Source of the DNA: Pyropia yezoensis
Taxonomy: Eukaryota; Rhodophyta; Bangiophyceae; Bangiales; Bangiaceae
DNA: 64,000 nt
NCBI GenBank assembly: GCA_009829735.1
Contig: CM020619.1
Span: 2,238,590-2,302,589, forward strand
Direction of reading: 5' to 3'
The first letter of the stretch is position 1; each line of letters starts with the position of its first letter. Shown here one piece after another: positions 1-64,000 of this stretch. The notes under the pieces were generated by a model. The model saw only the letters and a program-made list of their open reading frames with translations. It did not search any database and was not told the origin of the DNA. A program made the position numbers and the translations under genes.

Positions 1-1787
1 GCTGGCGTAAGTACCCAGCACCAGAGAAGACCCGACGCCTTCAACCTGTACCGGAAGACGACCCAGCTGGTCTTCAATCATACCGACGTCGTACTGGTCG
101 CATGTCGGGCCACCTTGGTTCAGGTACCAGTCAGGCACCCGGAAGCGGGTAAGGCGCAGAGTCGGCGCCGGGATCTCGAACCGCCCCGAGGTTGCCCCTA
201 CCGGACGGTCCACAACAGCCCCAGAAACCGGATTCCCCAACTCAAGAAGAGGTACAGGACCGCCGACAGTTGAAGAAGGTGCCCGAGGAAGAACGGCCGG
301 AGTGGTCGGCGACAGGACGGCCACGCCAAGACTCGCTGCGGACAAGCGCGGTGCCGGAGGAGCCTGAAGTACCGGCACAGCCGGAGCGGGGCGCAAACGC
401 GCCGGCGACGGTTCAGGCGAAGCCACCGGGGCGACAGGGGCAACAGGAGGAAGCGGAGCCGCCGCAGACGCCCGACCACCGCTGCGGCCCAACTCGACTC
501 TTGTACCGGCGGCCAAGTTGGCAGGAGATCGAGGGCGACCGGAGCAGGAAAGCCGCCTAGCTGCGGCCACGCCGGAAGCGGCGTCGCCAGCTGCACCTTG
601 GCCGGAGAAGACTGGTAGACCACCTGCACCCAACCGGAGCCATCCCGACGCGGGCTGTTCTGGTCGGCGATCGCGTTCAAGAAGCTCCGGTCCTGCACCG
701 GCAGACGACGCCGGAAGTCGATCATCGCCTGGAAGAGCTCCTTGTACTCCTCGTCCAGGCTACAGCGGAAGTCTACGGTCAGCTTGTCAACAATCCAGAC
801 CATCAGGAGGTCGGGGAGGAACCAAAGCCGGTTGGACACTAAAACCTCGTGGAGCCAGTGGTTGGCCGCCAAGACCGTAAACTCGGAGGTGTACATCATG
901 TACGGGATCGAGTGGAAGAAGCCCTTGATCGACGCCTGGGTCAAGGCGTCCAAGAAGTACCAGGTGAAGGGGATGCTGGATGGAGCAAACCCGACTGGGA
1001 TCTCGATTTCCTGCTGCTGCGGGATGACCTTGGGGTAGTACGCCGCCCGGTTGGCCTTGTCCAGCTTCCAGAACCCCTGATGGTTGCAGCTCACGATGAA
1101 GTCACGCTGGCGGCCGCGTCGCTCGCCTTGCTCTCGCGCCGGCGACAACTTGGAGTATTTCCGGGTCAGGAAAGGCGGCTCCAGAGCGACCATGCTCGGA
1201 CGGGGATCGCAGTTCAGGCTCCCCGACCCCTTGAGGGCCTCGTCCCAGACCTTGCGTGCCCGATGGACGTACCCTTCCTCCTCTGGCCACCGGACAACGG
1301 ACGCAGACACGCGACGCTCGGTCAAGGGTAGATCCAGCACCAGCGCGAAAGGGAGATCCTCCAGGCGAGCAACCCAAGAGGAACCTGAGAAGCTCTGGGA
1401 GCGGTCTTGTGCCAGGCGCATCCGGTCCGCCGCATGAAGACGAGTCTTGTCCATCTCAGTCAAGACTCCGCGCTGGAGTTCCTTGCGCCAGATGTCCAAG
1501 CAATCCTGTTGGCACTGGGCCGCGCTGGCGTTGCCGACCGCCGTGGAGTAGCGCCGGCCCGCCAGAGGATCCTGCCCAAGAAGCATCTCCGGGAGACCCA
1601 CCGGGGGGGTCTCGACCGGGTGCAACGCGGAAGCCGGGGGAACCCGTTCCGTCCCCGCCGTGGCGACCGGCGCCGGCATCGACACCCGAGGAACCGGAGG
1701 CAGGAGAGGGGCGCGACTACCCGCGTTCTCCTCCGCAACACTCGCCGCCGGAACCACGGGCCCAGCTTGGATCTCGGAACTGGACAT
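1..1787 (-). pseudogene. Antisense ORF of family-2 chromovirus, copy D (3' part cut by window edge)
   Basis: This long ORF lies on the strand opposite to the LTR that follows it. Its protein is nearly the same as that at 24364-26481 (copy E), including the blocks WPEEEGYVHRARKVWDEAL and ANHWLHEVLVSNRLWFLPDL. I place the start at the Met of MSSSEIQ, which is shared by both copies; an in-frame Met also lies at the LTR edge. The middle (about 1400-550) is a folded-looking region rich in Trp, Phe and Leu, flanked by Pro/Ala-rich stretches. Near position 500 the frame shifts relative to copy E, and the C-terminal part (RLTRFRVPDWYLNQGGP) continues in another frame to position 1. The function is not recognised. 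It is not gag, protease, RT, RNase H or integrase. Its position and strand match the antisense ORFs of the other copies in this window. Confidence 0.7.
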
Positions 1788-1974
1788 GACGTCCAGAATC
1801 CGGGGGGGAACAAGAGGGCCAAGGTGAAGAAGAAAGGGGGGGGGACAGAATCGGAGCAGGTGATCGTGACCGGGGTGAAGACGCTTGACCTCGGCACCGG
1901 TGTGGACGTGCTCGAGGCTGTGCACCGTGGCACCTGGTTCGGCCCGAGGACGTGCCGGACTAGGGAGGGAGCTA

Positions 1975-2546
1975 TGTAGCATCCCTGGCCCCGACTTGGC
2001 GCCGACCCGGGACTGCAACCAGAGGGCACCAGGTGCCAGAACACGCCCGCCGTATGGTGATGGTTGGCGGCCGTGGCCCGTGCCCGGCACTGGGATGCGG
2101 TGGACTACGCTATCCACACGTGAGAGAGGGATTTCCGATGGGTTTTTGCATACTTGTGAGAGACTTGATTTGAGAGAATTTGAGTGTGAGATTAGTGAGT
2201 GGGAATAGAATTAGTAGTGATAGTGGCCCCCGACCTGACGAGGTTAGACTCGGGTCGGGGCCACTCGGGGTTATGGGGGGGCTACCTGGCCAACGTGCCG
2301 AGGCTCCCCCAGATGCACGTTAAGAGGGACAGCGAGGCGCCCTTGGCCCGCGCCCTCAAGGAAAGAGACAACTGCGCGTTTGCTTTCCTCTTCCCCGTGT
2401 GCACTACCGTGCGTATCTGTTTTCTCTGCAAGCAGGCACGTGAGGCAACAGGCATACCATTCTCGTAGTTCCCCTTTCTGTGTTACCTGTCCCTTTCCCC
2501 CGAGGGATATTGACACGTGTCTGAGAGGATCGAGTTTTATACCACA
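1975..2546 (+). mobile_element. Family-2 chromovirus 3' LTR (copy D) with polypurine tract
   Basis: A purine-rich tract (about 1962-1971) is followed by TGTAGCATCC, and the repeat ends in ATACCACA. The same 570-bp unit occurs at 26666-27236 (nearly identical) and 13559-14126 (more diverged), which fixes both edges. It begins TG and ends CA, as LTRs do. The antisense ORF lies to its left, so this is the 3' LTR of a plus-strand element. The sequence after 2546 differs from that after the other copies and is flanking DNA. Confidence 0.85.
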
Positions 2547-2576
2547 GGCTACCGCCCCGCGTCTCATTACGACGCT

Positions 2577-3280
2577 AGGAGCATGCGCGCTCGACGTGCC
2601 GCCCGCTCCCCCCGCCCGCGCGGCTGGTGAGGCGATCGCCCTGGTGCGGTCGTCTTTTGCCTGGATGGACGACGCGCAGCGTGAGGACGTGCTGAGCATC
2701 GTGAAGATGTACCTTGAGCTCATGAAGCCCGATGATGTGCGGGGGCGCTGGGGCAATGGCCGACTGATGCTGTATCGGCGCCTGAGCGTCCTTCTCGGTG
2801 GAGATGTGGGTCCACGCCACTGCGACGCCGCTCCTCTGTCGCTTGGGATACTTTGTCCGGCCTGTGCGAGTCCCGGGCGGACTCGTACGAGACGTTGATT
2901 GGGGACCTCAGCCGGAGAGCTGCCCGTGATGGCGTTATCGCGGTTGTGCCGCGACGCGCCCTTGCTCCTCTTCCCGTCGACGTGCAGGCCAAGTTCGTTG
3001 TTGCCCGGAACATGACGCAGGAGACGTGGGCGGCTCTGCGTCGCCTCCAAGGCGGACCCGCCAGCGGTCTGGCCAGCCGAGAGGTGATGCGTGCGGGGTT
3101 GAAGGCCGAGTACATCAAGAGCTGCAACCTTGTGACCTCGACGGAGGTCGGAGCGACGCTCGCAAGCGTTCGCGCAGCGCTTGGGGCGATGGTTGAGCGC
3201 CTGTGGAGGAGCGGGGCCTTCATCGAGCGCAAGCTGGTAGGCAAGTCTACGGACGCCGTCATTGTGCTCTTCGGGATCAA
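2577..3280 (+). pseudogene. Unidentified coding remnant, possibly N-terminal half of a transposase-like gene
   Basis: Two adjacent frames read like protein. The first (to about 2800) contains MDDAQREDVLSIVKMYLEL; the second (from about 2820) contains DSYETLIGDLSRRAARDGV and, further on, MTQETWAALRRLQGGP. The switch needs a 1-nt indel or a small intron near 2810. Codon third positions are strongly G/C in both. The coding signal stops at about 3280, where a translin C-terminal half begins in a different frame. I do not recognise the protein. It could be the missing N-terminal half of the transposase-like family whose C-terminal half is at 42658-44175, but no direct overlap exists to prove this. 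Confidence 0.4.
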
Positions 3281-3881
3281 TAGTCGCGGTGCGGGCGGCC
3301 CTGGGCGTCGATGCGGGGGTAATGGACGAGCCGGTCCCCGTAGCGGCGGTGGGAGAGGACAAGGCGCCGCCGCCGCCCCCCCCGGGGGTGGTGGTCACCC
3401 CCGACGACTACGTGTACGGGGTGGCGGGCCTCGTGGGCGCCCTGTCGCGCCTATGTGTGACGCGCGTGGCGGTGAGCGACGCGGCGCTTTGGGAGCGCGC
3501 GGTGGGCCTTACGGTGGACACGTATACCGTCCTCCGGTCGGTGGAGGTGCCCGGGGGGGGGGGGGGACGCCATTACCCGCCGCATTGACGGGCTGTGGGG
3601 GGGACGTCCAAAAGATGGAGGATGCGGTGTATGACTTGAGTATCCGGGGGATGATGCCCCGTGGGGGGGTGGTGAGGCATGAGGACCATGGGGGGGGTGT
3701 TGGGGAGAGGTGGAATGGGTTGGATGACCGTTTTTTAGAGCAGTACGTGGCCATGCGTCGGGGCGGTGGGAGCGGGACGCCCACCGGGGGTGGTTTGCAG
3801 GTGGAAGGCGGCGCCCGGCGTGGCGCCTTGCAGACGCCGGCCCGCCGAGGGAGGCGTGTCCCACGCGTCCTCAAGAGGTAA
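3281..3881 (+). pseudogene. TSN: Translin (TSN) C-terminal half, 5' part missing
   Basis: Translin is an octameric nucleic-acid-binding protein that, with TRAX, forms the C3PO endoribonuclease. The reading begins after an AATAG acceptor-like site at 3280 with VRAALGVDAGV, followed by VTPDDYVYGVAGLVGALSRL, which matches the family's D-x-EDY-L-x-G-V helix. Later, DVQKMEDAVYDLSIRGM matches the hallmark C-terminal KVEEVVYDLSIRG. Two 1-nt frame changes are needed, both at G runs (14 G near 3553-3566; 7 G near 3595), which may be base-calling errors. The usual N-terminal helices (about 100 residues) are not visible just upstream, where an unrelated coding remnant and an LTR lie instead. Either an intron separates them or the gene was cut by mobile DNA. 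The tail after SIRGM is Gly/Arg-rich and of doubtful reality. Confidence 0.7.
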
Positions 3882-4412
3882 GGTGTGGAAAGAGAAAGCA
3901 GCCGCGGCCTCCCCAATCCCCAAACTGCCCCCCCAGCCGGCGAGCGGAGGCGGGTGGCGGGGGCGGCGGCGAGCACAAGCACCGCTGCCAGCACCCGTTT
4001 GGCGGTAGCCCGCCAAACGGCACACCACCGGCAAACGCTACCTACCTACACGACTGCGTCGGTGGAAGCGGCCATACCATGCCGATTGCCCCCGCTGTCA
4101 CTGTCGCCTACGGCGGCCACCACATGGTCGTCACGATTACCGGGTACGTCCAGACCCCTCGTCTCCAGAGGGCACCTCGGGGCGCTTTGGAGCTGCAGCG
4201 TCGGGGTCCGGAACGCAATGAGATGGGGAATTGCACGCCAAACCTGCGTTGGCACTGTGATGCGCCCAGTGCTTGCTGTGTCCCCCCACGCGGAAGAGCT
4301 GGTTATTGTTGTGGTTTTTTTGTGGGGGGACGACTTGAATCCCTGGGGGACCGCTGGGGGGACAACTTGACGCCGTCGTCCCGCCCAATGCGTGGCCCAA
4401 CGCCATAGTTTC

Positions 4413-4539
4413 GTGGGTAGGGACCGGGGGGGAATTGAGAGATTGGGCTTGGGCTAGTGCGGCCGAAGGCGGGGGAAGCCCGCCCGCCGCCGAACTAGCC
4501 CACGCCCGATCTTGCAATTTCCGCCGGTCCCCCCCCACC
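4413..4539. repeat. Long fold-back inverted repeat
   Basis: The left arm (about 4413-4470) and right arm (about 4483-4539) are inverted copies. GGGCTTGGGCTAGTGCGG on the left pairs with the complement of CCGAACTAGCCCACGCCC on the right, and GGACCGG/GGAATTG pairs with CAATTTCC/CCGGTCC further out. Only a short GC-rich loop separates the arms. It resembles a fold-back MITE but shows no clear target duplication. The neighbouring DNA (3882-4412 and 4540-4855) shows no convincing gene. Confidence 0.6.
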
Positions 4540-4855
4540 TATAAGCTCCCGCTGCGTGATTGAGATCTCAAGACCGGTGCGGATCATCTGGTTTAGATAT
4601 GTGCGGCCTACAGCATTACACCGGATTAAGAACCAATGACCGGCTGGCCAAGGGGTCGATTAATTGGTATTTCCAAACTATCCGGTTGCTCATCCCTACT
4701 GGACAATCACTGCATCCTCCCGTAAAGTCCATCATTTCAACGCGGAGCCGCGTCGTCGTGCCTTCGAAGCGGCTTGCACGCGTGGAAGGCACCGCCACAT
4801 CCGTCCCGTCTAGACGCCTGGGGCCCTCGCCATTTGCGACCACGGTGGCCTCTCT

Positions 4856-5719
4856 GTGCTTGCACTCCCTGCCAGGTCCCCCACCGCTTGGGACCGTGTC
4901 GCCGCGACCCTCATCGCACAACGCACCTCCCGGCCCGCACCCCGGACATACACAACCTCCCCTCTCCCTGCGGCGGCGGCCACGGAAGGGCGGCGACCGC
5001 TGCGGTCAGTATTCACGCAGTCGTCGCGGCCGCTCCGCACGCCATCACAACGGCGGCGAAAGTCCCGTGGATGCCGCTGCGCAGCGTTGATGAAAAGCTC
5101 GGGCGCCATTCGCATCCGCTGGTACCGCCGCTCGTCGACAGGGAGCGTGAGGGGCAACCCCGCCTACGGCGATGGGACGGCCACCGCCGGCGCCGCGGGC
5201 GACCCCGCCAAAGATGCCTCGTCGTCCACGGCAGCGGGCGGCTCGCCACTTCGAGACCTGCTCCGAACTGGTGCCGTCGCGACTGCATCCGTCGGCGGCG
5301 GGACGGCGTCGGCCGCCGCGTCGCCCGCGCTGCCCCACCGCATCGGCGAGCCCGCCACGTACGGCCGCCACTGCGTGACGGAGCCCGTCTTCTCCGCGCA
5401 TCAGTTGTACGCATCAGTGCGGGCACAAGTGAGGGCACCGCCAGCGGCAGCTACAGCGGCAGCGTCTGGCGGCGGCAGCGGCGGCAGCGGCGGCGGCGGC
5501 GGCGCGCATAGCGGCCGGCCCAACCGGACGGGCGGTGCGTTCGCGGGCCGTGGCTCGGGCGCCCACAGGATGCGGGACGGGCCGGTACGGCGGCCCGCCA
5601 CGACCGCGGCGTGGCCAACATCGCCTGCGGGCACAGGGGGGGGGAGGGCGAAAGAGGCTGGCGAGGAGTTCGAGGAGCGTGTCGGGAAGGTCGGCGCAGT
5701 CCAAGGGGGCAGCTGCTGA
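4856..5719 (+). CDS. Hypothetical Ala/Gly/Ser-rich ORF
   Basis: An open frame of about 287 codons. The stretch around 5200-5440 (RDLLRTGAVATASVGGG, then PATYGRHCVTEPVFSAHQL) has G/C-biased third positions and reads like protein. It then runs into GGC repeats (about 5465-5505). A GTGAGG donor-like site lies just after the good stretch (near 5429), so only 4856-5430 may be exon. No family is recognised. It overlaps the 3' part of a minus-strand candidate (5401-6784), and both cannot be coding over the overlap. Confidence 0.3.
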   Translation: MLALPARSPTAWDRVAATLIAQRTSRPAPRTYTTSPLPAAAATEGRRPLRSVFTQSSRPLRTPSQRRRKSRGCRCAALMKSSGAIRIRWYRRSSTGSVRGNPAYGDGTATAGAAGDPAKDASSSTAAGGSPLRDLLRTGAVATASVGGGTASAAASPALPHRIGEPATYGRHCVTEPVFSAHQLYASVRAQVRAPPAAATAAASGGGSGGSGGGGGAHSGRPNRTGGAFAGRGSGAHRMRDGPVRRPATTAAWPTSPAGTGGGRAKEAGEEFEERVGKVGAVQGGSC

Positions 5720-6784
5720 AGCCCGCCGGGGGATTCCCCGCTTGTCAGACAACAAGCCGTCGTCGCCCACTGCAGCCGCGTCGGTGGGGGGATGCGGCCG
5801 GTCGTCCACGTCTGACAACTCACCCGGCGCGCACCACCTCCAGCTCCAGTCGGGCCAGTCGCCCGGGCTGCCGAAGCGGTGCAGTCCGTATCGCCGCTCT
5901 CCGCGGTACCGGCCGCCGCGGTCCCGCTGGCGCGCCCCCAGACCACAGCAACGTCCTCGCCCGACGCAGCTGCACGAAGGGCCTGTCTCTCGGCGGCGCC
6001 CACCATGAGCGACGCCGCCTCGAGCGCATGTGACGCTCGGTCGGCCACCCTCTCCACCCCCCCCCTGCCTCCGGCAGCTGCAGCCGCTCCATCACCGCAA
6101 CAGTCGGGAAATCCATCAGCCGCGTTGCCCGGCAGCTGTCCCATGATCATGGAACCGCGGCCGCGTGGGAGGGGAGCTGCCGCGCGGGTAATGCGCGCGG
6201 AGGCAACGGCAGTGGCCGTGCCACTCGTTGGCAACCTCTTCAACTGTGACCAGCTGTGTGTCGGTGGTCACCCGCTGGTGGAGGGCGCGCAGGTCGCTGC
6301 CATCATTGGCATCCTCCCCCCCAACGTTGCCGTCCGTCGCAGGGGGGGCCACCGCGGCGAGCATGGACTCCGGACAACCGTCCAGCGCGAGAAGCTGCTC
6401 CAGCAGCGCCGCCGCGGGGCGGTTGCCCCGGAGAAGGAGCGCCAGCCAGGGCACGTCCCTATCGCTGTGGAAGCGTCGGCGGCCCTTGTCGTGGAGCGCC
6501 CGCCCATCCATCCGCATACCGCTACTGGCTGCCGTCTCAGCACACAACCTTGCCTGCTTCTCCCGCTCGTACAGCATCTCTCGGTCCAGCTGCGCGCGCC
6601 TGCGTTCCGCTTTGGTCATCTCCGCGTAGGGCGGCGTGCCACCCTCGACAACGCGTGCGACCATCCGGCGGTGGACGGACCCAGCAGGCCCACGAGCAGG
6701 CGTCGCCGACGCGGACGCCAACGGGGCCGCTGCCAAAGGAGGACGGATAGGGACGGGCGGACCCGGGACGCCCGTTCCCGACAT
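5401..6784 (-). CDS. Hypothetical gene, probably with more than one exon
   Basis: The first part (6784 to about 6190) starts MSGTGVPGPP and contains MTKAERRRAQLDREMLYERE and DVPWLALLLRGNRPAAALLE, a charged helix then a leucine-rich segment. From about 6170 downwards the better frame changes to one containing ASHALEAASLMVGAAERQAL, so an intron or frameshift is needed near 6190. After about 5700 it becomes Pro/Gly-rich and unlikely to be coding. No family is recognised. Third-position G/C bias and the helix-like composition are the only support. Confidence 0.35.
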
Positions 6785-6799
6785 GGCCAATTTGAGCAA

Positions 6800-7630
6800 G
6801 CCCGATTCCCCAACGCTTCACAACGGCGGCACCGTCGCCCCCCTGTGTACAGCCCCACCATTCAAAGCGCCAAGCACGGTGTCACCCAGAGGAGCGAACT
6901 GCCACCTTGACTGGGAGAAGGTGAGGAGAAGATGAAGAAGAGGTGAGAAGGCCGGCCGTCGCCCCCATCAACTCAAAAACGATCAGAGACACGCCGCGGC
7001 AGCCGCCGTCGCCGCTGTCGCGGTAGCTGCTGCTCACCTGCGTCACGGCGACGTGAACGCCGGCCGGCACAGCAAGCAAGACGGCGCCTGACAGCAAGCA
7101 AGACTGCGCCTGACGGAGAAATGACGAGCACCAGCGCGGACGACCGCCACAGCAACAATATTGTAACGACTGCGTTGATGACATGAACGCCCCGCGTCCA
7201 CGATATCCGAGCCAGCGACGGTACAGATACCGCGCGACCACCGTCCTCTCCGTGGAGTCCGCATGCACCGTCGCCAGAGGTACAAGCTAGCAACCGCCCC
7301 GCATGCAATGAGCGAGCGGGGCATGCCCCAGTACGCGATTGCAGCAGCCTCGCACAGCGCATGGCCAGGGTCCAGCGGACCGCAGGGAGAGGCACAGCGA
7401 GCGGGCGCGTGCGGGTGGTCGGGTAAACAGCCCAGCCACCTACTGCACGTGCCCTCCCCCATATCCCGCCTGCGCTGCACACTTCTTGCACGCCACAGCC
7501 CACACGCAGACATCCCGTCACCAAAGCCCATGTTGGTTGTCTCACCCGGAGACGCCGCTCCGCCAATCCAACGTCGCGTGGCTCACCCACGGCGCAACGG
7601 TGGCTGATGCAGCAAGCCCCTCAGAAGCAC
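6800..7630. other. No gene recognised
   Basis: Only short overlapping frames with no conserved motif and no clear codon bias are present. It is probably the downstream flank of the AAA-ATPase-like gene plus intergenic DNA. Confidence 0.5.
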
Positions 7631-9843
7631 CTATATGCCAGTCGACACTTCCTCGACAAGCACGCGGTACCCAATCATCACTAAAGTAAAGACTCGCACA
7701 GCCTCGTACGTATGCTGTTCTGCCATCGAACGATTCAAACAAAGCAGCTGGTAGTTCAGCAGAGCTTGCCTGGCAGCAGCTTTCTGTACGTCCGAGACGC
7801 GGAAGGGGCTGTCCTTCGAGCTGGCAACAGCTGGTTCACTGGCAACGAGGTTGATCTTAAACCCAGTCTTAAGGACGGCTTGCTGCAATTCGACGTCATC
7901 GATGACCAGCACCTCATTGACAGTACGGCCGGGGCGGGCTGGCGACAAGAAGCGATCCCGCTGGACACCAGTGTAGCCCGGGATGGAGTGCACCTTACTC
8001 CTGTGGATGAGCTTGAGCTCGAGCAACGCGGTTGGGGCACCGTCGACGAAGATGAGCATGTCGCCCCGCTTGTCCTTCCGTTTGTCACGGCCATTATTGC
8101 CATTCGTTCCTTTCCCCTTGGAGGTCTCTTTGGCAACCACCTTTGCGTGCTGCTCATTCTCCACCAGCGCTACTGACTCGCGGCTGTCAAGCACGTTTTC
8201 CGCTTCAATGGTTGCGCTAACTCCGACCAGCTCCACAGCTAGGCGTAGACACGAACAAGCGGCAGCTTGAAAAGACGACTCGTTAAAGTATTGCAGTTTA
8301 GCAAGAGGACCGTCGGGGTGACCCACCACGCTTTGCACGCCGCGTTTAAGCGCCTTGGAAGTCGGGTTGAGAACGCCGTCTATGAGCCCATGCAAACAGG
8401 CTGATATTGACGGTACGACGCGAGCAAGATAAGAATCGACGAAGGCAATGTTAGGGAGCCATAGAGCGACAACTGTGTCGCCATCGACTTTGCGCTCCTC
8501 CGCCACCGTCAGAAGCCCTTGGAAGTAGAGGAAGACACGGACGCGCTCGATGACAGTGCCAACACGGAGAGCACTGCCGAATCGTCTTGCGACAGGAGAG
8601 CCGCAAACCGAAGCTTCTGCATGAACGGGGCCAGGCGGACCTCCACTTGGCGTCGTTTTCGCATGGAGTCCTCGAGGGTGCCAGAAGTCACCCACTTGTC
8701 CTGCTCCAGTGCAGCCGTTAAATGCTGCTGCGACAGGACCATTGACATGGCCGAATGGCTCGTGTCCACATCAATGGCCTTCAGCAGCTCGAGCTGATCC
8801 ATTGCAGATGTATCTGGGTCTGAGACCTTCATGCGATACTGCTGGTCTTCCACCATCCGTGCCAGGCAGTTCACGCACATCTTCGGATGAAAGAGCGTCC
8901 CGTCACTGCCCAGGTGACGGTACCCATTGTAGAAGCGTTGGAGCCGCCGCAACACCAGTGACTGCTGCTTCTGCTTCAAGCCCGGGACGCGCCGAATGGC
9001 CGACACTACTGCGTCTCGTCTAAACCCCAGCATGTCCGCAAAGGTGCGCGAGCGGGACAAGTCCGCAACGGTGTTAGCCCCAGTCGCGTCAGCCATCGCA
9101 ACAGGCGTGATGCCAATCGAAAATGTTCGTAGCTCGGGGTACTTGAACGCCAGCTTCTTGAACTGGTCGTAGATGTTGCTGATTGGCAACGACGCAGCGC
9201 GTGCAACGTCTTCGGAGACCATACTTTTGTACGCCTTGGGGTTCTCCATCATGAGCTTGTTACATACCCGATCATACTCGTCGACAAGAATGTACACGCG
9301 ACCACCGTCCTTTGACGCCGCGCGCACCACCCGCTCCAAAGTAGAGCTGAACGAAGCCTCTCCCAACCGGGCCCGTCGCAGCACATCTGCTTCAATGTCG
9401 ACATTGTAGCGGTCGACAAAGTCCTCCAAAGCGACAATAATGCCCTGCTTTAGCTCATCGCTCATGGCGGCCGCATCCTCAGTGCTCTCAGCCGTGAAGT
9501 CCAGTGATAGCACCTTGTAGGAGCAAGCACCATGTGGCAGTGGATCTTGTGTAGAGTGAGGGCACGCATCAGTGCCTTCAAAGTAAGAAAAAAACTCTTC
9601 TCTGCTGGTCAGCTCGTCGAGGTAGAACGCAAAGGCGCTCAGAATCAACGTCTTCCCGGTCCTGCCGGGACGACACATCATGGTCTGTCGACTGGAGGTC
9701 GACGCGAGCTTAGGCAGGTACCGCGTGAAGTCGTAAAACCACATGCCAGTGGACCGCAGCGCCGTGAAGCTAATGTCGTCCGGGGGCATGACAAGATCCA
9801 ACTTGTCGTCAGGCGCTGCATCATCCTCGAGTGGTTTGCTCAT
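7631..9843 (-). CDS. AAA-ATPase-like protein with C-terminal PD-(D/E)XK nuclease domain (one frame break)
   Basis: The N-terminal part matches the 'predicted AAA-ATPase' family (PF09820 type). A Walker A-like RPGRTGKT stands where the family has RPRRFGKS, and Walker B appears as VYILVDEYD. The start MSKPLEDDAAPDD (9843) is the first Met in frame. Later come a family-typical helical region, then FLYFQGLLTVAEER and VVALWLPNIAFVDSYL. The nuclease core is GDMLIFVDGAPTALLELKLI, giving D then E-x-K. The C-terminus has RQALLNYQLL, also typical. The frame changes between about 8600 and 8520: the ATPase frame stops at 8509, while the nuclease frame is open across the same bases. No G run lies there, so this is a real indel, a very small intron or an error. 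The family is expanded in several early-diverging fungi. Its role is unproven; a nucleic-acid-acting or effector role is inference. Confidence 0.8.
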
Positions 9844-11594
9844 CGACGGCAGCTGGATAACGGCTGCGCCACGGTGCACAGTATCCACCGTTTTGCTTCC
9901 ACGTCGGAGTGGAAGAGATCGAACTGCTGCAGATCACGAACGGCCATGTGCGCCACGGCTAACGTAGGAGTTGATGCTCTCTCGGTCATGAAGAGCCCAG
10001 ATTCCCGCTGACAAAAACCCCAGCATGATGAGTGCCCACGGCGACGTGATACAGCCTTGGTGCGCACGTCTTCCTACCCGAAACCGATTCTGCTGCTCAC
10101 CGAGGCGGGAACCAGCGCAGATGCCGCAATTAAGGACGCTATCAAGAGCAGCAGGTGGGGGGAGGTTGCTGGACGAGATGACACGGTCTCGGGGGATATT
10201 GAGTATTGGACGATAGGGGCGGGCATGCGGCCGTGGTTGAAGTAATGGGAGGAGTGGTAGCACATGGAAGACGACAGCACGGCTGACCTCGCGCACCCGA
10301 ACACGCCCCCGCTGCCAGTGTCGCTTGCGTGGGGTCGGGAACGCACGGAGCGGCTGCAGAGCGTTCCGCTGCGACTTTCCTTCAGTCCCGGACTTTCTTG
10401 TCTCGTCGTGCAATCACAGTATGTACTGTATCTGGATAGCAAAACACGGCGTACCACCGGAGCACCGGCATCGGTTGGTGGAAACGTCGATAGATCCGCC
10501 GGCCTACGTTGCCGGGGTCTCCAGGCGCCCCCGCTTTACACGAGCCCACGATCGTGGCTACGTGGACGGCCACGGCGGCGATCGTCAGCGATCGTGGCCT
10601 TCGCCGTTTCCGCCCTCCCCGCCCGTTCCCATGCCTTTCTTCCCGCGCCCCCACATCGATCAATGACCTCCCCCTCTGTCCCCCCGTCCCCGCGCCACCT
10701 CCCGCTGCCGCCCCCCTCTGTCCCCCCGTCCCCGGTCACCACACACAACCCCGCCTTCGCCAAGCGCCGCCGCCCGCCGTCCCGCCACCTAGCTGCTTTC
10801 TGCGGCAGGTGCCGTCGGCATTCCCCCACCCCTCTCCCTCCATCTCTCGAGTTTTGGCGGCGTACGCGCCGCTGCCGCTGCCGCCCCCCCCGCCCCTCCC
10901 GTCCCTGTGACCGCCGCTGCCGCCGCATGGCGCCGCTGCCAGCGGGGTCGCCCAGCTCCCTGTCTGCCGCAGCTGCCACAGCCCCCCCCACCCCGACAGT
11001 GGCCGCCACCGGCTGTCGGAGGGCTGGGGGGAGGGGGCGGTGGGAAGGGGCGGTCGAGGGAGAGGGTTCGAACGGGCAAGTGGCCGCTGATGTGGGGGGG
11101 GGGGGGGGGGGGGCTGGAGGGAGAGCGGATGGTCGAGTGGCTGCTCGCGGAGTGGTGGGCAGGGGCCGGAGCGGGGGGGGGGTCTGCTCGCTGGGAGAGA
11201 TGGTAGTGGAGTTGCCGGTGACGCAACCGTCGCAGGTGAGCGTGCCAGCGGGCTTGAACCCGCGGGAGCCGAGGCGCGTGAGGGGGTCGGGCTGGACAGG
11301 CATTGGGAGGTGGTGTAATTGGGGGGCGCTGAGAAGGGAAGGACGCCTGGAGAGGCATCCTTCACGCCTACCGCTGCAGGGCAGTCTCCTTTGGAAAACC
11401 GCCAGAAAACACCATCCCCCTTCCCAGAGACAGAAAAAATTCGTCAGCCTGTTTGATGCCTTACTTCCCTCACTACAAAACAGACAAAGTACTGTACTGT
11501 ACGTTTCCGAAAAAAGATACACCGAGCACTCTTTTCTCAGTCCTCCGAGAACCTTCGGGCCACATGCCTGGGCCAATCAGGTGGCTTGACGGTA
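9844..11594. other. Upstream flank of AAA-ATPase-like gene and GC-rich DNA without a clear gene
   Basis: Minus-strand frames from 10410 to 9850 include a possible membrane segment (SPWALIMLGFLSAGIWALHD) and MAVRDLQQFDLFHSD next to the ATPase gene, which could be an upstream exon in another frame. From 10260 to 11590 the plus frame is open but Pro/Arg-rich with C-rich and G-rich runs (for example about 11096-11112) and looks like composition rather than coding. Confidence 0.35.
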
Positions 11595-12324
11595 TGGTGC
11601 TTTCCCGAAAAATGGCCGGATCGTCTCGCGCTGCAAAACTGGTCGCAACCCGCGAAGTGCGTCTAAGGGGTCATGCTGGCCTGTCACATGTGCGGTGGAC
11701 ATTCGACAAAGGTCATTGTTGGTGTTTCTCTTGCGGGTTGTAGCCGCCACGCGGGCCGCACCGGCGATTTTGGTGTCATGTGGGGCCCCGTGCGCCGACC
11801 GTGGCCAGCGTTGGTGTGGACCAATGCAATGCTCCCAGTACTTCCAGTCCGCTTTGCTAATCCATCATCAGGGTTGTTAATACTGTGCCAAGACGGCCCC
11901 TGGGGCAGCCAGGCTTGTGAGTAATGTGAATTAACGCGCTCGACCGGCGCGGTTTGCTGAAATGCCGCCAGCACTTCCAGGCCGTGTGACGGCCACTCTG
12001 CGGGTAGCGCGGGATCCTGCGACCCGTGGAAAACGTGTCGTGCGCGTCATTGGTCAGCAGGACCACGAGGCACGCGGAGAAACGTGTGGAAATCTGATTG
12101 GCCGACGTGGTCGGCGTGCATGGCTCAGCAGTGCTCAGGATCATCGAGAGCGGCCGCTCGCCGTGTATCACGGCATGAGCAACCTGCGATCTTTGCCCTC
12201 TACGGCCTGTTGTTGGTCAATACAAATGTGGACGACTCCCGCAACTCAGTGGGCCGCAACGCTTGGTGGGTCACGACCAGGGTTGTAGCGCGAGCCGATC
12301 CGGCCATTTTTTGGAAAAGCACCA
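11595..12324. mobile_element. MITE-like element with 57-bp terminal inverted repeats and TA flanks
   Basis: Left end 11595-11651 and right end 12268-12324 are inverted copies matching at 49 of 57 positions, both beginning TGGTGCTTT and sharing AAAAATGGCCGGATCG. Each end is flanked by TA (11593-11594 and 12325-12326), the target duplication expected for Tc1/mariner/pogo-type insertion. The 730-bp interior has no transposase frame, so it is a non-autonomous copy. Confidence 0.8.
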
Positions 12325-12408
12325 TATACCCCGGTGTAATGGGTTCCACATGAGCGGTGGTGGGTCCCTAACGGGTACCAAGGCAGAGCGCTCATCAACT
12401 GGAGGGGC

Positions 12409-12978
12409 ATGATACAGCATCTCGACAGGACAACGACACAGGGGGGGGGGAGCGGCGCCGCGGTCGGCGTTGACGATGGTGACGACGGCGTCGACGGCGA
12501 CGGCAGCAGCGGTGACGACGTCGACGGCTGCAGCGATGGTGGTGGCGACGGCGGCGGCGGCGGCGGCGGCGGCGGCCGCGACATCGACGGCAGCAGCGAA
12601 GACATCGAGCTTGAGGGGGGGGTGGGGAAGGCGGCGGCGGTGGTGACCAATGCCGAGGCGGCGGCTGCCGACGAGGCCGCCGCGACGGCGGCCGCGGCGG
12701 CCACCACAGTCGCCGCCGAGGCTGCGGCGGCCGACGTTCCCGCCAGCTCCGCCGCCCGGGACTCGGCAGCGGCGGCGGCGGCAGCCGAGGGCGAGGCCGC
12801 GGCGCTCGTCGACGAGCGGCGCGCCGGACCACCGCTCTTCCTGCCGCGCGCCGGCGCGGTGTCGCTGGGGGCGGCGTCGCGGCTGAATCTGCGCGCGCTG
12901 GGGATGGTGGCGCTCCTTGCCGCGGCGCTGGCTCTGGCGGACGCGGGGCCGTTGGCGGCGGGTTTTGGTGCACGATAG
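12409..12978 (+). CDS. Hypothetical acidic/Ala-rich ORF with C-terminal hydrophobic segment
   Basis: The ORF starts at an ATG (MIQHLDRTTTQ), has an Asp/Gly-rich first third built on GGC/GAC repeats, an Ala-rich middle, then LALGMVALLAA-like hydrophobic residues near the C-terminus that could span a membrane. Low complexity makes chance openness likely. No family is recognised. Confidence 0.22.
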   Translation: MIQHLDRTTTQGGGSGAAVGVDDGDDGVDGDGSSGDDVDGCSDGGGDGGGGGGGGGRDIDGSSEDIELEGGVGKAAAVVTNAEAAAADEAAATAAAAATTVAAEAAAADVPASSAARDSAAAAAAAEGEAAALVDERRAGPPLFLPRAGAVSLGAASRLNLRALGMVALLAAALALADAGPLAAGFGAR

Positions 12979-13558
12979 CGGGGCGGATAGCAAAGGCTTT
13001 TTTTGAGTTGGCCGTAGCGGGGTGGATAGCGGCGAAGTTTGGGTGGCGGTGGGGTAGACGCCTTTTCACGAGGGGGGGGACTTGCTCGGTGGCGGCAGAG
13101 GGGATGCTGTTTGGTCGGGGGAGGGTGGCCGCGATCGCGTATCGCTCTAAGCGATGGCGGTCGGGCCGCTAGGTGGAGGGGGGCAGGGGGGAAGAGGGAG
13201 AGTTGGGCGTCATGGGACTACGGCGGGCGTATTTAAGTAACTGTCGTCCGTGAAAAAGGGTGAGAAACGGCGACCATGGTGGCGATGGTGCTGGCGCCGC
13301 CGGCACCGACGTCTGTTGCTAAAGGGGGGACAGGCCTGCCCCCCCGAAGTTAAGGGGGCAGGGGAGCGGGCATGGGTGCTCCCCTGGGCAGGCGGGAGCT
13401 TGTGAGTGTTGGCGAGGATGTGGAGGAGAACGCAGTATACTCAACGAAACAGGACACGGGCGACCCGAAACCCCGACGTGGGATGGCGAGTTTCAATGTC
13501 AAGTCTGCCAGGTCAAGGTCGCCCAGCACTCAGGTGCACGGCCGGGTGCTCTTATACC
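12979..13558. other. No gene recognised
   Basis: A short direct repeat is visible: GTAGCGGGGTGGATAGCGG near 13014-13032 resembles GATAGCGGGGCGGATAGC near 12974-12991. Otherwise nothing supports a feature up to the LTR at 13559. Confidence 0.4.
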
Positions 13559-14126
13559 TGTAGCATCCCTGGCGCTGAGTTGGCAAAGACCCGGGATGGC
13601 GACCAGGGGGCACCAGGTGCCAGAACATGCCCGCCGTGTGGGGATGGTTGGCGGCCGTGGCCCGTGCCCAGCACTGGGATGCGGTGGACTACGCTACCCA
13701 CACGTGAGAGAGGGACTTTCGATGGGGTTTTCCCTGACTTGTGGGGTACTTGATTTAAGAGATTTGAGTGTGAGACTTGTGAGGAAGAATAGAATTAGTA
13801 GTGATGGTGGCCCCCCCGACCTGACGAGGTTAGACTCAGGTCGGGGCCACTCAGGGGGGGGGCTACCGGGCCTGTGTGCCGGGTTTCCGCAGATGCACGT
13901 GAAGAGGGACAGCGAGGGGCCCTTGGCCCGCGCCCTTTCGGAGAAAGACAACTGCGCGTTTGCTTTCCTCTTCCCCGTGTGCACTACCGTGCGTATCTGT
14001 CTGCCCTGCCGACCGGCATGTGAGGCAACAGGCATACCACTCTCGTAGTTCCCATTTCTGTGTTACCTGTGTCCCGTCCCCGAGGGACATTGACACGTAT
14101 CAGGGAGCATCGAATTTTATACCACA
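13559..14126 (+). mobile_element. Family-2 LTR (copy F), solo or 5' LTR
   Basis: It is homologous along its length to the LTRs at 1975-2546 and 26666-27236 but clearly more diverged. It starts TGTAGCATCC and ends ATACCACA. The five bases before (ATACC) and after (TATTT) differ, so it is not a clean solo LTR with a 5-bp target duplication. TGGTGGAGCAGC at 14131-14142, four bases after the LTR, has the TGG start expected of a tRNA primer-binding site. This would make it a 5' LTR of an element whose body is decayed or lost. Confidence 0.75.
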
Positions 14127-14987
14127 TATTTGGTGGAGCAGCAGGGTATATTATTGGTGTGCTTGGAGGGATGTGGTGGTTATCTGGACGTAGGTGCACA
14201 CCAGCGCGGTACCAAATCCTCGTAAAGGAGATGTTGGGGAACCCGGGGTATAAAGCCTGGAGTCAGAACCGCCGGAACGTGAAGCTCCACGCGAGGGTAG
14301 AAGCGTCCGGGACGGGGAACACGAGGGTAACGCGAGGTTGAATTTTTTTTTGAGGGGGAAGCAACGGGCACAGCCCCACGCGCAGATATCCCTTCTTGGC
14401 CCGCCGGTCCAGGGTCCGCTGCGGGACCCCGCGGTGCGGGCCAACACTCCCTACACTAAAACCCCAACCAAAACACAAAGAACCCTCCAGCACATCTCTC
14501 CACACCAACTACGCTCATTGGGGGGGTCTCACTAGATTTTGGCCAGATTGGGGCGGAGGTAGCCCGCCCTAGATAACTTCTCTTCACTGTCCAGAAAGCC
14601 AATTGCCCATCGGGCGGGCGTAATCGCCCTGCCTGATATTATTTTATCGTTCCCCCCATTCATGGGGGGATCCAGCGAGGATGACGTGGTGTGCCCCTCC
14701 CGAGGTAGGGGCGACCGCCACCTGTCCCCGATTGGTTAGAGGCAGGGTTGCCACGATCCGCCTCCCCCAGAAGGGGGATACCTTTAGTCGGAGGGGTGCG
14801 GTAAACCCCCACAAGGAAGACATTTGGGAGAAGTGGTTAGGTTGTTCCTGCTTTGTCTCTTTCTTGTGGTTTGGGAGTTATTTGCACCCGTTCACGGGAT
14901 TCCCTTTCCTGGCCCCCAATCCCTCTCTTGTGGTCTGGCAATCTCTGGACACGTAGGTAACTGGACTGTCGTTGTCAAGAGACGATC
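14127..14987. other. Possible retroelement leader; no gene recognised
   Basis: The region starts with the primer-binding-site candidate and continues without a convincing coding frame. An imperfect inverted pair (about 14552-14572 against 14612-14633, GC-rich) is present but too weak to name. Confidence 0.3.
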
Positions 14988-15428
14988 ATGGCTACCTTTC
15001 CGGGCGCGACGGTGCCTGCTGGGGTGGACCCTGTGTCCCTTGACGCGTCCCTGGTCACCGCGGGGGACGGTGGCCAAAGCGGCATTGCCTCAAGGGGTGT
15101 GGCAGACCCGGGAGCACTACCCGGTAATGGATTAGGGCGTCTAGGGGGCCAAAAACCTCCTCCTCCGGTTCATCCGGCTGTTCCTCCTGCGGGAGCCACT
15201 CCGGGGACAGCGGCGTTCGAGTCAGCCAGGAGTGACCAACGTACTCCTGCGGGCCCTTCGTCGGCACCTCCAGGGCACCTCCAGGGATCGTCCCTGGTGT
15301 GTTCTCCTCAGGGCCTATCCAAGGTATCTGGATCGACGTCGGCTCCACCTGGGCGCGGCCAGCGTCGGGCGAGCCGGACCTCCTCTCCGCCTCGTCGTGG
15401 TCGTCTCCACTCGCGTCGCTCACCCTGA
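14988..15428 (+). CDS. Unidentified ORF between retroelement remnants
   Basis: This ORF opens at an ATG with AT-rich DNA upstream and reads MATFPGATVPAGVDPVSLDA, then becomes Pro/Ser/Gly-rich. It could be the low-complexity N-terminus of a gag or of an antisense ORF of another retroelement copy, but no conserved block confirms either. Adjacent frames up to 15730 (ending SVPSAYSTLSFT) also have some protein character. Confidence 0.25.
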   Translation: MATFPGATVPAGVDPVSLDASLVTAGDGGQSGIASRGVADPGALPGNGLGRLGGQKPPPPVHPAVPPAGATPGTAAFESARSDQRTPAGPSSAPPGHLQGSSLVCSPQGLSKVSGSTSAPPGRGQRRASRTSSPPRRGRLHSRRSP

Positions 15429-15732
15429 CTTACTGAGCATGAGTCGTCCTAGTCTACGTCGGAGTCGCCCACACCCTCCGAGTCGGTTTCGGTGCGTCAT
15501 TCGCGTCCCCGACTGGCGTGCAAGACCAAACAGGTCAGCAGCCGAGGTCGCCGACATACTCCGGACCGTGACGGTCGCGACGACTCCGACGAGGAGCCGC
15601 CGCCTCAGTTGGGAAGCGGCGATTTCTATTGACGCGGGGCGCATCATTCCCCTGCACTTGAGGGTGATGGGCGCAGAGGTGGAGAGACTGGCGAGCGTGC
15701 CTAGTGCCTATTCTACATTGAGCTTCACTTGA

Positions 15733-17399
15733 ATCCTATAGATTCATCTGCAGCTCATTTTCAATCCATTTTTCTTGTGGACTGGGTCTTCCTCTCTTGT
15801 TTCGGACTGCAGAGACTTGGTCAGCGCTGTCTGTCTACCCTTGGAGCCAATTATGGTTCCTACACTCACAGTAGCTTCACGGCAAGGCGGACTTTCCCTC
15901 CACTCTCGCAGAAGGTCAGTCCTGTGCTCCGGCGCGGTCCCGTCCGGGACTGCGCATCAGACGCCCCAGCGCGCCACCTGAGACTCCCTCGCCGCGTGCG
16001 CGCGCTAGCGCTCAGAGCATAGCGCGGGAAAGAAATTCGCGACCTCGCCACCCGTCTGCTCTCACCCCCCCCGCCCAGCACACGCTCGCATGCGCTCCGG
16101 GGTGCCTCGGATAAGCCATGTCGCCACGTGCATGTCGCCTGCCGTCGCGGGTGTATGGCATGGGGGGCGCTCACGTTCTCGACCACTCCTGGTTCGTAGT
16201 TCCGCCTGCGCGGCGCAAGAAGGTCTCAGCTAGTGACGGAGCCCGCCTTTCTGCCTCCATCCCCTGCCAGCACCCCTACCCCTCCGCCCCCCGCCACCTC
16301 TCTGGTTTTCCGCCCGGCCCAGTGCCTTCCTGAAAATTTCTCTGGAACCCCCTTCCCCTCCGCCCCCCGCCACCCCTCTGGTTTCCCGCCCGGCCCCGCA
16401 CGGTCTTTGGACGTTCCCCTGCCCGCCCCCCGCCTCTGACCATTTGGCCCCCCCCCTGCGCTGTTCTTCGTTTTTCCCGGTCCGCGCTGGACTTTTTACC
16501 ATAGGGAGGCCGGAAAGCCGATTGAGCATTGGCGCGGCAGTTCACACGAACGCAGTTCACATCAAGCACTACTCTGAGTCTGCGCGGCTGTACAGACGTG
16601 CTGCGACTACCAAATTGGTCGACGGTTGCGTGACGGCGTTTTGCAGAAACAAGAACGACAATAACCGGTCGGTGACAACAGTCTCATGAAGTGGGCCTGT
16701 GTGTCGCAATAGCGCGAGACGCTACCGTGTGGTAGAGAGGGCCGCGGCGCAGTGCACGTGGTGCAATCACGCCAGGCAGGGGCTCACGTTGAGGGAGGAC
16801 AGGGGTTTGGAGAGCGGCCAGCCGACCGGAATGTTGCGGGGCAGAGGGAGGGACGGGGGGTGAGGTGGCAATGGCGGCGGACTAATGGGCCGCGAAGGTG
16901 GGTCAGCGACCGGGTCTCGAAAGGGGCCCCCTGCCAGCATGAGGGGGGGCCGTAAAAGAATGCGAGCGACGCGCGTTGGCAACAGACCACTTCGGTTCGA
17001 TTGGTGCAGTCAAGAGATGGCACCACACCGGTGGATCCCGTCGGTATCTAGTGGCGGCAGAGAGGACTGGCGGATGAGCCGGCCGGATCGTGGGGGTGGG
17101 GGGGTTGAAGAGGCGGCACTGCTGGGACGGGGCGGTTACTGGGCGGTGTTGCGGGCAACTGCCAACCGGCACCTAAACTTTGCACGCGGCAGCAGAGTAT
17201 CGCGGTCACGCGCTTTGTGTTCAGCTGTTGCCAACTGTGGCTCGTGGTGGACGGCCGCCGTGAAGCATCTGAGAGTGATTTCGAAGGTGGCAGAATGCCT
17301 GATTTCATATGAATGGGTGCTGCATCAAGCGTTCCGAGAAGAACTTCAATTGAATCTCGGGAAGGTTTCATATGAAACTTTTGCAAGGTAGAGTAAACA
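15733..17399. other. No gene; short direct duplication
   Basis: A 40-bp unit with CCCCTCCGCCCCCCGCCACC followed by CTCTGG and CCGCCCGGCCC occurs at about 16280-16320 and again at about 16354-16396. The rest shows no coding motif. It probably contains the 3' side of the decayed minus-strand element that begins at 17400, but its LTR is not recognisable. Confidence 0.35.
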
Positions 17400-20190
17400 C
17401 TAGTTGGCAGTTCCCTTTGAGAGAGACACGACCTGCCCATTAGTCTGCGAGTGGTAGAGAGAGGCAGAGTCTGCCCGCACCCCCAACATATCCAACACTC
17501 CTTGGAACAAGACGGACGCGAATTGTGGTCCGTTGTCCGATAGAGTACTGTCTGGGATGCCGTACGCGGCAACCCAGTGATCTAAGCATGCGGACGCGAC
17601 CGACATGGCCGTGCCCTCTGCAAGAAGGACCGCTGGCGTAAGTTTTGTGAAGCGGTCGCATATGAACAGGAGGTACTGATTACCAACCTCAGTCACGGAA
17701 AGTGGTCCAAGGAGCTCCATCGCCAACGCTGCGAAGGACTCAGTGGCCGGGACATGAAGCATAAATGTAATTGGGCGCCGCTCTATGAGACGGTCCTCGC
17801 ACAACTTATGCATGTAGCTTCCCATCCAGAGATGTCCACCACCAGTGAATGCCAATAGTAACTCTGAAGGATACCCTCCTTGAGTCAGGCGGTGACAACG
17901 AGTTGCTCAATCCCCTGGACCGCCGCTCTCCTCAAGAGGAGACCGTTCTTACCAATAAAGAACCGCGTTTCCACCACCGTGTCCAACACCTCCCTCTGCG
18001 ACTTGCAGAAGGCATCCTTGGCCTGGGCTCGCGCAACTTTGTCCAGCGACAGGGGCAAGCCGCTCTTGCTGCAAATCGCCTCGGGGTCGAATACACTCCC
18101 CGAGCGCGTGACCACCCCCACGATAGGAACGTCATCATCGACGGGGTTGACGTCTGTTGCAGTACTCCCAACCGCCATCCCCGAGTGAGGGGAAGGGGAC
18201 GAATACTGACAACTTGGAACACCAAAAGCAAGCACCTCGAACAACCGATCACGCGTCTTGCGTGTGTTGAGTGGGTCAACCAATCAGGGCACGAACAGGA
18301 TGTGTCCAAGCCAGACGGTGTTTTCTTGCTTGGCCAGCCAAGGTGGGGCCTCCCCGCCTTGCTGTCCCTCCTCATCAACCCTTATCACATGCTCACGCAA
18401 ACCCCTCAAAACACTCAGAAAAACGGACGCTCAAACAAACCAGTCAAAAAACTCCACACGCAAGGCATACAAGACGTAGAAAGCAGTCTGGCTCCCGTGC
18501 AAGAATCCCAAGAAAACATGTACCCGCTGCAATACTCTGCGCTAGCGTGCCTGAAGTCCAAGTCGAATTTCCATCCGAAAGTCAAAGAATTTCACCGCAG
18601 CGGGTCGGGAGAATTTCTGCTTTCGGTCGGGCCTACTTGGCCCGAATGTCCAAAGTGTTAGTACCGAGTTTCGGCGCAATCTTCCACTCTTTCCCCTTCT
18701 CAGGAGTCCAGCTGTCCCGGCGGACATCGAATTGGCTGAGAGTTGCAGTGATCGGGAGGAGGCATTGCGCTTCTTGAGTCGAGATCCAAAAGCGATCGCA
18801 CACTGGCGTCTCGCGTGTCTTGGGGTTACACCGGCGCCACATTCGTGTCCGGCGGGACCCAACGAGAGAAGCAGGTCCTTCCCGTGGGGTGTCTCAAGAA
18901 GGGGGTGGAGCGTCCCCTCTCCCCTGACACTGGTTAGAGGAGCCCTCCGCCCACCAAGTGTCGGGGAAAGTCATCCCCCACCTGTTCGGGGTGCTTTACA
19001 GGTGGGGACCTGTATGGATGTGCCCTCCTGGCAGTGTCCTCGCGACGCTGCGACGCACACCTCCGCTCCTCAACTGGAGGAGTAGCACATCGACGTTCTC
19101 ACTGGGAGCGTCGATCCACACCAGCCCCATCAGTTAGGGTGCGGGCACTCTTTGGGGCGTGGGTTGGCTCTGCCCCCCCCGTCTCTCCTCATCATCCGCC
19201 CGTGGGTTTCTCCCCGCGCGGCGGACTCTTTCTTGTCCCCCACCCCCCTCCTCTAGTCCGGGTTGGTGGGTGTGCGCGCCCACGGGTCGTGGGCGTCGCG
19301 CTTGGTCGCTGGCGGTAATGGTCGGCCGCCGGTGTTAGGTGGTGCCTGACCCTGCGCTTTCGTTTTGCGGATACCGTCGGTTGGGCGCCTCCCCGCCTTA
19401 CTCGGGTCAAGGTGTCGCTTAGCCGGGGTTCGGCTATGGAGAACACTCGTCCCGAGGGGAGCGCAGGGGTGAGAGAATGGTCCTTCCCATCCGTCGGTAT
19501 GCGCGACAAAGCGTCTGCCATCTCGTGCTTCTCGCCCTGCCTGTAATCAGCGTCATAATCGAGCTGGGCGAGGCAAAGTCGCCATCGGTCGAGTCGGCTA
19601 TTCGTGCAGGCTGTAGTGGTGATTATCCACTTCAAAGCCTTGTGGTCACATCGAATGAGGAACTAACATTCTTCGATATAGCGCCGTAGCATGGAGACTG
19701 CCCATACTACGCCAAGGTCCTCCAACTCTGTGACAATGTAGTTCTTTGGTGTAGTTGAGAGTCCCTTGCAGAAGTAGCCAGCGGGCAGCTTTTCTTCCGA
19801 GGGCACTTTTTGGAGTAAGCAACAACCAAATTGGTCGTATCTCGTGTCTACGTCCATGATGTAGTGAGCCCCGGGTCTGGGGATTGCTAACATCGGTGGG
19901 ATGCAGAGGAGTTCTCGCAGCCTGTAAAACGCTTCTTGCTTTTGGGGTATTGGGGCATCCAAGCGTGTGGGCAGCTTTGAACTTACTAAGCGGTTCAACG
20001 GTGCAGACACTTTGGCATAGTTGGCCACAATGCGTCTGTACACGTTACACATACCCAGGAGGCTCCTGAGGTGAGTCTGCTGCAGAGGGAGCTTCGCCCG
20101 ACGGATGGCCATGAGGTTCTTCTCACTGATCCCAATGCGGCCTGGCTGATGGAGATGGAAAACCAACTCAGCCGCAACCCCGGTGCGACT
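17400..20190 (-). pseudogene. pol: Decayed Ty3/gypsy pol (RT end, RNase H, integrase)
   Basis: Reading on the minus strand, 20166-19666 holds the connection/RNase H part (LLGMCNVYRRIVANYAK, YIMDVDTRYDQFGCCLLQ, ELEDLGVVWAV). A TAG at 19663-19665 interrupts it, and the same frame continues with CDHKALKWII and YRQGEKHEMADALSRIP. The linker (18283-17885) contains DDDVPIVGVVTRSG. The integrase core (17855-17400) has DRFTKLTPAVLL, LSDNGPQFASV and YHSQTNGQV. Its first catalytic Asp reads Glu (MELLGPL), and the third position (QVVSLSK) lacks the Glu. About 900 bp between RNase H and the linker (roughly 18290-19190) has no pol homology that I can see and may be an insertion. The N-terminal RT core and gag are not seen. 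The copy is dead. Confidence 0.85.
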
Positions 20191-20310
20191 GGGCCTGGGG
20201 GGTTGAAATCCTCATTCCAACACTCCCCCTAGCTTCCCAGCGGCCAGGCTACCCGTTCGCCCCAGGTCCCGTCTGGAAACCATCTCCCGCTTCAGAAAAT
20301 CTACGTCCAC

Positions 20311-20390
20311 CTCTTGTCCGCCGGAATCGAACCTACGCCACTAAGGCAGATAGCGAACGCTAAGCTGGGCCCATAAGCTGTTGTAGCGCA
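20311..20390 (-). other. tRNA-like (Pol III) sequence
   Basis: On the minus strand GGTTCGATTCC (20323-20333) is a perfect box B / T-loop, preceded by CTTAGTGG, a D-loop-like string. A full cloverleaf with a 7-bp acceptor does not close, and the T stem has a mismatch. It is more likely a tRNA relic or SINE fragment than a functional tRNA. Confidence 0.3.
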
Positions 20391-20683
20391 CTTGTGTGGG
20401 GTTGGTCGCAGTGGTGCGGTCAGAGGTGGGAGTATGATGTGTGAAAACAAAGGTGCTTGTGTTGGCTGTCCTGTCCTTGAGCCCTCCATCGCCTCGAAGG
20501 CGCTCTACAAATAGAGTGTCTCGACTCCCCGTGTGTGCACACACCGGCCACTCACGGACACGCACCAAATGATAGCAAGGATCAATCAAAGCAAAACGAG
20601 GATCACATCCAACAAGTCAAAACGCACTCATCAAATTTAGGATAAGTTTTGTGAGTGACATGTGCTGTCAAAATGAGAGTTTT

Positions 20684-20765
20684 CGCACTAGTGGCTTAGT
20701 GGTAATATCCCGGTCAGAGGCATGGGCGTGTCTCCTAGGTCACAGGATCGACCAGCGCTTTCTGG
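20684..20765 (+). other. tRNA-like (Pol III) sequence with box A
   Basis: TGGCTTAGTGG (20692-20702) fits box A, followed by TAATATCCC, and a degenerate box B (GGATCGACC) lies about 50 bp downstream. The acceptor stem does not pair. It lies 260 bp beyond the LTR at 21025 and could be a SINE. Confidence 0.3.
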
Positions 20766-21024
20766 GTCTTATTGAAACACATTTTTCCTGAATCTTCCTT
20801 CACACATGTCGCCCAAATGGCGACGAGCACTTGTTCTCTAACACGGTAGCCACGGGGTCACTCTTGACAAAGGGCAGTGGGGGCGCATCCCGCCTTCTGG
20901 ACAAGAGCCCGTCCACCCGAGCGTTCGACCACACCGGGAGGAGCGAGGTACGCGCGGACACCCGCGCTTATCTGCGCCTACCTCCAAAGGATAGATCACC
21001 CGGCGACGGGTGGTAACGGCGTCC

Positions 21025-21387
21025 CGTAGGACAACAAGGATCCTGTACCTGTCCACTTTTGGAAAACACTCACCAATTGGGATCTGCGCCAGAGTCACCG
21101 GGAGGCCAAGGTTGCTGTCCTTGGAGTGCAAGCCACGGGACCAAGATGGGAGCCCAAAACGAAGCAAATTGTTGTTATCCTTTTCCTCTCCGGCGTATCT
21201 GCCGCCGGCCTCTCGTTATAAGCCCGCAGAGACGACCTTTCAATAACCTTCCCTCCAATACGCAAGTCCCTCTGGCTGTACGTAACCCGCAGACACCGTA
21301 GTCATAGTGAACTCGCGAAGTGAAAGGTAAGAATCAGAAGAAGCCTCCCTAAGTTGGGATAACAACACGGGTTCCCACGTTGCTACA
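21025..21387 (-). mobile_element. Family-1 chromovirus LTR (copy C), minus orientation
   Basis: This is the reverse complement of the LTR at 33750-34111 with the same length (363 against 362 bp). Shared blocks include CACCGGGAGGCCAAGGTTGC and the run around GGGACCAAGATGGGAGCCC. The right edge reads TTGCTACA followed by AACCCCCCCCC, the complement of the polypurine tract, and then GATTCGACCCGTCCTCGGGTC, as in the other copy. The left edge (CGTAGG for TGTAGC) is mutated. It is the 3' LTR of a minus-strand element whose antisense ORF lies at 21978-23019. Confidence 0.8.
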
Positions 21388-21977
21388 AACCCCCCCCCTT
21401 GGATTCGACCCGTCCTCGGGTCGGGCGTACATTCATACTTCCGAACAAATTACGTCTCGCAATCGTTTCCCGATTGGATGGGGCTCTGCGCCCGTTGACG
21501 GTGGCCACCCAATCATTGGGTCGGACGTGGGGCATTATTCGCTCTCCCGAGGTGACTTACAGTCGGTCCTGAGGACGGCGAGGCGCTCCAGGCTCCTCCG
21601 GTTGCCGCGGCTACCCGCGTCCCGACGGGCACCCCGTCGGGTGGTCTCATTTCGGCTGCAGCGGGACCACCGCGCCGTCTGCGTTGGGCGTGCCGCGCGC
21701 GCGGTCCATGCGCGCGGCCGTGGCCCATTTGGCGGGTGCAAATTGTCTCGCCGGCTACCTGGAAGGTAGCTGGCGCCGGTTTCGGCGCCGGGTCCGCGCG
21801 GAGCTCCCGCCCTAGTGGCTAGATGGGGGTCGATAAGGTGGCAGCAGTTCTACCCCTGTGGGTACGGGTCAAGACAAGGCGGTTGCCCGCTCTCAAGGCA
21901 CCCCTGCGGCGGAGGAGATTGCCTGAAAAGGCGGCGGGGACGGTGGTGGGCGTCTGCATCAAATTGCTTCAGGAGCG

Positions 21978-23019
21978 GTGGTGTCTCCGGTCGGGCCTGG
22001 GGTGCTCCCAGACGTATTCCAAGGGTCCGTCGGTGCCGACGGGTCTTCACCAATGGCCGTCGACGGTGGGTCCTCGTCGCGTCGTGGTCCCGCCCTTCTC
22101 CTTTCTCCTGTCTGTTCGCCGGCGGGGCCGGTTCCTCCAGCTTCCTACGGGTGTCGGTCGGCAAGTACGGGAGCTCGGTGTCGAGGCCGTCGCTAAGCGC
22201 ACGGGTCTGTCCTGTAAGTCGAGCTCACTGCTGGAACTTCACGATGCCGTGAGCTGGTCGGCGTTGCTGACCCTTCTCCCCTAGCGGGTCCCTCAGGCTG
22301 GGGTTCCCTCTATGCCTCAACACTCGTTACGGGTCCGCCGGGCTGGCCCGGGTGAAGACCACTACCGTGGGTGGGCCTCTACCAAAGCCGCTGCTGACAT
22401 GGGGATTCCCGTGGTATTGCCTGACCCTGGTCAGGTGTTGTCCCCCTGGTTCGGGGCGGTGCCGACGTTGGGTGCCCAACGTTGGTTCCGTGACTGGGAC
22501 TTGGCGGAAGGGGGACGCGAGGTGTCTCGCCGGCGCGGGGAGACCCGCCGTGTTACCGGTGGGGCCTCCTCAAAGGGGCCGGCCCCCTCATCCGGGTCGG
22601 GTCCCGCCCAGGACTGGTCCTCGTCTCCTCCGGCGTTGGCCGGGAAACCTCTTTTGGCTCCGGGGACTGCGTCCACCGCCTCACGTCGGCCGGTTGCCGC
22701 CCAGTGTCTGCGGTATGACGGCGTTGACGCCGTTCTCATACGCGAGTTGCGGGAGGATTTTTCGGCTAGCTGGGGGGACGTCCCCTCTGGTGCCGCGCTA
22801 GTCGGTACCGCTCGCAACCTTGTGGGGGTCTTGCATATCCGTCAGTAGGCCCTGGACTCGGTGGCGTCCGGTCGTGGCACCCACCTCGAGCTATGCTCTG
22901 AGGTTACTCAGATAGTCAACCGCCGAGAGGATGCCGACCGATGGGGTCTGAAAGTGTACGCAGCAACGCGTGAGTGGCGTCTGTCGAGGGGCCAGAATCT
23001 CCCTTGGGGAGGAGTGTGA
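21978..23019 (+). pseudogene. Antisense ORF of family-1 chromovirus, copy C (internally deleted)
   Basis: On the plus strand, opposite to its LTR, this copy shows SPMAVDGGSSSRRGPALLLS, then FLLSVRRRGRFLQLPTGV in another frame, then MPQHSLRVRRAGPGEDHYRG with DMGIPVVLPDPGQVLSPWFG, and finally LRYDGVDAVLIRELREDFSA. A TAG at 22846-22848 stands where the other copies have Thr or Val, and the frame continues to a TGA at 23017-23019. Compared with copy A the conserved central region (about 300 residues) is missing. The copy is decayed, but order and strand are as in copies A and B. Confidence 0.75.
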
Positions 23020-23061
23020 CCCTACGGTCTGAGAGAGGATATAGGGGGAGGGTGTAGGTGC

Positions 23062-23084
23062 CGGTCACCCCGATGGTGACCGGG
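23062..23084. repeat. Hairpin downstream of antisense ORF C
   Basis: CCGGTCACC and GGTGACCGG pair perfectly across a short loop about 45 bp after the stop of the antisense ORF. The same position after copies A and B has a related hairpin (30633-30660 and 40090-40116, reversed strand). It may be a 3'-end or processing signal. Confidence 0.5.
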
Positions 23085-23359
23085 TAGCAGGAGTTGTAAA
23101 CTTCTCCACTTTTTTGTTTTCTTGCGTCATCTTGGCCTGTGTCGACCTCTTGGTGGGAAGGCTAACCTTGCCCAAGAACTCGTCTGGGTCGTCTCAACTC
23201 CCCTCGCGGTGTCATTCATCCAATTCCCCAACTTGTATGGGTTGGGTGAGCTCGGAGGTGACCTCCCGCACTTGTACCTTACTTGTTCTAGTTTGACACA
23301 AGTCTCATGTACTCTCCCAACCAGTATCGATTCGGTGCGATAGGGGCTTACCCACGCAT

Positions 23360-23859
23360 NNNNNNNNNNNNNNNNNNNNNNNNNNNNNNNNNNNNNNNNN
23401 NNNNNNNNNNNNNNNNNNNNNNNNNNNNNNNNNNNNNNNNNNNNNNNNNNNNNNNNNNNNNNNNNNNNNNNNNNNNNNNNNNNNNNNNNNNNNNNNNNNN
23501 NNNNNNNNNNNNNNNNNNNNNNNNNNNNNNNNNNNNNNNNNNNNNNNNNNNNNNNNNNNNNNNNNNNNNNNNNNNNNNNNNNNNNNNNNNNNNNNNNNNN
23601 NNNNNNNNNNNNNNNNNNNNNNNNNNNNNNNNNNNNNNNNNNNNNNNNNNNNNNNNNNNNNNNNNNNNNNNNNNNNNNNNNNNNNNNNNNNNNNNNNNNN
23701 NNNNNNNNNNNNNNNNNNNNNNNNNNNNNNNNNNNNNNNNNNNNNNNNNNNNNNNNNNNNNNNNNNNNNNNNNNNNNNNNNNNNNNNNNNNNNNNNNNNN
23801 NNNNNNNNNNNNNNNNNNNNNNNNNNNNNNNNNNNNNNNNNNNNNNNNNNNNNNNNNNN
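23360..23859. other. Assembly gap (500 N)
   Basis: Exactly 500 N characters, a conventional placeholder rather than a measured size. It separates a minus-strand element on the left from the pol 3' end of a plus-strand element on the right. Confidence 0.99.
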
Positions 23860-24218
23860 CAAGCCAACGGGACTTCACCCGGCGCAAGCGGGCCGCAGTA
23901 CCCTGGCTATCCCAAGAAGAAGGTCGGGAATATGTCTACGTCAAGTTTGTGGACCATGCCTGGAGAGACGGACGCCTGTACCTGCGAGTACGCTGGTTCG
24001 GTTTTAACCCGGCAGATGATACCTGGGAACCCTCAAACCGGCTACCCATCGCGGATGTCTGTGCCTACACGCGACGGAACGGGATAGAGGGCACTCCAGT
24101 GGCCAGAGCCGGCAAGATTCTGGAGTCGGACTCGGAGGAGGACCAAGAGGATGGGGCCAACCAAGACCCTCGGGACGAGCCGAGTTCATCCGCAACGGAT
24201 GCGGAACAAGAGGATTGA
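23860..24218 (+). CDS. pol: Chromodomain-containing C-terminus of a chromovirus integrase (family 2, copy E)
   Basis: The frame emerges from the assembly gap and carries a chromodomain: YVYVKFVDHAWRDGRLYLRV followed by RWFGFNPADDTWEPSNRLP, with the aromatic and acidic positions typical of chromoviral integrase tails that direct insertion to marked chromatin. It ends in an acidic tail (SDSEEDQEDGANQD) and a TGA. Everything upstream is in the gap. The antisense ORF of the same element starts its 3' end 145 bp further on. Confidence 0.85.
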
Positions 24219-24363
24219 GAAGAAGGGAACGGGTATATCAAGGAGAACACGCAATACAAGCATGGAACAATCAAGGAAAACAAGCACCCGCTCGGGCAAC
24301 CCTTCTCTCCGCCTCTTCCCTCCTCGCTTCTCCCAAGACCCTCACCCTCCTTGCCTCCAACTA

Positions 24364-26481
24364 CTACTCCCGGCGCGGACGCTGAGCCGCGGGAGTGTCC
24401 TCCAGCGCTGCCTCCGCGGCACGACGGGAACCGGAGGAAGGCGGGATGACGTAGTGCGGTGGGCGCGGTGCATCCCGGTATGACGCCATCGGAGTAGTAC
24501 CGGTAGTTGCCGGGCGCTCCCGCTCATCCAGATATGCCTGTCGGCGCCCCTGGAAGCCAGTGAAGGTTTCTGACCGCTGCTGGGCCAAGCCATGCCGCGT
24601 CAAGGTCGCCAGAAGTTCGCCAACCACCGGGCTGTTCGACATCTGGCCGCTGTCCGCGCAAGCAAACACCCGGTCAACCACGTTGTTCAAGACGCTGGCG
24701 TAAGTGCCCAGCACCAGGGAAGACCCGACGCCCTCAACCTGCACCGGAAGACGACCCAGATGGTCTTCAATCATACCGACGTCGTACTGGTCGCATGTCG
24801 GGCCACCTTGGTTCAGGTACCAGTCAGGCACCCGGAAGCGGGTAAGGCGCAGAGTCGGCACCGGAATCTCGAACCGCCCCGAGGATGACACCACCGGACG
24901 GTCCACAACGGCCCCCGAAACCGGAGTACCCAACTCCAGCGGAGGCACAGCGCCGCCAGCGTTGGAAGAAGGCGTCCGAGGCGGAGCGGCCGGAGTGGTA
25001 GGCGACCGCACAGTCACTCCCAGACTCGCCGCAGACAGGCGCGGTGCCGGAGGAGCTTGAAGTACCGGCACAGCCGGAACAGGGCGTGAGCGCGCCGGCG
25101 ACGGTTCAGGCAAGGCCACCGGGGCGATAGGTGCAACAGGAGGAAGCGGAGCCGCCGCAGACGCCTGACCGACCGCCGCGGCCCATCCCGACTCCTGCAC
25201 CGGCGGCCCAACAGGCAGAAGATCAAGGGCGGCCGGGGCAGGAAAGCTACCTAGCTGCGGCCACGCCGGAAGCGGCGTCGCCAGCTGCACCTTGGCCGGA
25301 GAAGACTGGTAGACTACCTGCGCCCAACCGAAGCCATCCCGACGCGGGCGGTTCTGGTCGGCAATCGCGTTCAAGAAGTTCCGGTCATGCACCGGCACCA
25401 GACGCCGGAAGTCAATCATCGCCTGGAAGAGCCCCTTGTACTTTTCGTCCTGGCTGCACAGGAAGTCGACGGTCAACTTGTCGACAATCCAGACCATCAG
25501 GAGGTCAGGGAGAAACCAAAGCCGGTTGGACACCAAGACCTCGTGAAGCCAGTGGTTGGCCGCCAAGACTGTCATCTCGGACGTGTACATCATGTACGGG
25601 ATCTAGTGGAAGAAGCCCTTGATCGACGCCTGAGTCAAGGCGTCCAAGAAGTACCAGGTGAAGGGGATGCTGGAAGGAGCAAACCCGACCGGGATCTCGA
25701 CTTCCTGCTGCTGCGGGATGACCTTGGGGTAGTACGCCGCCCGGTTAGCCTTATCCAGCTTCCAGAACTCCTGATGGGTGCAGCTCACGAGGAAGTCACG
25801 CTGACGGCCGCGTCGCTCGCCTTGCTCCCGTGCCGGTGACAACTTGGAGTACTTCCGGGTCAGGAAAGGCGGCTCCAGAGCGGCCATGCTCGGACGGGGG
25901 TCGCAGCTCAGGCTCCCCGACCCCGTGAGCGCCTCGTCCCAGACCTTGAGCGCCCGGTGGACGTACCCTTCCTCCTCCGGCCACCGGAGAACGGACGCGG
26001 ACACGCGACGCTCGGTCAAGGGCAGATCCAGCACCAGCGCGAAGAGGAGATCCTCCAGACGAGCAACCCAAGAGCAACCCGAGAAGCTCTGAGAGCGGTC
26101 TTGTGCCAGGCGCATCTGGTCCGCCGTGTGAAGACGAGCCTTATCCATCTCTGTCAAGACCCCGCGCTGGAGTTCCTTGCGCGAGAGGTCCAAGCAATCC
26201 TGCTGGCACTGGGCCGCGCCGGCGTTGCCGACCACCGTGGAGTAACGCCGGGCCGCCAGAGGGTCCTGCCCAAGAAGCATCTCCGGGAGACCCACCGGGG
26301 GGGTGTCGACCGGGTGCATCACAGAAGCCGGGGGAACCCAATCCGTCCCCGCCGTGGCGACCGGCGCCGACATCGACACCCGAGGAACCGGAGGCAGGAG
26401 AGGGGCGCGACTACCCGAGTTCTCCTCCGCAACACTCGCCGCCGGAACCACGGGCCCAGCTTGGATCTCGGAACTGGACAT
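24364..26481 (-). pseudogene. Antisense ORF of family-2 chromovirus, copy E (one nonsense codon)
   Basis: This copy is nearly intact: about 705 codons from MSSSEIQAGPVVPA to the stop at 24364, with a single TAG at 25603-25605 where copy D has TCG (Ser). An N-terminal Pro/Ala-rich stretch is followed by MDKARLHTADQMRLAQDRSQ and WPEEEGYVHRALKVWDEALT. A Phe/Trp/Leu-rich core (FTWYFLDALTQASIKGFF, LWFLPDLLMVWIVDKLTVDF) comes next, then a Pro-rich hinge. The C-terminal domain includes YDVGMIEDHLGRLPVQVEG and VVGELLATLTRHGLAQQ, and a basic tail follows. It converges on the pol frame, separated by 145 bp. No known domain is recognised. Two copies differing by few substitutions and keeping almost the whole frame imply recent selection on the protein. 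Confidence 0.75.
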
Positions 26482-26665
26482 GACGTCCAGACTCCGGGGG
26501 AACGCGAGGGCCAAGGTGAAGGAGAGAAGGGGGGCAGAGAACCGGAGCAGGTGATCGTGACCAGGGTGAAGACGCTCGACCTCGGCACCGGTGTGGACGT
26601 GCTCGAGGCTGTGCACGGTGGCACCTGGTTCGGCCCGAGGACGTGCCGGACTAGGGAGGGAGCTA

Positions 26666-27236
26666 TGTAGCATCCCTGGCCCCGACTTGGCGCCGACCCG
26701 GGACTACAACCAGAGGGCACCAGGTGCCAGAACACGCCCGCCGTGTGGTGATGGTTGGCGGCCGTGGCCCGTGCCCGGCACTGGGATGCGGTGGACTACG
26801 CTATCCACACGTGAGAGAGGGATTGCTGATGGGTTTTTGCATACTTGTGAGGGACTTGATTTGAGAGAATTTGAGTGTGAGATTAGTGAGTGGGAATAGA
26901 ATTAGTAGTGATAGTGGCCCCCGACCTGACGAGGTTAGACTCGGGTCGGGGCCACTCGGGGTTATGGGGGGGCTACCTGGCCAACGTGCCGAGGCTCCCC
27001 CAGATGCACGTTAAGAGGGACAGCGAGGCGCCCTTGGCCCGCGCCCTCAGGAAAAAGACAACTGCGCGTTTGCTTTCCTCTTCCCCGTGTGCACTACCGT
27101 GCGTATCTGTTTGCTCTGCGAGCAGGCACGTGAGGCAACAGGCATACCATTCTCGTAGTTCCCCTTTCTGTGTTACCTGTCCCTTTCCCCCGAGGGATAT
27201 TGACACGTGTCTGAGAGGATCGAGTTTTATACCACA
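26666..27236 (+). mobile_element. Family-2 chromovirus 3' LTR (copy E) with polypurine tract
   Basis: A purine tract (about 26653-26662) precedes TGTAGCATCC. The end is ATACCACA at 27236, and the body is almost identical to 1975-2546. Immediately after 27236 the sequence switches to the RT region of a family-1 element, with no primer-binding site or gag between. The junction is therefore a truncation or recombination point. Confidence 0.85.
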
Positions 27237-30212
27237 CTAAGAAAGCATCACGTCATGTGGACAGGCGGGGTCTTGGGTACCATTGGGGCAACCCAACATC
27301 GTATAGACCAGGTACCAGGCGCACGACCCGCCCGGTCACAGCCGCACCGAGCGGGACCTATGCAACGAGAGATCGTTGATGGAGAAGTGAAGAGGATGAG
27401 CGAAGCGAAGGTGATACGACCTTCGATGTCGCAGTGGGGTGCCCCAGTCGCTATCGTACCGAAGAAGGATCAAACCCCTCGGTTTTGCATCGATTATCGA
27501 CGCCTCAACTTGGTTACCAAGAAAGACTCATACCCTTTACCAAGGATGGATGAATGCATCGACTCCCTGGGGGAAGCTCCAGTGTTTGCCACCATCGACT
27601 GCAATGCCGGATACTGGCAGATCCCAGTGGCGGACGAGGATATCCCCAAGACGGCGTTCGTCTGTCACAGTGGAGTGTACGAGTTCCTAAGGATGCCCTT
27701 CGGATTGTCCTACGCCCCAGCTACATTCCAGCGGGCTATCGACATTATACTGTCGGGGGTGAAGTGGCGTAACTGCCTAGTGTACCTCGATGACGTCATC
27801 GTCTTCTCGCGTAACATGGATGACCATGTGCAACATGTTCACGAGGTACTCACCCTCTTGAGGAACGCCGGGGTAACCGTGCGTCTGAAGAAGTGCGCCT
27901 TCTTTTAACAGACGGTCGAGTATCTGGGCCACCAGATAACCCCTGGTAAACTAGGGGTACTCGAAGCCAATACCCGGGCACTCCGGGATGCCCGGTTCCC
28001 TAACACCCAGACGCAGCTCAAGAGCTTCCTGGGAAGGTGCAACGTATACCGACGGTTCGTCAAGGACTTCGCTCGGATAGCTAAACCGTTAACGGTTCTT
28101 ACGAGCAGTACCTTGCCCAACGTACTCCAACCCTCTTCGCCTAGCGAAGAGGAGGCATTCGAGTCGCTGAAGCGAGCCCTACTATCCCCACCCGTCCTTG
28201 CGTTACCGCACAGACGGGGTACCTTCGTCATCGATGTCGATGCGTGCCACACCCAAGTGGGATGCACCCTGTTACAGGGAGAGACGTTGATCGGTTCCGA
28301 TAACGTAATCCCGGACCTACGTCCGGTAGGGTACTTCAGCCGGACACTCAACCCGGCTGAGCGTAACTATAGTGCCACCGAGCGTGAATGCCTCGGAGTT
28401 ATATGGGCAGTGCAACTGCTCCGTCCATACCTGGAGGGCTCCAGGTTCATCGTGAGGTCCGACCACGAACCCCTACGATGGCTCCTCAACCTTGGTGACA
28501 AGGATTCCGATAGCCATGGGAGGCTAGCCCGATGGAGGCTGAAGATGGCCGAGCACGATTACCGTACCGTGTATAAGGCTGGGTCAACCCACCATCTCGG
28601 AGACGCATTGTCTCGACTCGACACCCCGAGCGGGGATACCCGCCCGGTGGACGAGGACATCCCGGTGGTACCGGTCTGCATGGTCGGTAACGCTACCCAA
28701 GGTATGGTTGACCATACCATGCCACACCGAGCGTGCCCACTGACCCTCGCGGACTTCCGCGAGGCACAAGACATTGACGACGACTGCAGACGCCATCGCG
28801 CTAACCTCCTGGCCGGTACGGCCGGCATCTTCTCCGAGAATGAAGATGGACTCATATACCGGCGGGCACCCGCCGATGGACGACATCAAGTCGTGGTTCC
28901 CGTGTCCTTACGGCAAGCCGTCATGGAACGAGAACACGAGAACCCTACAGCCGGACACCCGGGGGGTTCTCGTATGTTCGCAGCAATGCGAAGGTTCTTC
29001 TACTGGCCAGCAATGGCCGTCGACGTGGTCGACCACGTAAGTGGATGCCACCCCTGTGCGCGTAACCGCATGAGTCTACATAGGCAGGCGTCTGCCATGA
29101 AACTGTTCCCACCTGATGGGCCCAACGAGCAGGTCGCTATCGACATACTCGGGCCACTTCCGGTAACGGAAGAAGGGAACAGGTACATCCTGGTCATGTC
29201 GGACCGCTTCACTAAGCTGTCACGAGCGGCAGCCATCCCGAACGATGCGGCCTACACCATCATGAACGCAGTGGTTGACCTTTGGATCAGTGCTTACGGA
29301 GTCATGAAGCAACTCCTCTCCGATAACGGAGCAAACCTTACGTCAGCATTCTGCACTAAGGTCCTGGCCATGTTTGGTATCGAACCACGTCGGGCATCCG
29401 ACTACCACCCGCAAACCAACGGGCAAGTGGAGCGGTTTAACCGCACCATCGTCAAGATGCTACAGTGCTACGTGGCCGAGCACACGAACACTTGGGACAG
29501 GCTCCTGTCCGTACTCACCCTGGCATACAATGCCAGGCCACATCGGAGCACAAACATCGCCCCACTGGAGTGGGTCATGCCCTTAGGCGTCGGTAACCTA
29601 ACGCTGCCGCCAGGCAGGTGCACTCGGTATGATACACCGAAAGGCCGACCGGCCGAACGTATACACCTAGCTTGGTTTGCCAAGCTATCGTGGATGATTC
29701 CTAAGCTCAAGGGTGCCCTTGACAGAACACAACTTCGATACAAGAAGAACTTCGACGCCCGACTACGGGTGCGCAACGCTACCCTGATGACAGGTAACTG
29801 GGTCTACATCAGACACCAGAAGTTCCGGGGGAACAAGCTCATGCAACCGGTCAAGGGACCGTACCAGATTCTCCACAGAGATGACCACCCTGTTATCTTA
29901 CACTCCGATACGGAGATCGAACGCATCAGTGTGAATGATGTCACACCTGCTCCGAAGCCGGAACAGCCTCAGCCGGTACCGGCTGGGTTGCTACATGAAG
30001 CTCTTACAACCCACCGGTCAGATGACCCGGTGGGACCGGATGGTATTCCATACCAAGTAGAGAGCGTGGTCGGACATACCGACCCAGATCTACCAGAACC
30101 CTGGTACGTCAAGGTAATGTGGATCGGTTACGACTCACCCACCTGGGAACATGCGGCGAATATACCCCGCCAACTCCTCATGCCTTACATGAGGCGACGA
30201 CGCCTACTGTAA
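27237..30212 (+). pseudogene. pol: Chromovirus pol, family 1 copy 1 (RT, RNase H, integrase, chromodomain)
   Basis: The polyprotein is complete from RT onward, with one TAA at 27906-27908. The RT has RFCIDYRRLNLVTKKDSYPL and an intact YLDD (27783-27794). RNase H has FVIDVDACHTQVGC, ATERECLGVIWAV and RSDHEPLRWLL. The integrase zinc domain (HENPTAGHPGGSRM, CHPCARN) is followed by the core with AIDILGPLPVTEEG, LSDNGANLTS and QTNGQVERFNRT, so D, D and E are all present. The C-terminal chromodomain reads YQVESVVGHTDPD then WYVKVMWIGYDSPTWEHA, ending RRRRLL. The TAA sits where copy 2 has CAG (Gln). Gag, protease and the 5' LTR are missing because the LTR of another family abuts at 27236. Confidence 0.9.
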
Positions 30213-30290
30213 AAACCCAACCGACACCGACTTCGGCAGTTGGGGGGTGAGGCTTATACCTACTAAGTAGGGTGTGACATGGTTACGGCA

Positions 30291-30378
30291 GACTTAGGTT
30301 TCTAAGTCAAATCAGACTTAGGTTTCTAAGTCGAACCAAGCTTAGGTAACTAAATAGAGTCAAGCTTAGGTAACTAAG
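30291..30378. repeat. Array of four short hairpins between pol and antisense ORF
   Basis: GACTTAGGTTTCTAAGTC occurs at 30291-30308 and 30315-30332, and the variants GCTTAGGTAACTAAAT (about 30340-30355) and GCTTAGGTAACTAAGT (about 30364-30379) follow. Each is a small imperfect palindrome. The array lies just past the pol stop and before the end of the convergent antisense ORF. The second copy of the element has a related array at 39772-39813 with different bases but paired stems. Confidence 0.7.
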
Positions 30379-30597
30379 TAGACCAGAACCTTAATAAGTT
30401 GACTTAAAGGTAAAAGCGAACTCCGATAATATCGAAGTAACTAAAGGGCTTACGAAGGAGGATGACCTCCCCAAGCCAAGACACAGAGTGAGGGAGGATG
30501 ACCTCCCCAAGCATGAACCAACCGGAAGAAGTTGGACGGGAGGCAAGGCACCACTGAGCCAGAAGGGGTACTCCCCAGGGCAGCAAACAGAGGCAAG

Positions 30598-30660
30598 CAA
30601 TGCCCCCAAAGAGGATGAGTTTATACTCACTACTACCCGGCCACCATAAGGGTTACCGGG
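30598..30660. promoter_or_regulatory. Conserved block downstream of antisense ORF A
   Basis: CAATGCCCCCAAAGAGGATG, TTTATACTCACTAC and CACCATAAGGG recur at 40054-40116 in the second element, more strongly than the DNA around them. It includes an imperfect hairpin (CCGGCCACCATAAGGGTTACCGGG). Its place just after the antisense ORF suggests a 3'-end formation signal for the antisense transcript; this is inference. Confidence 0.45.
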
Positions 30661-30689
30661 GCCCTCTCCCTCACAAACAATAGCACTCC

Positions 30690-33159
30690 TCAGTGGGTAG
30701 ACCCACTGCCCGAGGGAGGCCACTCACGCGTAAGCGCGTATACCTCCGTGCTCCACCGGTCGGCAATCTCACGACGGTCAATCACCCGAGTTACCTCGGT
30801 GCATAGCTGGACGAGGGTGCTGCGGCCAGCCTCGACGTCCTCCAGAGCTGTCTGGAGGCGGTCAAGCACGCCACCGAAGCAACGCGCTGACCCAACAAGC
30901 GCAGCACCTGGGGGGATATCCCCCCAGCTAACAGAGAGACCCTCCCGCATTGCGCGGGCAACAAGGGCGTCAACGCCCTCATACCAGAGACGCGGACCCC
31001 CGTCATGCATGACAGGGGCGGGAGGTGACACTGGCGCAGCCAGAGGAGCCACAGGAGCCGACAAGGCTACCACCGGAGCCGGTGGCACCTGATACGCGGC
31101 CCGGTAGGACACTACCGAAGGGGCCCTACCGTAAACCCGGCGGGGCTCCGCCCGACGACGGGGCACCTCACGCTCCCCACCCGCAGAGCCCCACTCTCGG
31201 GGACGACGGCCAATCGCCGCCGGGATCGGGTTACCGAACCACGGGGCAAGGACCTGAAGAGGGTCATGGGTAACCATGGGAATACCCAGGTCAGCGACAG
31301 CCTCGGTGGACGCCCACCCATGGCAATTGGGCTCACCCGGCTGAGTACGCCGGATACGCAACGAGTGACGAGGCAAGGGGGAAGCCCCTGCCTGCGGGTC
31401 CCGGTACGGGGGAAGGGCCAACACCCCAGCCCAGCTCACGGCATCGTGAACAGCCAGCAGGGCCTCGAACGCCCGGGCCAACCCGGTCTTGGCGGCTATC
31501 AGGTCCACGCCCAACTGCGCGATGTGCCGACGGACACCCGTCAGAAGATGAAACAGGCGCCCCTGCCGGCGGACGGACAGCAAGAAGGAGGAAGCCTGCC
31601 CGAGGGTTACCTCAAGGGTGAAGGTACCCTGCAACGGGTGGACCGGCCGGGAGGCCAACACACTCACGAAGTATCGGAGACAGGAACCGGTGTCAAACCG
31701 GAAAGCAGGGGCGGGTTCCCACCCCTCCTGCCACAGAGGCGGGCGCACGGGAGTGTATACCGGCGAACGACCGTTGCCGGTCTGCAACGCACACGTTATA
31801 TCGGTGCGGAGCGCATCCGCCATGACACCATGGTTGCGTCGCCAGCTCGACGCCGACTTCAACCCCGCCATAGGCGGGTAGGGGGCCGTCAACGACAGAT
31901 ACGGGGATACCCCCGGGTAATACTCAAAGTCGGGATACCGGCCGGTATCGCCCACCGTCTCCCCAAACGCAACCGGCTCCGCCGCCGCCGCAATCCCCCG
32001 AGCACTAGCCAGGTAGTCAACCTCCCGCGGCAACGCGGGGGCAATCAGGTCGCATACCCCGAAGGCGGGGTCAAGGTAGACCTCACCCCGTCCCACCCGG
32101 GTGCGCCAGAGCTGCGCATGCCGGTCGTCCGGCTGACTCAGGATCCAATGGTGATCCACCCGCACCGCGTTCGGCTGGTTGACCAGCCGCACCAACTCCC
32201 GCTCCCAACTCGGATCCACCTTGACGCGCCGAAAGGTCCCTCCAGAGAAACGCGGCTGGTGGAAGTCCACCCGCATCCGCCCAGCGGACTCCATTGACTC
32301 TTGCACAGTCATGCCTCGAACCCGAGCCACCAAGTCGGACATCGACATGGCGGGTTGACCGGCCAACCGCAAAGGCGACGCCGCCACCGACCAGGCGGAC
32401 GTGGCCGCCCAACGGTACAACCCGGGCCGGCCCAGGAAGAAGCGCCGGCGCCGGCGGAAGCCCAACGGGTAGGTGCACCGGCGCCGGGGCACGGGGACGA
32501 GGAGGAAGAAGTAGGGCGGGCACCCGCCCGGAGTAGCTCCCGGTGTCAACCGCCATGGGGGAAGGAGCGTCTTGACCACTCGACGCCCGCGGCACCGCGG
32601 GTAGGGTACCGGCGCCGGCACCACCCGTCGACGTCGCCCCCGCCTCGGAAGGGGAAGGCACTTGGACAGCCTCCGGAGCCGAAGCACCGGCCGTGCGGAC
32701 ACCCGCACCGTCTTGACTCGCCGCACCGGGGGTCGCACCGCCACCACCACCCACGTCAACGTCGGGATCGCCTTGAGGAATCACCGTCCGGACACCCGGA
32801 CCACCTTGCCCAGCCGGAGTCGGCCGGGAATCGCCACTTCCGCCGTAGGGCGGGCCATCTTGGGGTAGCTGCGGCGAGCCGGCACCGGCACCAGGCTCCA
32901 TCCGGGTAGCCGGAAGGGAAGGGGTAGAGGCAGCCACGCGCGGTTGACCGCCGGGTTGACCCCCGACCGACGGCACCGTCGTGCCGCTGCACACGGACGA
33001 CAGTCCTCCGGCCGACACACGGACGGACGCCACAGGCTCGTCGTCTTCCGACGAGCTCGCCCCGTAACGCGCGGCGGCAGGACCGACAGGCGCGTCGTCC
33101 TCCATCTCCTCCCCGATCAGGAGGTCTTCCTCCTCCCCAAGCACCTGGGGATAGAACAT
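30690..33159 (-). pseudogene. Antisense ORF of family-1 chromovirus, copy A (one frameshift)
   Basis: It starts at ATG 33159 (MFYPQVLGEEEDLLIGEEME) with an acidic, Gly/Pro/Ala-rich first third. The frame shifts once near 32390, after which the conserved part reads MSDLVARVRGMTVQESMESA, then VDHHWILSQPDDRHAQLWRT and RRNHGVMADALRTDITCALQ. A further block is FLLSVRRQGRLFHLLTGVRR, and the C-terminal domain is LWYEGVDALVARAMREGLSV then LCTEVTRVIDRREIADRW. Total length is about 820 codons. Copies B (40164-42599) and C (21978-23019) share these blocks. The pol gene of the same element converges on it. The LTR lies upstream of its start, so a promoter within or next to the LTR is plausible. No known domain is recognised. 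Confidence 0.8.
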
Positions 33160-33737
33160 GATAACGGGTGGCAGAGTCCCCCGCACCCACAAGCCGTCGA
33201 CGGCTACGACCCGGTACGGTGGGACAACTGGGACGAGCCAGGGAAGCGCGGGCACCCGCGCTTATGACCACAAACAGCCACGAGAAGCGCCGCAGGCACG
33301 CGGGTCGACCCGCGCCCCACAGGGCTACGAACGCGCTCCACCCAGGCACCTGGACCGGAGCCACGCCCCCCCCACACACGGGGTAAGCAAGGGGGGTCAC
33401 CCCCAACCGACCCCACGCAACGCGGGCAGCCCCCGCCCCCCCCCACTCAATCGTCCACACGAGAGGGGCTCCCCTACCACCAGACGCCTGGTGGTGGATC
33501 CGCTTGCACCACCCCTCGGAAAGGGGGGTCGTGAACAGAAACCCGCATCGGGAATTTAACGGTCCGGAAAACGGATCGTGTGTGTACCACACAAAGGGGG
33601 GCACCCTCCTCAGACAACCTCGAAAAGGGGTGTCTGTCGCGACAGGGCGCAAAGCCCCACCCGACTGGTAAACGGTCACGCGACCCACTTACATTCGGTA
33701 ACCCGAATGCAACTCGACCCGAGGACGGGCCGAATCT

Positions 33738-33749
33738 AAGGGGGGGATA
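33738..33749 (+). other. Polypurine tract of family-1 element
   Basis: AAGGGGGGGATA directly precedes the LTR start TGTAGC. The reverse complement of the same arrangement flanks the copy C LTR (21388-21400). Confidence 0.75.
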
Positions 33750-34111
33750 TGTAGCAATATGGTCGGCCGTATTGGGACCCTAATATTAGGGGGCTACTTC
33801 TAATCCTTGGCTTTCAATTTGAGAGTCCGGACTGGTCACGGTATCTATAAGTTACGTATGACCAGAGGGACTTGCATCTGGGGGTGGACGGTAGTTAGTA
33901 GTGTCTCCGAGGGTTTATAACGAGGGGGCCGGCGGCGAATCCACCGCCGGCCAAGGTAGAACAACAAACCCCTCCCATTTGGGCTCCCATCTTGGTCCCG
34001 TGGCTTGCGCTCCAAGGACAGCAACCTTGGCCTCCCGGTGACGTTGGTGCCGATCCCCCTTGGTGAGTGTTCCCTGAGAGTGGACGTGCGAGGGATTCCC
34101 ATTGTGCTACA
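33750..34111 (+). mobile_element. Family-1 chromovirus LTR shared by two tandem copies
   Basis: The LTR starts TGTAGCAATATGG and ends TTGTGCTACA, so its ends are the inverted hexamers TGTAGC/GCTACA. A homologous LTR of 363 bp lies at 21025-21387 on the other strand. It is at once the 3' LTR of the copy on the left (antisense ORF and polypurine tract adjoin it) and the 5' LTR of the copy on the right (gag follows within 140 bp). Such a shared LTR is what LTR-LTR recombination between neighbours leaves. Confidence 0.88.
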
Positions 34112-34248
34112 CGGAGCTGGAGCGCAGCCAGGCGGGCACCCGCGGGTTGAGTACGGCGGGCACGTCGGCTGTGCCGGAGCTGGCGGCATATGATGGGAGA
34201 AGCCCCACGTATCACGCTCAAGATGAGAGCGAAGTACCGGTTTCGGAA

Positions 34249-35809
34249 ATGGATCCGGTACACCTACCGGCGGCGCTCATCCAAGCCATGACTACGCAGG
34301 TGACTGCGAGTATCACGCAACGCATGGAGTCGTCGGTGTTTACCCGACGCCTAGCGAAGCGCCTGGATACCCAGGAAGCGCATCCGGAGATCGTGAACGA
34401 GGTCTTCCGGGCGATGCTGACCCCCGACCGTTACCGACTGAAGAACCGGTCTGGTCGAGTGTCGGAAGCGATGCGTAAAGCCACGCATTGGGCTATCCGA
34501 TCCATGCAGACCCTGATGAAGGGAGTTCCGATGTTCCGAAGGCTCAATGAACGTCCATTGGCGGTCATTGGGTTCCTGACTAGTTTCAAGGAGGCCGCAG
34601 ACAAGGCCCTCGTCAACGAGGGGCTTGCTCTGGAGATACTCTTCTTCTTCGTGGACGAACGGGTGAGGCGTGAGCTTCGGCAGGCATCCCCGATTCCAGG
34701 GATGAGGGTGGTAGCCACCCCCATGGATTGCCGTGGGGTCCTCAAGGAGCTGCTGAGCAGCTACCTCCGTGAGGACAAGTGCGAGGACCACGACCGGGCC
34801 CGCCGCACGGCTACCTCCCAGTTCTGGGAGGATGCGGAGGTATTCGGTCGCCGAATCCAGGAGCTCGACTACGAGCTAGGAAAACTCCTTGGCGAAGGAG
34901 AGACTCGAGCCATCCTGTTCGCAGGAGTACCGAACTACGTGCGGATATCCGCACGGGGGGCCAACACGGCCCGGACTAACTTCAGCGGACTGATGAACTC
35001 GTGAAAGTCGCTGGGGGATGCATACCGGGTCCTACACCCGGAGTGTGCCCGGGCTCCCAAACTCAAGGAGGATGGGGCCAAGCGTCAGAAAACCTTGAAG
35101 CCAAGGCAGGAGAAGGTTGAAAGCAAGTCTGCTCCGGTCCTCGAGGCGACGGGGTACCCCCACCAGGACCTGGACCAAGGTATAGTTGACCAACAGGGCA
35201 GCCTGTTGCTGCCAGCTACGCCGGTAATAGATGACCAGTGTACGGTGGCGTACATTTCCCCTGCGGGATCGCGCTTCCATGTCAAGGAAGCGGATGGCCG
35301 TCGCGTCCCGTATGTACGGACGACGGGTTACGCCCCCATGACGGGAACCCCCACCAACCCATGTAGGCATGCCCACGTGGGCAGTCCGGGCGGAGGCACC
35401 TCCGCAGGTGGTAAGCCGACAAAATCGCTTGGGTGAGTCCATGTTCCGGATGACCCAGGGACCCAAGGCATACCAGGGACCCGGCAGCGGGATACCCGGG
35501 CGGACACCTCGGGGCTATGGACTGGCTACTACACGCCCACCCTGTCCGGGCGGACCGGCCAGGTGCATTTTGTGTGGGGATCCCCAGCACTGGGTGTCGT
35601 CATGCCCCCTCATCCCGGAGGAGGCCCGACGGGTGGCAGCCCAACGCAAGGCATCAAGCGAAGGATACCCCCATCGAGAGCCGTACGCCGGGGCGAGCCC
35701 CGCTGTCAGCGGGCCGCGGCAGCCTTGCGCGGCGATGGCCGTCGAGGAGGAACCCCCTCGTACGGATGACCCCAAGCTACTCCCCGAGGCGAGCCCGGGA
35801 ATCGAGTAA
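34249..35809 (+). pseudogene. gag: Chromovirus gag, family 1 copy 2
   Basis: I take the start at ATG 34249 (MDPVHLPAALIQAMTTQVTA). The capsid-like helical region runs to a TGA at 35002-35004, and the same frame continues to 35436. A frame change between about 35370 and 35436 leads to the nucleocapsid part, with one zinc knuckle of the C-x2-C-x4-H-x4-C type: CILCGDPQHWVSSC. The Gag protein would form the particle that packages element RNA. The interruptions make this copy non-functional unless the TGA is read through. Confidence 0.8.
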
Positions 35810-36096
35810 GGGGAAGGGCTACAGTGGGGAAATCCCCACGAAGAGCACGGTTAAGTAGGCGCCGAATCGACCCACGGGTACACCTTCCTGCCCAGACCCA
35901 ACATTCTCGAGTGTAGGAGGTACGATCCCCACGGAGAGGGGGACAAGCGACCGGGGAACCTCGGCGCAAGGACCAACGCAATGACGCGACACAGGACGCC
36001 CGACTCACACCGGATGTCGGTGCGGGACACGTCCTGAATACCTTGCAGAACTTTAAGGTGCCAGCCACACTGGGGGTTGACCCCCAGTCGATATGA

Positions 36097-39000
36097 TTGT
36101 ACCACTTCGTACTGGACACCGGGGCTGGACCGAAACTGGTCCGAAAGGATACCCTTCCGAACAAGTGCCTCCCACGAGTAAGAGTGACCCGGGGACCCAC
36201 GATCAAGGACGCGAAAGGTCTGCTCATTCGCACGACAGCAGCGGTACCGCTGCTGCTTACGATCGGGGACCTCACTACGGAGGGTACCCTCCGCGTGTGC
36301 GAGACCCTATCGTTACCCTGCATCCTCGGGTGCACCTTCATCAACACGTGCGTGGATGCAATCCGGCCAGGCCGGAGGACCGTCGAGCTACAAGAAGCCG
36401 ACGGTACGAAGCAAGGGCAGACGGCTATCGTCAGGGACCTGATGCCGCAAGGGAGCCACGTGAACGCGTCCGAGGTATACGCAAGCGTAGAACCGAAGAC
36501 GCAATGGCTGGCTAAGGAACCACTTGAGGTAGTAGCGATCGCCAAGACCCCCGAACGGGAGCAGCCCGACAGGGGGAAGCCCTGTCAAGCACCAGTCCCC
36601 GCGGATCTTCCGAAGAGAGAGCAAGAAGCCTTGACGGCTATTGCCGAGGCTGACCTCGGCCATCTCCTTCCTTCGGTAGCCAAAGGGGTAAGATGAATGC
36701 TGAAGAAGCACGACGTCATGTGGACAGCCGGAGCCTGGGGCATCATTGGGGCAACCCAACGTCGTATCGACCTGGTAGCAGGCGCACGACCCGCCCGGTC
36801 GCAACCGCACCGCGCGGGACCTATGCAACGTGACATCGTTGATGGGGAAGTAAGAAGGATGAGTAAAGCGAAAGTTATCCGACCCTCTATGTCGGAATGG
36901 GGAGCCCCAGTCGTTACTGTACGAAAGAAGGATCAAACCCCTCGGTTTTGCATTGATTTTCGACGCCTCAAATTAGTTATCAAGACGGAGTCATACGCTT
37001 TACCAAGGATGGGTTGGTGCATCGACTTCCTGGGGGAGGCCACAATGTTTGCCACTATCGATTGCAATGACGGGTACAGGCAGATCCCAGTGGCAGAGGA
37101 GGACATCTCCAAGACAGCGTTCTTATGTCACAGTTGGGTCTATGGGTCCCTAAAGATGCCCTTCGGATCGTCCAACGCACCCGCTACAATTCAGCGGGCC
37201 ATCGACATTATACTGTCGGGGGTGAAGTGGCGTAACTGCGTAGTATACCTCGACGGTGTCATCGTCTTCTCCTGTATCATGGATGACCATGTCCAACACA
37301 TCGACGAGGGACTCACCCTCTTGAAGGACGCCGGGGTAACCCTGCGACTTCAGAAGTGTGCCTGCTCCCAGCAGACTGTTGAGTATCTGGGTCACCAGAT
37401 AACCCCAGGCAAGCTGGGTGTACTCGAGACCAACACCCGGGCACTCCAGGATGCTTGATATCCGAACACCCAGACGCAGCTCAAAATCTTTCTGGAAATG
37501 TGTAACGTATACCGACGGTTCGTCATGGACTTCGCCCGTAAATCCAAACCGTTTACGGTTCTAACAAGCAGCACCTTGCCCAAGGTACTTCAAACCCCCT
37601 CGCCTCGCGAGGAGGAAGCACTCGAGTCGCTTGAGCTGGCCCAGCTGTCCTCGCCCATGCTCGTGTTACCGCGTAGGCCCGGGACCTTCATCATCGATGT
37701 CGATGCATGCGATACCCAAGTGAGATGCACCTTGTTACAGAAACAGACGCTCATCGGTGCCGATAACGCCATCCCGGACCTTTATCCGGTGGGATACTTC
37801 AGCCGGACACTCAACCCGGCTGAGTGCAACTATAGTGCAACCGAGCGTGAGTTCCTCGGAGTGATCTGGGCAGTGCAACTGCTCCGACCATACCTGGAGG
37901 GCTCCAGTTTTATCGTAAGGTCCGACCACGAACCACTACGTTGGCTCCTCAACCTTGGTGACAAGGATTCGGACAGCTATGGGAGGTAAGCCCGATGGCG
38001 GCTGAAGATGGCCGAGTAAGACTACTTTACCGTATACAAGCCAGGGGCCTCCCACCATCTGGGAGACGCCCTGTCCCGCCTCGACACACAAAGCAGGGCT
38101 ACCCGGCCGATGGACGAGGATATCCCGGTTGTACTGGTGTGCATGGTGGGCAATGCCACCCAGGGTCTGGTCGACCATACCATGGACCACACCGCGGGCC
38201 CGCTGACTCTCGCGGACTTCGCGAAGCACAGGCCAATGACGATGACTGCAGACGTTACCGCGCTAACCTCCTGGCTGCGACGGCAGGTATCTTCTCAGAG
38301 AACGAGAATGGTGTGATATACCGGCGGGCACCCGCCGACGGACGTCACCAAGTAGTGGTTCCTGTATCCCTACGTCAAGCCGTGATGGAACGGGAACACG
38401 AGAACCCTATAGCCGGACACCCGGGGGGTTCACGTATGCTCGCAGGCATGCGAAGGTTCTTCTACTGGCGAGCAATGGCCGTCGACGTGGTCGACCACGT
38501 AAGGGGATGCCCCCCATGCGCACGTGACCATATGAGTCTTCACAGACGGGCATCCGCCATGAAACTATTCCCACTGAATGGACACAGTGAGCAAGTCGCT
38601 ATCGACATACTCGGACCGCTTCCGGTATCGGAAGAAGGGAAAAGGTATGATCTGGTCATGTCCGACCGCGTCACTACGCAGTCGGGAGCGGCAGCCATTC
38701 TGGACGAGACGGCATACACTATCATAAACGCAGTAGTTGACCACTGGATCAGCGCCTACGGAGTCATGGACCAGCTCCTCTCCGATAACGGAGCTAACCT
38801 CACATCGGCATTCTGCACCGAGGTCATGGGTGTTTTCGGTATCGAACCACGTTGGGCATCCGACTATCACCCTCAGACCAATGGGCAAGTGAAATGGTTC
38901 AATCGTATCATTGTCAAAATGCTGCGGTGCTACGTAGCTGAGCAGACGAACACTTGGGACAGGCTCCTGTCCGTCTTAACCCTGGCATACAATGCCAGGC

Positions 39001-39674
39001 CACACCGGAGCACGAGCATTGCCCCACTGGAGTGCGTCATGCCCCTGGAAGTGGGGAACCTCACCCTGCCGCCGCGCAGATGTACCTGGTATGATACACC
39101 GAAGGGCCGACCTGCCGAGCGGACCCATCTAGCTTGGTTGGCCAAACTATCACGGATGATGCCTAAACTCATGGGTGCCATTGACCGAACTCAACTTCGG
39201 TACAAGAAGAACTCCAACACCCGAGTACGGGTGCGCAACACGACCCTGGTAACAGGTGACTGGGCGTACATCCGACACCAAAAGTTCCGAGGAAACAAGG
39301 TTATGCAACCGGTCAAGGGACCGTACAAGATCCTACGCAGGGACGGGCACTCCGTCATCCTCGACTCCGATACGGAGATGCAACGCATGAATATGAACGA
39401 TGTCACTCCGGCACCGAAGCCGGAACAGCCTCAGCCGGCACGAGCTTGGTTGCTATATATTGCGCTTACCACCCACTGATCAGATAATCCTGTGGGCCCA
39501 GACGGAGTCCCATACCAGGTAGAGAGCATAGTCGGACACACCGACCCCACCCGACCTGATCCCTGGTACGTAATGGTCACGTGGGTCGGTTACGACTCAC
39601 CATCCTGGGAACGGTCAACTGAAATGCCCCTCCAGATCCTCATGCCACGTTTTTGGCGACACCGCCTATTGTAA
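36097..39674 (+). pseudogene. pol: Chromovirus pol, family 1 copy 2 (protease to chromodomain, many defects)
   Basis: The protease has the active-site motif FVLDTGAGPKLV. RT, RNase H, integrase and chromodomain follow in the same order as copy 1. Damage is plain: in-frame TGA at 36694-36696 between protease and RT, TGA at 37456-37458, TAA at 37987-37989, a 1-nt loss near 38219 and a TGA at 39477-39479. The RT motif reads YLDG instead of YLDD. The integrase catalytic Glu is Lys (QTNGQVKWFNR). The chromodomain (YQVESIVGHTDP, WYVMVTWVGYDSPSWERS) is still readable. This copy adds the gag-protease half that copy 1 lacks and so defines the full gene order. Confidence 0.9.
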
Positions 39675-39771
39675 CAACCCAACCGACACCGACTCCGGCA
39701 GTTAAGGGCTGGGGCTTAGAGCTACAAAGAGGCTTTGACCTACTAAGTAGGGTGTGACATCGTTATGGCAA

Positions 39772-39813
39772 GACTTAGTCTTACTGAGTCAGGTAGGGCT
39801 TAGTTGAACTAAG
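39772..39813. repeat. Short hairpins between pol and antisense ORF, copy 2
   Basis: GACTTAGTCTTACTGAGTC (39772-39790) and GCTTAGTTGAACTAAG (39798-39813) each pair with themselves. They occupy the same place as the four hairpins at 30291-30378 and differ in sequence while keeping stems. The string TACTAAGTAGGGTGTGACAT just upstream (39741-39760) is identical in both elements (30261-30280). Confidence 0.65.
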
Positions 39814-40053
39814 GGGACACCTAACCTTAATATGTTTGAACTTAATGGGACGGATAACTCCGATGACATCGAAGCAACCTGGGGCTTACACCAGGGTCAG
39901 GCATAGGATAACTCATGGAGTCGAGCGATCGGACAAGGGAGTATGACCTTCACAGGTATTATCCTACCAGGATGGGTCGGGGAGTGAGAGAGCATGGGGC
40001 AAGCTATGGTTCAGCCAGAAGAGGGAATCCCCGGAGGAAAAGAACACAGTCTA

Positions 40054-40116
40054 GCAATGCCCCCACAGGGGATCAGTTTATACTCACTACCTCCCCGTCA
40101 CCATAAGGGCCACCGG
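40054..40116. promoter_or_regulatory. Conserved block downstream of antisense ORF B
   Basis: The counterpart of 30598-30660, sharing CAATGCCCCCA, GTTTATACTCACTAC and CACCATAAGGGCCACCGGG. It lies about 50 bp beyond the end of the antisense ORF. Confidence 0.45.
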
Positions 40117-40163
40117 GTCCCCCTCACTCATGTCGACCCCGCCTCGCGGCCAAGACACAGGCC

Positions 40164-42599
40164 TCAGTAGGGGGTACCCCCACCGGCAGAAGGGGGCCAT
40201 TCACGCGTCTCCGCGTACACGTGCTCACTCCACCGGTCGGCAATCTCACGACGGTCAACCGCTTGAGTCACCTCAGTGCAAAGCACAAGTAGAGTTCTGC
40301 GACCAACCTCCACCGACGCCAGGGCTACCTGGATGCGGTCCAGTACCTCCCCAAAGCAACGCACAGTACCGACCAGCTCAGCACCCGGGGGAATGTCCCC
40401 CCAGCTAACCGAGAGCCCCTCCCGCAACTCGCGGTTAATACGGTCGTCAACGCCCTCATACCATAGACGTGGGCCGCTGTCTGGCAGGAAGGGGGCACAC
40501 GAGGCCAGCTCCGCAGCCGGAAGGGCCGACACTGCCACCGCCGGAGCCGGCGCAGCTTCCACCTGAGCCGGCGATGCCCAGTACGGAACACGGCCCGACC
40601 GCGGGGGGTGCGAAGGCCGCATGGAAGCAGTTCCACCGGCTACCCCGCGGGAATCCTCTCTTCGACGGGGCGGCTAACGTCCTCTACCCGTAAAGTCCCA
40701 CTCACGGTAACGGCGAGAAGCCCTCGCACCGATCGTAGTCGGATTACCGAACCAAGGGGCCAAAACCTGGAGAGGGTCAGGCAGGACCGTGGGGATCCCC
40801 AGGTCAGCGACGACCTCGGTGGATGCCCACCCACGGTAGTTGTTCTCACCCGAGCTAGCTCGGCGGATACGAAGAGAATGACGAGGCATGAGAAGAGCCT
40901 CAGCCTGCGGCTCATGGAACGGGGGCTAGGTCGATACCGCCGACCAATTCACGTCATCGTGAGCGGCCAGAAGGGACTCCAACTCCAGGGACACACCCGT
41001 CCGCTCAGCAATGGCTTCAACGCCTATCTACCTACTGTGCCGACGGCCACCCGTCGGCAGATGAAACGGTCGGCCCTGCAGCTGAGCAGACAGCAGGAAG
41101 GTAGAAGCCTTCCCGAGGGGATCCTCCACAGAGAGGACACCCTACATCATTTGCGCGGGGCGAGAAGCCAACACACTACCGAAATATCGGAGGCACGGCC
41201 CGGTGTCGAACTGGATAGCAGGGGCGGGCTCCCACTCGTCCTGCCACCCAGACGGGCGCAGCAGGGTGTACACCGGATTACGACGGTTACCGATCTGCAA
41301 GGCGCACGTGATGTCCGTGCGAAGGCCATCAGCCATGATGCCATTGGTACGCCGCCAGCTCGACACCCACTTGAGCCCAGCCATAGGCGGGAAGGGTGCC
41401 GTCAACGACAGGTACGGGGGTTCCTACCGGAAGTAATCCAAACCGGGATACCGGTTAGTACCGGGCACGGTCTGCCCGAACGCCACAGGGGCCATAGAGG
41501 CCGCAACCCCCCGAGCGCCAGCCGGGTAGTCGACGTCCCGCGGACACGCAGGAGCCACCAGGTCAAACAACCCGAAGGAAGAGTTAAGGGCAACCTCAGA
41601 GGCCCGCCCGACTCGGGTGCGCCAGAGTTGGGCATGCCCGTCGTCCAGCTGGCTCAACACCCAATGTTGCTCCACTCGCACCGATTCCGGTTGCGCAACC
41701 AACCGAGCCAACTCCCGTTCCCAACACAAGTCCCGCCAGACGGTACGGGGCGTACCTCCCAGATAACCCAGGGGGTGGAATTCGACCAACATCGGTTCAC
41801 CAGAGTCCATAGGCTCCTTAACCGACAAACTCCGGACTCGGGCCACTAAGTCGGGGACCGACGACGGGGGCGCCCCCACCGTCCCAGCCACGCCGCCACC
41901 CAATGGGGCAACCCGGGCCGGACCAGGAAGCACCGCCGGCACCGGCGGGAGCCCAACGGGCACTTGTATCGGCACAGCCGGGCAGGGCCGAGGAGGAAGA
42001 GGAAGGGCGGGCCCCCGCCCGGAGTAACTCCCACCGTCTACCGGCATGGGGGACGGCGCGTCCTGACCTCCCGCCGCACGCAGCACCGCGGGTAACACTT
42101 CGGCCGCCGGAGGCACCTCCGCGACGGGAATATTCTTCACTGGCCCCCGGCGGGTAGCCCCGGAGCTAACGGGTACGTGCGCCGCGACAAACGCCTGACC
42201 ACCGGCGAGCCAGGGATCCGGACCACCTTGACCCGCCATCACGAACGGGGAGCTGCCACCGCCGACTCCGCACGCTTGACCACCATTGCCCCCAGCTGGG
42301 CCACCTTGAGGGAGCCCTGTGCCAGCACCGGCGCCCGTTCCGAGGCAGGCAGCCGGCGGAGATGGAAGCGGCTCTACCACCAGAGGTTGACCTCCCCCTG
42401 ACGGCGCCGTCGCGTCACTGCACACCGACAGCAGCCCATCCGACGGACGACCCGCCGGTACACAAGACGTAGCCGCGCAGAACGGATTCCCGTCCGTCTC
42501 GCACTCTTCAGACGAACTCGCAAGGTAAGACAGCCAAGCCGAAGGAGACGGGACAGCCTCGTCGTCCTCCATGCCCTCCTCAACCAAGAGGTCGTTCAC
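40164..42599 (-). pseudogene. Antisense ORF of family-1 chromovirus, copy B (truncated start, several stops)
   Basis: Homology to copy A begins at 42599 (DLLVEEGMEDDEAV) and includes SVPDLVARVRSLSVKEPMDS, VEQHWVLSQLDDGHAQLWRT and RRTNGIMADGLRTDITCALQ. Further blocks are MPRHSLRIRRASSGENNYRG and LWYEGVDDRINRELREGLSV. A TAG at 41424-41426, further stops near 41140 and frame changes break it. The DNA on the start side (LTR and polypurine tract) is gone: at about 42600 it is replaced by a transposase-like gene. The N-terminal acidic, Pro/Gly-rich region is as long as in copy A but much changed, whereas the C-terminal domain is well kept. Confidence 0.8.
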
Positions 42600-42657
42600 G
42601 TCCCGATATACTCGAGATCAGCCATGTTGCGGACCGAGGCAGCAGGAGTTCCCCTAA

Positions 42658-44175
42658 CAGTCGGCCTGCGGTGGCGGCGCAACGCAGAGCGGACACTCCG
42701 CGACGACCTGGAGAAGCGCAGGCACACAGAGCACTTGCAAGGCGGTCTTGGGGTGTGGCAACCAGGAGCATCCTTGCAGCCGGGAGAACACCATCCTTTT
42801 TGGGGCCTTCCCATGTCGGAAGGACGACTATGCCGCTCAAGCAACAATGGCAGACCTCTTCTCGGACGACATCGAAGACCTGCGTAAGAATGGCGTGACT
42901 GTCGGGGACCGGCTGAGGCCGGTCCATCTCATCATGATGGGAGACTATGCCTTCATGACGACGCACCTGGGGCACGCCGGAGCTACCTGTCGGATGCCAT
43001 GCCTGTACTGCACTGCGCGGGCGCGGCCGACGAAGGTGAACGCCGACCACCTGCATGAGTATGGCAACATGCAAGCTGGAAGCAAGGCTGGGGGTCGGCT
43101 TCGTATGATCCAGAACGCGGACGACATGGCTCTTGCGTATCAAGATGTGCCGCTCGCAGGCATGGAGGAGCCCCTGGACATGACTGAGCACCTCTCGATT
43201 GAGCGGAAGCCCCTCCTCATCTTTGACGTCGCTGACATCGCCCCCATGCCGCTGCACGTGACGCAAGGTGGCACGGGCTACCTTCTCACCCTCGGCGTGG
43301 AAGCGGTTGTCTTCGATCAGGGGCAGGAGAAGGCGGCTGAGTACGCCACGGCAATGGCTGAGGTCCTCCGGTCCGGCGCGGGTGTATGCCCGGCTCCGTA
43401 CCACGGGGGCGCGCTCGCTGGAAAGCAGTGCCACAAGATTACTGGCAAGCTGGACCTCGTGTGCGACGTGCTAGACACTTTTGTGCCCGACGCGCGCGCG
43501 CGTGCCTATCGCGACGCGTGCGCTCTCTGGGGCTCTATCATCCCAGTGATGAACCGAGCTGAGGTCATCCCGCCGGCGGAACGAGCTACCTTCCGTCGGC
43601 GAGTAGCTACCTTTGTTGGCAGCCTCATTGCGGACTTTGAGTGATGCAGTGTTATCCCCAAGTTCCACATCCTCTGTTGCCACGCGCCCGACTTCCTGGA
43701 CAGGCACGGATCCATTGGCCTCTACAGTGAGCAAGGCTTGGAAGCGTGGCATGGCCATGACAACCAGAACAACAAGGCGCTCGTTGGAGCGACCTTCCTG
43801 GAGCGCTGTGTGCGTCTGCTGCAGAAAGCGGCCGTAGGATGCGGCATGGGCGACTCGACGTTCAACCTCGGCAAGCGTCGAGCCCCAGCGGCGGCCGGGG
43901 CTCGCAAAGCGACCATGGAGTCGGACTTGCGCACGACTAGTGCCAAGATAGCAACCGGGACCAGCCCTGCGGAGTCGGCGGCCTGTGTCGAGAAGCGCGA
44001 CGACGACATGAACAAGTGGGCGACAAATATGGTCGCAGGGAGTGTGACCAAGATAGCTGCCTATTGTCAGCGAAAGGACAAGGCAGCAGCCGCGGCGGAG
44101 GCCGAAGCGGAGGCCGACGATGCCTTGCTTGCTGCCGCACAGGAAATGTGCCTTGCCATTTTGCTTGCCAATTAA
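42658..44175 (+). pseudogene. DDE transposase-like protein, C-terminal part, with one in-frame TGA
   Basis: The frame opens after a TAA at 42655-42657 and reads CKAVLGCGNQEHPCSRENT, ILFGAFPCRKDDYAA, then GDYAFMTTHLGHAGAT with PCLYC. Gly-Asp plus a Cys-x2-Cys insert is typical of DDE enzymes with a zinc-binding insertion (RAG1/Transib, hAT and KDZ-like groups). A TGA at 43642-43644 interrupts it, and the same frame goes on with VIPKFHILCCHAPDFLDRHG and SIGLYSEQGLEAWHGHDNQ, where the Glu may be the third catalytic residue. It ends at a TAA (44173-44175) after an Ala/Glu-rich coiled segment. The N-terminal half is missing at the junction with the chromovirus at about 42600. The superfamily is not certain. 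Confidence 0.6.
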
Positions 44176-45429
44176 AGATACACGAGCTGTTCATTCACAT
44201 GACGTGTGCACGCTGGACGGTCGCTCGGACGTCTTCAAGGCTCCTTTCTCTTCGCTCAGCTTCCCCCTGGGATGCGGGGATAAACCAACCCGCTCTTTTA
44301 CCCGTGCAGCTCCCCCCTTTGGCTTTAAACGACGCACTCCCCCTCTCTTGGGCTCCCTTGTGTGACTTTGCCGTTGCAGTGGTGATGCCCGAAAAGGTCT
44401 GTGCGCTCTCCCGTTGAGAAGAGATGTGCTGATTCCATGTCGATTTTCAACCCGGGAGGTCCGCCTGAGAAGCCCCAGGCAGCTGTGCTCCAATTCTCAT
44501 CAGACACGTCGTTTGAACCCTGGAATAGCGTGACAATTTTCAATATATGTCGTATTTGATCCTGACACAGCGCTCTGGGCCAATGGCTGATCCGGATTCG
44601 CTCTGAACCCTAGTGTCCGCTCTCGGCACGGCTTAACTGGGGGTGAAGACGGGGCCTGAAGCGCAAGATCCATGTGCGTGCGGCGGCAGTGCTGCGCACA
44701 ACTGCCCCTCATGGCCTCGGTGTCGTGGTGCCAAAATTGGGGTCACGAAAACATCACCAGTTTTCTTCTTGGCCAGTTACAGGGCTTCACGTCTCTTTAA
44801 AAATATAGTGTAAAGAAACCCAGGATGCACACCTTAACTAGGCGTGGGGCACACTGCAAGCGCGTGGGTGGCGATGGATCAGGCGACCGCTGGCTGTTTG
44901 AAAATTTAGCACAGTCAGCCGTTGACTGCCTCCCGGACGCCATTTTTCGGTCCCGCGCACCGCGGGATCAACGCTCGACGCGGGTGGGGACGCGGCGGAA
45001 TTGCCCCTGCCTCGACTGGGCGCAAGAAAATATAGGAGGGCCACCTATGAAACGTGTCCGTGAGTACTTCACATAGCCCCCAGACCCCTCCGCCACTGGG
45101 CCAAGGCCGCGCTTGCGGCGAGGCGGGCCGGCGTCCGCGTCGTCCACCCGCGCGCCGCGCGGCCGCCTCGCTGCCCCGTGCGCACCGCCCGCCAGACCTG
45201 AGGGACGGGCGCCGCCCGCGGGCGACGACAGCGTGTGCATCCCCCCCCCCCCCCGGGGACCCGACGGCCTCCCCCCCCCGCCCCTTCCCCCCGACAACCC
45301 CCGCTACCTCCTTGGTTTCCGCCCCTGCCGGACCGCCACCCCTGCCTGCCCTCTTCCCCGCCTTCCCCCAACCGCCCCCTCCCCCCCCACCCGACCGCCG
45401 GCATCCCCGCGAGGTGGAGCCGGCACGCC
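44176..45429. other. Intergenic DNA and FIP1 promoter region
   Basis: No coding motif is seen. AAAAATATAGTG (about 44800-44811) is a possible TATA-like element, but it is 600 bp before the FIP1 start. C-rich DNA (45240-45400) immediately precedes the gene. Confidence 0.35.
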
Positions 45430-48400
45430 ATGGACGGCGACGCGTCGGCGGCGGCGGCGGCGGTGCGCCCGCCGCCGCCGCCGGCGGTCGCCGCCGTCGC
45501 GTCGGAAGAGGATGAGGATGAGGCGCTCTACGGACCCGGGGGGGGTGTTGACCCCCCCCCGCCGCCGCCGCCGCCGCCGCCGCCACCAGTATCCTCGCCG
45601 CTGCCGCCGCCGCCGGCGTCGCACGGGGCGGCGAATGGCGTGGCGGCTGTGGACGAGGCGGCACCCCTTCCGCCGCCGCCGCCACCACCGCCGCCGCCGC
45701 CGTCGGCCGCAGCGGCTGGGGGAGAAGGTAGCATGGGCCCTATCGGTGACGTCGGCGGCGGCAGCGGCGGCGGCCCGCCCTCTGCCAATGGCGGCGGCGA
45801 TGGGCACGCGGCGGCGGCGGCGCCGCCGGCCGTGGGTGCCAATGGTGACACCCCCGCTGCTGCGGATGCTGCGGCCGCTGACGGTGCCGCCGCTGCCTCC
45901 GCCACCGCCGCGGCCGTCGCCAGCGACGACGACGGGTCGAGCGGCTCGGGGTCGGCCGCGTCGGACAGTGATGACGACACGGACGATGACGTGGCGGTGG
46001 TGCTCAATACGGGCAAACGGGCGGCGGCGGCGGGCGGGCTTGCCGCTGGCGGGGGTGTTGGCGGCGGTGGTGTTGTTGGTGGTGGTGGCGGCGGCGGCGG
46101 TGGCGGTGGCGGCCGGGGGGGGGTCGGCGGCGGCCACGGTTCAGGCAACGGCGGTGGGGGGGGAGGCGTTGGCGGCGGTGGCGCCGCGGGCGTGGGGGGG
46201 GGGGGGGGGGGGGGGGGCCCTGGCAGCCGAGGCGATGGTCTGGGCGGCAGTGGTGCTGGTGGCGGCGGCGCTGCTGGCCGGGACGGCGGCGGCGGCGCGA
46301 CTGGCGGCGTCTCCATTGCCATGGGCGTTAGCAGCACGTGGGTCAACCCCGCGGCGGGCGGCCGCGGATCGGCTGGCGGTGACGGCCGCGGCGGGGGTGG
46401 GCGATCGGGCGACGGCCGCGGTGGTGGGGACGGCCGCGGGGGCGATGGCCGTGGCGGCGGCGGCGGCGGCGACCGTGGTGGCGGCGACCGCGGCGGCGGT
46501 GGCAGCAACATCCTCTCCATGCTGCCGACGCCCACTATGAACGTGGGCACCAACCAGCGGTCGGTGTACGACCTGGAGATTGGAAAGCTCCCGGAGAAGC
46601 CGTGGCGCGAGCGTGGCGTCGACATCACCGAGTACTTTAACTATGGCTTCACCGAGGACACCTGGCGCCTCTACTGCGAGCGCCAGATGCAGATGCGCCT
46701 TGAGGCGTCAATGCTCGCCAAGATCAAGACCGTCGATGGGGGGGGCGGTGGCGGGGGACCGGGGGGCAGCCTCGGCCCCGGTGGGGGGGTCGCCGGCGGG
46801 GGAGGCATTGCCGACGGTCGCCGGGGAGGGGGGGGTCCGCCGGGCTCGCACCTCTCCGGGTCACTCCCCTCTGGCCGTGGCGGCGGCGGTGGCGGCGGCG
46901 GTGGCGGCGGGGGTGGGGGCGGCAAGGGCCACCGCGGTGGGCCTGGCGGGCCTCCCACTGGCCCGTATCCCCCCCTGCCTCCTGGGATGCTGCTCCCTGG
47001 CATGCGTCCCCCTCCCGGCGCCTACCCACCGGGCTTGCCATTGCCGCCTGGTGGGATGCCCCCCCCACCAGGTATGTTTGGGATGATCGCCCCCGGCGGC
47101 AGCAGCACCGGGCCCGGTGGCAGCAGCGGTGGCGGCGGCGGGAGCGTCGGCGGACCGCACGGCAGCAGCGGCAGCATTGGGGGCATGCCGGGCGTGCCGC
47201 CGCCGCCGCCGCCGCCGCCACCGCCGCCGCCACCACCCCCATCATCGTCTCCGCCTCCCCCTTCGCACCGTCGTGACGATGTGACGCTGTCCTTGACGGG
47301 CGGGGGGGGGGGGGGAAGGTGGGCGTTGGCGGCCGTATGGGGGGGGGCGCCCCCCGGGTGGGGCGGGAGGGGAGGAGGACCGCAAGCCGGGGGGCCGAGA
47401 GGATGTCGGGCGGGGCGGCCGCCGCGGCAGCCGCTTTGACCCTCCCCTGGGTGGCGGCGACGACCGTGGTGGTCGTGGGGGTGGGGGTGGCGGCCCCGGC
47501 GGCCCCGGCGGCCCCGGCGGCCCCGGCGGCCCCGGCGGCCCCGGCGGCCCCGGCGGCCCTGGTGGCCCTAATGGGGGCCCCAGCGGCAGCAGTGGGGGAC
47601 TGCCGGGCATGCCGCCCGGCATGCCGCCCATGCCGCCCGGCATGCCGCCCATGCCTCCCGGCATGCTCGAAATGCTGGCGTCGATGCCCCCCCCAGGGGG
47701 TATGCCCGGCGGCGCCAAGTGGCCGCCCATGCCCGGAGGGGGGATGGGCTTCCCGCCGGGCCTCCCGCCCCTGCCGGGCATGCCACCGGGGATGGGCGGA
47801 CGGCCGCCTCCGGGGATGCCTCCGGGGATGGGCTTCCCGGGGATGCCACCGGGGATGGGGCCGCCCGGCATGGGTGGCCGGGGGGGCATGCGCGGACCGG
47901 GCATGGGCGGGGGGCCAGGGCCGCCGGGCCCCCCTCACGACGGGGTGGGCAAGGGGCCGGGCGGCGGCGGCGGCGGCGGCGGGCTGGGCGGGCCGGGCGG
48001 GCCTGGCGGGCCGGGCGGCCCTGGCTCACGGGGCGGCGGCCCAGGTGGCGGCCCTGGGGGCGGCGGCGGCCGCCCGTTTGGCGGTGGCGGCGGCGGCGGT
48101 CCGCCCCGCCCCGACGGTGGGCGGGACCGGGACCGGGACCGCGGCGGGCGCCCGAGGGGCGGCTTTGGCGGCGGCGCCGACGGCCCTGGGGGGGCGGGTG
48201 GCCTCGGCGGTCGCCTCGGGGACGGGCATGGTCGCGGGGGCGCCAGCGCCGTCGGCGCCGACGGCGGTGGCGTTGGCGGTGGCGGTGGCGGTGGCGGTGC
48301 GGGTGGGCCTGGCGGCAGCGCGCCGCCCTTTGCGCCCCCCCACTTGGACCGGCGGGGCGACCCGGGGGGGAGCCGGCGGGAGCGCCCGCCCGAGCGCTCC

Positions 48401-48937
48401 CCCCCGGCTGACGGTGGTGGCAGCGGCGGCGGCGACGCGCGTAAGCGCAGCAGCAGCGACCGGGGCGGCGGAGAGCACCGGCCACGGGAGCGGGAGCGGT
48501 CGGACCGCGGGGAGCGGGAGCGGGAGCGGGAGCGGGAGCGGGAACGGGAACGGGAACGGGTGGCACCGTCCACCCGCGGGGACCGCGGGGACCGGGGGGA
48601 CCGCGGGGACCGCGGGGACCGGGGTGACCGGGGTGACCGGGGCGACCGGGGCGACCGAAGTGACCGGGGCGACCGGGGCGACCGCGGGGAGCGCGGGGAG
48701 CGGGGCGACCGCGGCAGTCGCGACGACCGCGGCGGCGGCGACCGCGCGGAGCGGGAGCGGGAGCGGGACCGCAGCAGCCGCGACGGCCACGGCAGCCGCG
48801 GCGGCCGCGACCGGGGCGACCGTGACCGGGACCGGGACCGGGACCGGGACCGGGGGGAGCGGGAGCGCAAGCGCTCGTCGGGGTCGTACGAGCGGGAGCA
48901 CGGCACGGAGGAGCGGTCGTCCAAGAGGCGGCGCTGA
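45430..48937 (+). CDS. FIP1: Fip1-type pre-mRNA 3'-end processing factor
   Basis: Fip1 is the cleavage/polyadenylation subunit that tethers poly(A) polymerase. The start at 45430 has a strong context (GCCATGG). The N-terminus has an acidic patch ending [10 protein letters not shown], the Fip1 'LYG' motif. The Fip1 core at about 46565-46715 reads [20 protein letters not shown] followed by [12 protein letters not shown], the diagnostic motif. The rest is very long low complexity: poly-Pro, poly-Gly and Met-Pro-Pro-Gly repeats, and a C-terminal Arg-Glu/Arg-Asp repeat ending SSKRRR, as in animal FIP1L1. One frame change is needed at a 14-G run (47302-47315); with 13 G the whole gene is a single frame of about 1,168 codons. 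That is several times the yeast protein, and the extra length is repeats. Confidence 0.9.
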
Positions 48938-49326
48938 CGTGGTGGGGGGGGAGGTTTTGTGGGGCGCGGCAGCTGCGCAATGCGTGGGGTAGAGGCAGGG
49001 GTGGGGAGGACCGGGGCGCGTCGGGACTCGGGGGGGGGGGGGGGGAAGGGGGGGGGGGTCGGGGGGGGGAGGGGCGAAGGCGACGACGGACCGGCCGAGC
49101 GCCTTATCATGGAACGCCTGTGTGGGAGGCTGGCGTTCGCCAGAGGAGGGGGCGCCACCGGTTTGTGCGGCGCAGGTGCGAGTGGGCCCGCCCTTCGGTG
49201 CCCCGAGGAGGGGGGTCATGCTGCCTGCAGCTGCGAGGAGCACCGTCAAGGCGGACGCCGGACGGCAGGACGACGGCGGCCGCGCACGCGGGCCTGTCGA
49301 CTGCTGCTGAGGGCAGCTACCCAGGT
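48938..49326. other. Convergent 3' flank between FIP1 and the bZIP gene
   Basis: G-rich runs (49030-49070) and no coding signal. The two genes end towards each other here. Confidence 0.4.
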
Positions 49327-51205
49327 TCAACCAAAAGAGAAGAAAAAAAACGCGCTCACGCATTTCCATGCACACGGACAAGCACCACAAACAGCCGCCG
49401 CCAGGCGTCGCCGTCGGCGCCTGCCATTCATACCTCCCCCCCCCCCCCCCGCCACACCACTGTGTACCACGATACCCACGTCCGCCTCCTGCTTCAGACG
49501 GGGGTGCCAGCGCCAACAGCTGTCCCCCCCCCCGACGCCGCCGCCGCGGCCCCCCCTGCCGCGCCAGGCGCTCCCCCCCCTCCCCCCCCCCCCCTCTTCC
49601 AGCGACACGCCCGTCGACTGCACCAGCGCCGCTGCCGCCGGTGACGCCGCCGCCGCCCGGCGGAGAGCCCGCACCAGGCGCTCCCGGTCCGCCTCGACGG
49701 CCGCCCGCTTGCGGAGGACCTTGTCCGCCACCCGCCGCAGGCGGTTGCGCTCCGTCTCGGTGCGGTTGAGGCGGGCGACCAGCTCGTCTTGGTAGGTCTG
49801 GACGCGCGCGCGGCTCGCCGCCGCGCACGCCCGGTTGGCCTGGCCCCGCTGCTTGAGGCGGATGGACTTTTCCACGTCCCCGCTGGCGGCGGCCGCGGCG
49901 GCGGCTGCAAAGGCAGGGACGTCCAGCTTGACCACTGCAGAGGGGTGGGGGAGGGGGGCGGGGGGGGGGAGGAGGGCGAAGGAAGGGAGAGAGCGGGCAG
50001 AGGGCGAGAGAGATAAAGGAAACGATAGGTGGGAAGGGGAGAGGGGTGGAAGACGGTGGCAAGGAACGATACCGGGTTGGTGTGAAGCGTACAAGGAAAG
50101 AGGAGATAAGACGACAAGGGAAATCGGCGGCACAAGCACACAAAGGAACCAAAGGGGCAAGCCCGCACCAAGATACCAGCGTCAGTTCAATGCCCGCAGC
50201 GGGCGTCGACTACAAGGCGCGCGAGGTCATCCCACCACACGTGGCAGGCTGCCACGATATGTATACATGACACGGTGCAGCTACATGCCACGGTGCGACT
50301 ACATGCCACGGTGCTACATGCCACGGTGTGGCTACATGCCACGGTGCCGCACCAAAAAAACGGGCGGCCACACAGCAGCCACGCCACAAGATCCGCGCGG
50401 CCGCCACGCGGCGGGCACGGGCACGGGCAACACCGTCCTTGTCACCCCCCCGACGGCCGCGGCGATACCCCGCGCGCATGGCCACCCCAGGCGCTCCCCA
50501 CCCCCCCGGCTCCCTCGCCTGCCCCCTCCCCCTCCCCCTGGGCAGCCCCTCACGACACCTACTGCTCTCCTCCTTGACACGTTGGAAGACGTCCAACGAC
50601 AGCTGGTGCGCCTGCGCCACCTCCACCAGGGAGCCCTCCTCGCCCGCCCGCACGCCCGCGGCGGCGGCCAGGTCGGGCAGCGGCGGTGGCGGGGGGGCGG
50701 GCGGCAGCGCCGCCGCCGCCGCCGCCGCAGCGGCGGCCGCCGCTGCCGCCCCACGCTTGAGAGGCGTCGCGAGCGTGACGGGCAGGCCGCCACCGGCGGC
50801 GGCCGCGGCGGCCGCCGCCGCCGCCGCCACCCGACCGCCGGGGGCGGGGGCGCCCGTGGAAGTCCGCGGCGCACCCCCGCTGCCCGCCGCACCGGGCGCG
50901 CCCAGGCCAGTGGCCAGCGTACCGCCGCCGCCGCCGCCCCCACCCACCCCAACGCCCTGCCCCATCGTGTGCCCCGGGTCGGCGGTGCCGCCCGGGTCGA
51001 GGGCAGCGGCGGCGGCTGCCGCCCCCCCCCCTCCGACACCCCCGGCCGCCCCCCCCACTCCGGGGGCGGCGGCGCCGACCGGCTCGGCCGCGGCGCCGGC
51101 AAAGTCCATCAGCTCCTCGTCGACGGTGCCGTCGTCGGGGGGGGCGCCGTCGGCCGCCGCGGCGGCGGCCGCGGCGCGCTGCTGGGTCGCCAGGTGGGCG
51201 CCCAT
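49327..51205 (-). CDS. bZIP transcription factor, two exons
   Basis: Exon 1 (51205-50554) starts [20 protein letters not shown], has an acidic DEELMDFAG, Ala/Gly-rich stretches and GSLVEVAQAHQLSLDVFQRV. Exon 2 (49934-49327) begins in the middle of a codon and holds the bZIP: basic region QANRACAAASRARVQTYQDE, with the family's N-x7-R spacing and AxxSR, then a zipper-like helix with ELVARLNRTETERNRLRRVA. The intron 50553-49935 has GTGAGG at its donor and a pyrimidine-rich CTCTGCAG acceptor. The phases match: exon 1 leaves C and exon 2 supplies TG, restoring one Leu codon. The C-terminal tail is Gly-rich and may be shorter in reality. The protein should be nuclear and bind DNA as a dimer. It is divergent from GET2 across a 1.2-kb intergenic region. 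Confidence 0.78.
50263..50349 (+). repeat. Tandem repeat in the bZIP intron
   Basis: Five copies of a 15-18-bp unit with core CTACATGCCACGGTG (first copy ATACATGACACGGTG) follow one another inside the intron of the bZIP gene. They would be transcribed as CACCGTGGCATGTAG. Confidence 0.8.
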
Positions 51206-52397
51206 GGTACCGTCAAGGGGGGGGGGGAAGGGGGGGGGGGGGGGCGGGGAAGGTCAACACGGGCGCACAGGAACGCCGAGCAAAGCAAATGCCGCACGGA
51301 GGGCGCCGCGGTAGAGTGGCTGTACGGAGTCAGTCAGAGAGGGGAGCGTGGGGGAGAAGTTTGAGAGAGGGAGGGGGTAGGGTAGAGGAAGGGAGGGGAG
51401 AAGGGGCAAAGGGGGTAGGGGGGGGGTGGAGACGCGTCACACGCGGACAGAGTGGGACACCGGCTTGACCGAGCGACGACGCGCCTCCGGTCGACGGCCG
51501 CCAACAGCTCGACCGCCGGCGCGCGCGGCGGAGCGGGCGCCTCGACACCCACAAGGAAGGACCGGTGAGGGGGGGGGGGGGGGAAGTGCGGAGAAGGCGC
51601 CCGCGCGGCTTGGCCTCAGCGCGCCAACAACCAACTCTCCCCCAAACTCGCAACATTCCGCGCCACAAAACCTCACGCACAGGTCATGCGGGGTGCCACC
51701 CCACGTCGCACGCCACGTGCTGTCTCCACAAGAAGGGACCGTCGGCCGGCTAGCCAATCACGCCGCACGACTGCGGCATGATGCGTTGGGGGGGGCCTCG
51801 CTGGAGCGCGAGCGTGTCTCGCTGAGACACGCAGCATGGCTTGGTGGCTTACGGTGAATAGAGCTCTGGCTGCTCACAAAATACATTTGCAGTATTTTTC
51901 TTGTCTGTTTCTTGTTGGTGACAAGTACATTATAATTTCACGATTGGAGCGATCAAAAACTGCTGACGGCGACCGCCACCACACAACCACAGACAGCGGA
52001 TTGGCAGGTGGGTCGAGGACTTGGTCCCATCTCGCTGGCTTTCAGACAGCATGGCACTTCCATCGTGTTCGCGCTACCTTCCCCCCCTCCCCCACCGCCC
52101 GCCGCGGCCCTCCACCCCTGCTTGCACCCTTTTTCGCGACTTTATCTCGCTTCCAGAGTTCTCCTGCTTCCCCCGTCTGTCACCACCATCTCTTCGCTCT
52201 CTCTCTTGTTCCTCTGCTCTCCGCTGCGTCGCCCGCCGCCGGTCCGGACCTCCGGCGTCCCCTTTCCCTCGCGTCTCCCCCCGTTCCCTTCTTCTTACAA
52301 ACATTTGTTCATCCTTCCCACCCTTCCCCCACCTTCGTCTCTTCTTCCGGCGGCGGGCCGCACCAGCGCTCGGACAGCGGCACACCGACTGGGCGAC
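51206..52397. promoter_or_regulatory. Divergent intergenic region between the bZIP gene and GET2
   Basis: G-runs lie near the bZIP start, an AT-rich segment with CATTATAATTTC occurs near 51928-51939, and a long C/T-rich tract (52075-52330) precedes the GET2 start. A minus-strand frame at 51334-51552 could be an upstream bZIP exon, but this is not established. Confidence 0.35.
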
Positions 52398-53738
52398 ATG
52401 CCACGTCCGGACGGTGACGCCGCGGTGTTGCCGGCAACGTCGCCGGGCGGCCTGCCGTCAGGCGCCCCGCTGGCGTTTGCCGACGGTACCAACGGGGCAG
52501 CGGCTACGGAGGCGGCGGTGGCGGCAGCGGCAGCAGCAGAAGCCGCCGCTGCGGACGCTGCCGACGCTTCGGGTGCCGCTGCGGCTGCGGCTGCTGCGGC
52601 TGCCGCGGCCACCGTCGTGGCCGGCGCCGCTTCCGCCACGACACCCGCGGCGACGTTGCCCAGGGGGGGTGGGTCGTCCTCCCTTTGCCCCACGTCGGCA
52701 GCACCCTCCTCCCTTTCTGCGTCGGACATGGCTGGAGTGGGCGGAGCACCTGCCACGGCGGTGCCGGCCTCGACTCCTGGCGCTGCCAACCCCCCCGCCC
52801 CCGCCGCCTCCATGACCACGAGCGGGTCCGCCTCGGAAACAACGGCAGCGGGGGTAGCTGGTGCGGCCGCCCCTCCCTCCGCCGCCGCCGTTGCGGCGGT
52901 TGGCGCCGCTTCCCGCCCCCAGACCGCCGCCGAGCGCGCCGAGGCTCGGCGGCAGCGCATCCTCGCCAAGCGGTCTGCGCGAATGGCGTTTGCGGACGGC
53001 TCCTCCGCGGCGGCGCCGTCGTCGGTGGCAGCGGTGGAGGCGGTGCCGCCCCGCCCCGTGCACGTCGAGCCGCCGACGCCCCCATCGGGGGCGTCGACGG
53101 GCCTGGTGGCGGGGGGGGGCGGCCGCCCTCGGCGGGAGCCCGTTAGCCTGTTGGCCGCGGCCGCCGCTGCAGCTGCGGCCGGTGTCGGTGGTGACGGCTC
53201 GGGCGGGGGGGGTGACCACTGGGCCGCCGCGGGGGGGTGGAGCACCGGCGGGGGCGCCTGGGGTGGCACCACGGGGGGGGCACGGTGGGGCGGCGGCGGC
53301 GGCGGGCCACCGGCGCCCCCCCCCGCGGCGGCTATGGCCCTCCCCCCCACCTTACGGGTGGCGCTGGTGGTGCTGTTGGCGGTTGCGTATGCGGGTGCCG
53401 TGGCGGCCGCGGCGGTGGGCGGTGGGGGGGGCTGGGCCACGGCAGCCACCTCTGCCGGCGCCGGCCTGGCCCTCCCCCCCGTGTCGGCGGTAGAGCTGTT
53501 CTTGGGGTTTGCGATCGCCACGCGTGCGCCGCGGGTGGCTGCCTGGGCCGCCGCCCGGCGGGCCAGGAGCAAGGGCGGCGGCGGTGGCGGCGGTGGCGGC
53601 CTCCTCGGCCTCCTCGCCGCCGCCCGCACGGCGTGGGCGGTCGCGACGGGGATGGTCGAGGTGGCCCGCGACGCCGCCCTCTACGCGTTTGTGCTGTTTG
53701 GGGTGTTGGCGGTGGTGGAGCGATTGGTCGCCCCCTGA
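52398..53738 (+). CDS. GET2: GET2/CAML-like ER membrane protein
   Basis: Get2/CAML is the ER receptor subunit that recruits Get3 carrying tail-anchored proteins. The Get3-binding motif is visible as TAAERAEARRQRILAKRSAR, a run of basic residues like the RRR-LL segment of Get2 and CAML. Three C-terminal hydrophobic segments follow: LRVALVVLLAVAYAGAVAAA, then PPVSAVELFLGFAIATRAPR, then ARDAALYAFVLFGVLAVVER. The last resembles the family's D-x-x-x-Y-x-F helix. The total is 446 codons, longer than the usual 280-300. The excess is a 175-residue Ala/Ser-rich N-terminus ahead of a motif that is normally at the very start. A downstream Met may therefore be the true start. Confidence 0.7.
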   Translation: MPRPDGDAAVLPATSPGGLPSGAPLAFADGTNGAAATEAAVAAAAAAEAAAADAADASGAAAAAAAAAAAATVVAGAASATTPAATLPRGGGSSSLCPTSAAPSSLSASDMAGVGGAPATAVPASTPGAANPPAPAASMTTSGSASETTAAGVAGAAAPPSAAAVAAVGAASRPQTAAERAEARRQRILAKRSARMAFADGSSAAAPSSVAAVEAVPPRPVHVEPPTPPSGASTGLVAGGGGRPRREPVSLLAAAAAAAAAGVGGDGSGGGGDHWAAAGGWSTGGGAWGGTTGGARWGGGGGGPPAPPPAAAMALPPTLRVALVVLLAVAYAGAVAAAAVGGGGGWATAATSAGAGLALPPVSAVELFLGFAIATRAPRVAAWAAARRARSKGGGGGGGGGLLGLLAAARTAWAVATGMVEVARDAALYAFVLFGVLAVVERLVAP

Positions 53739-54812
53739 GCCGTCTCGTCCCATCGTGGCAGCAGTGGAGGAGAGGCAGGAAGGGCGGGCGCGGGGGGCGG
53801 GGGTCGGTGGGGAGTTGGCCGAGGTGGGAAGGGCGGGGGCAGAGGGGATGCAGGTGATGGATGGAAGCCGGCAGACGGCGCCTGACGGCCGTCTGGCGGC
53901 GGCCGGCCAGGTGGCTGACCATGGGGGCAGTGGGGGTAGCGTTGTAGCCGGGCCGACGACGCAGCCGCGGGGACGGTTGGAAATGGAGGCGGCGGACACT
54001 ACCCGCCATCATCATATCGACTGCCAACGCGGACCGAGTACAGGAGCGTCACCGGCGCGGTGCCGGCCGTCCGTTCAGGGAGGGCCACCACCTGGGCGGC
54101 GTAGAGGAGGTAGGATATGGTACTGCCACTGGCGACCAGCACCACCCGCCGGGCCGGGTGTGGCGCGTGCCACCGCCGTCGCTACCGCGGCGTTGGCCTC
54201 CCCGTGGGTGAGCCCCCACGTGCCAAGGCGGCTGGTGGCCCACGGGCTGGCGGTGGCGCCGCCGCCGCCGAACGCCGCCGCCGCCGCCGTCGCCTCGGAG
54301 GTCGCCACTGCGGCGGCGTCTGCGATGCGGTGTGCGTGTGGCTGACCGTCTCGGTATTTGCCAGCGTGGACGAGCGGCCGCGTCCCCGCCGGTCAGCCCT
54401 CCTCTCCGCCCCCGGCCCCCCCCCCCCCCCCCCCCCCGCCCTTTCCCAGTGCAGCACTGCCCACAGCAGCGACGCCACCTGCGGCGGCTGGCGGCGACCG
54501 CTGCGGGCCGACCCGCCGCCCCGCCGGGCCGCTGCGTACTGCGCCCGCCCACGACCTGCGTCCACCCCCTCTGCCTCAGTTTCCAGGATGGAGGGTCAGC
54601 CCGCACGCCTGCTCTATCCTTGGCCGCTTCCAAATGGCAAGGACACCACCCCAACCCTCTGTCACGCACCACCCCATCTCTCTGTCCCGCACCACCCCAT
54701 CTCTCCATCACGCACCACCCAGAGCCTGGCAGACAGCGGACAAAAGCAAAAAAAAAAATAGGCCCCAAGCGGATAGTACTGTACGCGCCGGCGGCGTCGC
54801 CCCAGCGTACGT
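53739..54812. other. Possible minus-strand coding fragments, unidentified
   Basis: Minus-strand pieces such as PPQVASLLWAVLHWERAG (near 54470) and ATASPWATSRLGTWGLTHGE (near 54230), then VLVASGSTISYLLYAAQVVA (near 54110), read like protein but lie in different frames. Together they might be exons of one gene. No family is recognised. Confidence 0.3.
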
Positions 54813-55575
54813 TTACAGCAATCCACTCTCACGGCACCCCCCACCGTGGCCCACCATCCATAAAGACACCGCGCACCCTGCCGCCGGCCAGCACGCTACG
54901 TGCATCGTCGGGAGCACCCGCCGGCTGCTCCCGCCCCTCAGCCTTCGCCCCCCTCCCTCCCCCCCCACCCCACCTGCCCTCCGGCCCTGGCGCCTCTCCA
55001 TGGTTGTGCTCCCTTTGTACCACCCGCCGCCGCAGCCGAAGCCGCCGTACCCCCCCCCCCAGCCGGGGCCGCCCCAGCCGTAGCCCCCCCAGCCGCCATA
55101 GCCCCAGGCCGGGTAGCCCCAACCGCCGCCGTACCCGCCGTACCCGCCGTACCCGCCGTACCCGCCGTACCCGCCGTACCCACCGTACCCGTACCGGCCC
55201 CGCGGGGTGGGCCCGTCGCCCTTGGAAACCGCGCCGCCGCCGCCGCCGCCCTCTGCCCCTTCTTCCCACTCCCCGTCCCCCCCTTCCCACTCCCCGCCCT
55301 CCGCCGCCTCCCCACCCGCGGGGGAGAGCCCCCCCCCCGCCCGCCCCCTGCCGGCTCACCGGCGTTGCCAGGCGGCCGGCCCGGCGCGCCGCCGCCGCCG
55401 CCGCCCCCGCCGGGCGGGCGTGCGCGGCGGGGGCCACGCCGGGGGGGCCCACCGGCGGCGGCGGGGGCGCCCCCAGGAGGGCGGGCGGGAGGGGCGGCGG
55501 GGCGGCCGCCACCGTCGACGCCATGGCCGCGGTGGTGGGCGCCGCGACGGCGGCAGTGGCGGTGGTGAAGGGCAT
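54813..55575 (-). CDS. Gly-Tyr-rich protein (GYGG repeats), hypothetical
   Basis: It starts at ATG 55575 (AAGATGC context; MPFTTATAAVAAPTTAAMAS), then a Pro/Ala-rich stretch. After about 55340 the better frame has GEWEGGDGEWEEGAEGGG and PTPRGRYGYGGYGGYGG, continuing as seven GYG-type repeats and Trp-rich WGYPAWGYGGWGGYGWGG before KGSTTMERRQ. Joining the two halves needs either an intron (a GTGAGC donor lies at 55359-55354) or one base less in a 10-C/G run near 55329-55338. The plus strand has stop codons across the repeats, which favours this strand. Such Gly/Tyr tracts are seen in cell-wall, RNA-binding and tail-segment proteins. No specific role is claimed. Confidence 0.4.
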
Positions 55576-56698
55576 CTTGCGCGGGCGATCGGGCGGGCGG
55601 CGGGGGCGGGGGAGGGGGAGAGACGGAGGGCGGGGACGGGACGCAACGACGGCCACTTGGCCGCCGCGGCGACGGGGAAGACGCGCCCTCGACGGGGGCT
55701 GGAAGCGAGGCGCCGCTAGGTGTGGGTGGCGTGGGCGACGCCGCACTCGTCTGGTGGCGGGCGGACGCCGGGGGAGGGTCGGCCGGGATGGGTGTGTGGG
55801 TGATATGATCCGGATGGAGGGTCCGCTCTCCGTTTCTGCGGATGCCGGTCTGCCGCCCCCTCTTCTGCGCGCCCCCACCGCCGGCGGCGACGCCGGCCGT
55901 GACCGGGCGGGCGCCCGGGGGGGGGGGACCCCCCACTGCAAGCGGCGGCTGGTGGGACCAGGAGGGACCGGCGGCCACTGCCTGGGGCGCCCGTCGCACC
56001 AGCGTGCCACGCCCCTGCCCTCAGGCCGGTCCACCCCTCCCCCCCCCCCCCCCCTCCCCCCTCCCCGTCTCTGCCGACTCGCGGTGGGCGACGACAGGCG
56101 GCGGTCACCGGCCCGGGCGCACCAAGCCCCGTGCGCGCCGGCACGCAGCGGGGTCCCCGGGCTCTGGCGCACGCCGCTGCGGGTCCTCCTACCTCCCCCC
56201 CCCCCCCCCCCATCCCTCCCCACCCCCCCCCCCCCCCCCCTCGTGCTTTGCCCGCTCACCCCCGGTGGTGGCGGAGAGAAACAAGAACATAGGGGTGGGC
56301 GGGGGAGCGGGGTTGCACGACCGGCACGACGGTCAGGGGCTCCCCCCACCCCTTCCATGGAAGGCAAGGGGGGGGTGAGGGGGTGGGGGGAATGGGGGGG
56401 CGGGGTTGCCCACCCACCCCACCGCCACCCATCGTGGGGTGGGAAGGCTCCGCCGCCGCCAGGCGCTGGCGGGGAAGGCGGGGAGGAAGGCGGGGGGGGG
56501 GTGGGGGGTGGGAGGGGTGGAAGCGGGAATCAAAGGCGTGGGGGGGGGGGGTGGAGGAGGCGGGGGCCGCGGCGGAGCGGCAGCGGCCTGCCCCCCCCCC
56601 ACCCCCCCGCTGCTCGGCGCCCCCACCCGGTGGGGTGGCTGCCGCGGGACGGTCCGGCGCCGCGTGCCCCCCCAATCCGGCGGCGGTTCTCTTTGTAG
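55576..56698. other. GC-rich DNA with long C runs, no gene
   Basis: Homopolymer C runs (56040-56055, 56195-56210, 56225-56240) and open frames made of Pro/Arg codons only. Nothing supports a gene. Confidence 0.4.
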
Positions 56699-56837
56699 GG
56701 ATGCACTGTACCTACTTGCTGTCCCCGCCACCGCAGACGGCGGCAGCCCAGGGAGGGGGGGGGGGGAGGGAGGGGGGGGGGGGGGGGCCGCGACGGGGAA
56801 CCCCGCCCGCGTCGCCGCCGCCGATGCGGGTGCTGCC

Positions 56838-56871
<34 letters not shown>

Positions 56872-58589
56872 AGCCGCGCCGTCGTCGGGCGGCGGGGCCC
56901 CCCCTCGCGGGAAGGCGGCGGGCGCGACGCCGTGGCCGCCGCGGCGCGGCTGCGCGGCGCCGCGCCGCCGCGCCGCCGTCTCCGCCGCCGCCGCCGCCAC
57001 CGCCGCCGCCGGCGGCCCTTGCCGCCACGACGGCCGCCAAGCGGTTGGCGGCCGCCGTCGCCCCCCCGCCGACGGCGACGGCGGCGGCCAGCCGCCGGCC
57101 GCGGTTCCCAGCCGCGGCGGCCGCCGCCGCTGCCGCCGCCGCTGCCGATGCCGCACGCCGCCGTGGGCGGGCGGCGGGCGGCGGGCGGCGGGCGGGTGCG
57201 GTGGTGCCCCCCCGGCGGAGAATCGCTGGCGGCGGCGGGCGGCGGCCCGCCTCTGCCCTCCCCCCCCCCCCGCGCCCCCCCCGTCGCGGGGCCGCCGTTT
57301 TGTGTGTGGTGCACGCTCGGCAGCCTCGCCGGCCCATCCCCCGGTGACCTGCCGGCGCTGCTGCGTGTGCCCCACCCAGCAGTCGCCGGGGGGGGGAGGG
57401 GGGGGGGGTGGGCGCCGCCCCCGCCGCCGCCCCCGTGTGCGCAGACGGCGGGGGGGCGCGGCGGCCCCGCGGCGGCTGGATCGCTGCTCCTGCCCGCGGG
57501 GGGGGGGGGGGGGGGGGGTGGCCGACGGTGGGGCGGCCGCCCCGTCGCGCTCGTCGCCCGTCGCCGCCGCCGCCGCCGCCGCGGCCGCCGCCGCCCCATG
57601 GGCGGGTGCTGATGGAGGGCACGCCGGCCGGGGGGAGCGGCGGTGGCGTCGGTCGACGCGGCCGAGCCCCCCCCCCCCCCCCCCCCGCCGGTGGCCCCTC
57701 CGTAACGAGGTCGGGGTGTTGGCCGTCAACGGCGGGGGGGGGGGGGGGGGGGGGGTGCTGCTGGCCGCAACGGCCCAGCCGCCGCGACCCGCGGCGCGCT
57801 TCCACCTCCGCACCCGCCGGGTGGGCGTGCGGACGAGCGTCGGCTTCCCCCACTCTTAGGGGGGGGGGGGGGGGGGTGCCGTCAGTGGGGGGAGCGGTGG
57901 GGCTGCCGGGCGGCGGCTTTTTTGGTGGTTGGCGGCGGGGCGTTGGGGGCGCTTGTCGATGCGGCCACCGGTGAGGTCGTGTCCATCCTCTGGCCTGCAG
58001 AGGGGGGGGCGGACGCTGCCGCTGCCGCCGCAGAGGCGGCTGGCGTCGGTGCGGAGGCACCGGCGGGCGGGGGCGCCGTCGCCGCCGCGGGCGCTGGCGC
58101 CGCGGGCGCTCTCGCGGCAGCCGCCGTCCCGCCGCCGTCGCCCCCGCCATCGACGGGTGGTGGCGCCACGAACGTGCTCCTTACCCCCGCGGGGGTGGTA
58201 CGCTGGCACCCGCCACGGGCCCCACCGGCGCCCCCCTCTTTCGCCCCGTCGGTCGTGGCGCCGGTGGCGCCGGCGGTGGGGGCAGTGGTGGTGGTGGTGG
58301 GGGGGGGTGGTGGTGGTGGTGGTGGCGTCGGCAGAGGCTGGACCGCCGCCCCCGCACGGGGCCTGGACGGCGCGGCCGCAGCGGGTGTGGCCGCCTCGGC
58401 CGACGGCGGGGTGGTGGTGGTGGCGTCTGGGGAGGGGCCGTCGGCGTTTCGGCGGGCGGCGGATGTGGGGGGGGGGGGGGCGGGGGGGGGGGACGCCCCC
58501 GCCCCCGCCGCGGGTGGTGGTGCCGCCCCTGCCGCTGGTGGCCACGGCGGCAGTGGCGGCGCTGGCGGTAGTGGCGGCGGCGGTGGCAG

Positions 58590-58620
<31 letters not shown>

Positions 58621-58842
58621 GGGGGTGAGCAGGCCCCCCCTGGGCACCCGCAGTTGTGGGCGGTGGCCACCGGCCGGGTGACGCGGTGTGCGGGCCGCCG
58701 CGGGGGGGTGGACCGCGTGAGCGTCGCGGGGGCGGTCGCCGCCGCCGTGGTGCGCCCGACGGCGGGGGCGGGGGGGAGGCGTGGGTGTGGCGCGTCGCGT
58801 GAGGGGACCGAGGGGGTTGGCGGGGATGGGGGCGGTGCGTGA
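56699..58842 (+). CDS. Possible beta-propeller-like gene, strongly broken by G/C runs
   Basis: A good acceptor (TCTCTTTGTAG, ending 56698) is followed by DALYLLAVPATADGG. Later frames contain GVLAVNGGG then VLLAATAQPPRPAARFHLR, then LVVGGGALGALVDAATGEVV, TNVLLTPAGVVRW, GVAASADGGVVVVASGEGPS and GVDRVSVAGAVAAAVV. These are short beta-strand-like units with small-residue turns, as in WD40-type propellers. They lie in more than one frame, separated by poly-G tracts, so base-calling errors or introns must be assumed. The family is not certain; SEC12/PREB-like proteins are one possibility. Confidence 0.3.
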
Positions 58843-59548
58843 GCGGGGTGGGGGTGGGGTGGGCAGGGGGGCGGCGACACAGAGGCTGCCGGCAAGGACG
58901 GCTCCTACGGCACGCCACGGGCTGGGGGGGGGCGCAGCGCAGCTGCCGGGGCGTTGGCGTCTTTTTGGGGGGGAGGGCGGTGTCTTGCTGCCCAGAGCGT
59001 CTGTGGTGATGCGTTCCCAGTGCATACCCTCCTGCCCTGGCACTCCTATGTGTACACGGCCTTTTTGCAGTGCAGGCGGGCTCTTCCTTGCCAGCTGCCC
59101 ATGGCTGGGCCAAGCTGTCCCTATGAGGGCTCCCAGCCAGAGTCAGTGAGTGAAGCAGGAAGCACACTATGAAGAGTACTGCCTGTACGGGGTGCTTTTG
59201 AGCTGTTCAAGACTCTCTCTGATGGAAGGAAAAACATCTACAGAGTCCCAACACGCTAGGATGCGCAACAGTGCACAGGTCATGTCTTTCATCGTGCCCC
59301 AAGGCCCGTGCCTACCCATTGAAACACAAGAGAGAGCACAGGAACATGAGGTCTCCTATCCACATATCCCCACCTAGTCCTGGGCGTCGTTTGACTGAAC
59401 TTTTTGGCACCGGTTGCTCATACGGACTCCGCGGAGGGTCCTGAGCTCGCGGGGGGTGGTCTGTTCTGTGAGGATCCACTTTTTTTCATAGGCACACGCT
59501 GCGGCAGGGGGGTCCCAGTGTGTGCAAAACCCCGCCCCTGGGAGCACA
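58843..59548. other. Intergenic DNA
   Basis: Lower-GC DNA without coding signal up to the left end of the transposon. Confidence 0.4.
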
Positions 59549-59623
59549 GAGGCGGTAACGGGAAGTTGCAACCTGTAACACAAAGTTGCATCCGCCCTTC
59601 GCGCCATCCCGGTTCCGATCAGA

Positions 59624-59696
59624 TTTTAGGCGGGCATTCAATCACTGCATGCCCTATCCAGGTGATTTTTGGGCGGGCACACGGTCGCATTGCCTG
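59624..59696 (+). repeat. Subterminal direct repeat in the transposon
   Basis: CAGATTTTAGGCGGGCATTC (about 59629-59648) and GTGATTTTTGGGCGGGCAC (about 59663-59681), each followed by a TC-rich stretch ending GCATGCC or GCATTGCC, are two copies of a 35-bp unit just inside the left end. Subterminal repeats of this kind are often transposase-binding sites. Confidence 0.5.
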
Positions 59697-60099
59697 GCTG
59701 CTGTTACAACTGCGCGCCCCGTCCCCCCATAGCCCCCCCGCCACCCCTGCCGCAGAAAAAGGCCCAAGCATGGGCGACGTGCATCACTGCGCCTACCACT
59801 GCATCCACATCGCCCCCCTGCCTCCTCTCCCGCCACCCACAGCCATCGCCCTGGACGCGGCATCGCCCCCCCCCCCCCCCCCCCCCCCCCGCCCGCCCGC
59901 CCTGCCTTCTGCTGCCCTCCCCGGCGTCCCCTGCTGGGTGCTGCCGGTGGAGTAACTCCCTCGAGGTTACCGCTGTGCAGAGGGCCTCGTCTAAGTGCCG
60001 CCGACCCCGCCGACGCACGGCAGAGGGCACGGGGGCAGAGCCAGCTGGTGGGACCTTCGCTGCACAGGGGGCGGTGCGCGGTACCTCTTGACGTCTTCA

Positions 60100-61794
60100 A
60101 TGAAGACCTCCCCCGTCCTGGACCTCCTAGAGGACGCCAAGAAGGACTTCCCCACGCTGAAGGCCGCCTTCAAGCACGTCGCGGGGGTGACAAAGCAGAG
60201 CATGTCGTCGGTCAAGAGCACCTACCACCGATCCCGCCGCGGCAACGGCGCCTGCAACGCAAACCGGAAGCTGTTGCCTGAGCAAGAGACCATGCTGGTT
60301 GCCGTCGCCCAAGCCTTCAGCGTCAACAATGTGGCAATGAGCTCGGCACAGCTGCGGGACCTGGTGGCGCGCAAGTTTGGCGTCGCGGTGTCCAAGATGT
60401 GGGTTACGCGCTTCACCCGTCGGCACCGCCAACAGCTGAGCAAGCGGGCGTGCAAGGCGCTCGCCGACAAGCGGGTGGGGCCAAGGGTGTATGGTGGCGT
60501 GGTAGACTTCTGCGACGAGCTCGCCACCTTCCTCGGGCACAAGCACTTCCCCGCACACGCGGTGTTCAACTTTGACGAGACGCGGGTGGTGCAGAAGGGG
60601 GGCAACATGAAGCTGAGCCGTGTGGAGGCAGCGGGCAAGGAGCGCGCCAACGTGAGGACAACCAGGCACAACACGGTGGCGACCCTGCTGCCGTTCGTCA
60701 GCGCCGACGGCGGTGTACTCCTCAGTGTGTACATTCTGAAGGGGCGGTTTGGGGACGGCAGCTCGGCACCTGTGAACTTTACTATGGAAAAGGCGCGAGG
60801 CACCACCCGGGGTACATGGCCGCGGTTTTACTGTTGGACCGACACGGGTTATCTTGACGCGGACACGTTCAAAGCTGTGCTGGGCAAGGTGGCCGAGGTG
60901 TGGCAAGAGCGCCACCCTGGCATCCCGGCACTCCTCTTCAGCGACCAGCTAGCCGCGCACCGTCGCGCGGACATCGTGGAGCATGCCATTGGCCTGGGCT
61001 TGTACCTGTTTTCCCTTCCCAAGAACACTTCGCACATCACGCAGCCGCTTGACGAGGCGCCTTTCGGTACGCTGCAGGCGGTTACTCGCCACAATCACGA
61101 GGCGGCTGTCATGGATGGAATGCTCACCAACTCCGGCACCCGGGATGCGCTGCTGATGGCGGCCTACGCAGCGGAGCGCCGCGCCTTCACCCGGCCGGCC
61201 ATCAGAGGAGCATTTCGCCGCTGCGGATTGTGGCCATTTCAGCCGGTTGTCATGCGGGCCAATGTCCGGGCCAACCTGGGTCTGGCGGCGACGGGAGAGA
61301 CGCCGGTCGAGGCTGCCCGCAGCGCCGCGGCTGCCGTTATCCAGGCTGCCCAAGAGCGAGTTGACGCCACTGCGGCAAGGACTGTTGCCGGGCGCGCGGT
61401 CGTGCGGCGGGCGGAGGTGCACTCTCCGCTTCTGCTGCTGGACCAACACCGCCAGCTTGAGGCGGCGGCGGCCAAAGAGCAGCAGGACAAGGCGGACCGC
61501 AGCGCCCAGCGGGCCTCCAAGAAAGCCGACAAGGAGCGCGAGCGTGCCGGCAAGGTGGTAGCCAGGCAGCAGCGCCGCTGTCGCGTGTGCGCCGAGATGG
61601 AGTATCGTGGAGGCAAGGCGTGGACTGCGTGCCCTTGCACCTCGTTTTGGGTGTGCCCTGGGTGCACTAAGTCGATCCACGCGGGTGTGGTGATGGCGCA
61701 GCACATCCAGGAGTGCCCCGGGCCTCCCTCTGAGGACGATAGTAGCAGCTGCGATGAAGGTGGGGCGAGTAGCGGGGACGAGAGCGCCGAGTAG
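60100..61794 (+). CDS. DDE_1 (pogo/CENP-B-like) transposase
   Basis: The ORF has 564 codons, starting at ATG 60100 (MKTSPVLDLLEDAKKD). The N-terminal half has a helix-turn-helix of the CENP-B type (LRDLVARKFGVAVSKMWVTR). The catalytic triad is readable: Asp in AVFNFDETRVV, Asp in ALLFSDQLAAHRRAD, and Asp in SHITQPLDEAPFGTLQ. Near the C-terminus lies a Cys cluster, CRVCAEMEYRG then CPCTSFWVCPGC, which may bind zinc and is not part of standard pogo transposases. The tail is acidic (PSEDDSSSCDEGG). The frame is unbroken, so the element may be active or recently so. An earlier in-frame Met at 59995 is possible. Confidence 0.9.
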   Translation: MKTSPVLDLLEDAKKDFPTLKAAFKHVAGVTKQSMSSVKSTYHRSRRGNGACNANRKLLPEQETMLVAVAQAFSVNNVAMSSAQLRDLVARKFGVAVSKMWVTRFTRRHRQQLSKRACKALADKRVGPRVYGGVVDFCDELATFLGHKHFPAHAVFNFDETRVVQKGGNMKLSRVEAAGKERANVRTTRHNTVATLLPFVSADGGVLLSVYILKGRFGDGSSAPVNFTMEKARGTTRGTWPRFYCWTDTGYLDADTFKAVLGKVAEVWQERHPGIPALLFSDQLAAHRRADIVEHAIGLGLYLFSLPKNTSHITQPLDEAPFGTLQAVTRHNHEAAVMDGMLTNSGTRDALLMAAYAAERRAFTRPAIRGAFRRCGLWPFQPVVMRANVRANLGLAATGETPVEAARSAAAAVIQAAQERVDATAARTVAGRAVVRRAEVHSPLLLLDQHRQLEAAAAKEQQDKADRSAQRASKKADKERERAGKVVARQQRRCRVCAEMEYRGGKAWTACPCTSFWVCPGCTKSIHAGVVMAQHIQECPGPPSEDDSSSCDEGGASSGDESAE

Positions 61795-61919
61795 CGGTTG
61801 CAGGGAATATAATCACTGGGTTGTCTGTTGCACAAATCAAATGCGTCCAAGGAATCTCACCCGGGTGGTGTCAAGAATGCAACTTTGCGTTACAGGTTGC
61901 AACTTCCCGTTACCGCCTC

Positions 61920-62597
61920 ACATCGGGATACCGGCAAAGCAGTTTTTGTGTACCTGCAAGCTCGCAGGGACACAGAGGTTTAGTTTGGGCCATGCTACTG
62001 CCCGGTTGCTGTCCTTCTCTTGGCGATGAGGGGGGGGGCTCAAAAACTACAGTTTTTAGTTGCTTCGTCGTGAAGAAGTGCTCCACAGGGCAACATACAA
62101 TCGATACCCACCGGTTTTTTTTTGGCGAACAGAAGCAGGATAGGTAGAGGGAGGTATCGTGGTGCGTGGTGTTGCTCTTCGGTGCCTGGTGGTGCGGAGA
62201 TCATGGGGCGGGCGACGGACATGAGCGTACTTCTGCTTCTGTATGGATGATGGCCATACGTGGCCAATGATCAATCTTTTTCCAGAAAAAAACACATGGG
62301 CACAGAGCGCAAGGTCTGAGGAGCACAGCGGTGTGACCCACGTCCCGCAGGGTGCACTTCTTCATGGTCGACAGGGGTCGTGGGACTCGACGGGGGGGGG
62401 GGACGGGTGGCGAGATCAAATGTCACTCTGCGTGCAAATTTGTCACTTTGCGCAACTGTCTCATTGACATTGGCATTCACAATATCACGCCGTCCACCTG
62501 CGTCGGCACCCGTCTAAAGTTTAGATCGGCTCCGTGGGCCTCGGCAACAGCATGCGCCCCCAGGTTCCAACCCTCTGGGCGGCGGGCGGGGTGACTC
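61920..62597. other. Intergenic DNA
   Basis: AT-richer DNA. A short palindrome AAAACTACAGTTTT lies near 62043-62056. No gene is seen. Confidence 0.4.
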
Positions 62598-64000
62598 TTA
62601 AGCGGCGACGCCAGCCTGCCCAGGCGCCTTCTTGCACCCCATCCCAATGCGCAGCAGTGGTAACGGCCCCATGGACGCCGACCCGACGGACAGGCGCGAA
62701 TACACCTGCTCCGCAGTGAGGCGCCCCGCCAACGGTCCAGCCTCGGCCAGCACCAGCGCCGCGGCACCTGCGACGTGGGGTGCTGCCATCGAAGTACCCG
62801 ACGCGTACATCAGCCCTCCCGTCTCGACGGCAGCCGCATCCACAGACAGGATGTCCTCGCCGGGGGCGGCCATGTCCACGCATGGGCCCCGGTTTGACTC
62901 TTCCGACAGCATGTCCATGTGAGTGGTGCTCGCCACGGAGATAACGTCGACCGCCGCGGCGGGTGCGTAGTGGCACGCGTCGGCTCGATCGTTGCCGGCG
63001 CAGACCACCACCACCACCCCAACCCGCGACGCGCGGGTGGCGGCAATGGACCTTGGGTCAAGCGCGCCCGCGCGGGAGTACCCGTACAGACTCGCCACAA
63101 TCACCACGGGCTTGACGGGGTTTTGGCGCTTGAACGCGGCGACAGAGTCGATGGTGGCGATGACGCCAGAGGATGCGCCCTTACCGTCCCGGCCAAGGAC
63201 CTTCAAGCAGGTGAGGGACACCTTGGGTGCCACCCCCGTGTCCCGTCCCCCCACGATGCCGGCCACGTGGGAGCCGTGCCCGGTGTCGTCGATGGGCATC
63301 CGGTACTCCACGTTGGTGCCGAGCTTGCTAATGGCGCGGCGCTCGAATTGGGGGTGCTTAAAGGCGCACCCCGAGTCCAACACGAACACATGCACGCCAC
63401 GCCCCTGCTTGGGGTAGCACCCCTTCGTCGACGAGTCGCAGTCCAGGGGAAGAGCCCGTTAGTTGATCCTGTCGAGCCCCCAGAAGTGGACCTTCGTTTT
63501 GGGCATGGGCACGCGGAGGGCGTCGGCGCCCCCGTCGGACGCACCGTCGACGAGCGTGTCTGCGTTCACCACCGAGTCGGGCACGGTATCTTCCACCTCT
63601 GGGAGGCCCGCAAGGAGGTCTTTCACAGACACCGGGGGGGGGTGGGTGACGGCGGCAGCGGCATCGGCGGCGGCAGCGGCACCCCCCTCCGCGGAGTTGG
63701 CGGCCGCGGGCTCGCCGCTGCCACAGCGTGCAGAGATCATGTGGATGTTTGATAAGACGGTGACGGCGGTACAGTTTGGCGCCAGCCGCGCGCGGACCCT
63801 GTCCATGCACGACTCATCGCACGTGTCCGCCAGGACGATCATGGTAGTCTCTTGCACCAGCTGGGCCCTCGCCGCCGCCTCCAGCGCCGCCGAGTCTGCG
63901 ACGGCGCCGGCCTGGGGAGCGCCGCTGTCCACGATGGCAGCGACGACGGTGGCCGCGGCAGCCGCCGCAAATGCACCAGCGACGACGATCGTACCTGACC
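62598..64000 (-). CDS. Secreted proteinase K-like subtilase (S8), 5' end outside window, one in-frame TAA
   Basis: On the minus strand the frame enters at the right edge with a hydrophobic Ala/Val segment ([18 protein letters not shown]), most likely a signal peptide. An I9-like propeptide follows (ETTMIVLADTCDESC to KVHFWGLDRIN). A TAA at 63459-63461 then interrupts the frame. The same frame continues with RALPLDCDSS and the mature enzyme: Asp in VHVFVLDSGCAFKHPQF, His in DDTGHGSHVAGIVGG, oxyanion Asn in CAGNDRADAC, Ser in ASGTSMAAPHVAGAA. The catalytic triad is complete. In relatives WGLDRI is followed by a polar residue and then R-LPLD, so the TAA probably replaces Gln (CAA). The gene is either freshly broken, misassembled, or read through. 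It would act outside the cell or in the vacuole. Confidence 0.88.

What the first reader, a model, noticed from the sequence alone, without database searches (positions are those of the whole stretch)
23860..42599. Chromoviruses with a long antisense ORF convergent with pol
Five copies in two families (1-2546, 21025-23019, 23860-27236, 27237-34111, 33750-42599) show an ORF of about 700-820 codons on the minus strand of the element, next to the polypurine tract and LTR. Where the pol end is visible (copy E and both family-1 plus-strand copies) the ORF converges on the chromodomain. Such architecture is unusual for Ty3/gypsy elements; antisense ORFs are known mainly from some plant lineages (for example Grande and Retand/Ogre-type elements). 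The protein matches no domain that I recognise.
Basis: partly seen in the sequence, partly recalled or inferred. Interest (0 to 1): 0.88.

Follow-up and report, generated by a model that had tools for sequence, protein, structure and literature searches.

The report
Antisense gene in seaweed retrotransposons
Two related families of recently mobile retrotransposons in the nori seaweed genome carry a real, selected gene written backwards between their polymerase gene and their end repeat, next to a fixed mirror-symmetric DNA signal; backward genes are known in some plant and fungal elements, but this protein matched nothing described.

Summary
The host is Pyropia yezoensis (scaffold lengths match). 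The window carries decayed copies of two related Ty3/gypsy, chromodomain-type families. In both, a 705-codon (family 1) or about 789-codon (family 2) gene lies antisense between pol and the 3' LTR. It is no chance frame: 64 of 101 family-1 and 41 of 64 family-2 scored copies sit in full-length stop-free frames; dN/dS is 0.20 and 0.30 in the true frame against 1.28-1.85 in four of five other frames (fifth 0.28/0.37). All 98 pol-aORF pairings found are convergent; family 1 has 151 bp between the stop codons in 83 of 88. LTR-bounded 9.65-kb elements have 5-bp target duplications and near-identical LTRs. Family 2's protein has 39-51% identical relatives on several Pyropia vietnamensis contigs; no accepted Pfam, PDB or fold match. 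New here: a dyad, CGRCCCG-AGGA-CGNGYCG, sits about 17 bp before the LTR start in both families (1,099 of 1,174 genome matches; reversed control 0). Best reading: an element-encoded accessory, probably regulatory, protein placed like the antisense genes of plant Grande/Retand and fungal Boty, but a different protein. Expression and function are untested. New variant of a known kind.

The parts
1..1787 (-). Copy A (family 1): antisense gene, residues 1-437 and 459-596 in two frames, running off the window
   Evidence: tblastn
1940..1959 (+). Dyad CGGCCCGAGGACGTGCCGGA, 15 bp before the LTR of copy A
1975..2546 (+). Family-1 LTR of copy A (98.4% to that of copy C)
21051..21387 (-). Family-2-like LTR of the inverted remnant (74%)
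21404..21423 (-). Dyad CGACCCGAGGACGGGTCGAA (fully paired arms), 16 bp from that LTR
22099..22977 (+). Inverted remnant of a family-2-like antisense gene, C-terminal third, with stops
   Evidence: 51% identity
23862..24215 (+). Copy C (family 1): chromodomain end of pol
24367..26481 (-). Copy C: antisense gene, 705 residues covered, one in-frame stop; facing the pol end
26631..26650 (+). Dyad, 15 bp before the LTR
26666..27236 (+). Family-1 3' LTR (571 bp; identical copies elsewhere in the genome)
27237..29027 (+). Copy D (family 2): RT/RNase H, 5' truncated against copy C
28962..30197 (+). Copy D: integrase and degenerate chromodomain
30693..33159 (-). Copy D: antisense gene (C-terminal 557 residues at 93.5%; N-terminus 47%; frame change near 32364)
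33715..33734 (+). Dyad CGACCCGAGGACGGGCCGAA, 15 bp before the LTR
33750..34111 (+). Family-2 LTR (362 bp): 3' end of copy D and 5' end of copy E
34432..34965 (+). Copy E: gag-like region
35932..36399 (+). Copy E: protease region
36697..38489 (+). Copy E: RT/RNase H (decayed)
38424..39632 (+). Copy E: integrase/chromodomain (decayed)
40173..42596 (-). Copy E: antisense gene, residues 11-788 at 55% identity, with in-frame stop; element cut off at about 42600

Best explanation
These are two related, recently mobile Ty3/gypsy families of Pyropia yezoensis whose third gene is a true protein-coding gene on the antisense strand between pol and the 3' LTR. Shown by sequence: position, orientation, open copies, purifying selection, LTR/TSD/PBS structure, a start and acidic stretch kept in family 2 across two Pyropia species, and a fixed dyad between the gene's start and the polypurine tract. 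Inferred: the gene is transcribed from a promoter in or just inside the 3' LTR, towards pol, ending in the spacer between the facing stop codons; its product (Pro/Ala-rich, lysine-poor, acidic N-terminus in family 2, a ~340-residue conserved domain, a C-terminal helical segment) acts in trans on the element's own nucleoprotein or LTR-proximal DNA as a regulatory accessory factor, as has been proposed for Grande gene23, Retand TRP28 proteins and retroviral antisense proteins. The dyad is a candidate target. That the gene is real and element-borne: about 0.97. That its role is regulatory rather than structural or enzymatic: about 0.45.
For: Open frames: 64 of 101 scored family-1 matches lie in stop-free frames of at least 761 aa; 41 of 64 family-2 matches in frames of at least 793 aa (one of these, L050, does not end in the usual C-terminus). 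Both lists hold only the best-scored copies (of 728 and 4,674 candidates). Selection: dN/dS 0.202 and 0.298; shifted and opposite frames 1.28-1.85 except the opposite frame that shares third positions, 0.279 and 0.365, which has at least 12 and 13 stops per copy; pol yardstick; D versus E dS 0.86, dN 0.28; median 6-20 stops in each of the other five frames; none in the true frame, by choice of copies; third-position diversity 1.9-2.8 times that of positions 1 and 2. Architecture: 88 of 88 and 10 of 10 pairings found are convergent; LTR pairs, 5-bp TSD in 5 of 5 pairs tested; primer-binding site TGGTGGAGCAGCAGGGGA in the one copy read of each family. Other species. Dyad. Regulatory reading: acidic N-terminal segment DDLLxEEEE kept between species, no membrane-like segment (highest 19-residue hydropathy 1.54 and 1.42), precedent in PMC7264820 (one section and passages) and PMC11963269 (passages).
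Against: No expression evidence was available. No domain above a Pfam cut-off, no PDB match, no confident fold, so DNA binding and a nuclear role have no direct support. The acidic segment is not seen in family 1 (most acidic 30-mer -4 against -12). Homology of the two families' proteins is only suggestive. In family 2 the aORF is under weaker constraint than pol (0.28 against 0.11). The TATA-like box about 112-115 bp before the family-2 start is present in 10 of 17 copies only.
Confidence: 0.6

Rival explanations
1. The antisense protein is a structural or replication co-factor (partner of Gag, packaging or transport function) rather than a regulator.
For: Large size, Pro/Ala-rich linkers, C-terminal helical segment that could oligomerise (helices 480-506, 512-522, 525-541); purifying selection about as strong as on pol in family 1, weaker in family 2.
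Against: No membrane-like segment; no similarity to Gag or any capsid in Pfam or PDB; antisense placement uncouples it from gag-pol translation, which is odd for a stoichiometric partner (inference).
Confidence: 0.3
2. The functional product is the antisense RNA (damping of gag-pol by pairing or small RNAs); the protein is incidental.
For: Antisense RNAs inhibit Ty1 transposition (cited in PMC4007536, passage seen) and this was raised for plant aORFs (PMC7264820, passages seen); the facing transcripts could overlap.
Against: A selected reading frame with dN/dS 0.2-0.3, third-position diversity excess and a start kept across species points to a protein.
Confidence: 0.06
3. A host gene was captured once by an element and hitch-hikes.
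For: No viral or transposon homologue of the protein outside Pyropia was found, so an external origin cannot be traced.
Against: Same place and orientation in two families with 55% identical RT; relatives on at least five P. vietnamensis contigs, one cluster holding 19 sequences; purifying selection among copies.
Confidence: 0.04
4. Long chance frame in GC-rich DNA opposite or beside real genes.
For: GC is about 65% in the window and frames over 250 aa are common (67 listed).
Against: Frame-specific selection, stop counts, Markov control and cross-species conservation.
Confidence: 0.01
5. For the dyad: it serves plus-strand priming, RNA packaging or integrase recognition near the polypurine tract and has nothing to do with the antisense protein.
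For: Near-fixed distance to the LTR edge (16-17 bp in the places listed) points at the end-forming machinery; both families also share PBS and the LTR start TGTAGCA.
Against: It lies in the upstream region of the antisense gene, where an operator would be; as RNA the regions do not fold better than shuffles (z -1.5, 0.6, 0.4).
Confidence: 0.55

Closest known systems
Retand lineage (plant Ty3/gypsy) with antisense TRP28 ORFs; Grande gene23, RIRE2
   Same: Protein-coding ORF antisense between pol and 3' LTR, present in most copies there, conserved like other element proteins (PMC11963269 passages; PMC7264820 one section and passages)
   Different: Retand is a non-chromovirus lineage of flowering plants; TRP28 (PF04195) was not found here; the protein here matched none of the libraries searched
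Boty-type elements of Botrytis cinerea with antisense gene brtn
   Same: Element with an additional antisense gene before the 3' LTR (PMC7264820 section 5; reference title in PMC8365987)
   Different: Fungal host; brtn sequence was not held, so no comparison was made; whether Boty has a chromodomain was not checked
HTLV-1 HBZ and other retroviral antisense proteins
   Same: Antisense gene of an LTR element; HBZ is nuclear (PMC11963269, passages seen)
   Different: HBZ is a much smaller bZIP protein from a spliced mRNA (recalled); no bZIP match here at E<=1
Chromodomain Gypsy elements of plants and fungi
   Same: Gag, PR, RT-RH, integrase and C-terminal chromodomain-like region
   Different: No antisense gene mentioned in the passages seen; PMC2864245 marks an additional ORF of unknown function in some elements, orientation not seen. 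A 2012 survey listed no retrotransposon chromodomains for Porphyra yezoensis ESTs (PMC3350952, passages seen)

Membership tests
Ty3/gypsy LTR retrotransposon | RT and RNase H before integrase in pol; LTRs, short TSD | tested here: met
   Domain order; LTR pairs; 5-bp TSD in 5 of 5 pairs
Chromovirus | Chromodomain at the integrase C-terminus | tested here: inconclusive
   Family 1: Chromo E 3.3e-5, 24.2 bits against cut-off 25.1, 21.6 in L002; family 2: no Pfam match at E<=0.1 but aligned with family 1's region
Chromovirus | Placement in the chromovirus clade of an RT tree | not tested
   No reference RT set was fetched
Retand / antisense-ORF plant elements | Protein-coding antisense ORF between pol and 3' LTR | tested here: met
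Retand / antisense-ORF plant elements | That ORF present in most copies of a family | tested here: inconclusive
   88 of 150 chromodomain matches and 10 of 59 family-2 pol matches have a listed aORF neighbour, but the lists are capped
Retand / antisense-ORF plant elements | TRP28 domain in the antisense protein | tested here: not met
   No PF04195 at E<=1 in 17 members of A4 or in L002
Boty/brtn | Sequence similarity to brtn | not testable with these tools
   brtn sequence not held
HBZ-like antisense regulators | bZIP domain | tested here: not met
   No Pfam match
HBZ-like antisense regulators | Antisense transcription from the 3' LTR | not testable with these tools
   No RNA data

The most novel reading that the evidence does not exclude
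The antisense protein and the dyad before the polypurine tract form a matched trans/cis pair: the protein recognises its own element's 3' end (as DNA in the antisense promoter, or in the reverse-transcription or integration complex) and so controls antisense/sense expression or marks the element's end, a self-recognition module that two diverged families of red-algal gypsy elements have kept.
Probability: 0.15. Interest if true: 0.78.

Novelty: new variant of a known kind. Interest (0 to 1): 0.56.

Why it matters
Antisense genes of LTR elements are known from flowering-plant elements and a fungus, and their function is open. A selected antisense gene in red-algal, chromodomain-type elements with an unmatched protein suggests that the arrangement has arisen or been kept more than once. 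The families are high-copy (1,099 exact dyad-LTR junctions) and include very young insertions, in a genome with 48% repeats, and the dyad gives a concrete target for a binding test. LTR elements are named as explaining genome growth in Pyropia (PMC7423979, passages seen).

Tried and rejected
Domain and fold searches led nowhere: Pfam gave only DUF6214 below its cut-off (4 of 17 members) and nothing for family 1; PDB by sequence none; AlphaFold2 gave mean pLDDT 32.3 and 29.5, with only the family-2 C-terminal stretch 477-542 above 50 (47 residues reach 70); Foldseek best E 1.2, taken as meaningless. A viral-contig scan with the P. vietnamensis protein found no relative. Homology of the two families' proteins: BLASTP E 0.11, shuffles reaching the score 11 of 1000 (central domain) and 10 of 1000 (C-terminal), but 350 and 857 of 1000 against the P. 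vietnamensis protein, and hhalign probability 1%: left as a hint only. RNA hairpin reading of the dyad: not more stable than shuffles. TATA box for the antisense gene: 10 of 17 copies. Literature: ten searches (listings, with passages of eleven papers and one section of one of them looked into) showed no report of an antisense ORF in red-algal or chromodomain gypsy elements; subscription papers are not held.

Rows dropped before counts: 12 of the 150 rows that overlap rows were left out; dN/dS used 16 of 30 family-1 and 21 of 30 family-2 loci (those open to the end), pol 13 of 16 and 13 of 21; the diversity profile used 13 and 17 loci. Frame counts (64 of 101; 41 of 64) were made by eye. 62 of 150 chromodomain matches, 13 of 101 family-1 aORF matches and 49 of 59 family-2 pol matches had no listed partner; the lists are capped, so this is neither presence nor absence. 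The LTR lists are the 40 best of 1,360 and 1,681 candidates, so near-identical pairs are over-represented. Outside the tandem array, one of two family-2 LTR pairs (C1:23859374-23870489) has no listed aORF or pol.
Full report
HOST. The assembly holding the window has 107,475,971 bases and three large contigs of 43.59, 34.33 and 29.39 Mb. The published Pyropia yezoensis assembly has scaffolds of 29.4, 34.3 and 43.6 Mbp, 65% GC and 48% repeats dominated by LTR elements (PMC7423979, passages seen). The window is therefore taken to be Pyropia yezoensis (nori), C2:2238590-2302589.

WHAT IS IN THE WINDOW. Self-comparison and tblastn with intact genome copies give two families. Family 1: copies A (1-2546) and C (23860-27236), LTR 571 bp, plus another, 87% identical LTR at 13559-14126. 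Family 2: copies D (27237-34111) and E (33750-42599), LTR 362 bp, and an inverted remnant (21051-22977). In each the antisense coding region lies beside the LTR, and where pol is present it lies between pol and LTR. (Copy E's own 3' LTR is missing; its gene ends the copy.) All five window copies are broken. Pol domains follow the Ty3/gypsy order; RT is 55%, integrase to chromodomain 38% and gag 28% identical between families.

COPIES IN THE GENOME. With the C-terminal half of copy C's gene, 101 of 728 candidates were scored, all 95-100% identical; 64 of 101 lie in stop-free frames of 761 aa or more. With copy D's gene, 64 of 4,674 candidates were scored; 41 of 64 lie in stop-free frames of 793 aa or more. 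These are the best-scoring copies, so the open fraction of all copies is probably lower. A third search with the inverted remnant scored 150 of 1,104 candidates, mostly 49-55% identical members of the same protein family.

ELEMENT STRUCTURE. Among the 40 listed family-1 LTRs, four pairs lie 9,649-9,652 bp apart (outer edges), each enclosing one aORF match and one chromodomain match. By score, both LTRs equal the query LTR in three pairs and in the fourth one LTR differs by about one base. For family 2 a 10,724-bp pair encloses pol and aORF. All five pairs tested (four of family 1, one of family 2) have 5-bp target duplications (one is a run of G). The primer-binding site TGGTGGAGCAGCAGGGGA is the same in the one copy read of each family (L070, L077). 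Among 150 chromodomain matches, 88 have an aORF match within 2 kb downstream; all 88 are convergent and 83 are separated by exactly 151 bp. For family 2 all 10 pairings found (of 59 pol matches and 202 aORF matches given) are convergent. The rest have no partner in these capped lists.

SELECTION. Nei-Gojobori on codon alignments of open copies: family 1, 16 copies, dS 0.0415, dN 0.0084, ratio 0.202; family 2 conserved part, 21 copies, dS 0.0845, dN 0.0252, ratio 0.298. The same alignments read in the two shifted frames and in two of the three opposite frames give 1.28-1.85; the opposite frame whose third positions coincide gives 0.279 and 0.365, higher than the true frame, and it contains at least 12 (family 1) or 13 (family 2) stops per copy. 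The pol C-terminus in 13 of the same loci of each family gives 0.294 and 0.107, against 0.197 and 0.284 for the aORF of those loci: the aORF is held as tightly as pol in family 1 and less tightly in family 2. D versus E, the oldest comparison: dS 0.86, dN 0.28. The N-terminal low-complexity part of family 2 is looser (0.47). Diversity by codon position is 0.0075/0.0074/0.0204 and 0.040/0.036/0.075.

THE PROTEIN. Family 2 (about 789 aa, pI 6.2, 4 lysines): start MSDPQVP, an acidic stretch DDLLxEEEEE, a Pro/Gly/Ala-rich region, a conserved central domain, a second linker and a C-terminal part for which AlphaFold2 gives three helices with pLDDT of about 65-86. Relatives: P. vietnamensis proteins at 39-51% identity on at least five contigs, one a cluster of 19 sequences; two of them keep the start region and the acidic stretch (MGEPPSRLQEDDLLMEEEELEGDE). 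Family 1 (705 aa, pI 6.6): the only hit is a 98% identical, window-encoded protein. Neither has a recognised domain, a PDB relative or a membrane-like segment (PDB by sequence and by fold for family 2 only). The two proteins may be distant relatives (collinear weak matches, each about 1% by shuffling), but a profile comparison and the P. vietnamensis protein do not support it.

THE DYAD. Comparing the junctions showed a 20-bp element, CGRCCCG-AGGA-CGNGYCG-RA, between the antisense gene's start and the polypurine tract. In the window it occurs four times (two mismatches allowed; all four are exact), each 15-16 bp from an LTR edge of these families, against 0.02 expected. Genome-wide the 18-bp core has 1,174 matches and the reversed control none; 1,099 matches of the core are followed within 15-19 bp by TGTAGCA, the start of both LTRs, control none. 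The first 100 or so places that were listed show the two family types only. The third arm position pairs as A-T in the remnant and G-C in family 1, and is mismatched in family 2; family 1 has one mismatch elsewhere. Self-comparison shows no match of 150 bp or more between the two families' non-coding 3' regions. In family 2 the 150-bp bin holding LTR edge and dyad, and the next one, have diversity 0.050 and 0.022, against 0.08-0.14 in the following 300 bp. Its role is unknown: end formation or packaging on one side, operator of the antisense gene on the other.

MECHANISM. Shown: a selected antisense gene in a fixed place of recently mobile elements, with a fixed dyad upstream. Inferred: an antisense promoter near the 3' LTR, termination in the spacer, and a trans-acting accessory protein. 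The regulatory reading rests on precedent (Grande gene23 is nuclear and has its own promoter, PMC7264820; Retand TRP28 is predicted to bind DNA, PMC11963269; passages seen) and on the acidic segment of family 2. It is weaker for family 1. A structural role is the main rival.

NOVELTY. The arrangement is known; the host group, the chromodomain-type carrier, the protein family and the dyad are new as far as the ten literature searches listed under Tried and rejected show. Hence 'new variant of a known kind'.

Noticed in passing
G000:C3:16908197-16917714: Five family-2 LTRs at a spacing of 2,287-2,292 bp in one orientation: a tandem array or satellite built from LTR plus about 1.9 kb.
   Followed up: no
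window 23360-23859: 500-base run of N (assembly gap or withheld stretch) lies between the inverted remnant and the chromodomain of copy C; the join there is unproven.
   Followed up: no
window 46000-60000: GC of 71-82% with long open frames on both strands and imperfect inverted repeats at 56761-57282; three ORFs from 54.3 to 61.8 kb gave only one weak DDE_1 match.
   Followed up: partly
window 8509-9933 and 62598-63395: Minus-strand ORFs with a predicted AAA-ATPase (PF09820, E 3e-22) and a subtilase (PF00082, E 4e-33) domain.
   Followed up: no
window 13559-14148: Family-1-like LTR (87%) followed by a primer-binding-site match with one mismatch: the 5' end of a further element; other gypsy remnants at 14814-15275, 17415-17825 and 19480-20172.
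   Followed up: partly
G000:C1:1371000-1373200 (L078): A subgroup whose chromodomain is 94% identical (nine listed copies score the same) has the antisense gene too, closely similar but broken in frame in the one copy read.
   Followed up: partly
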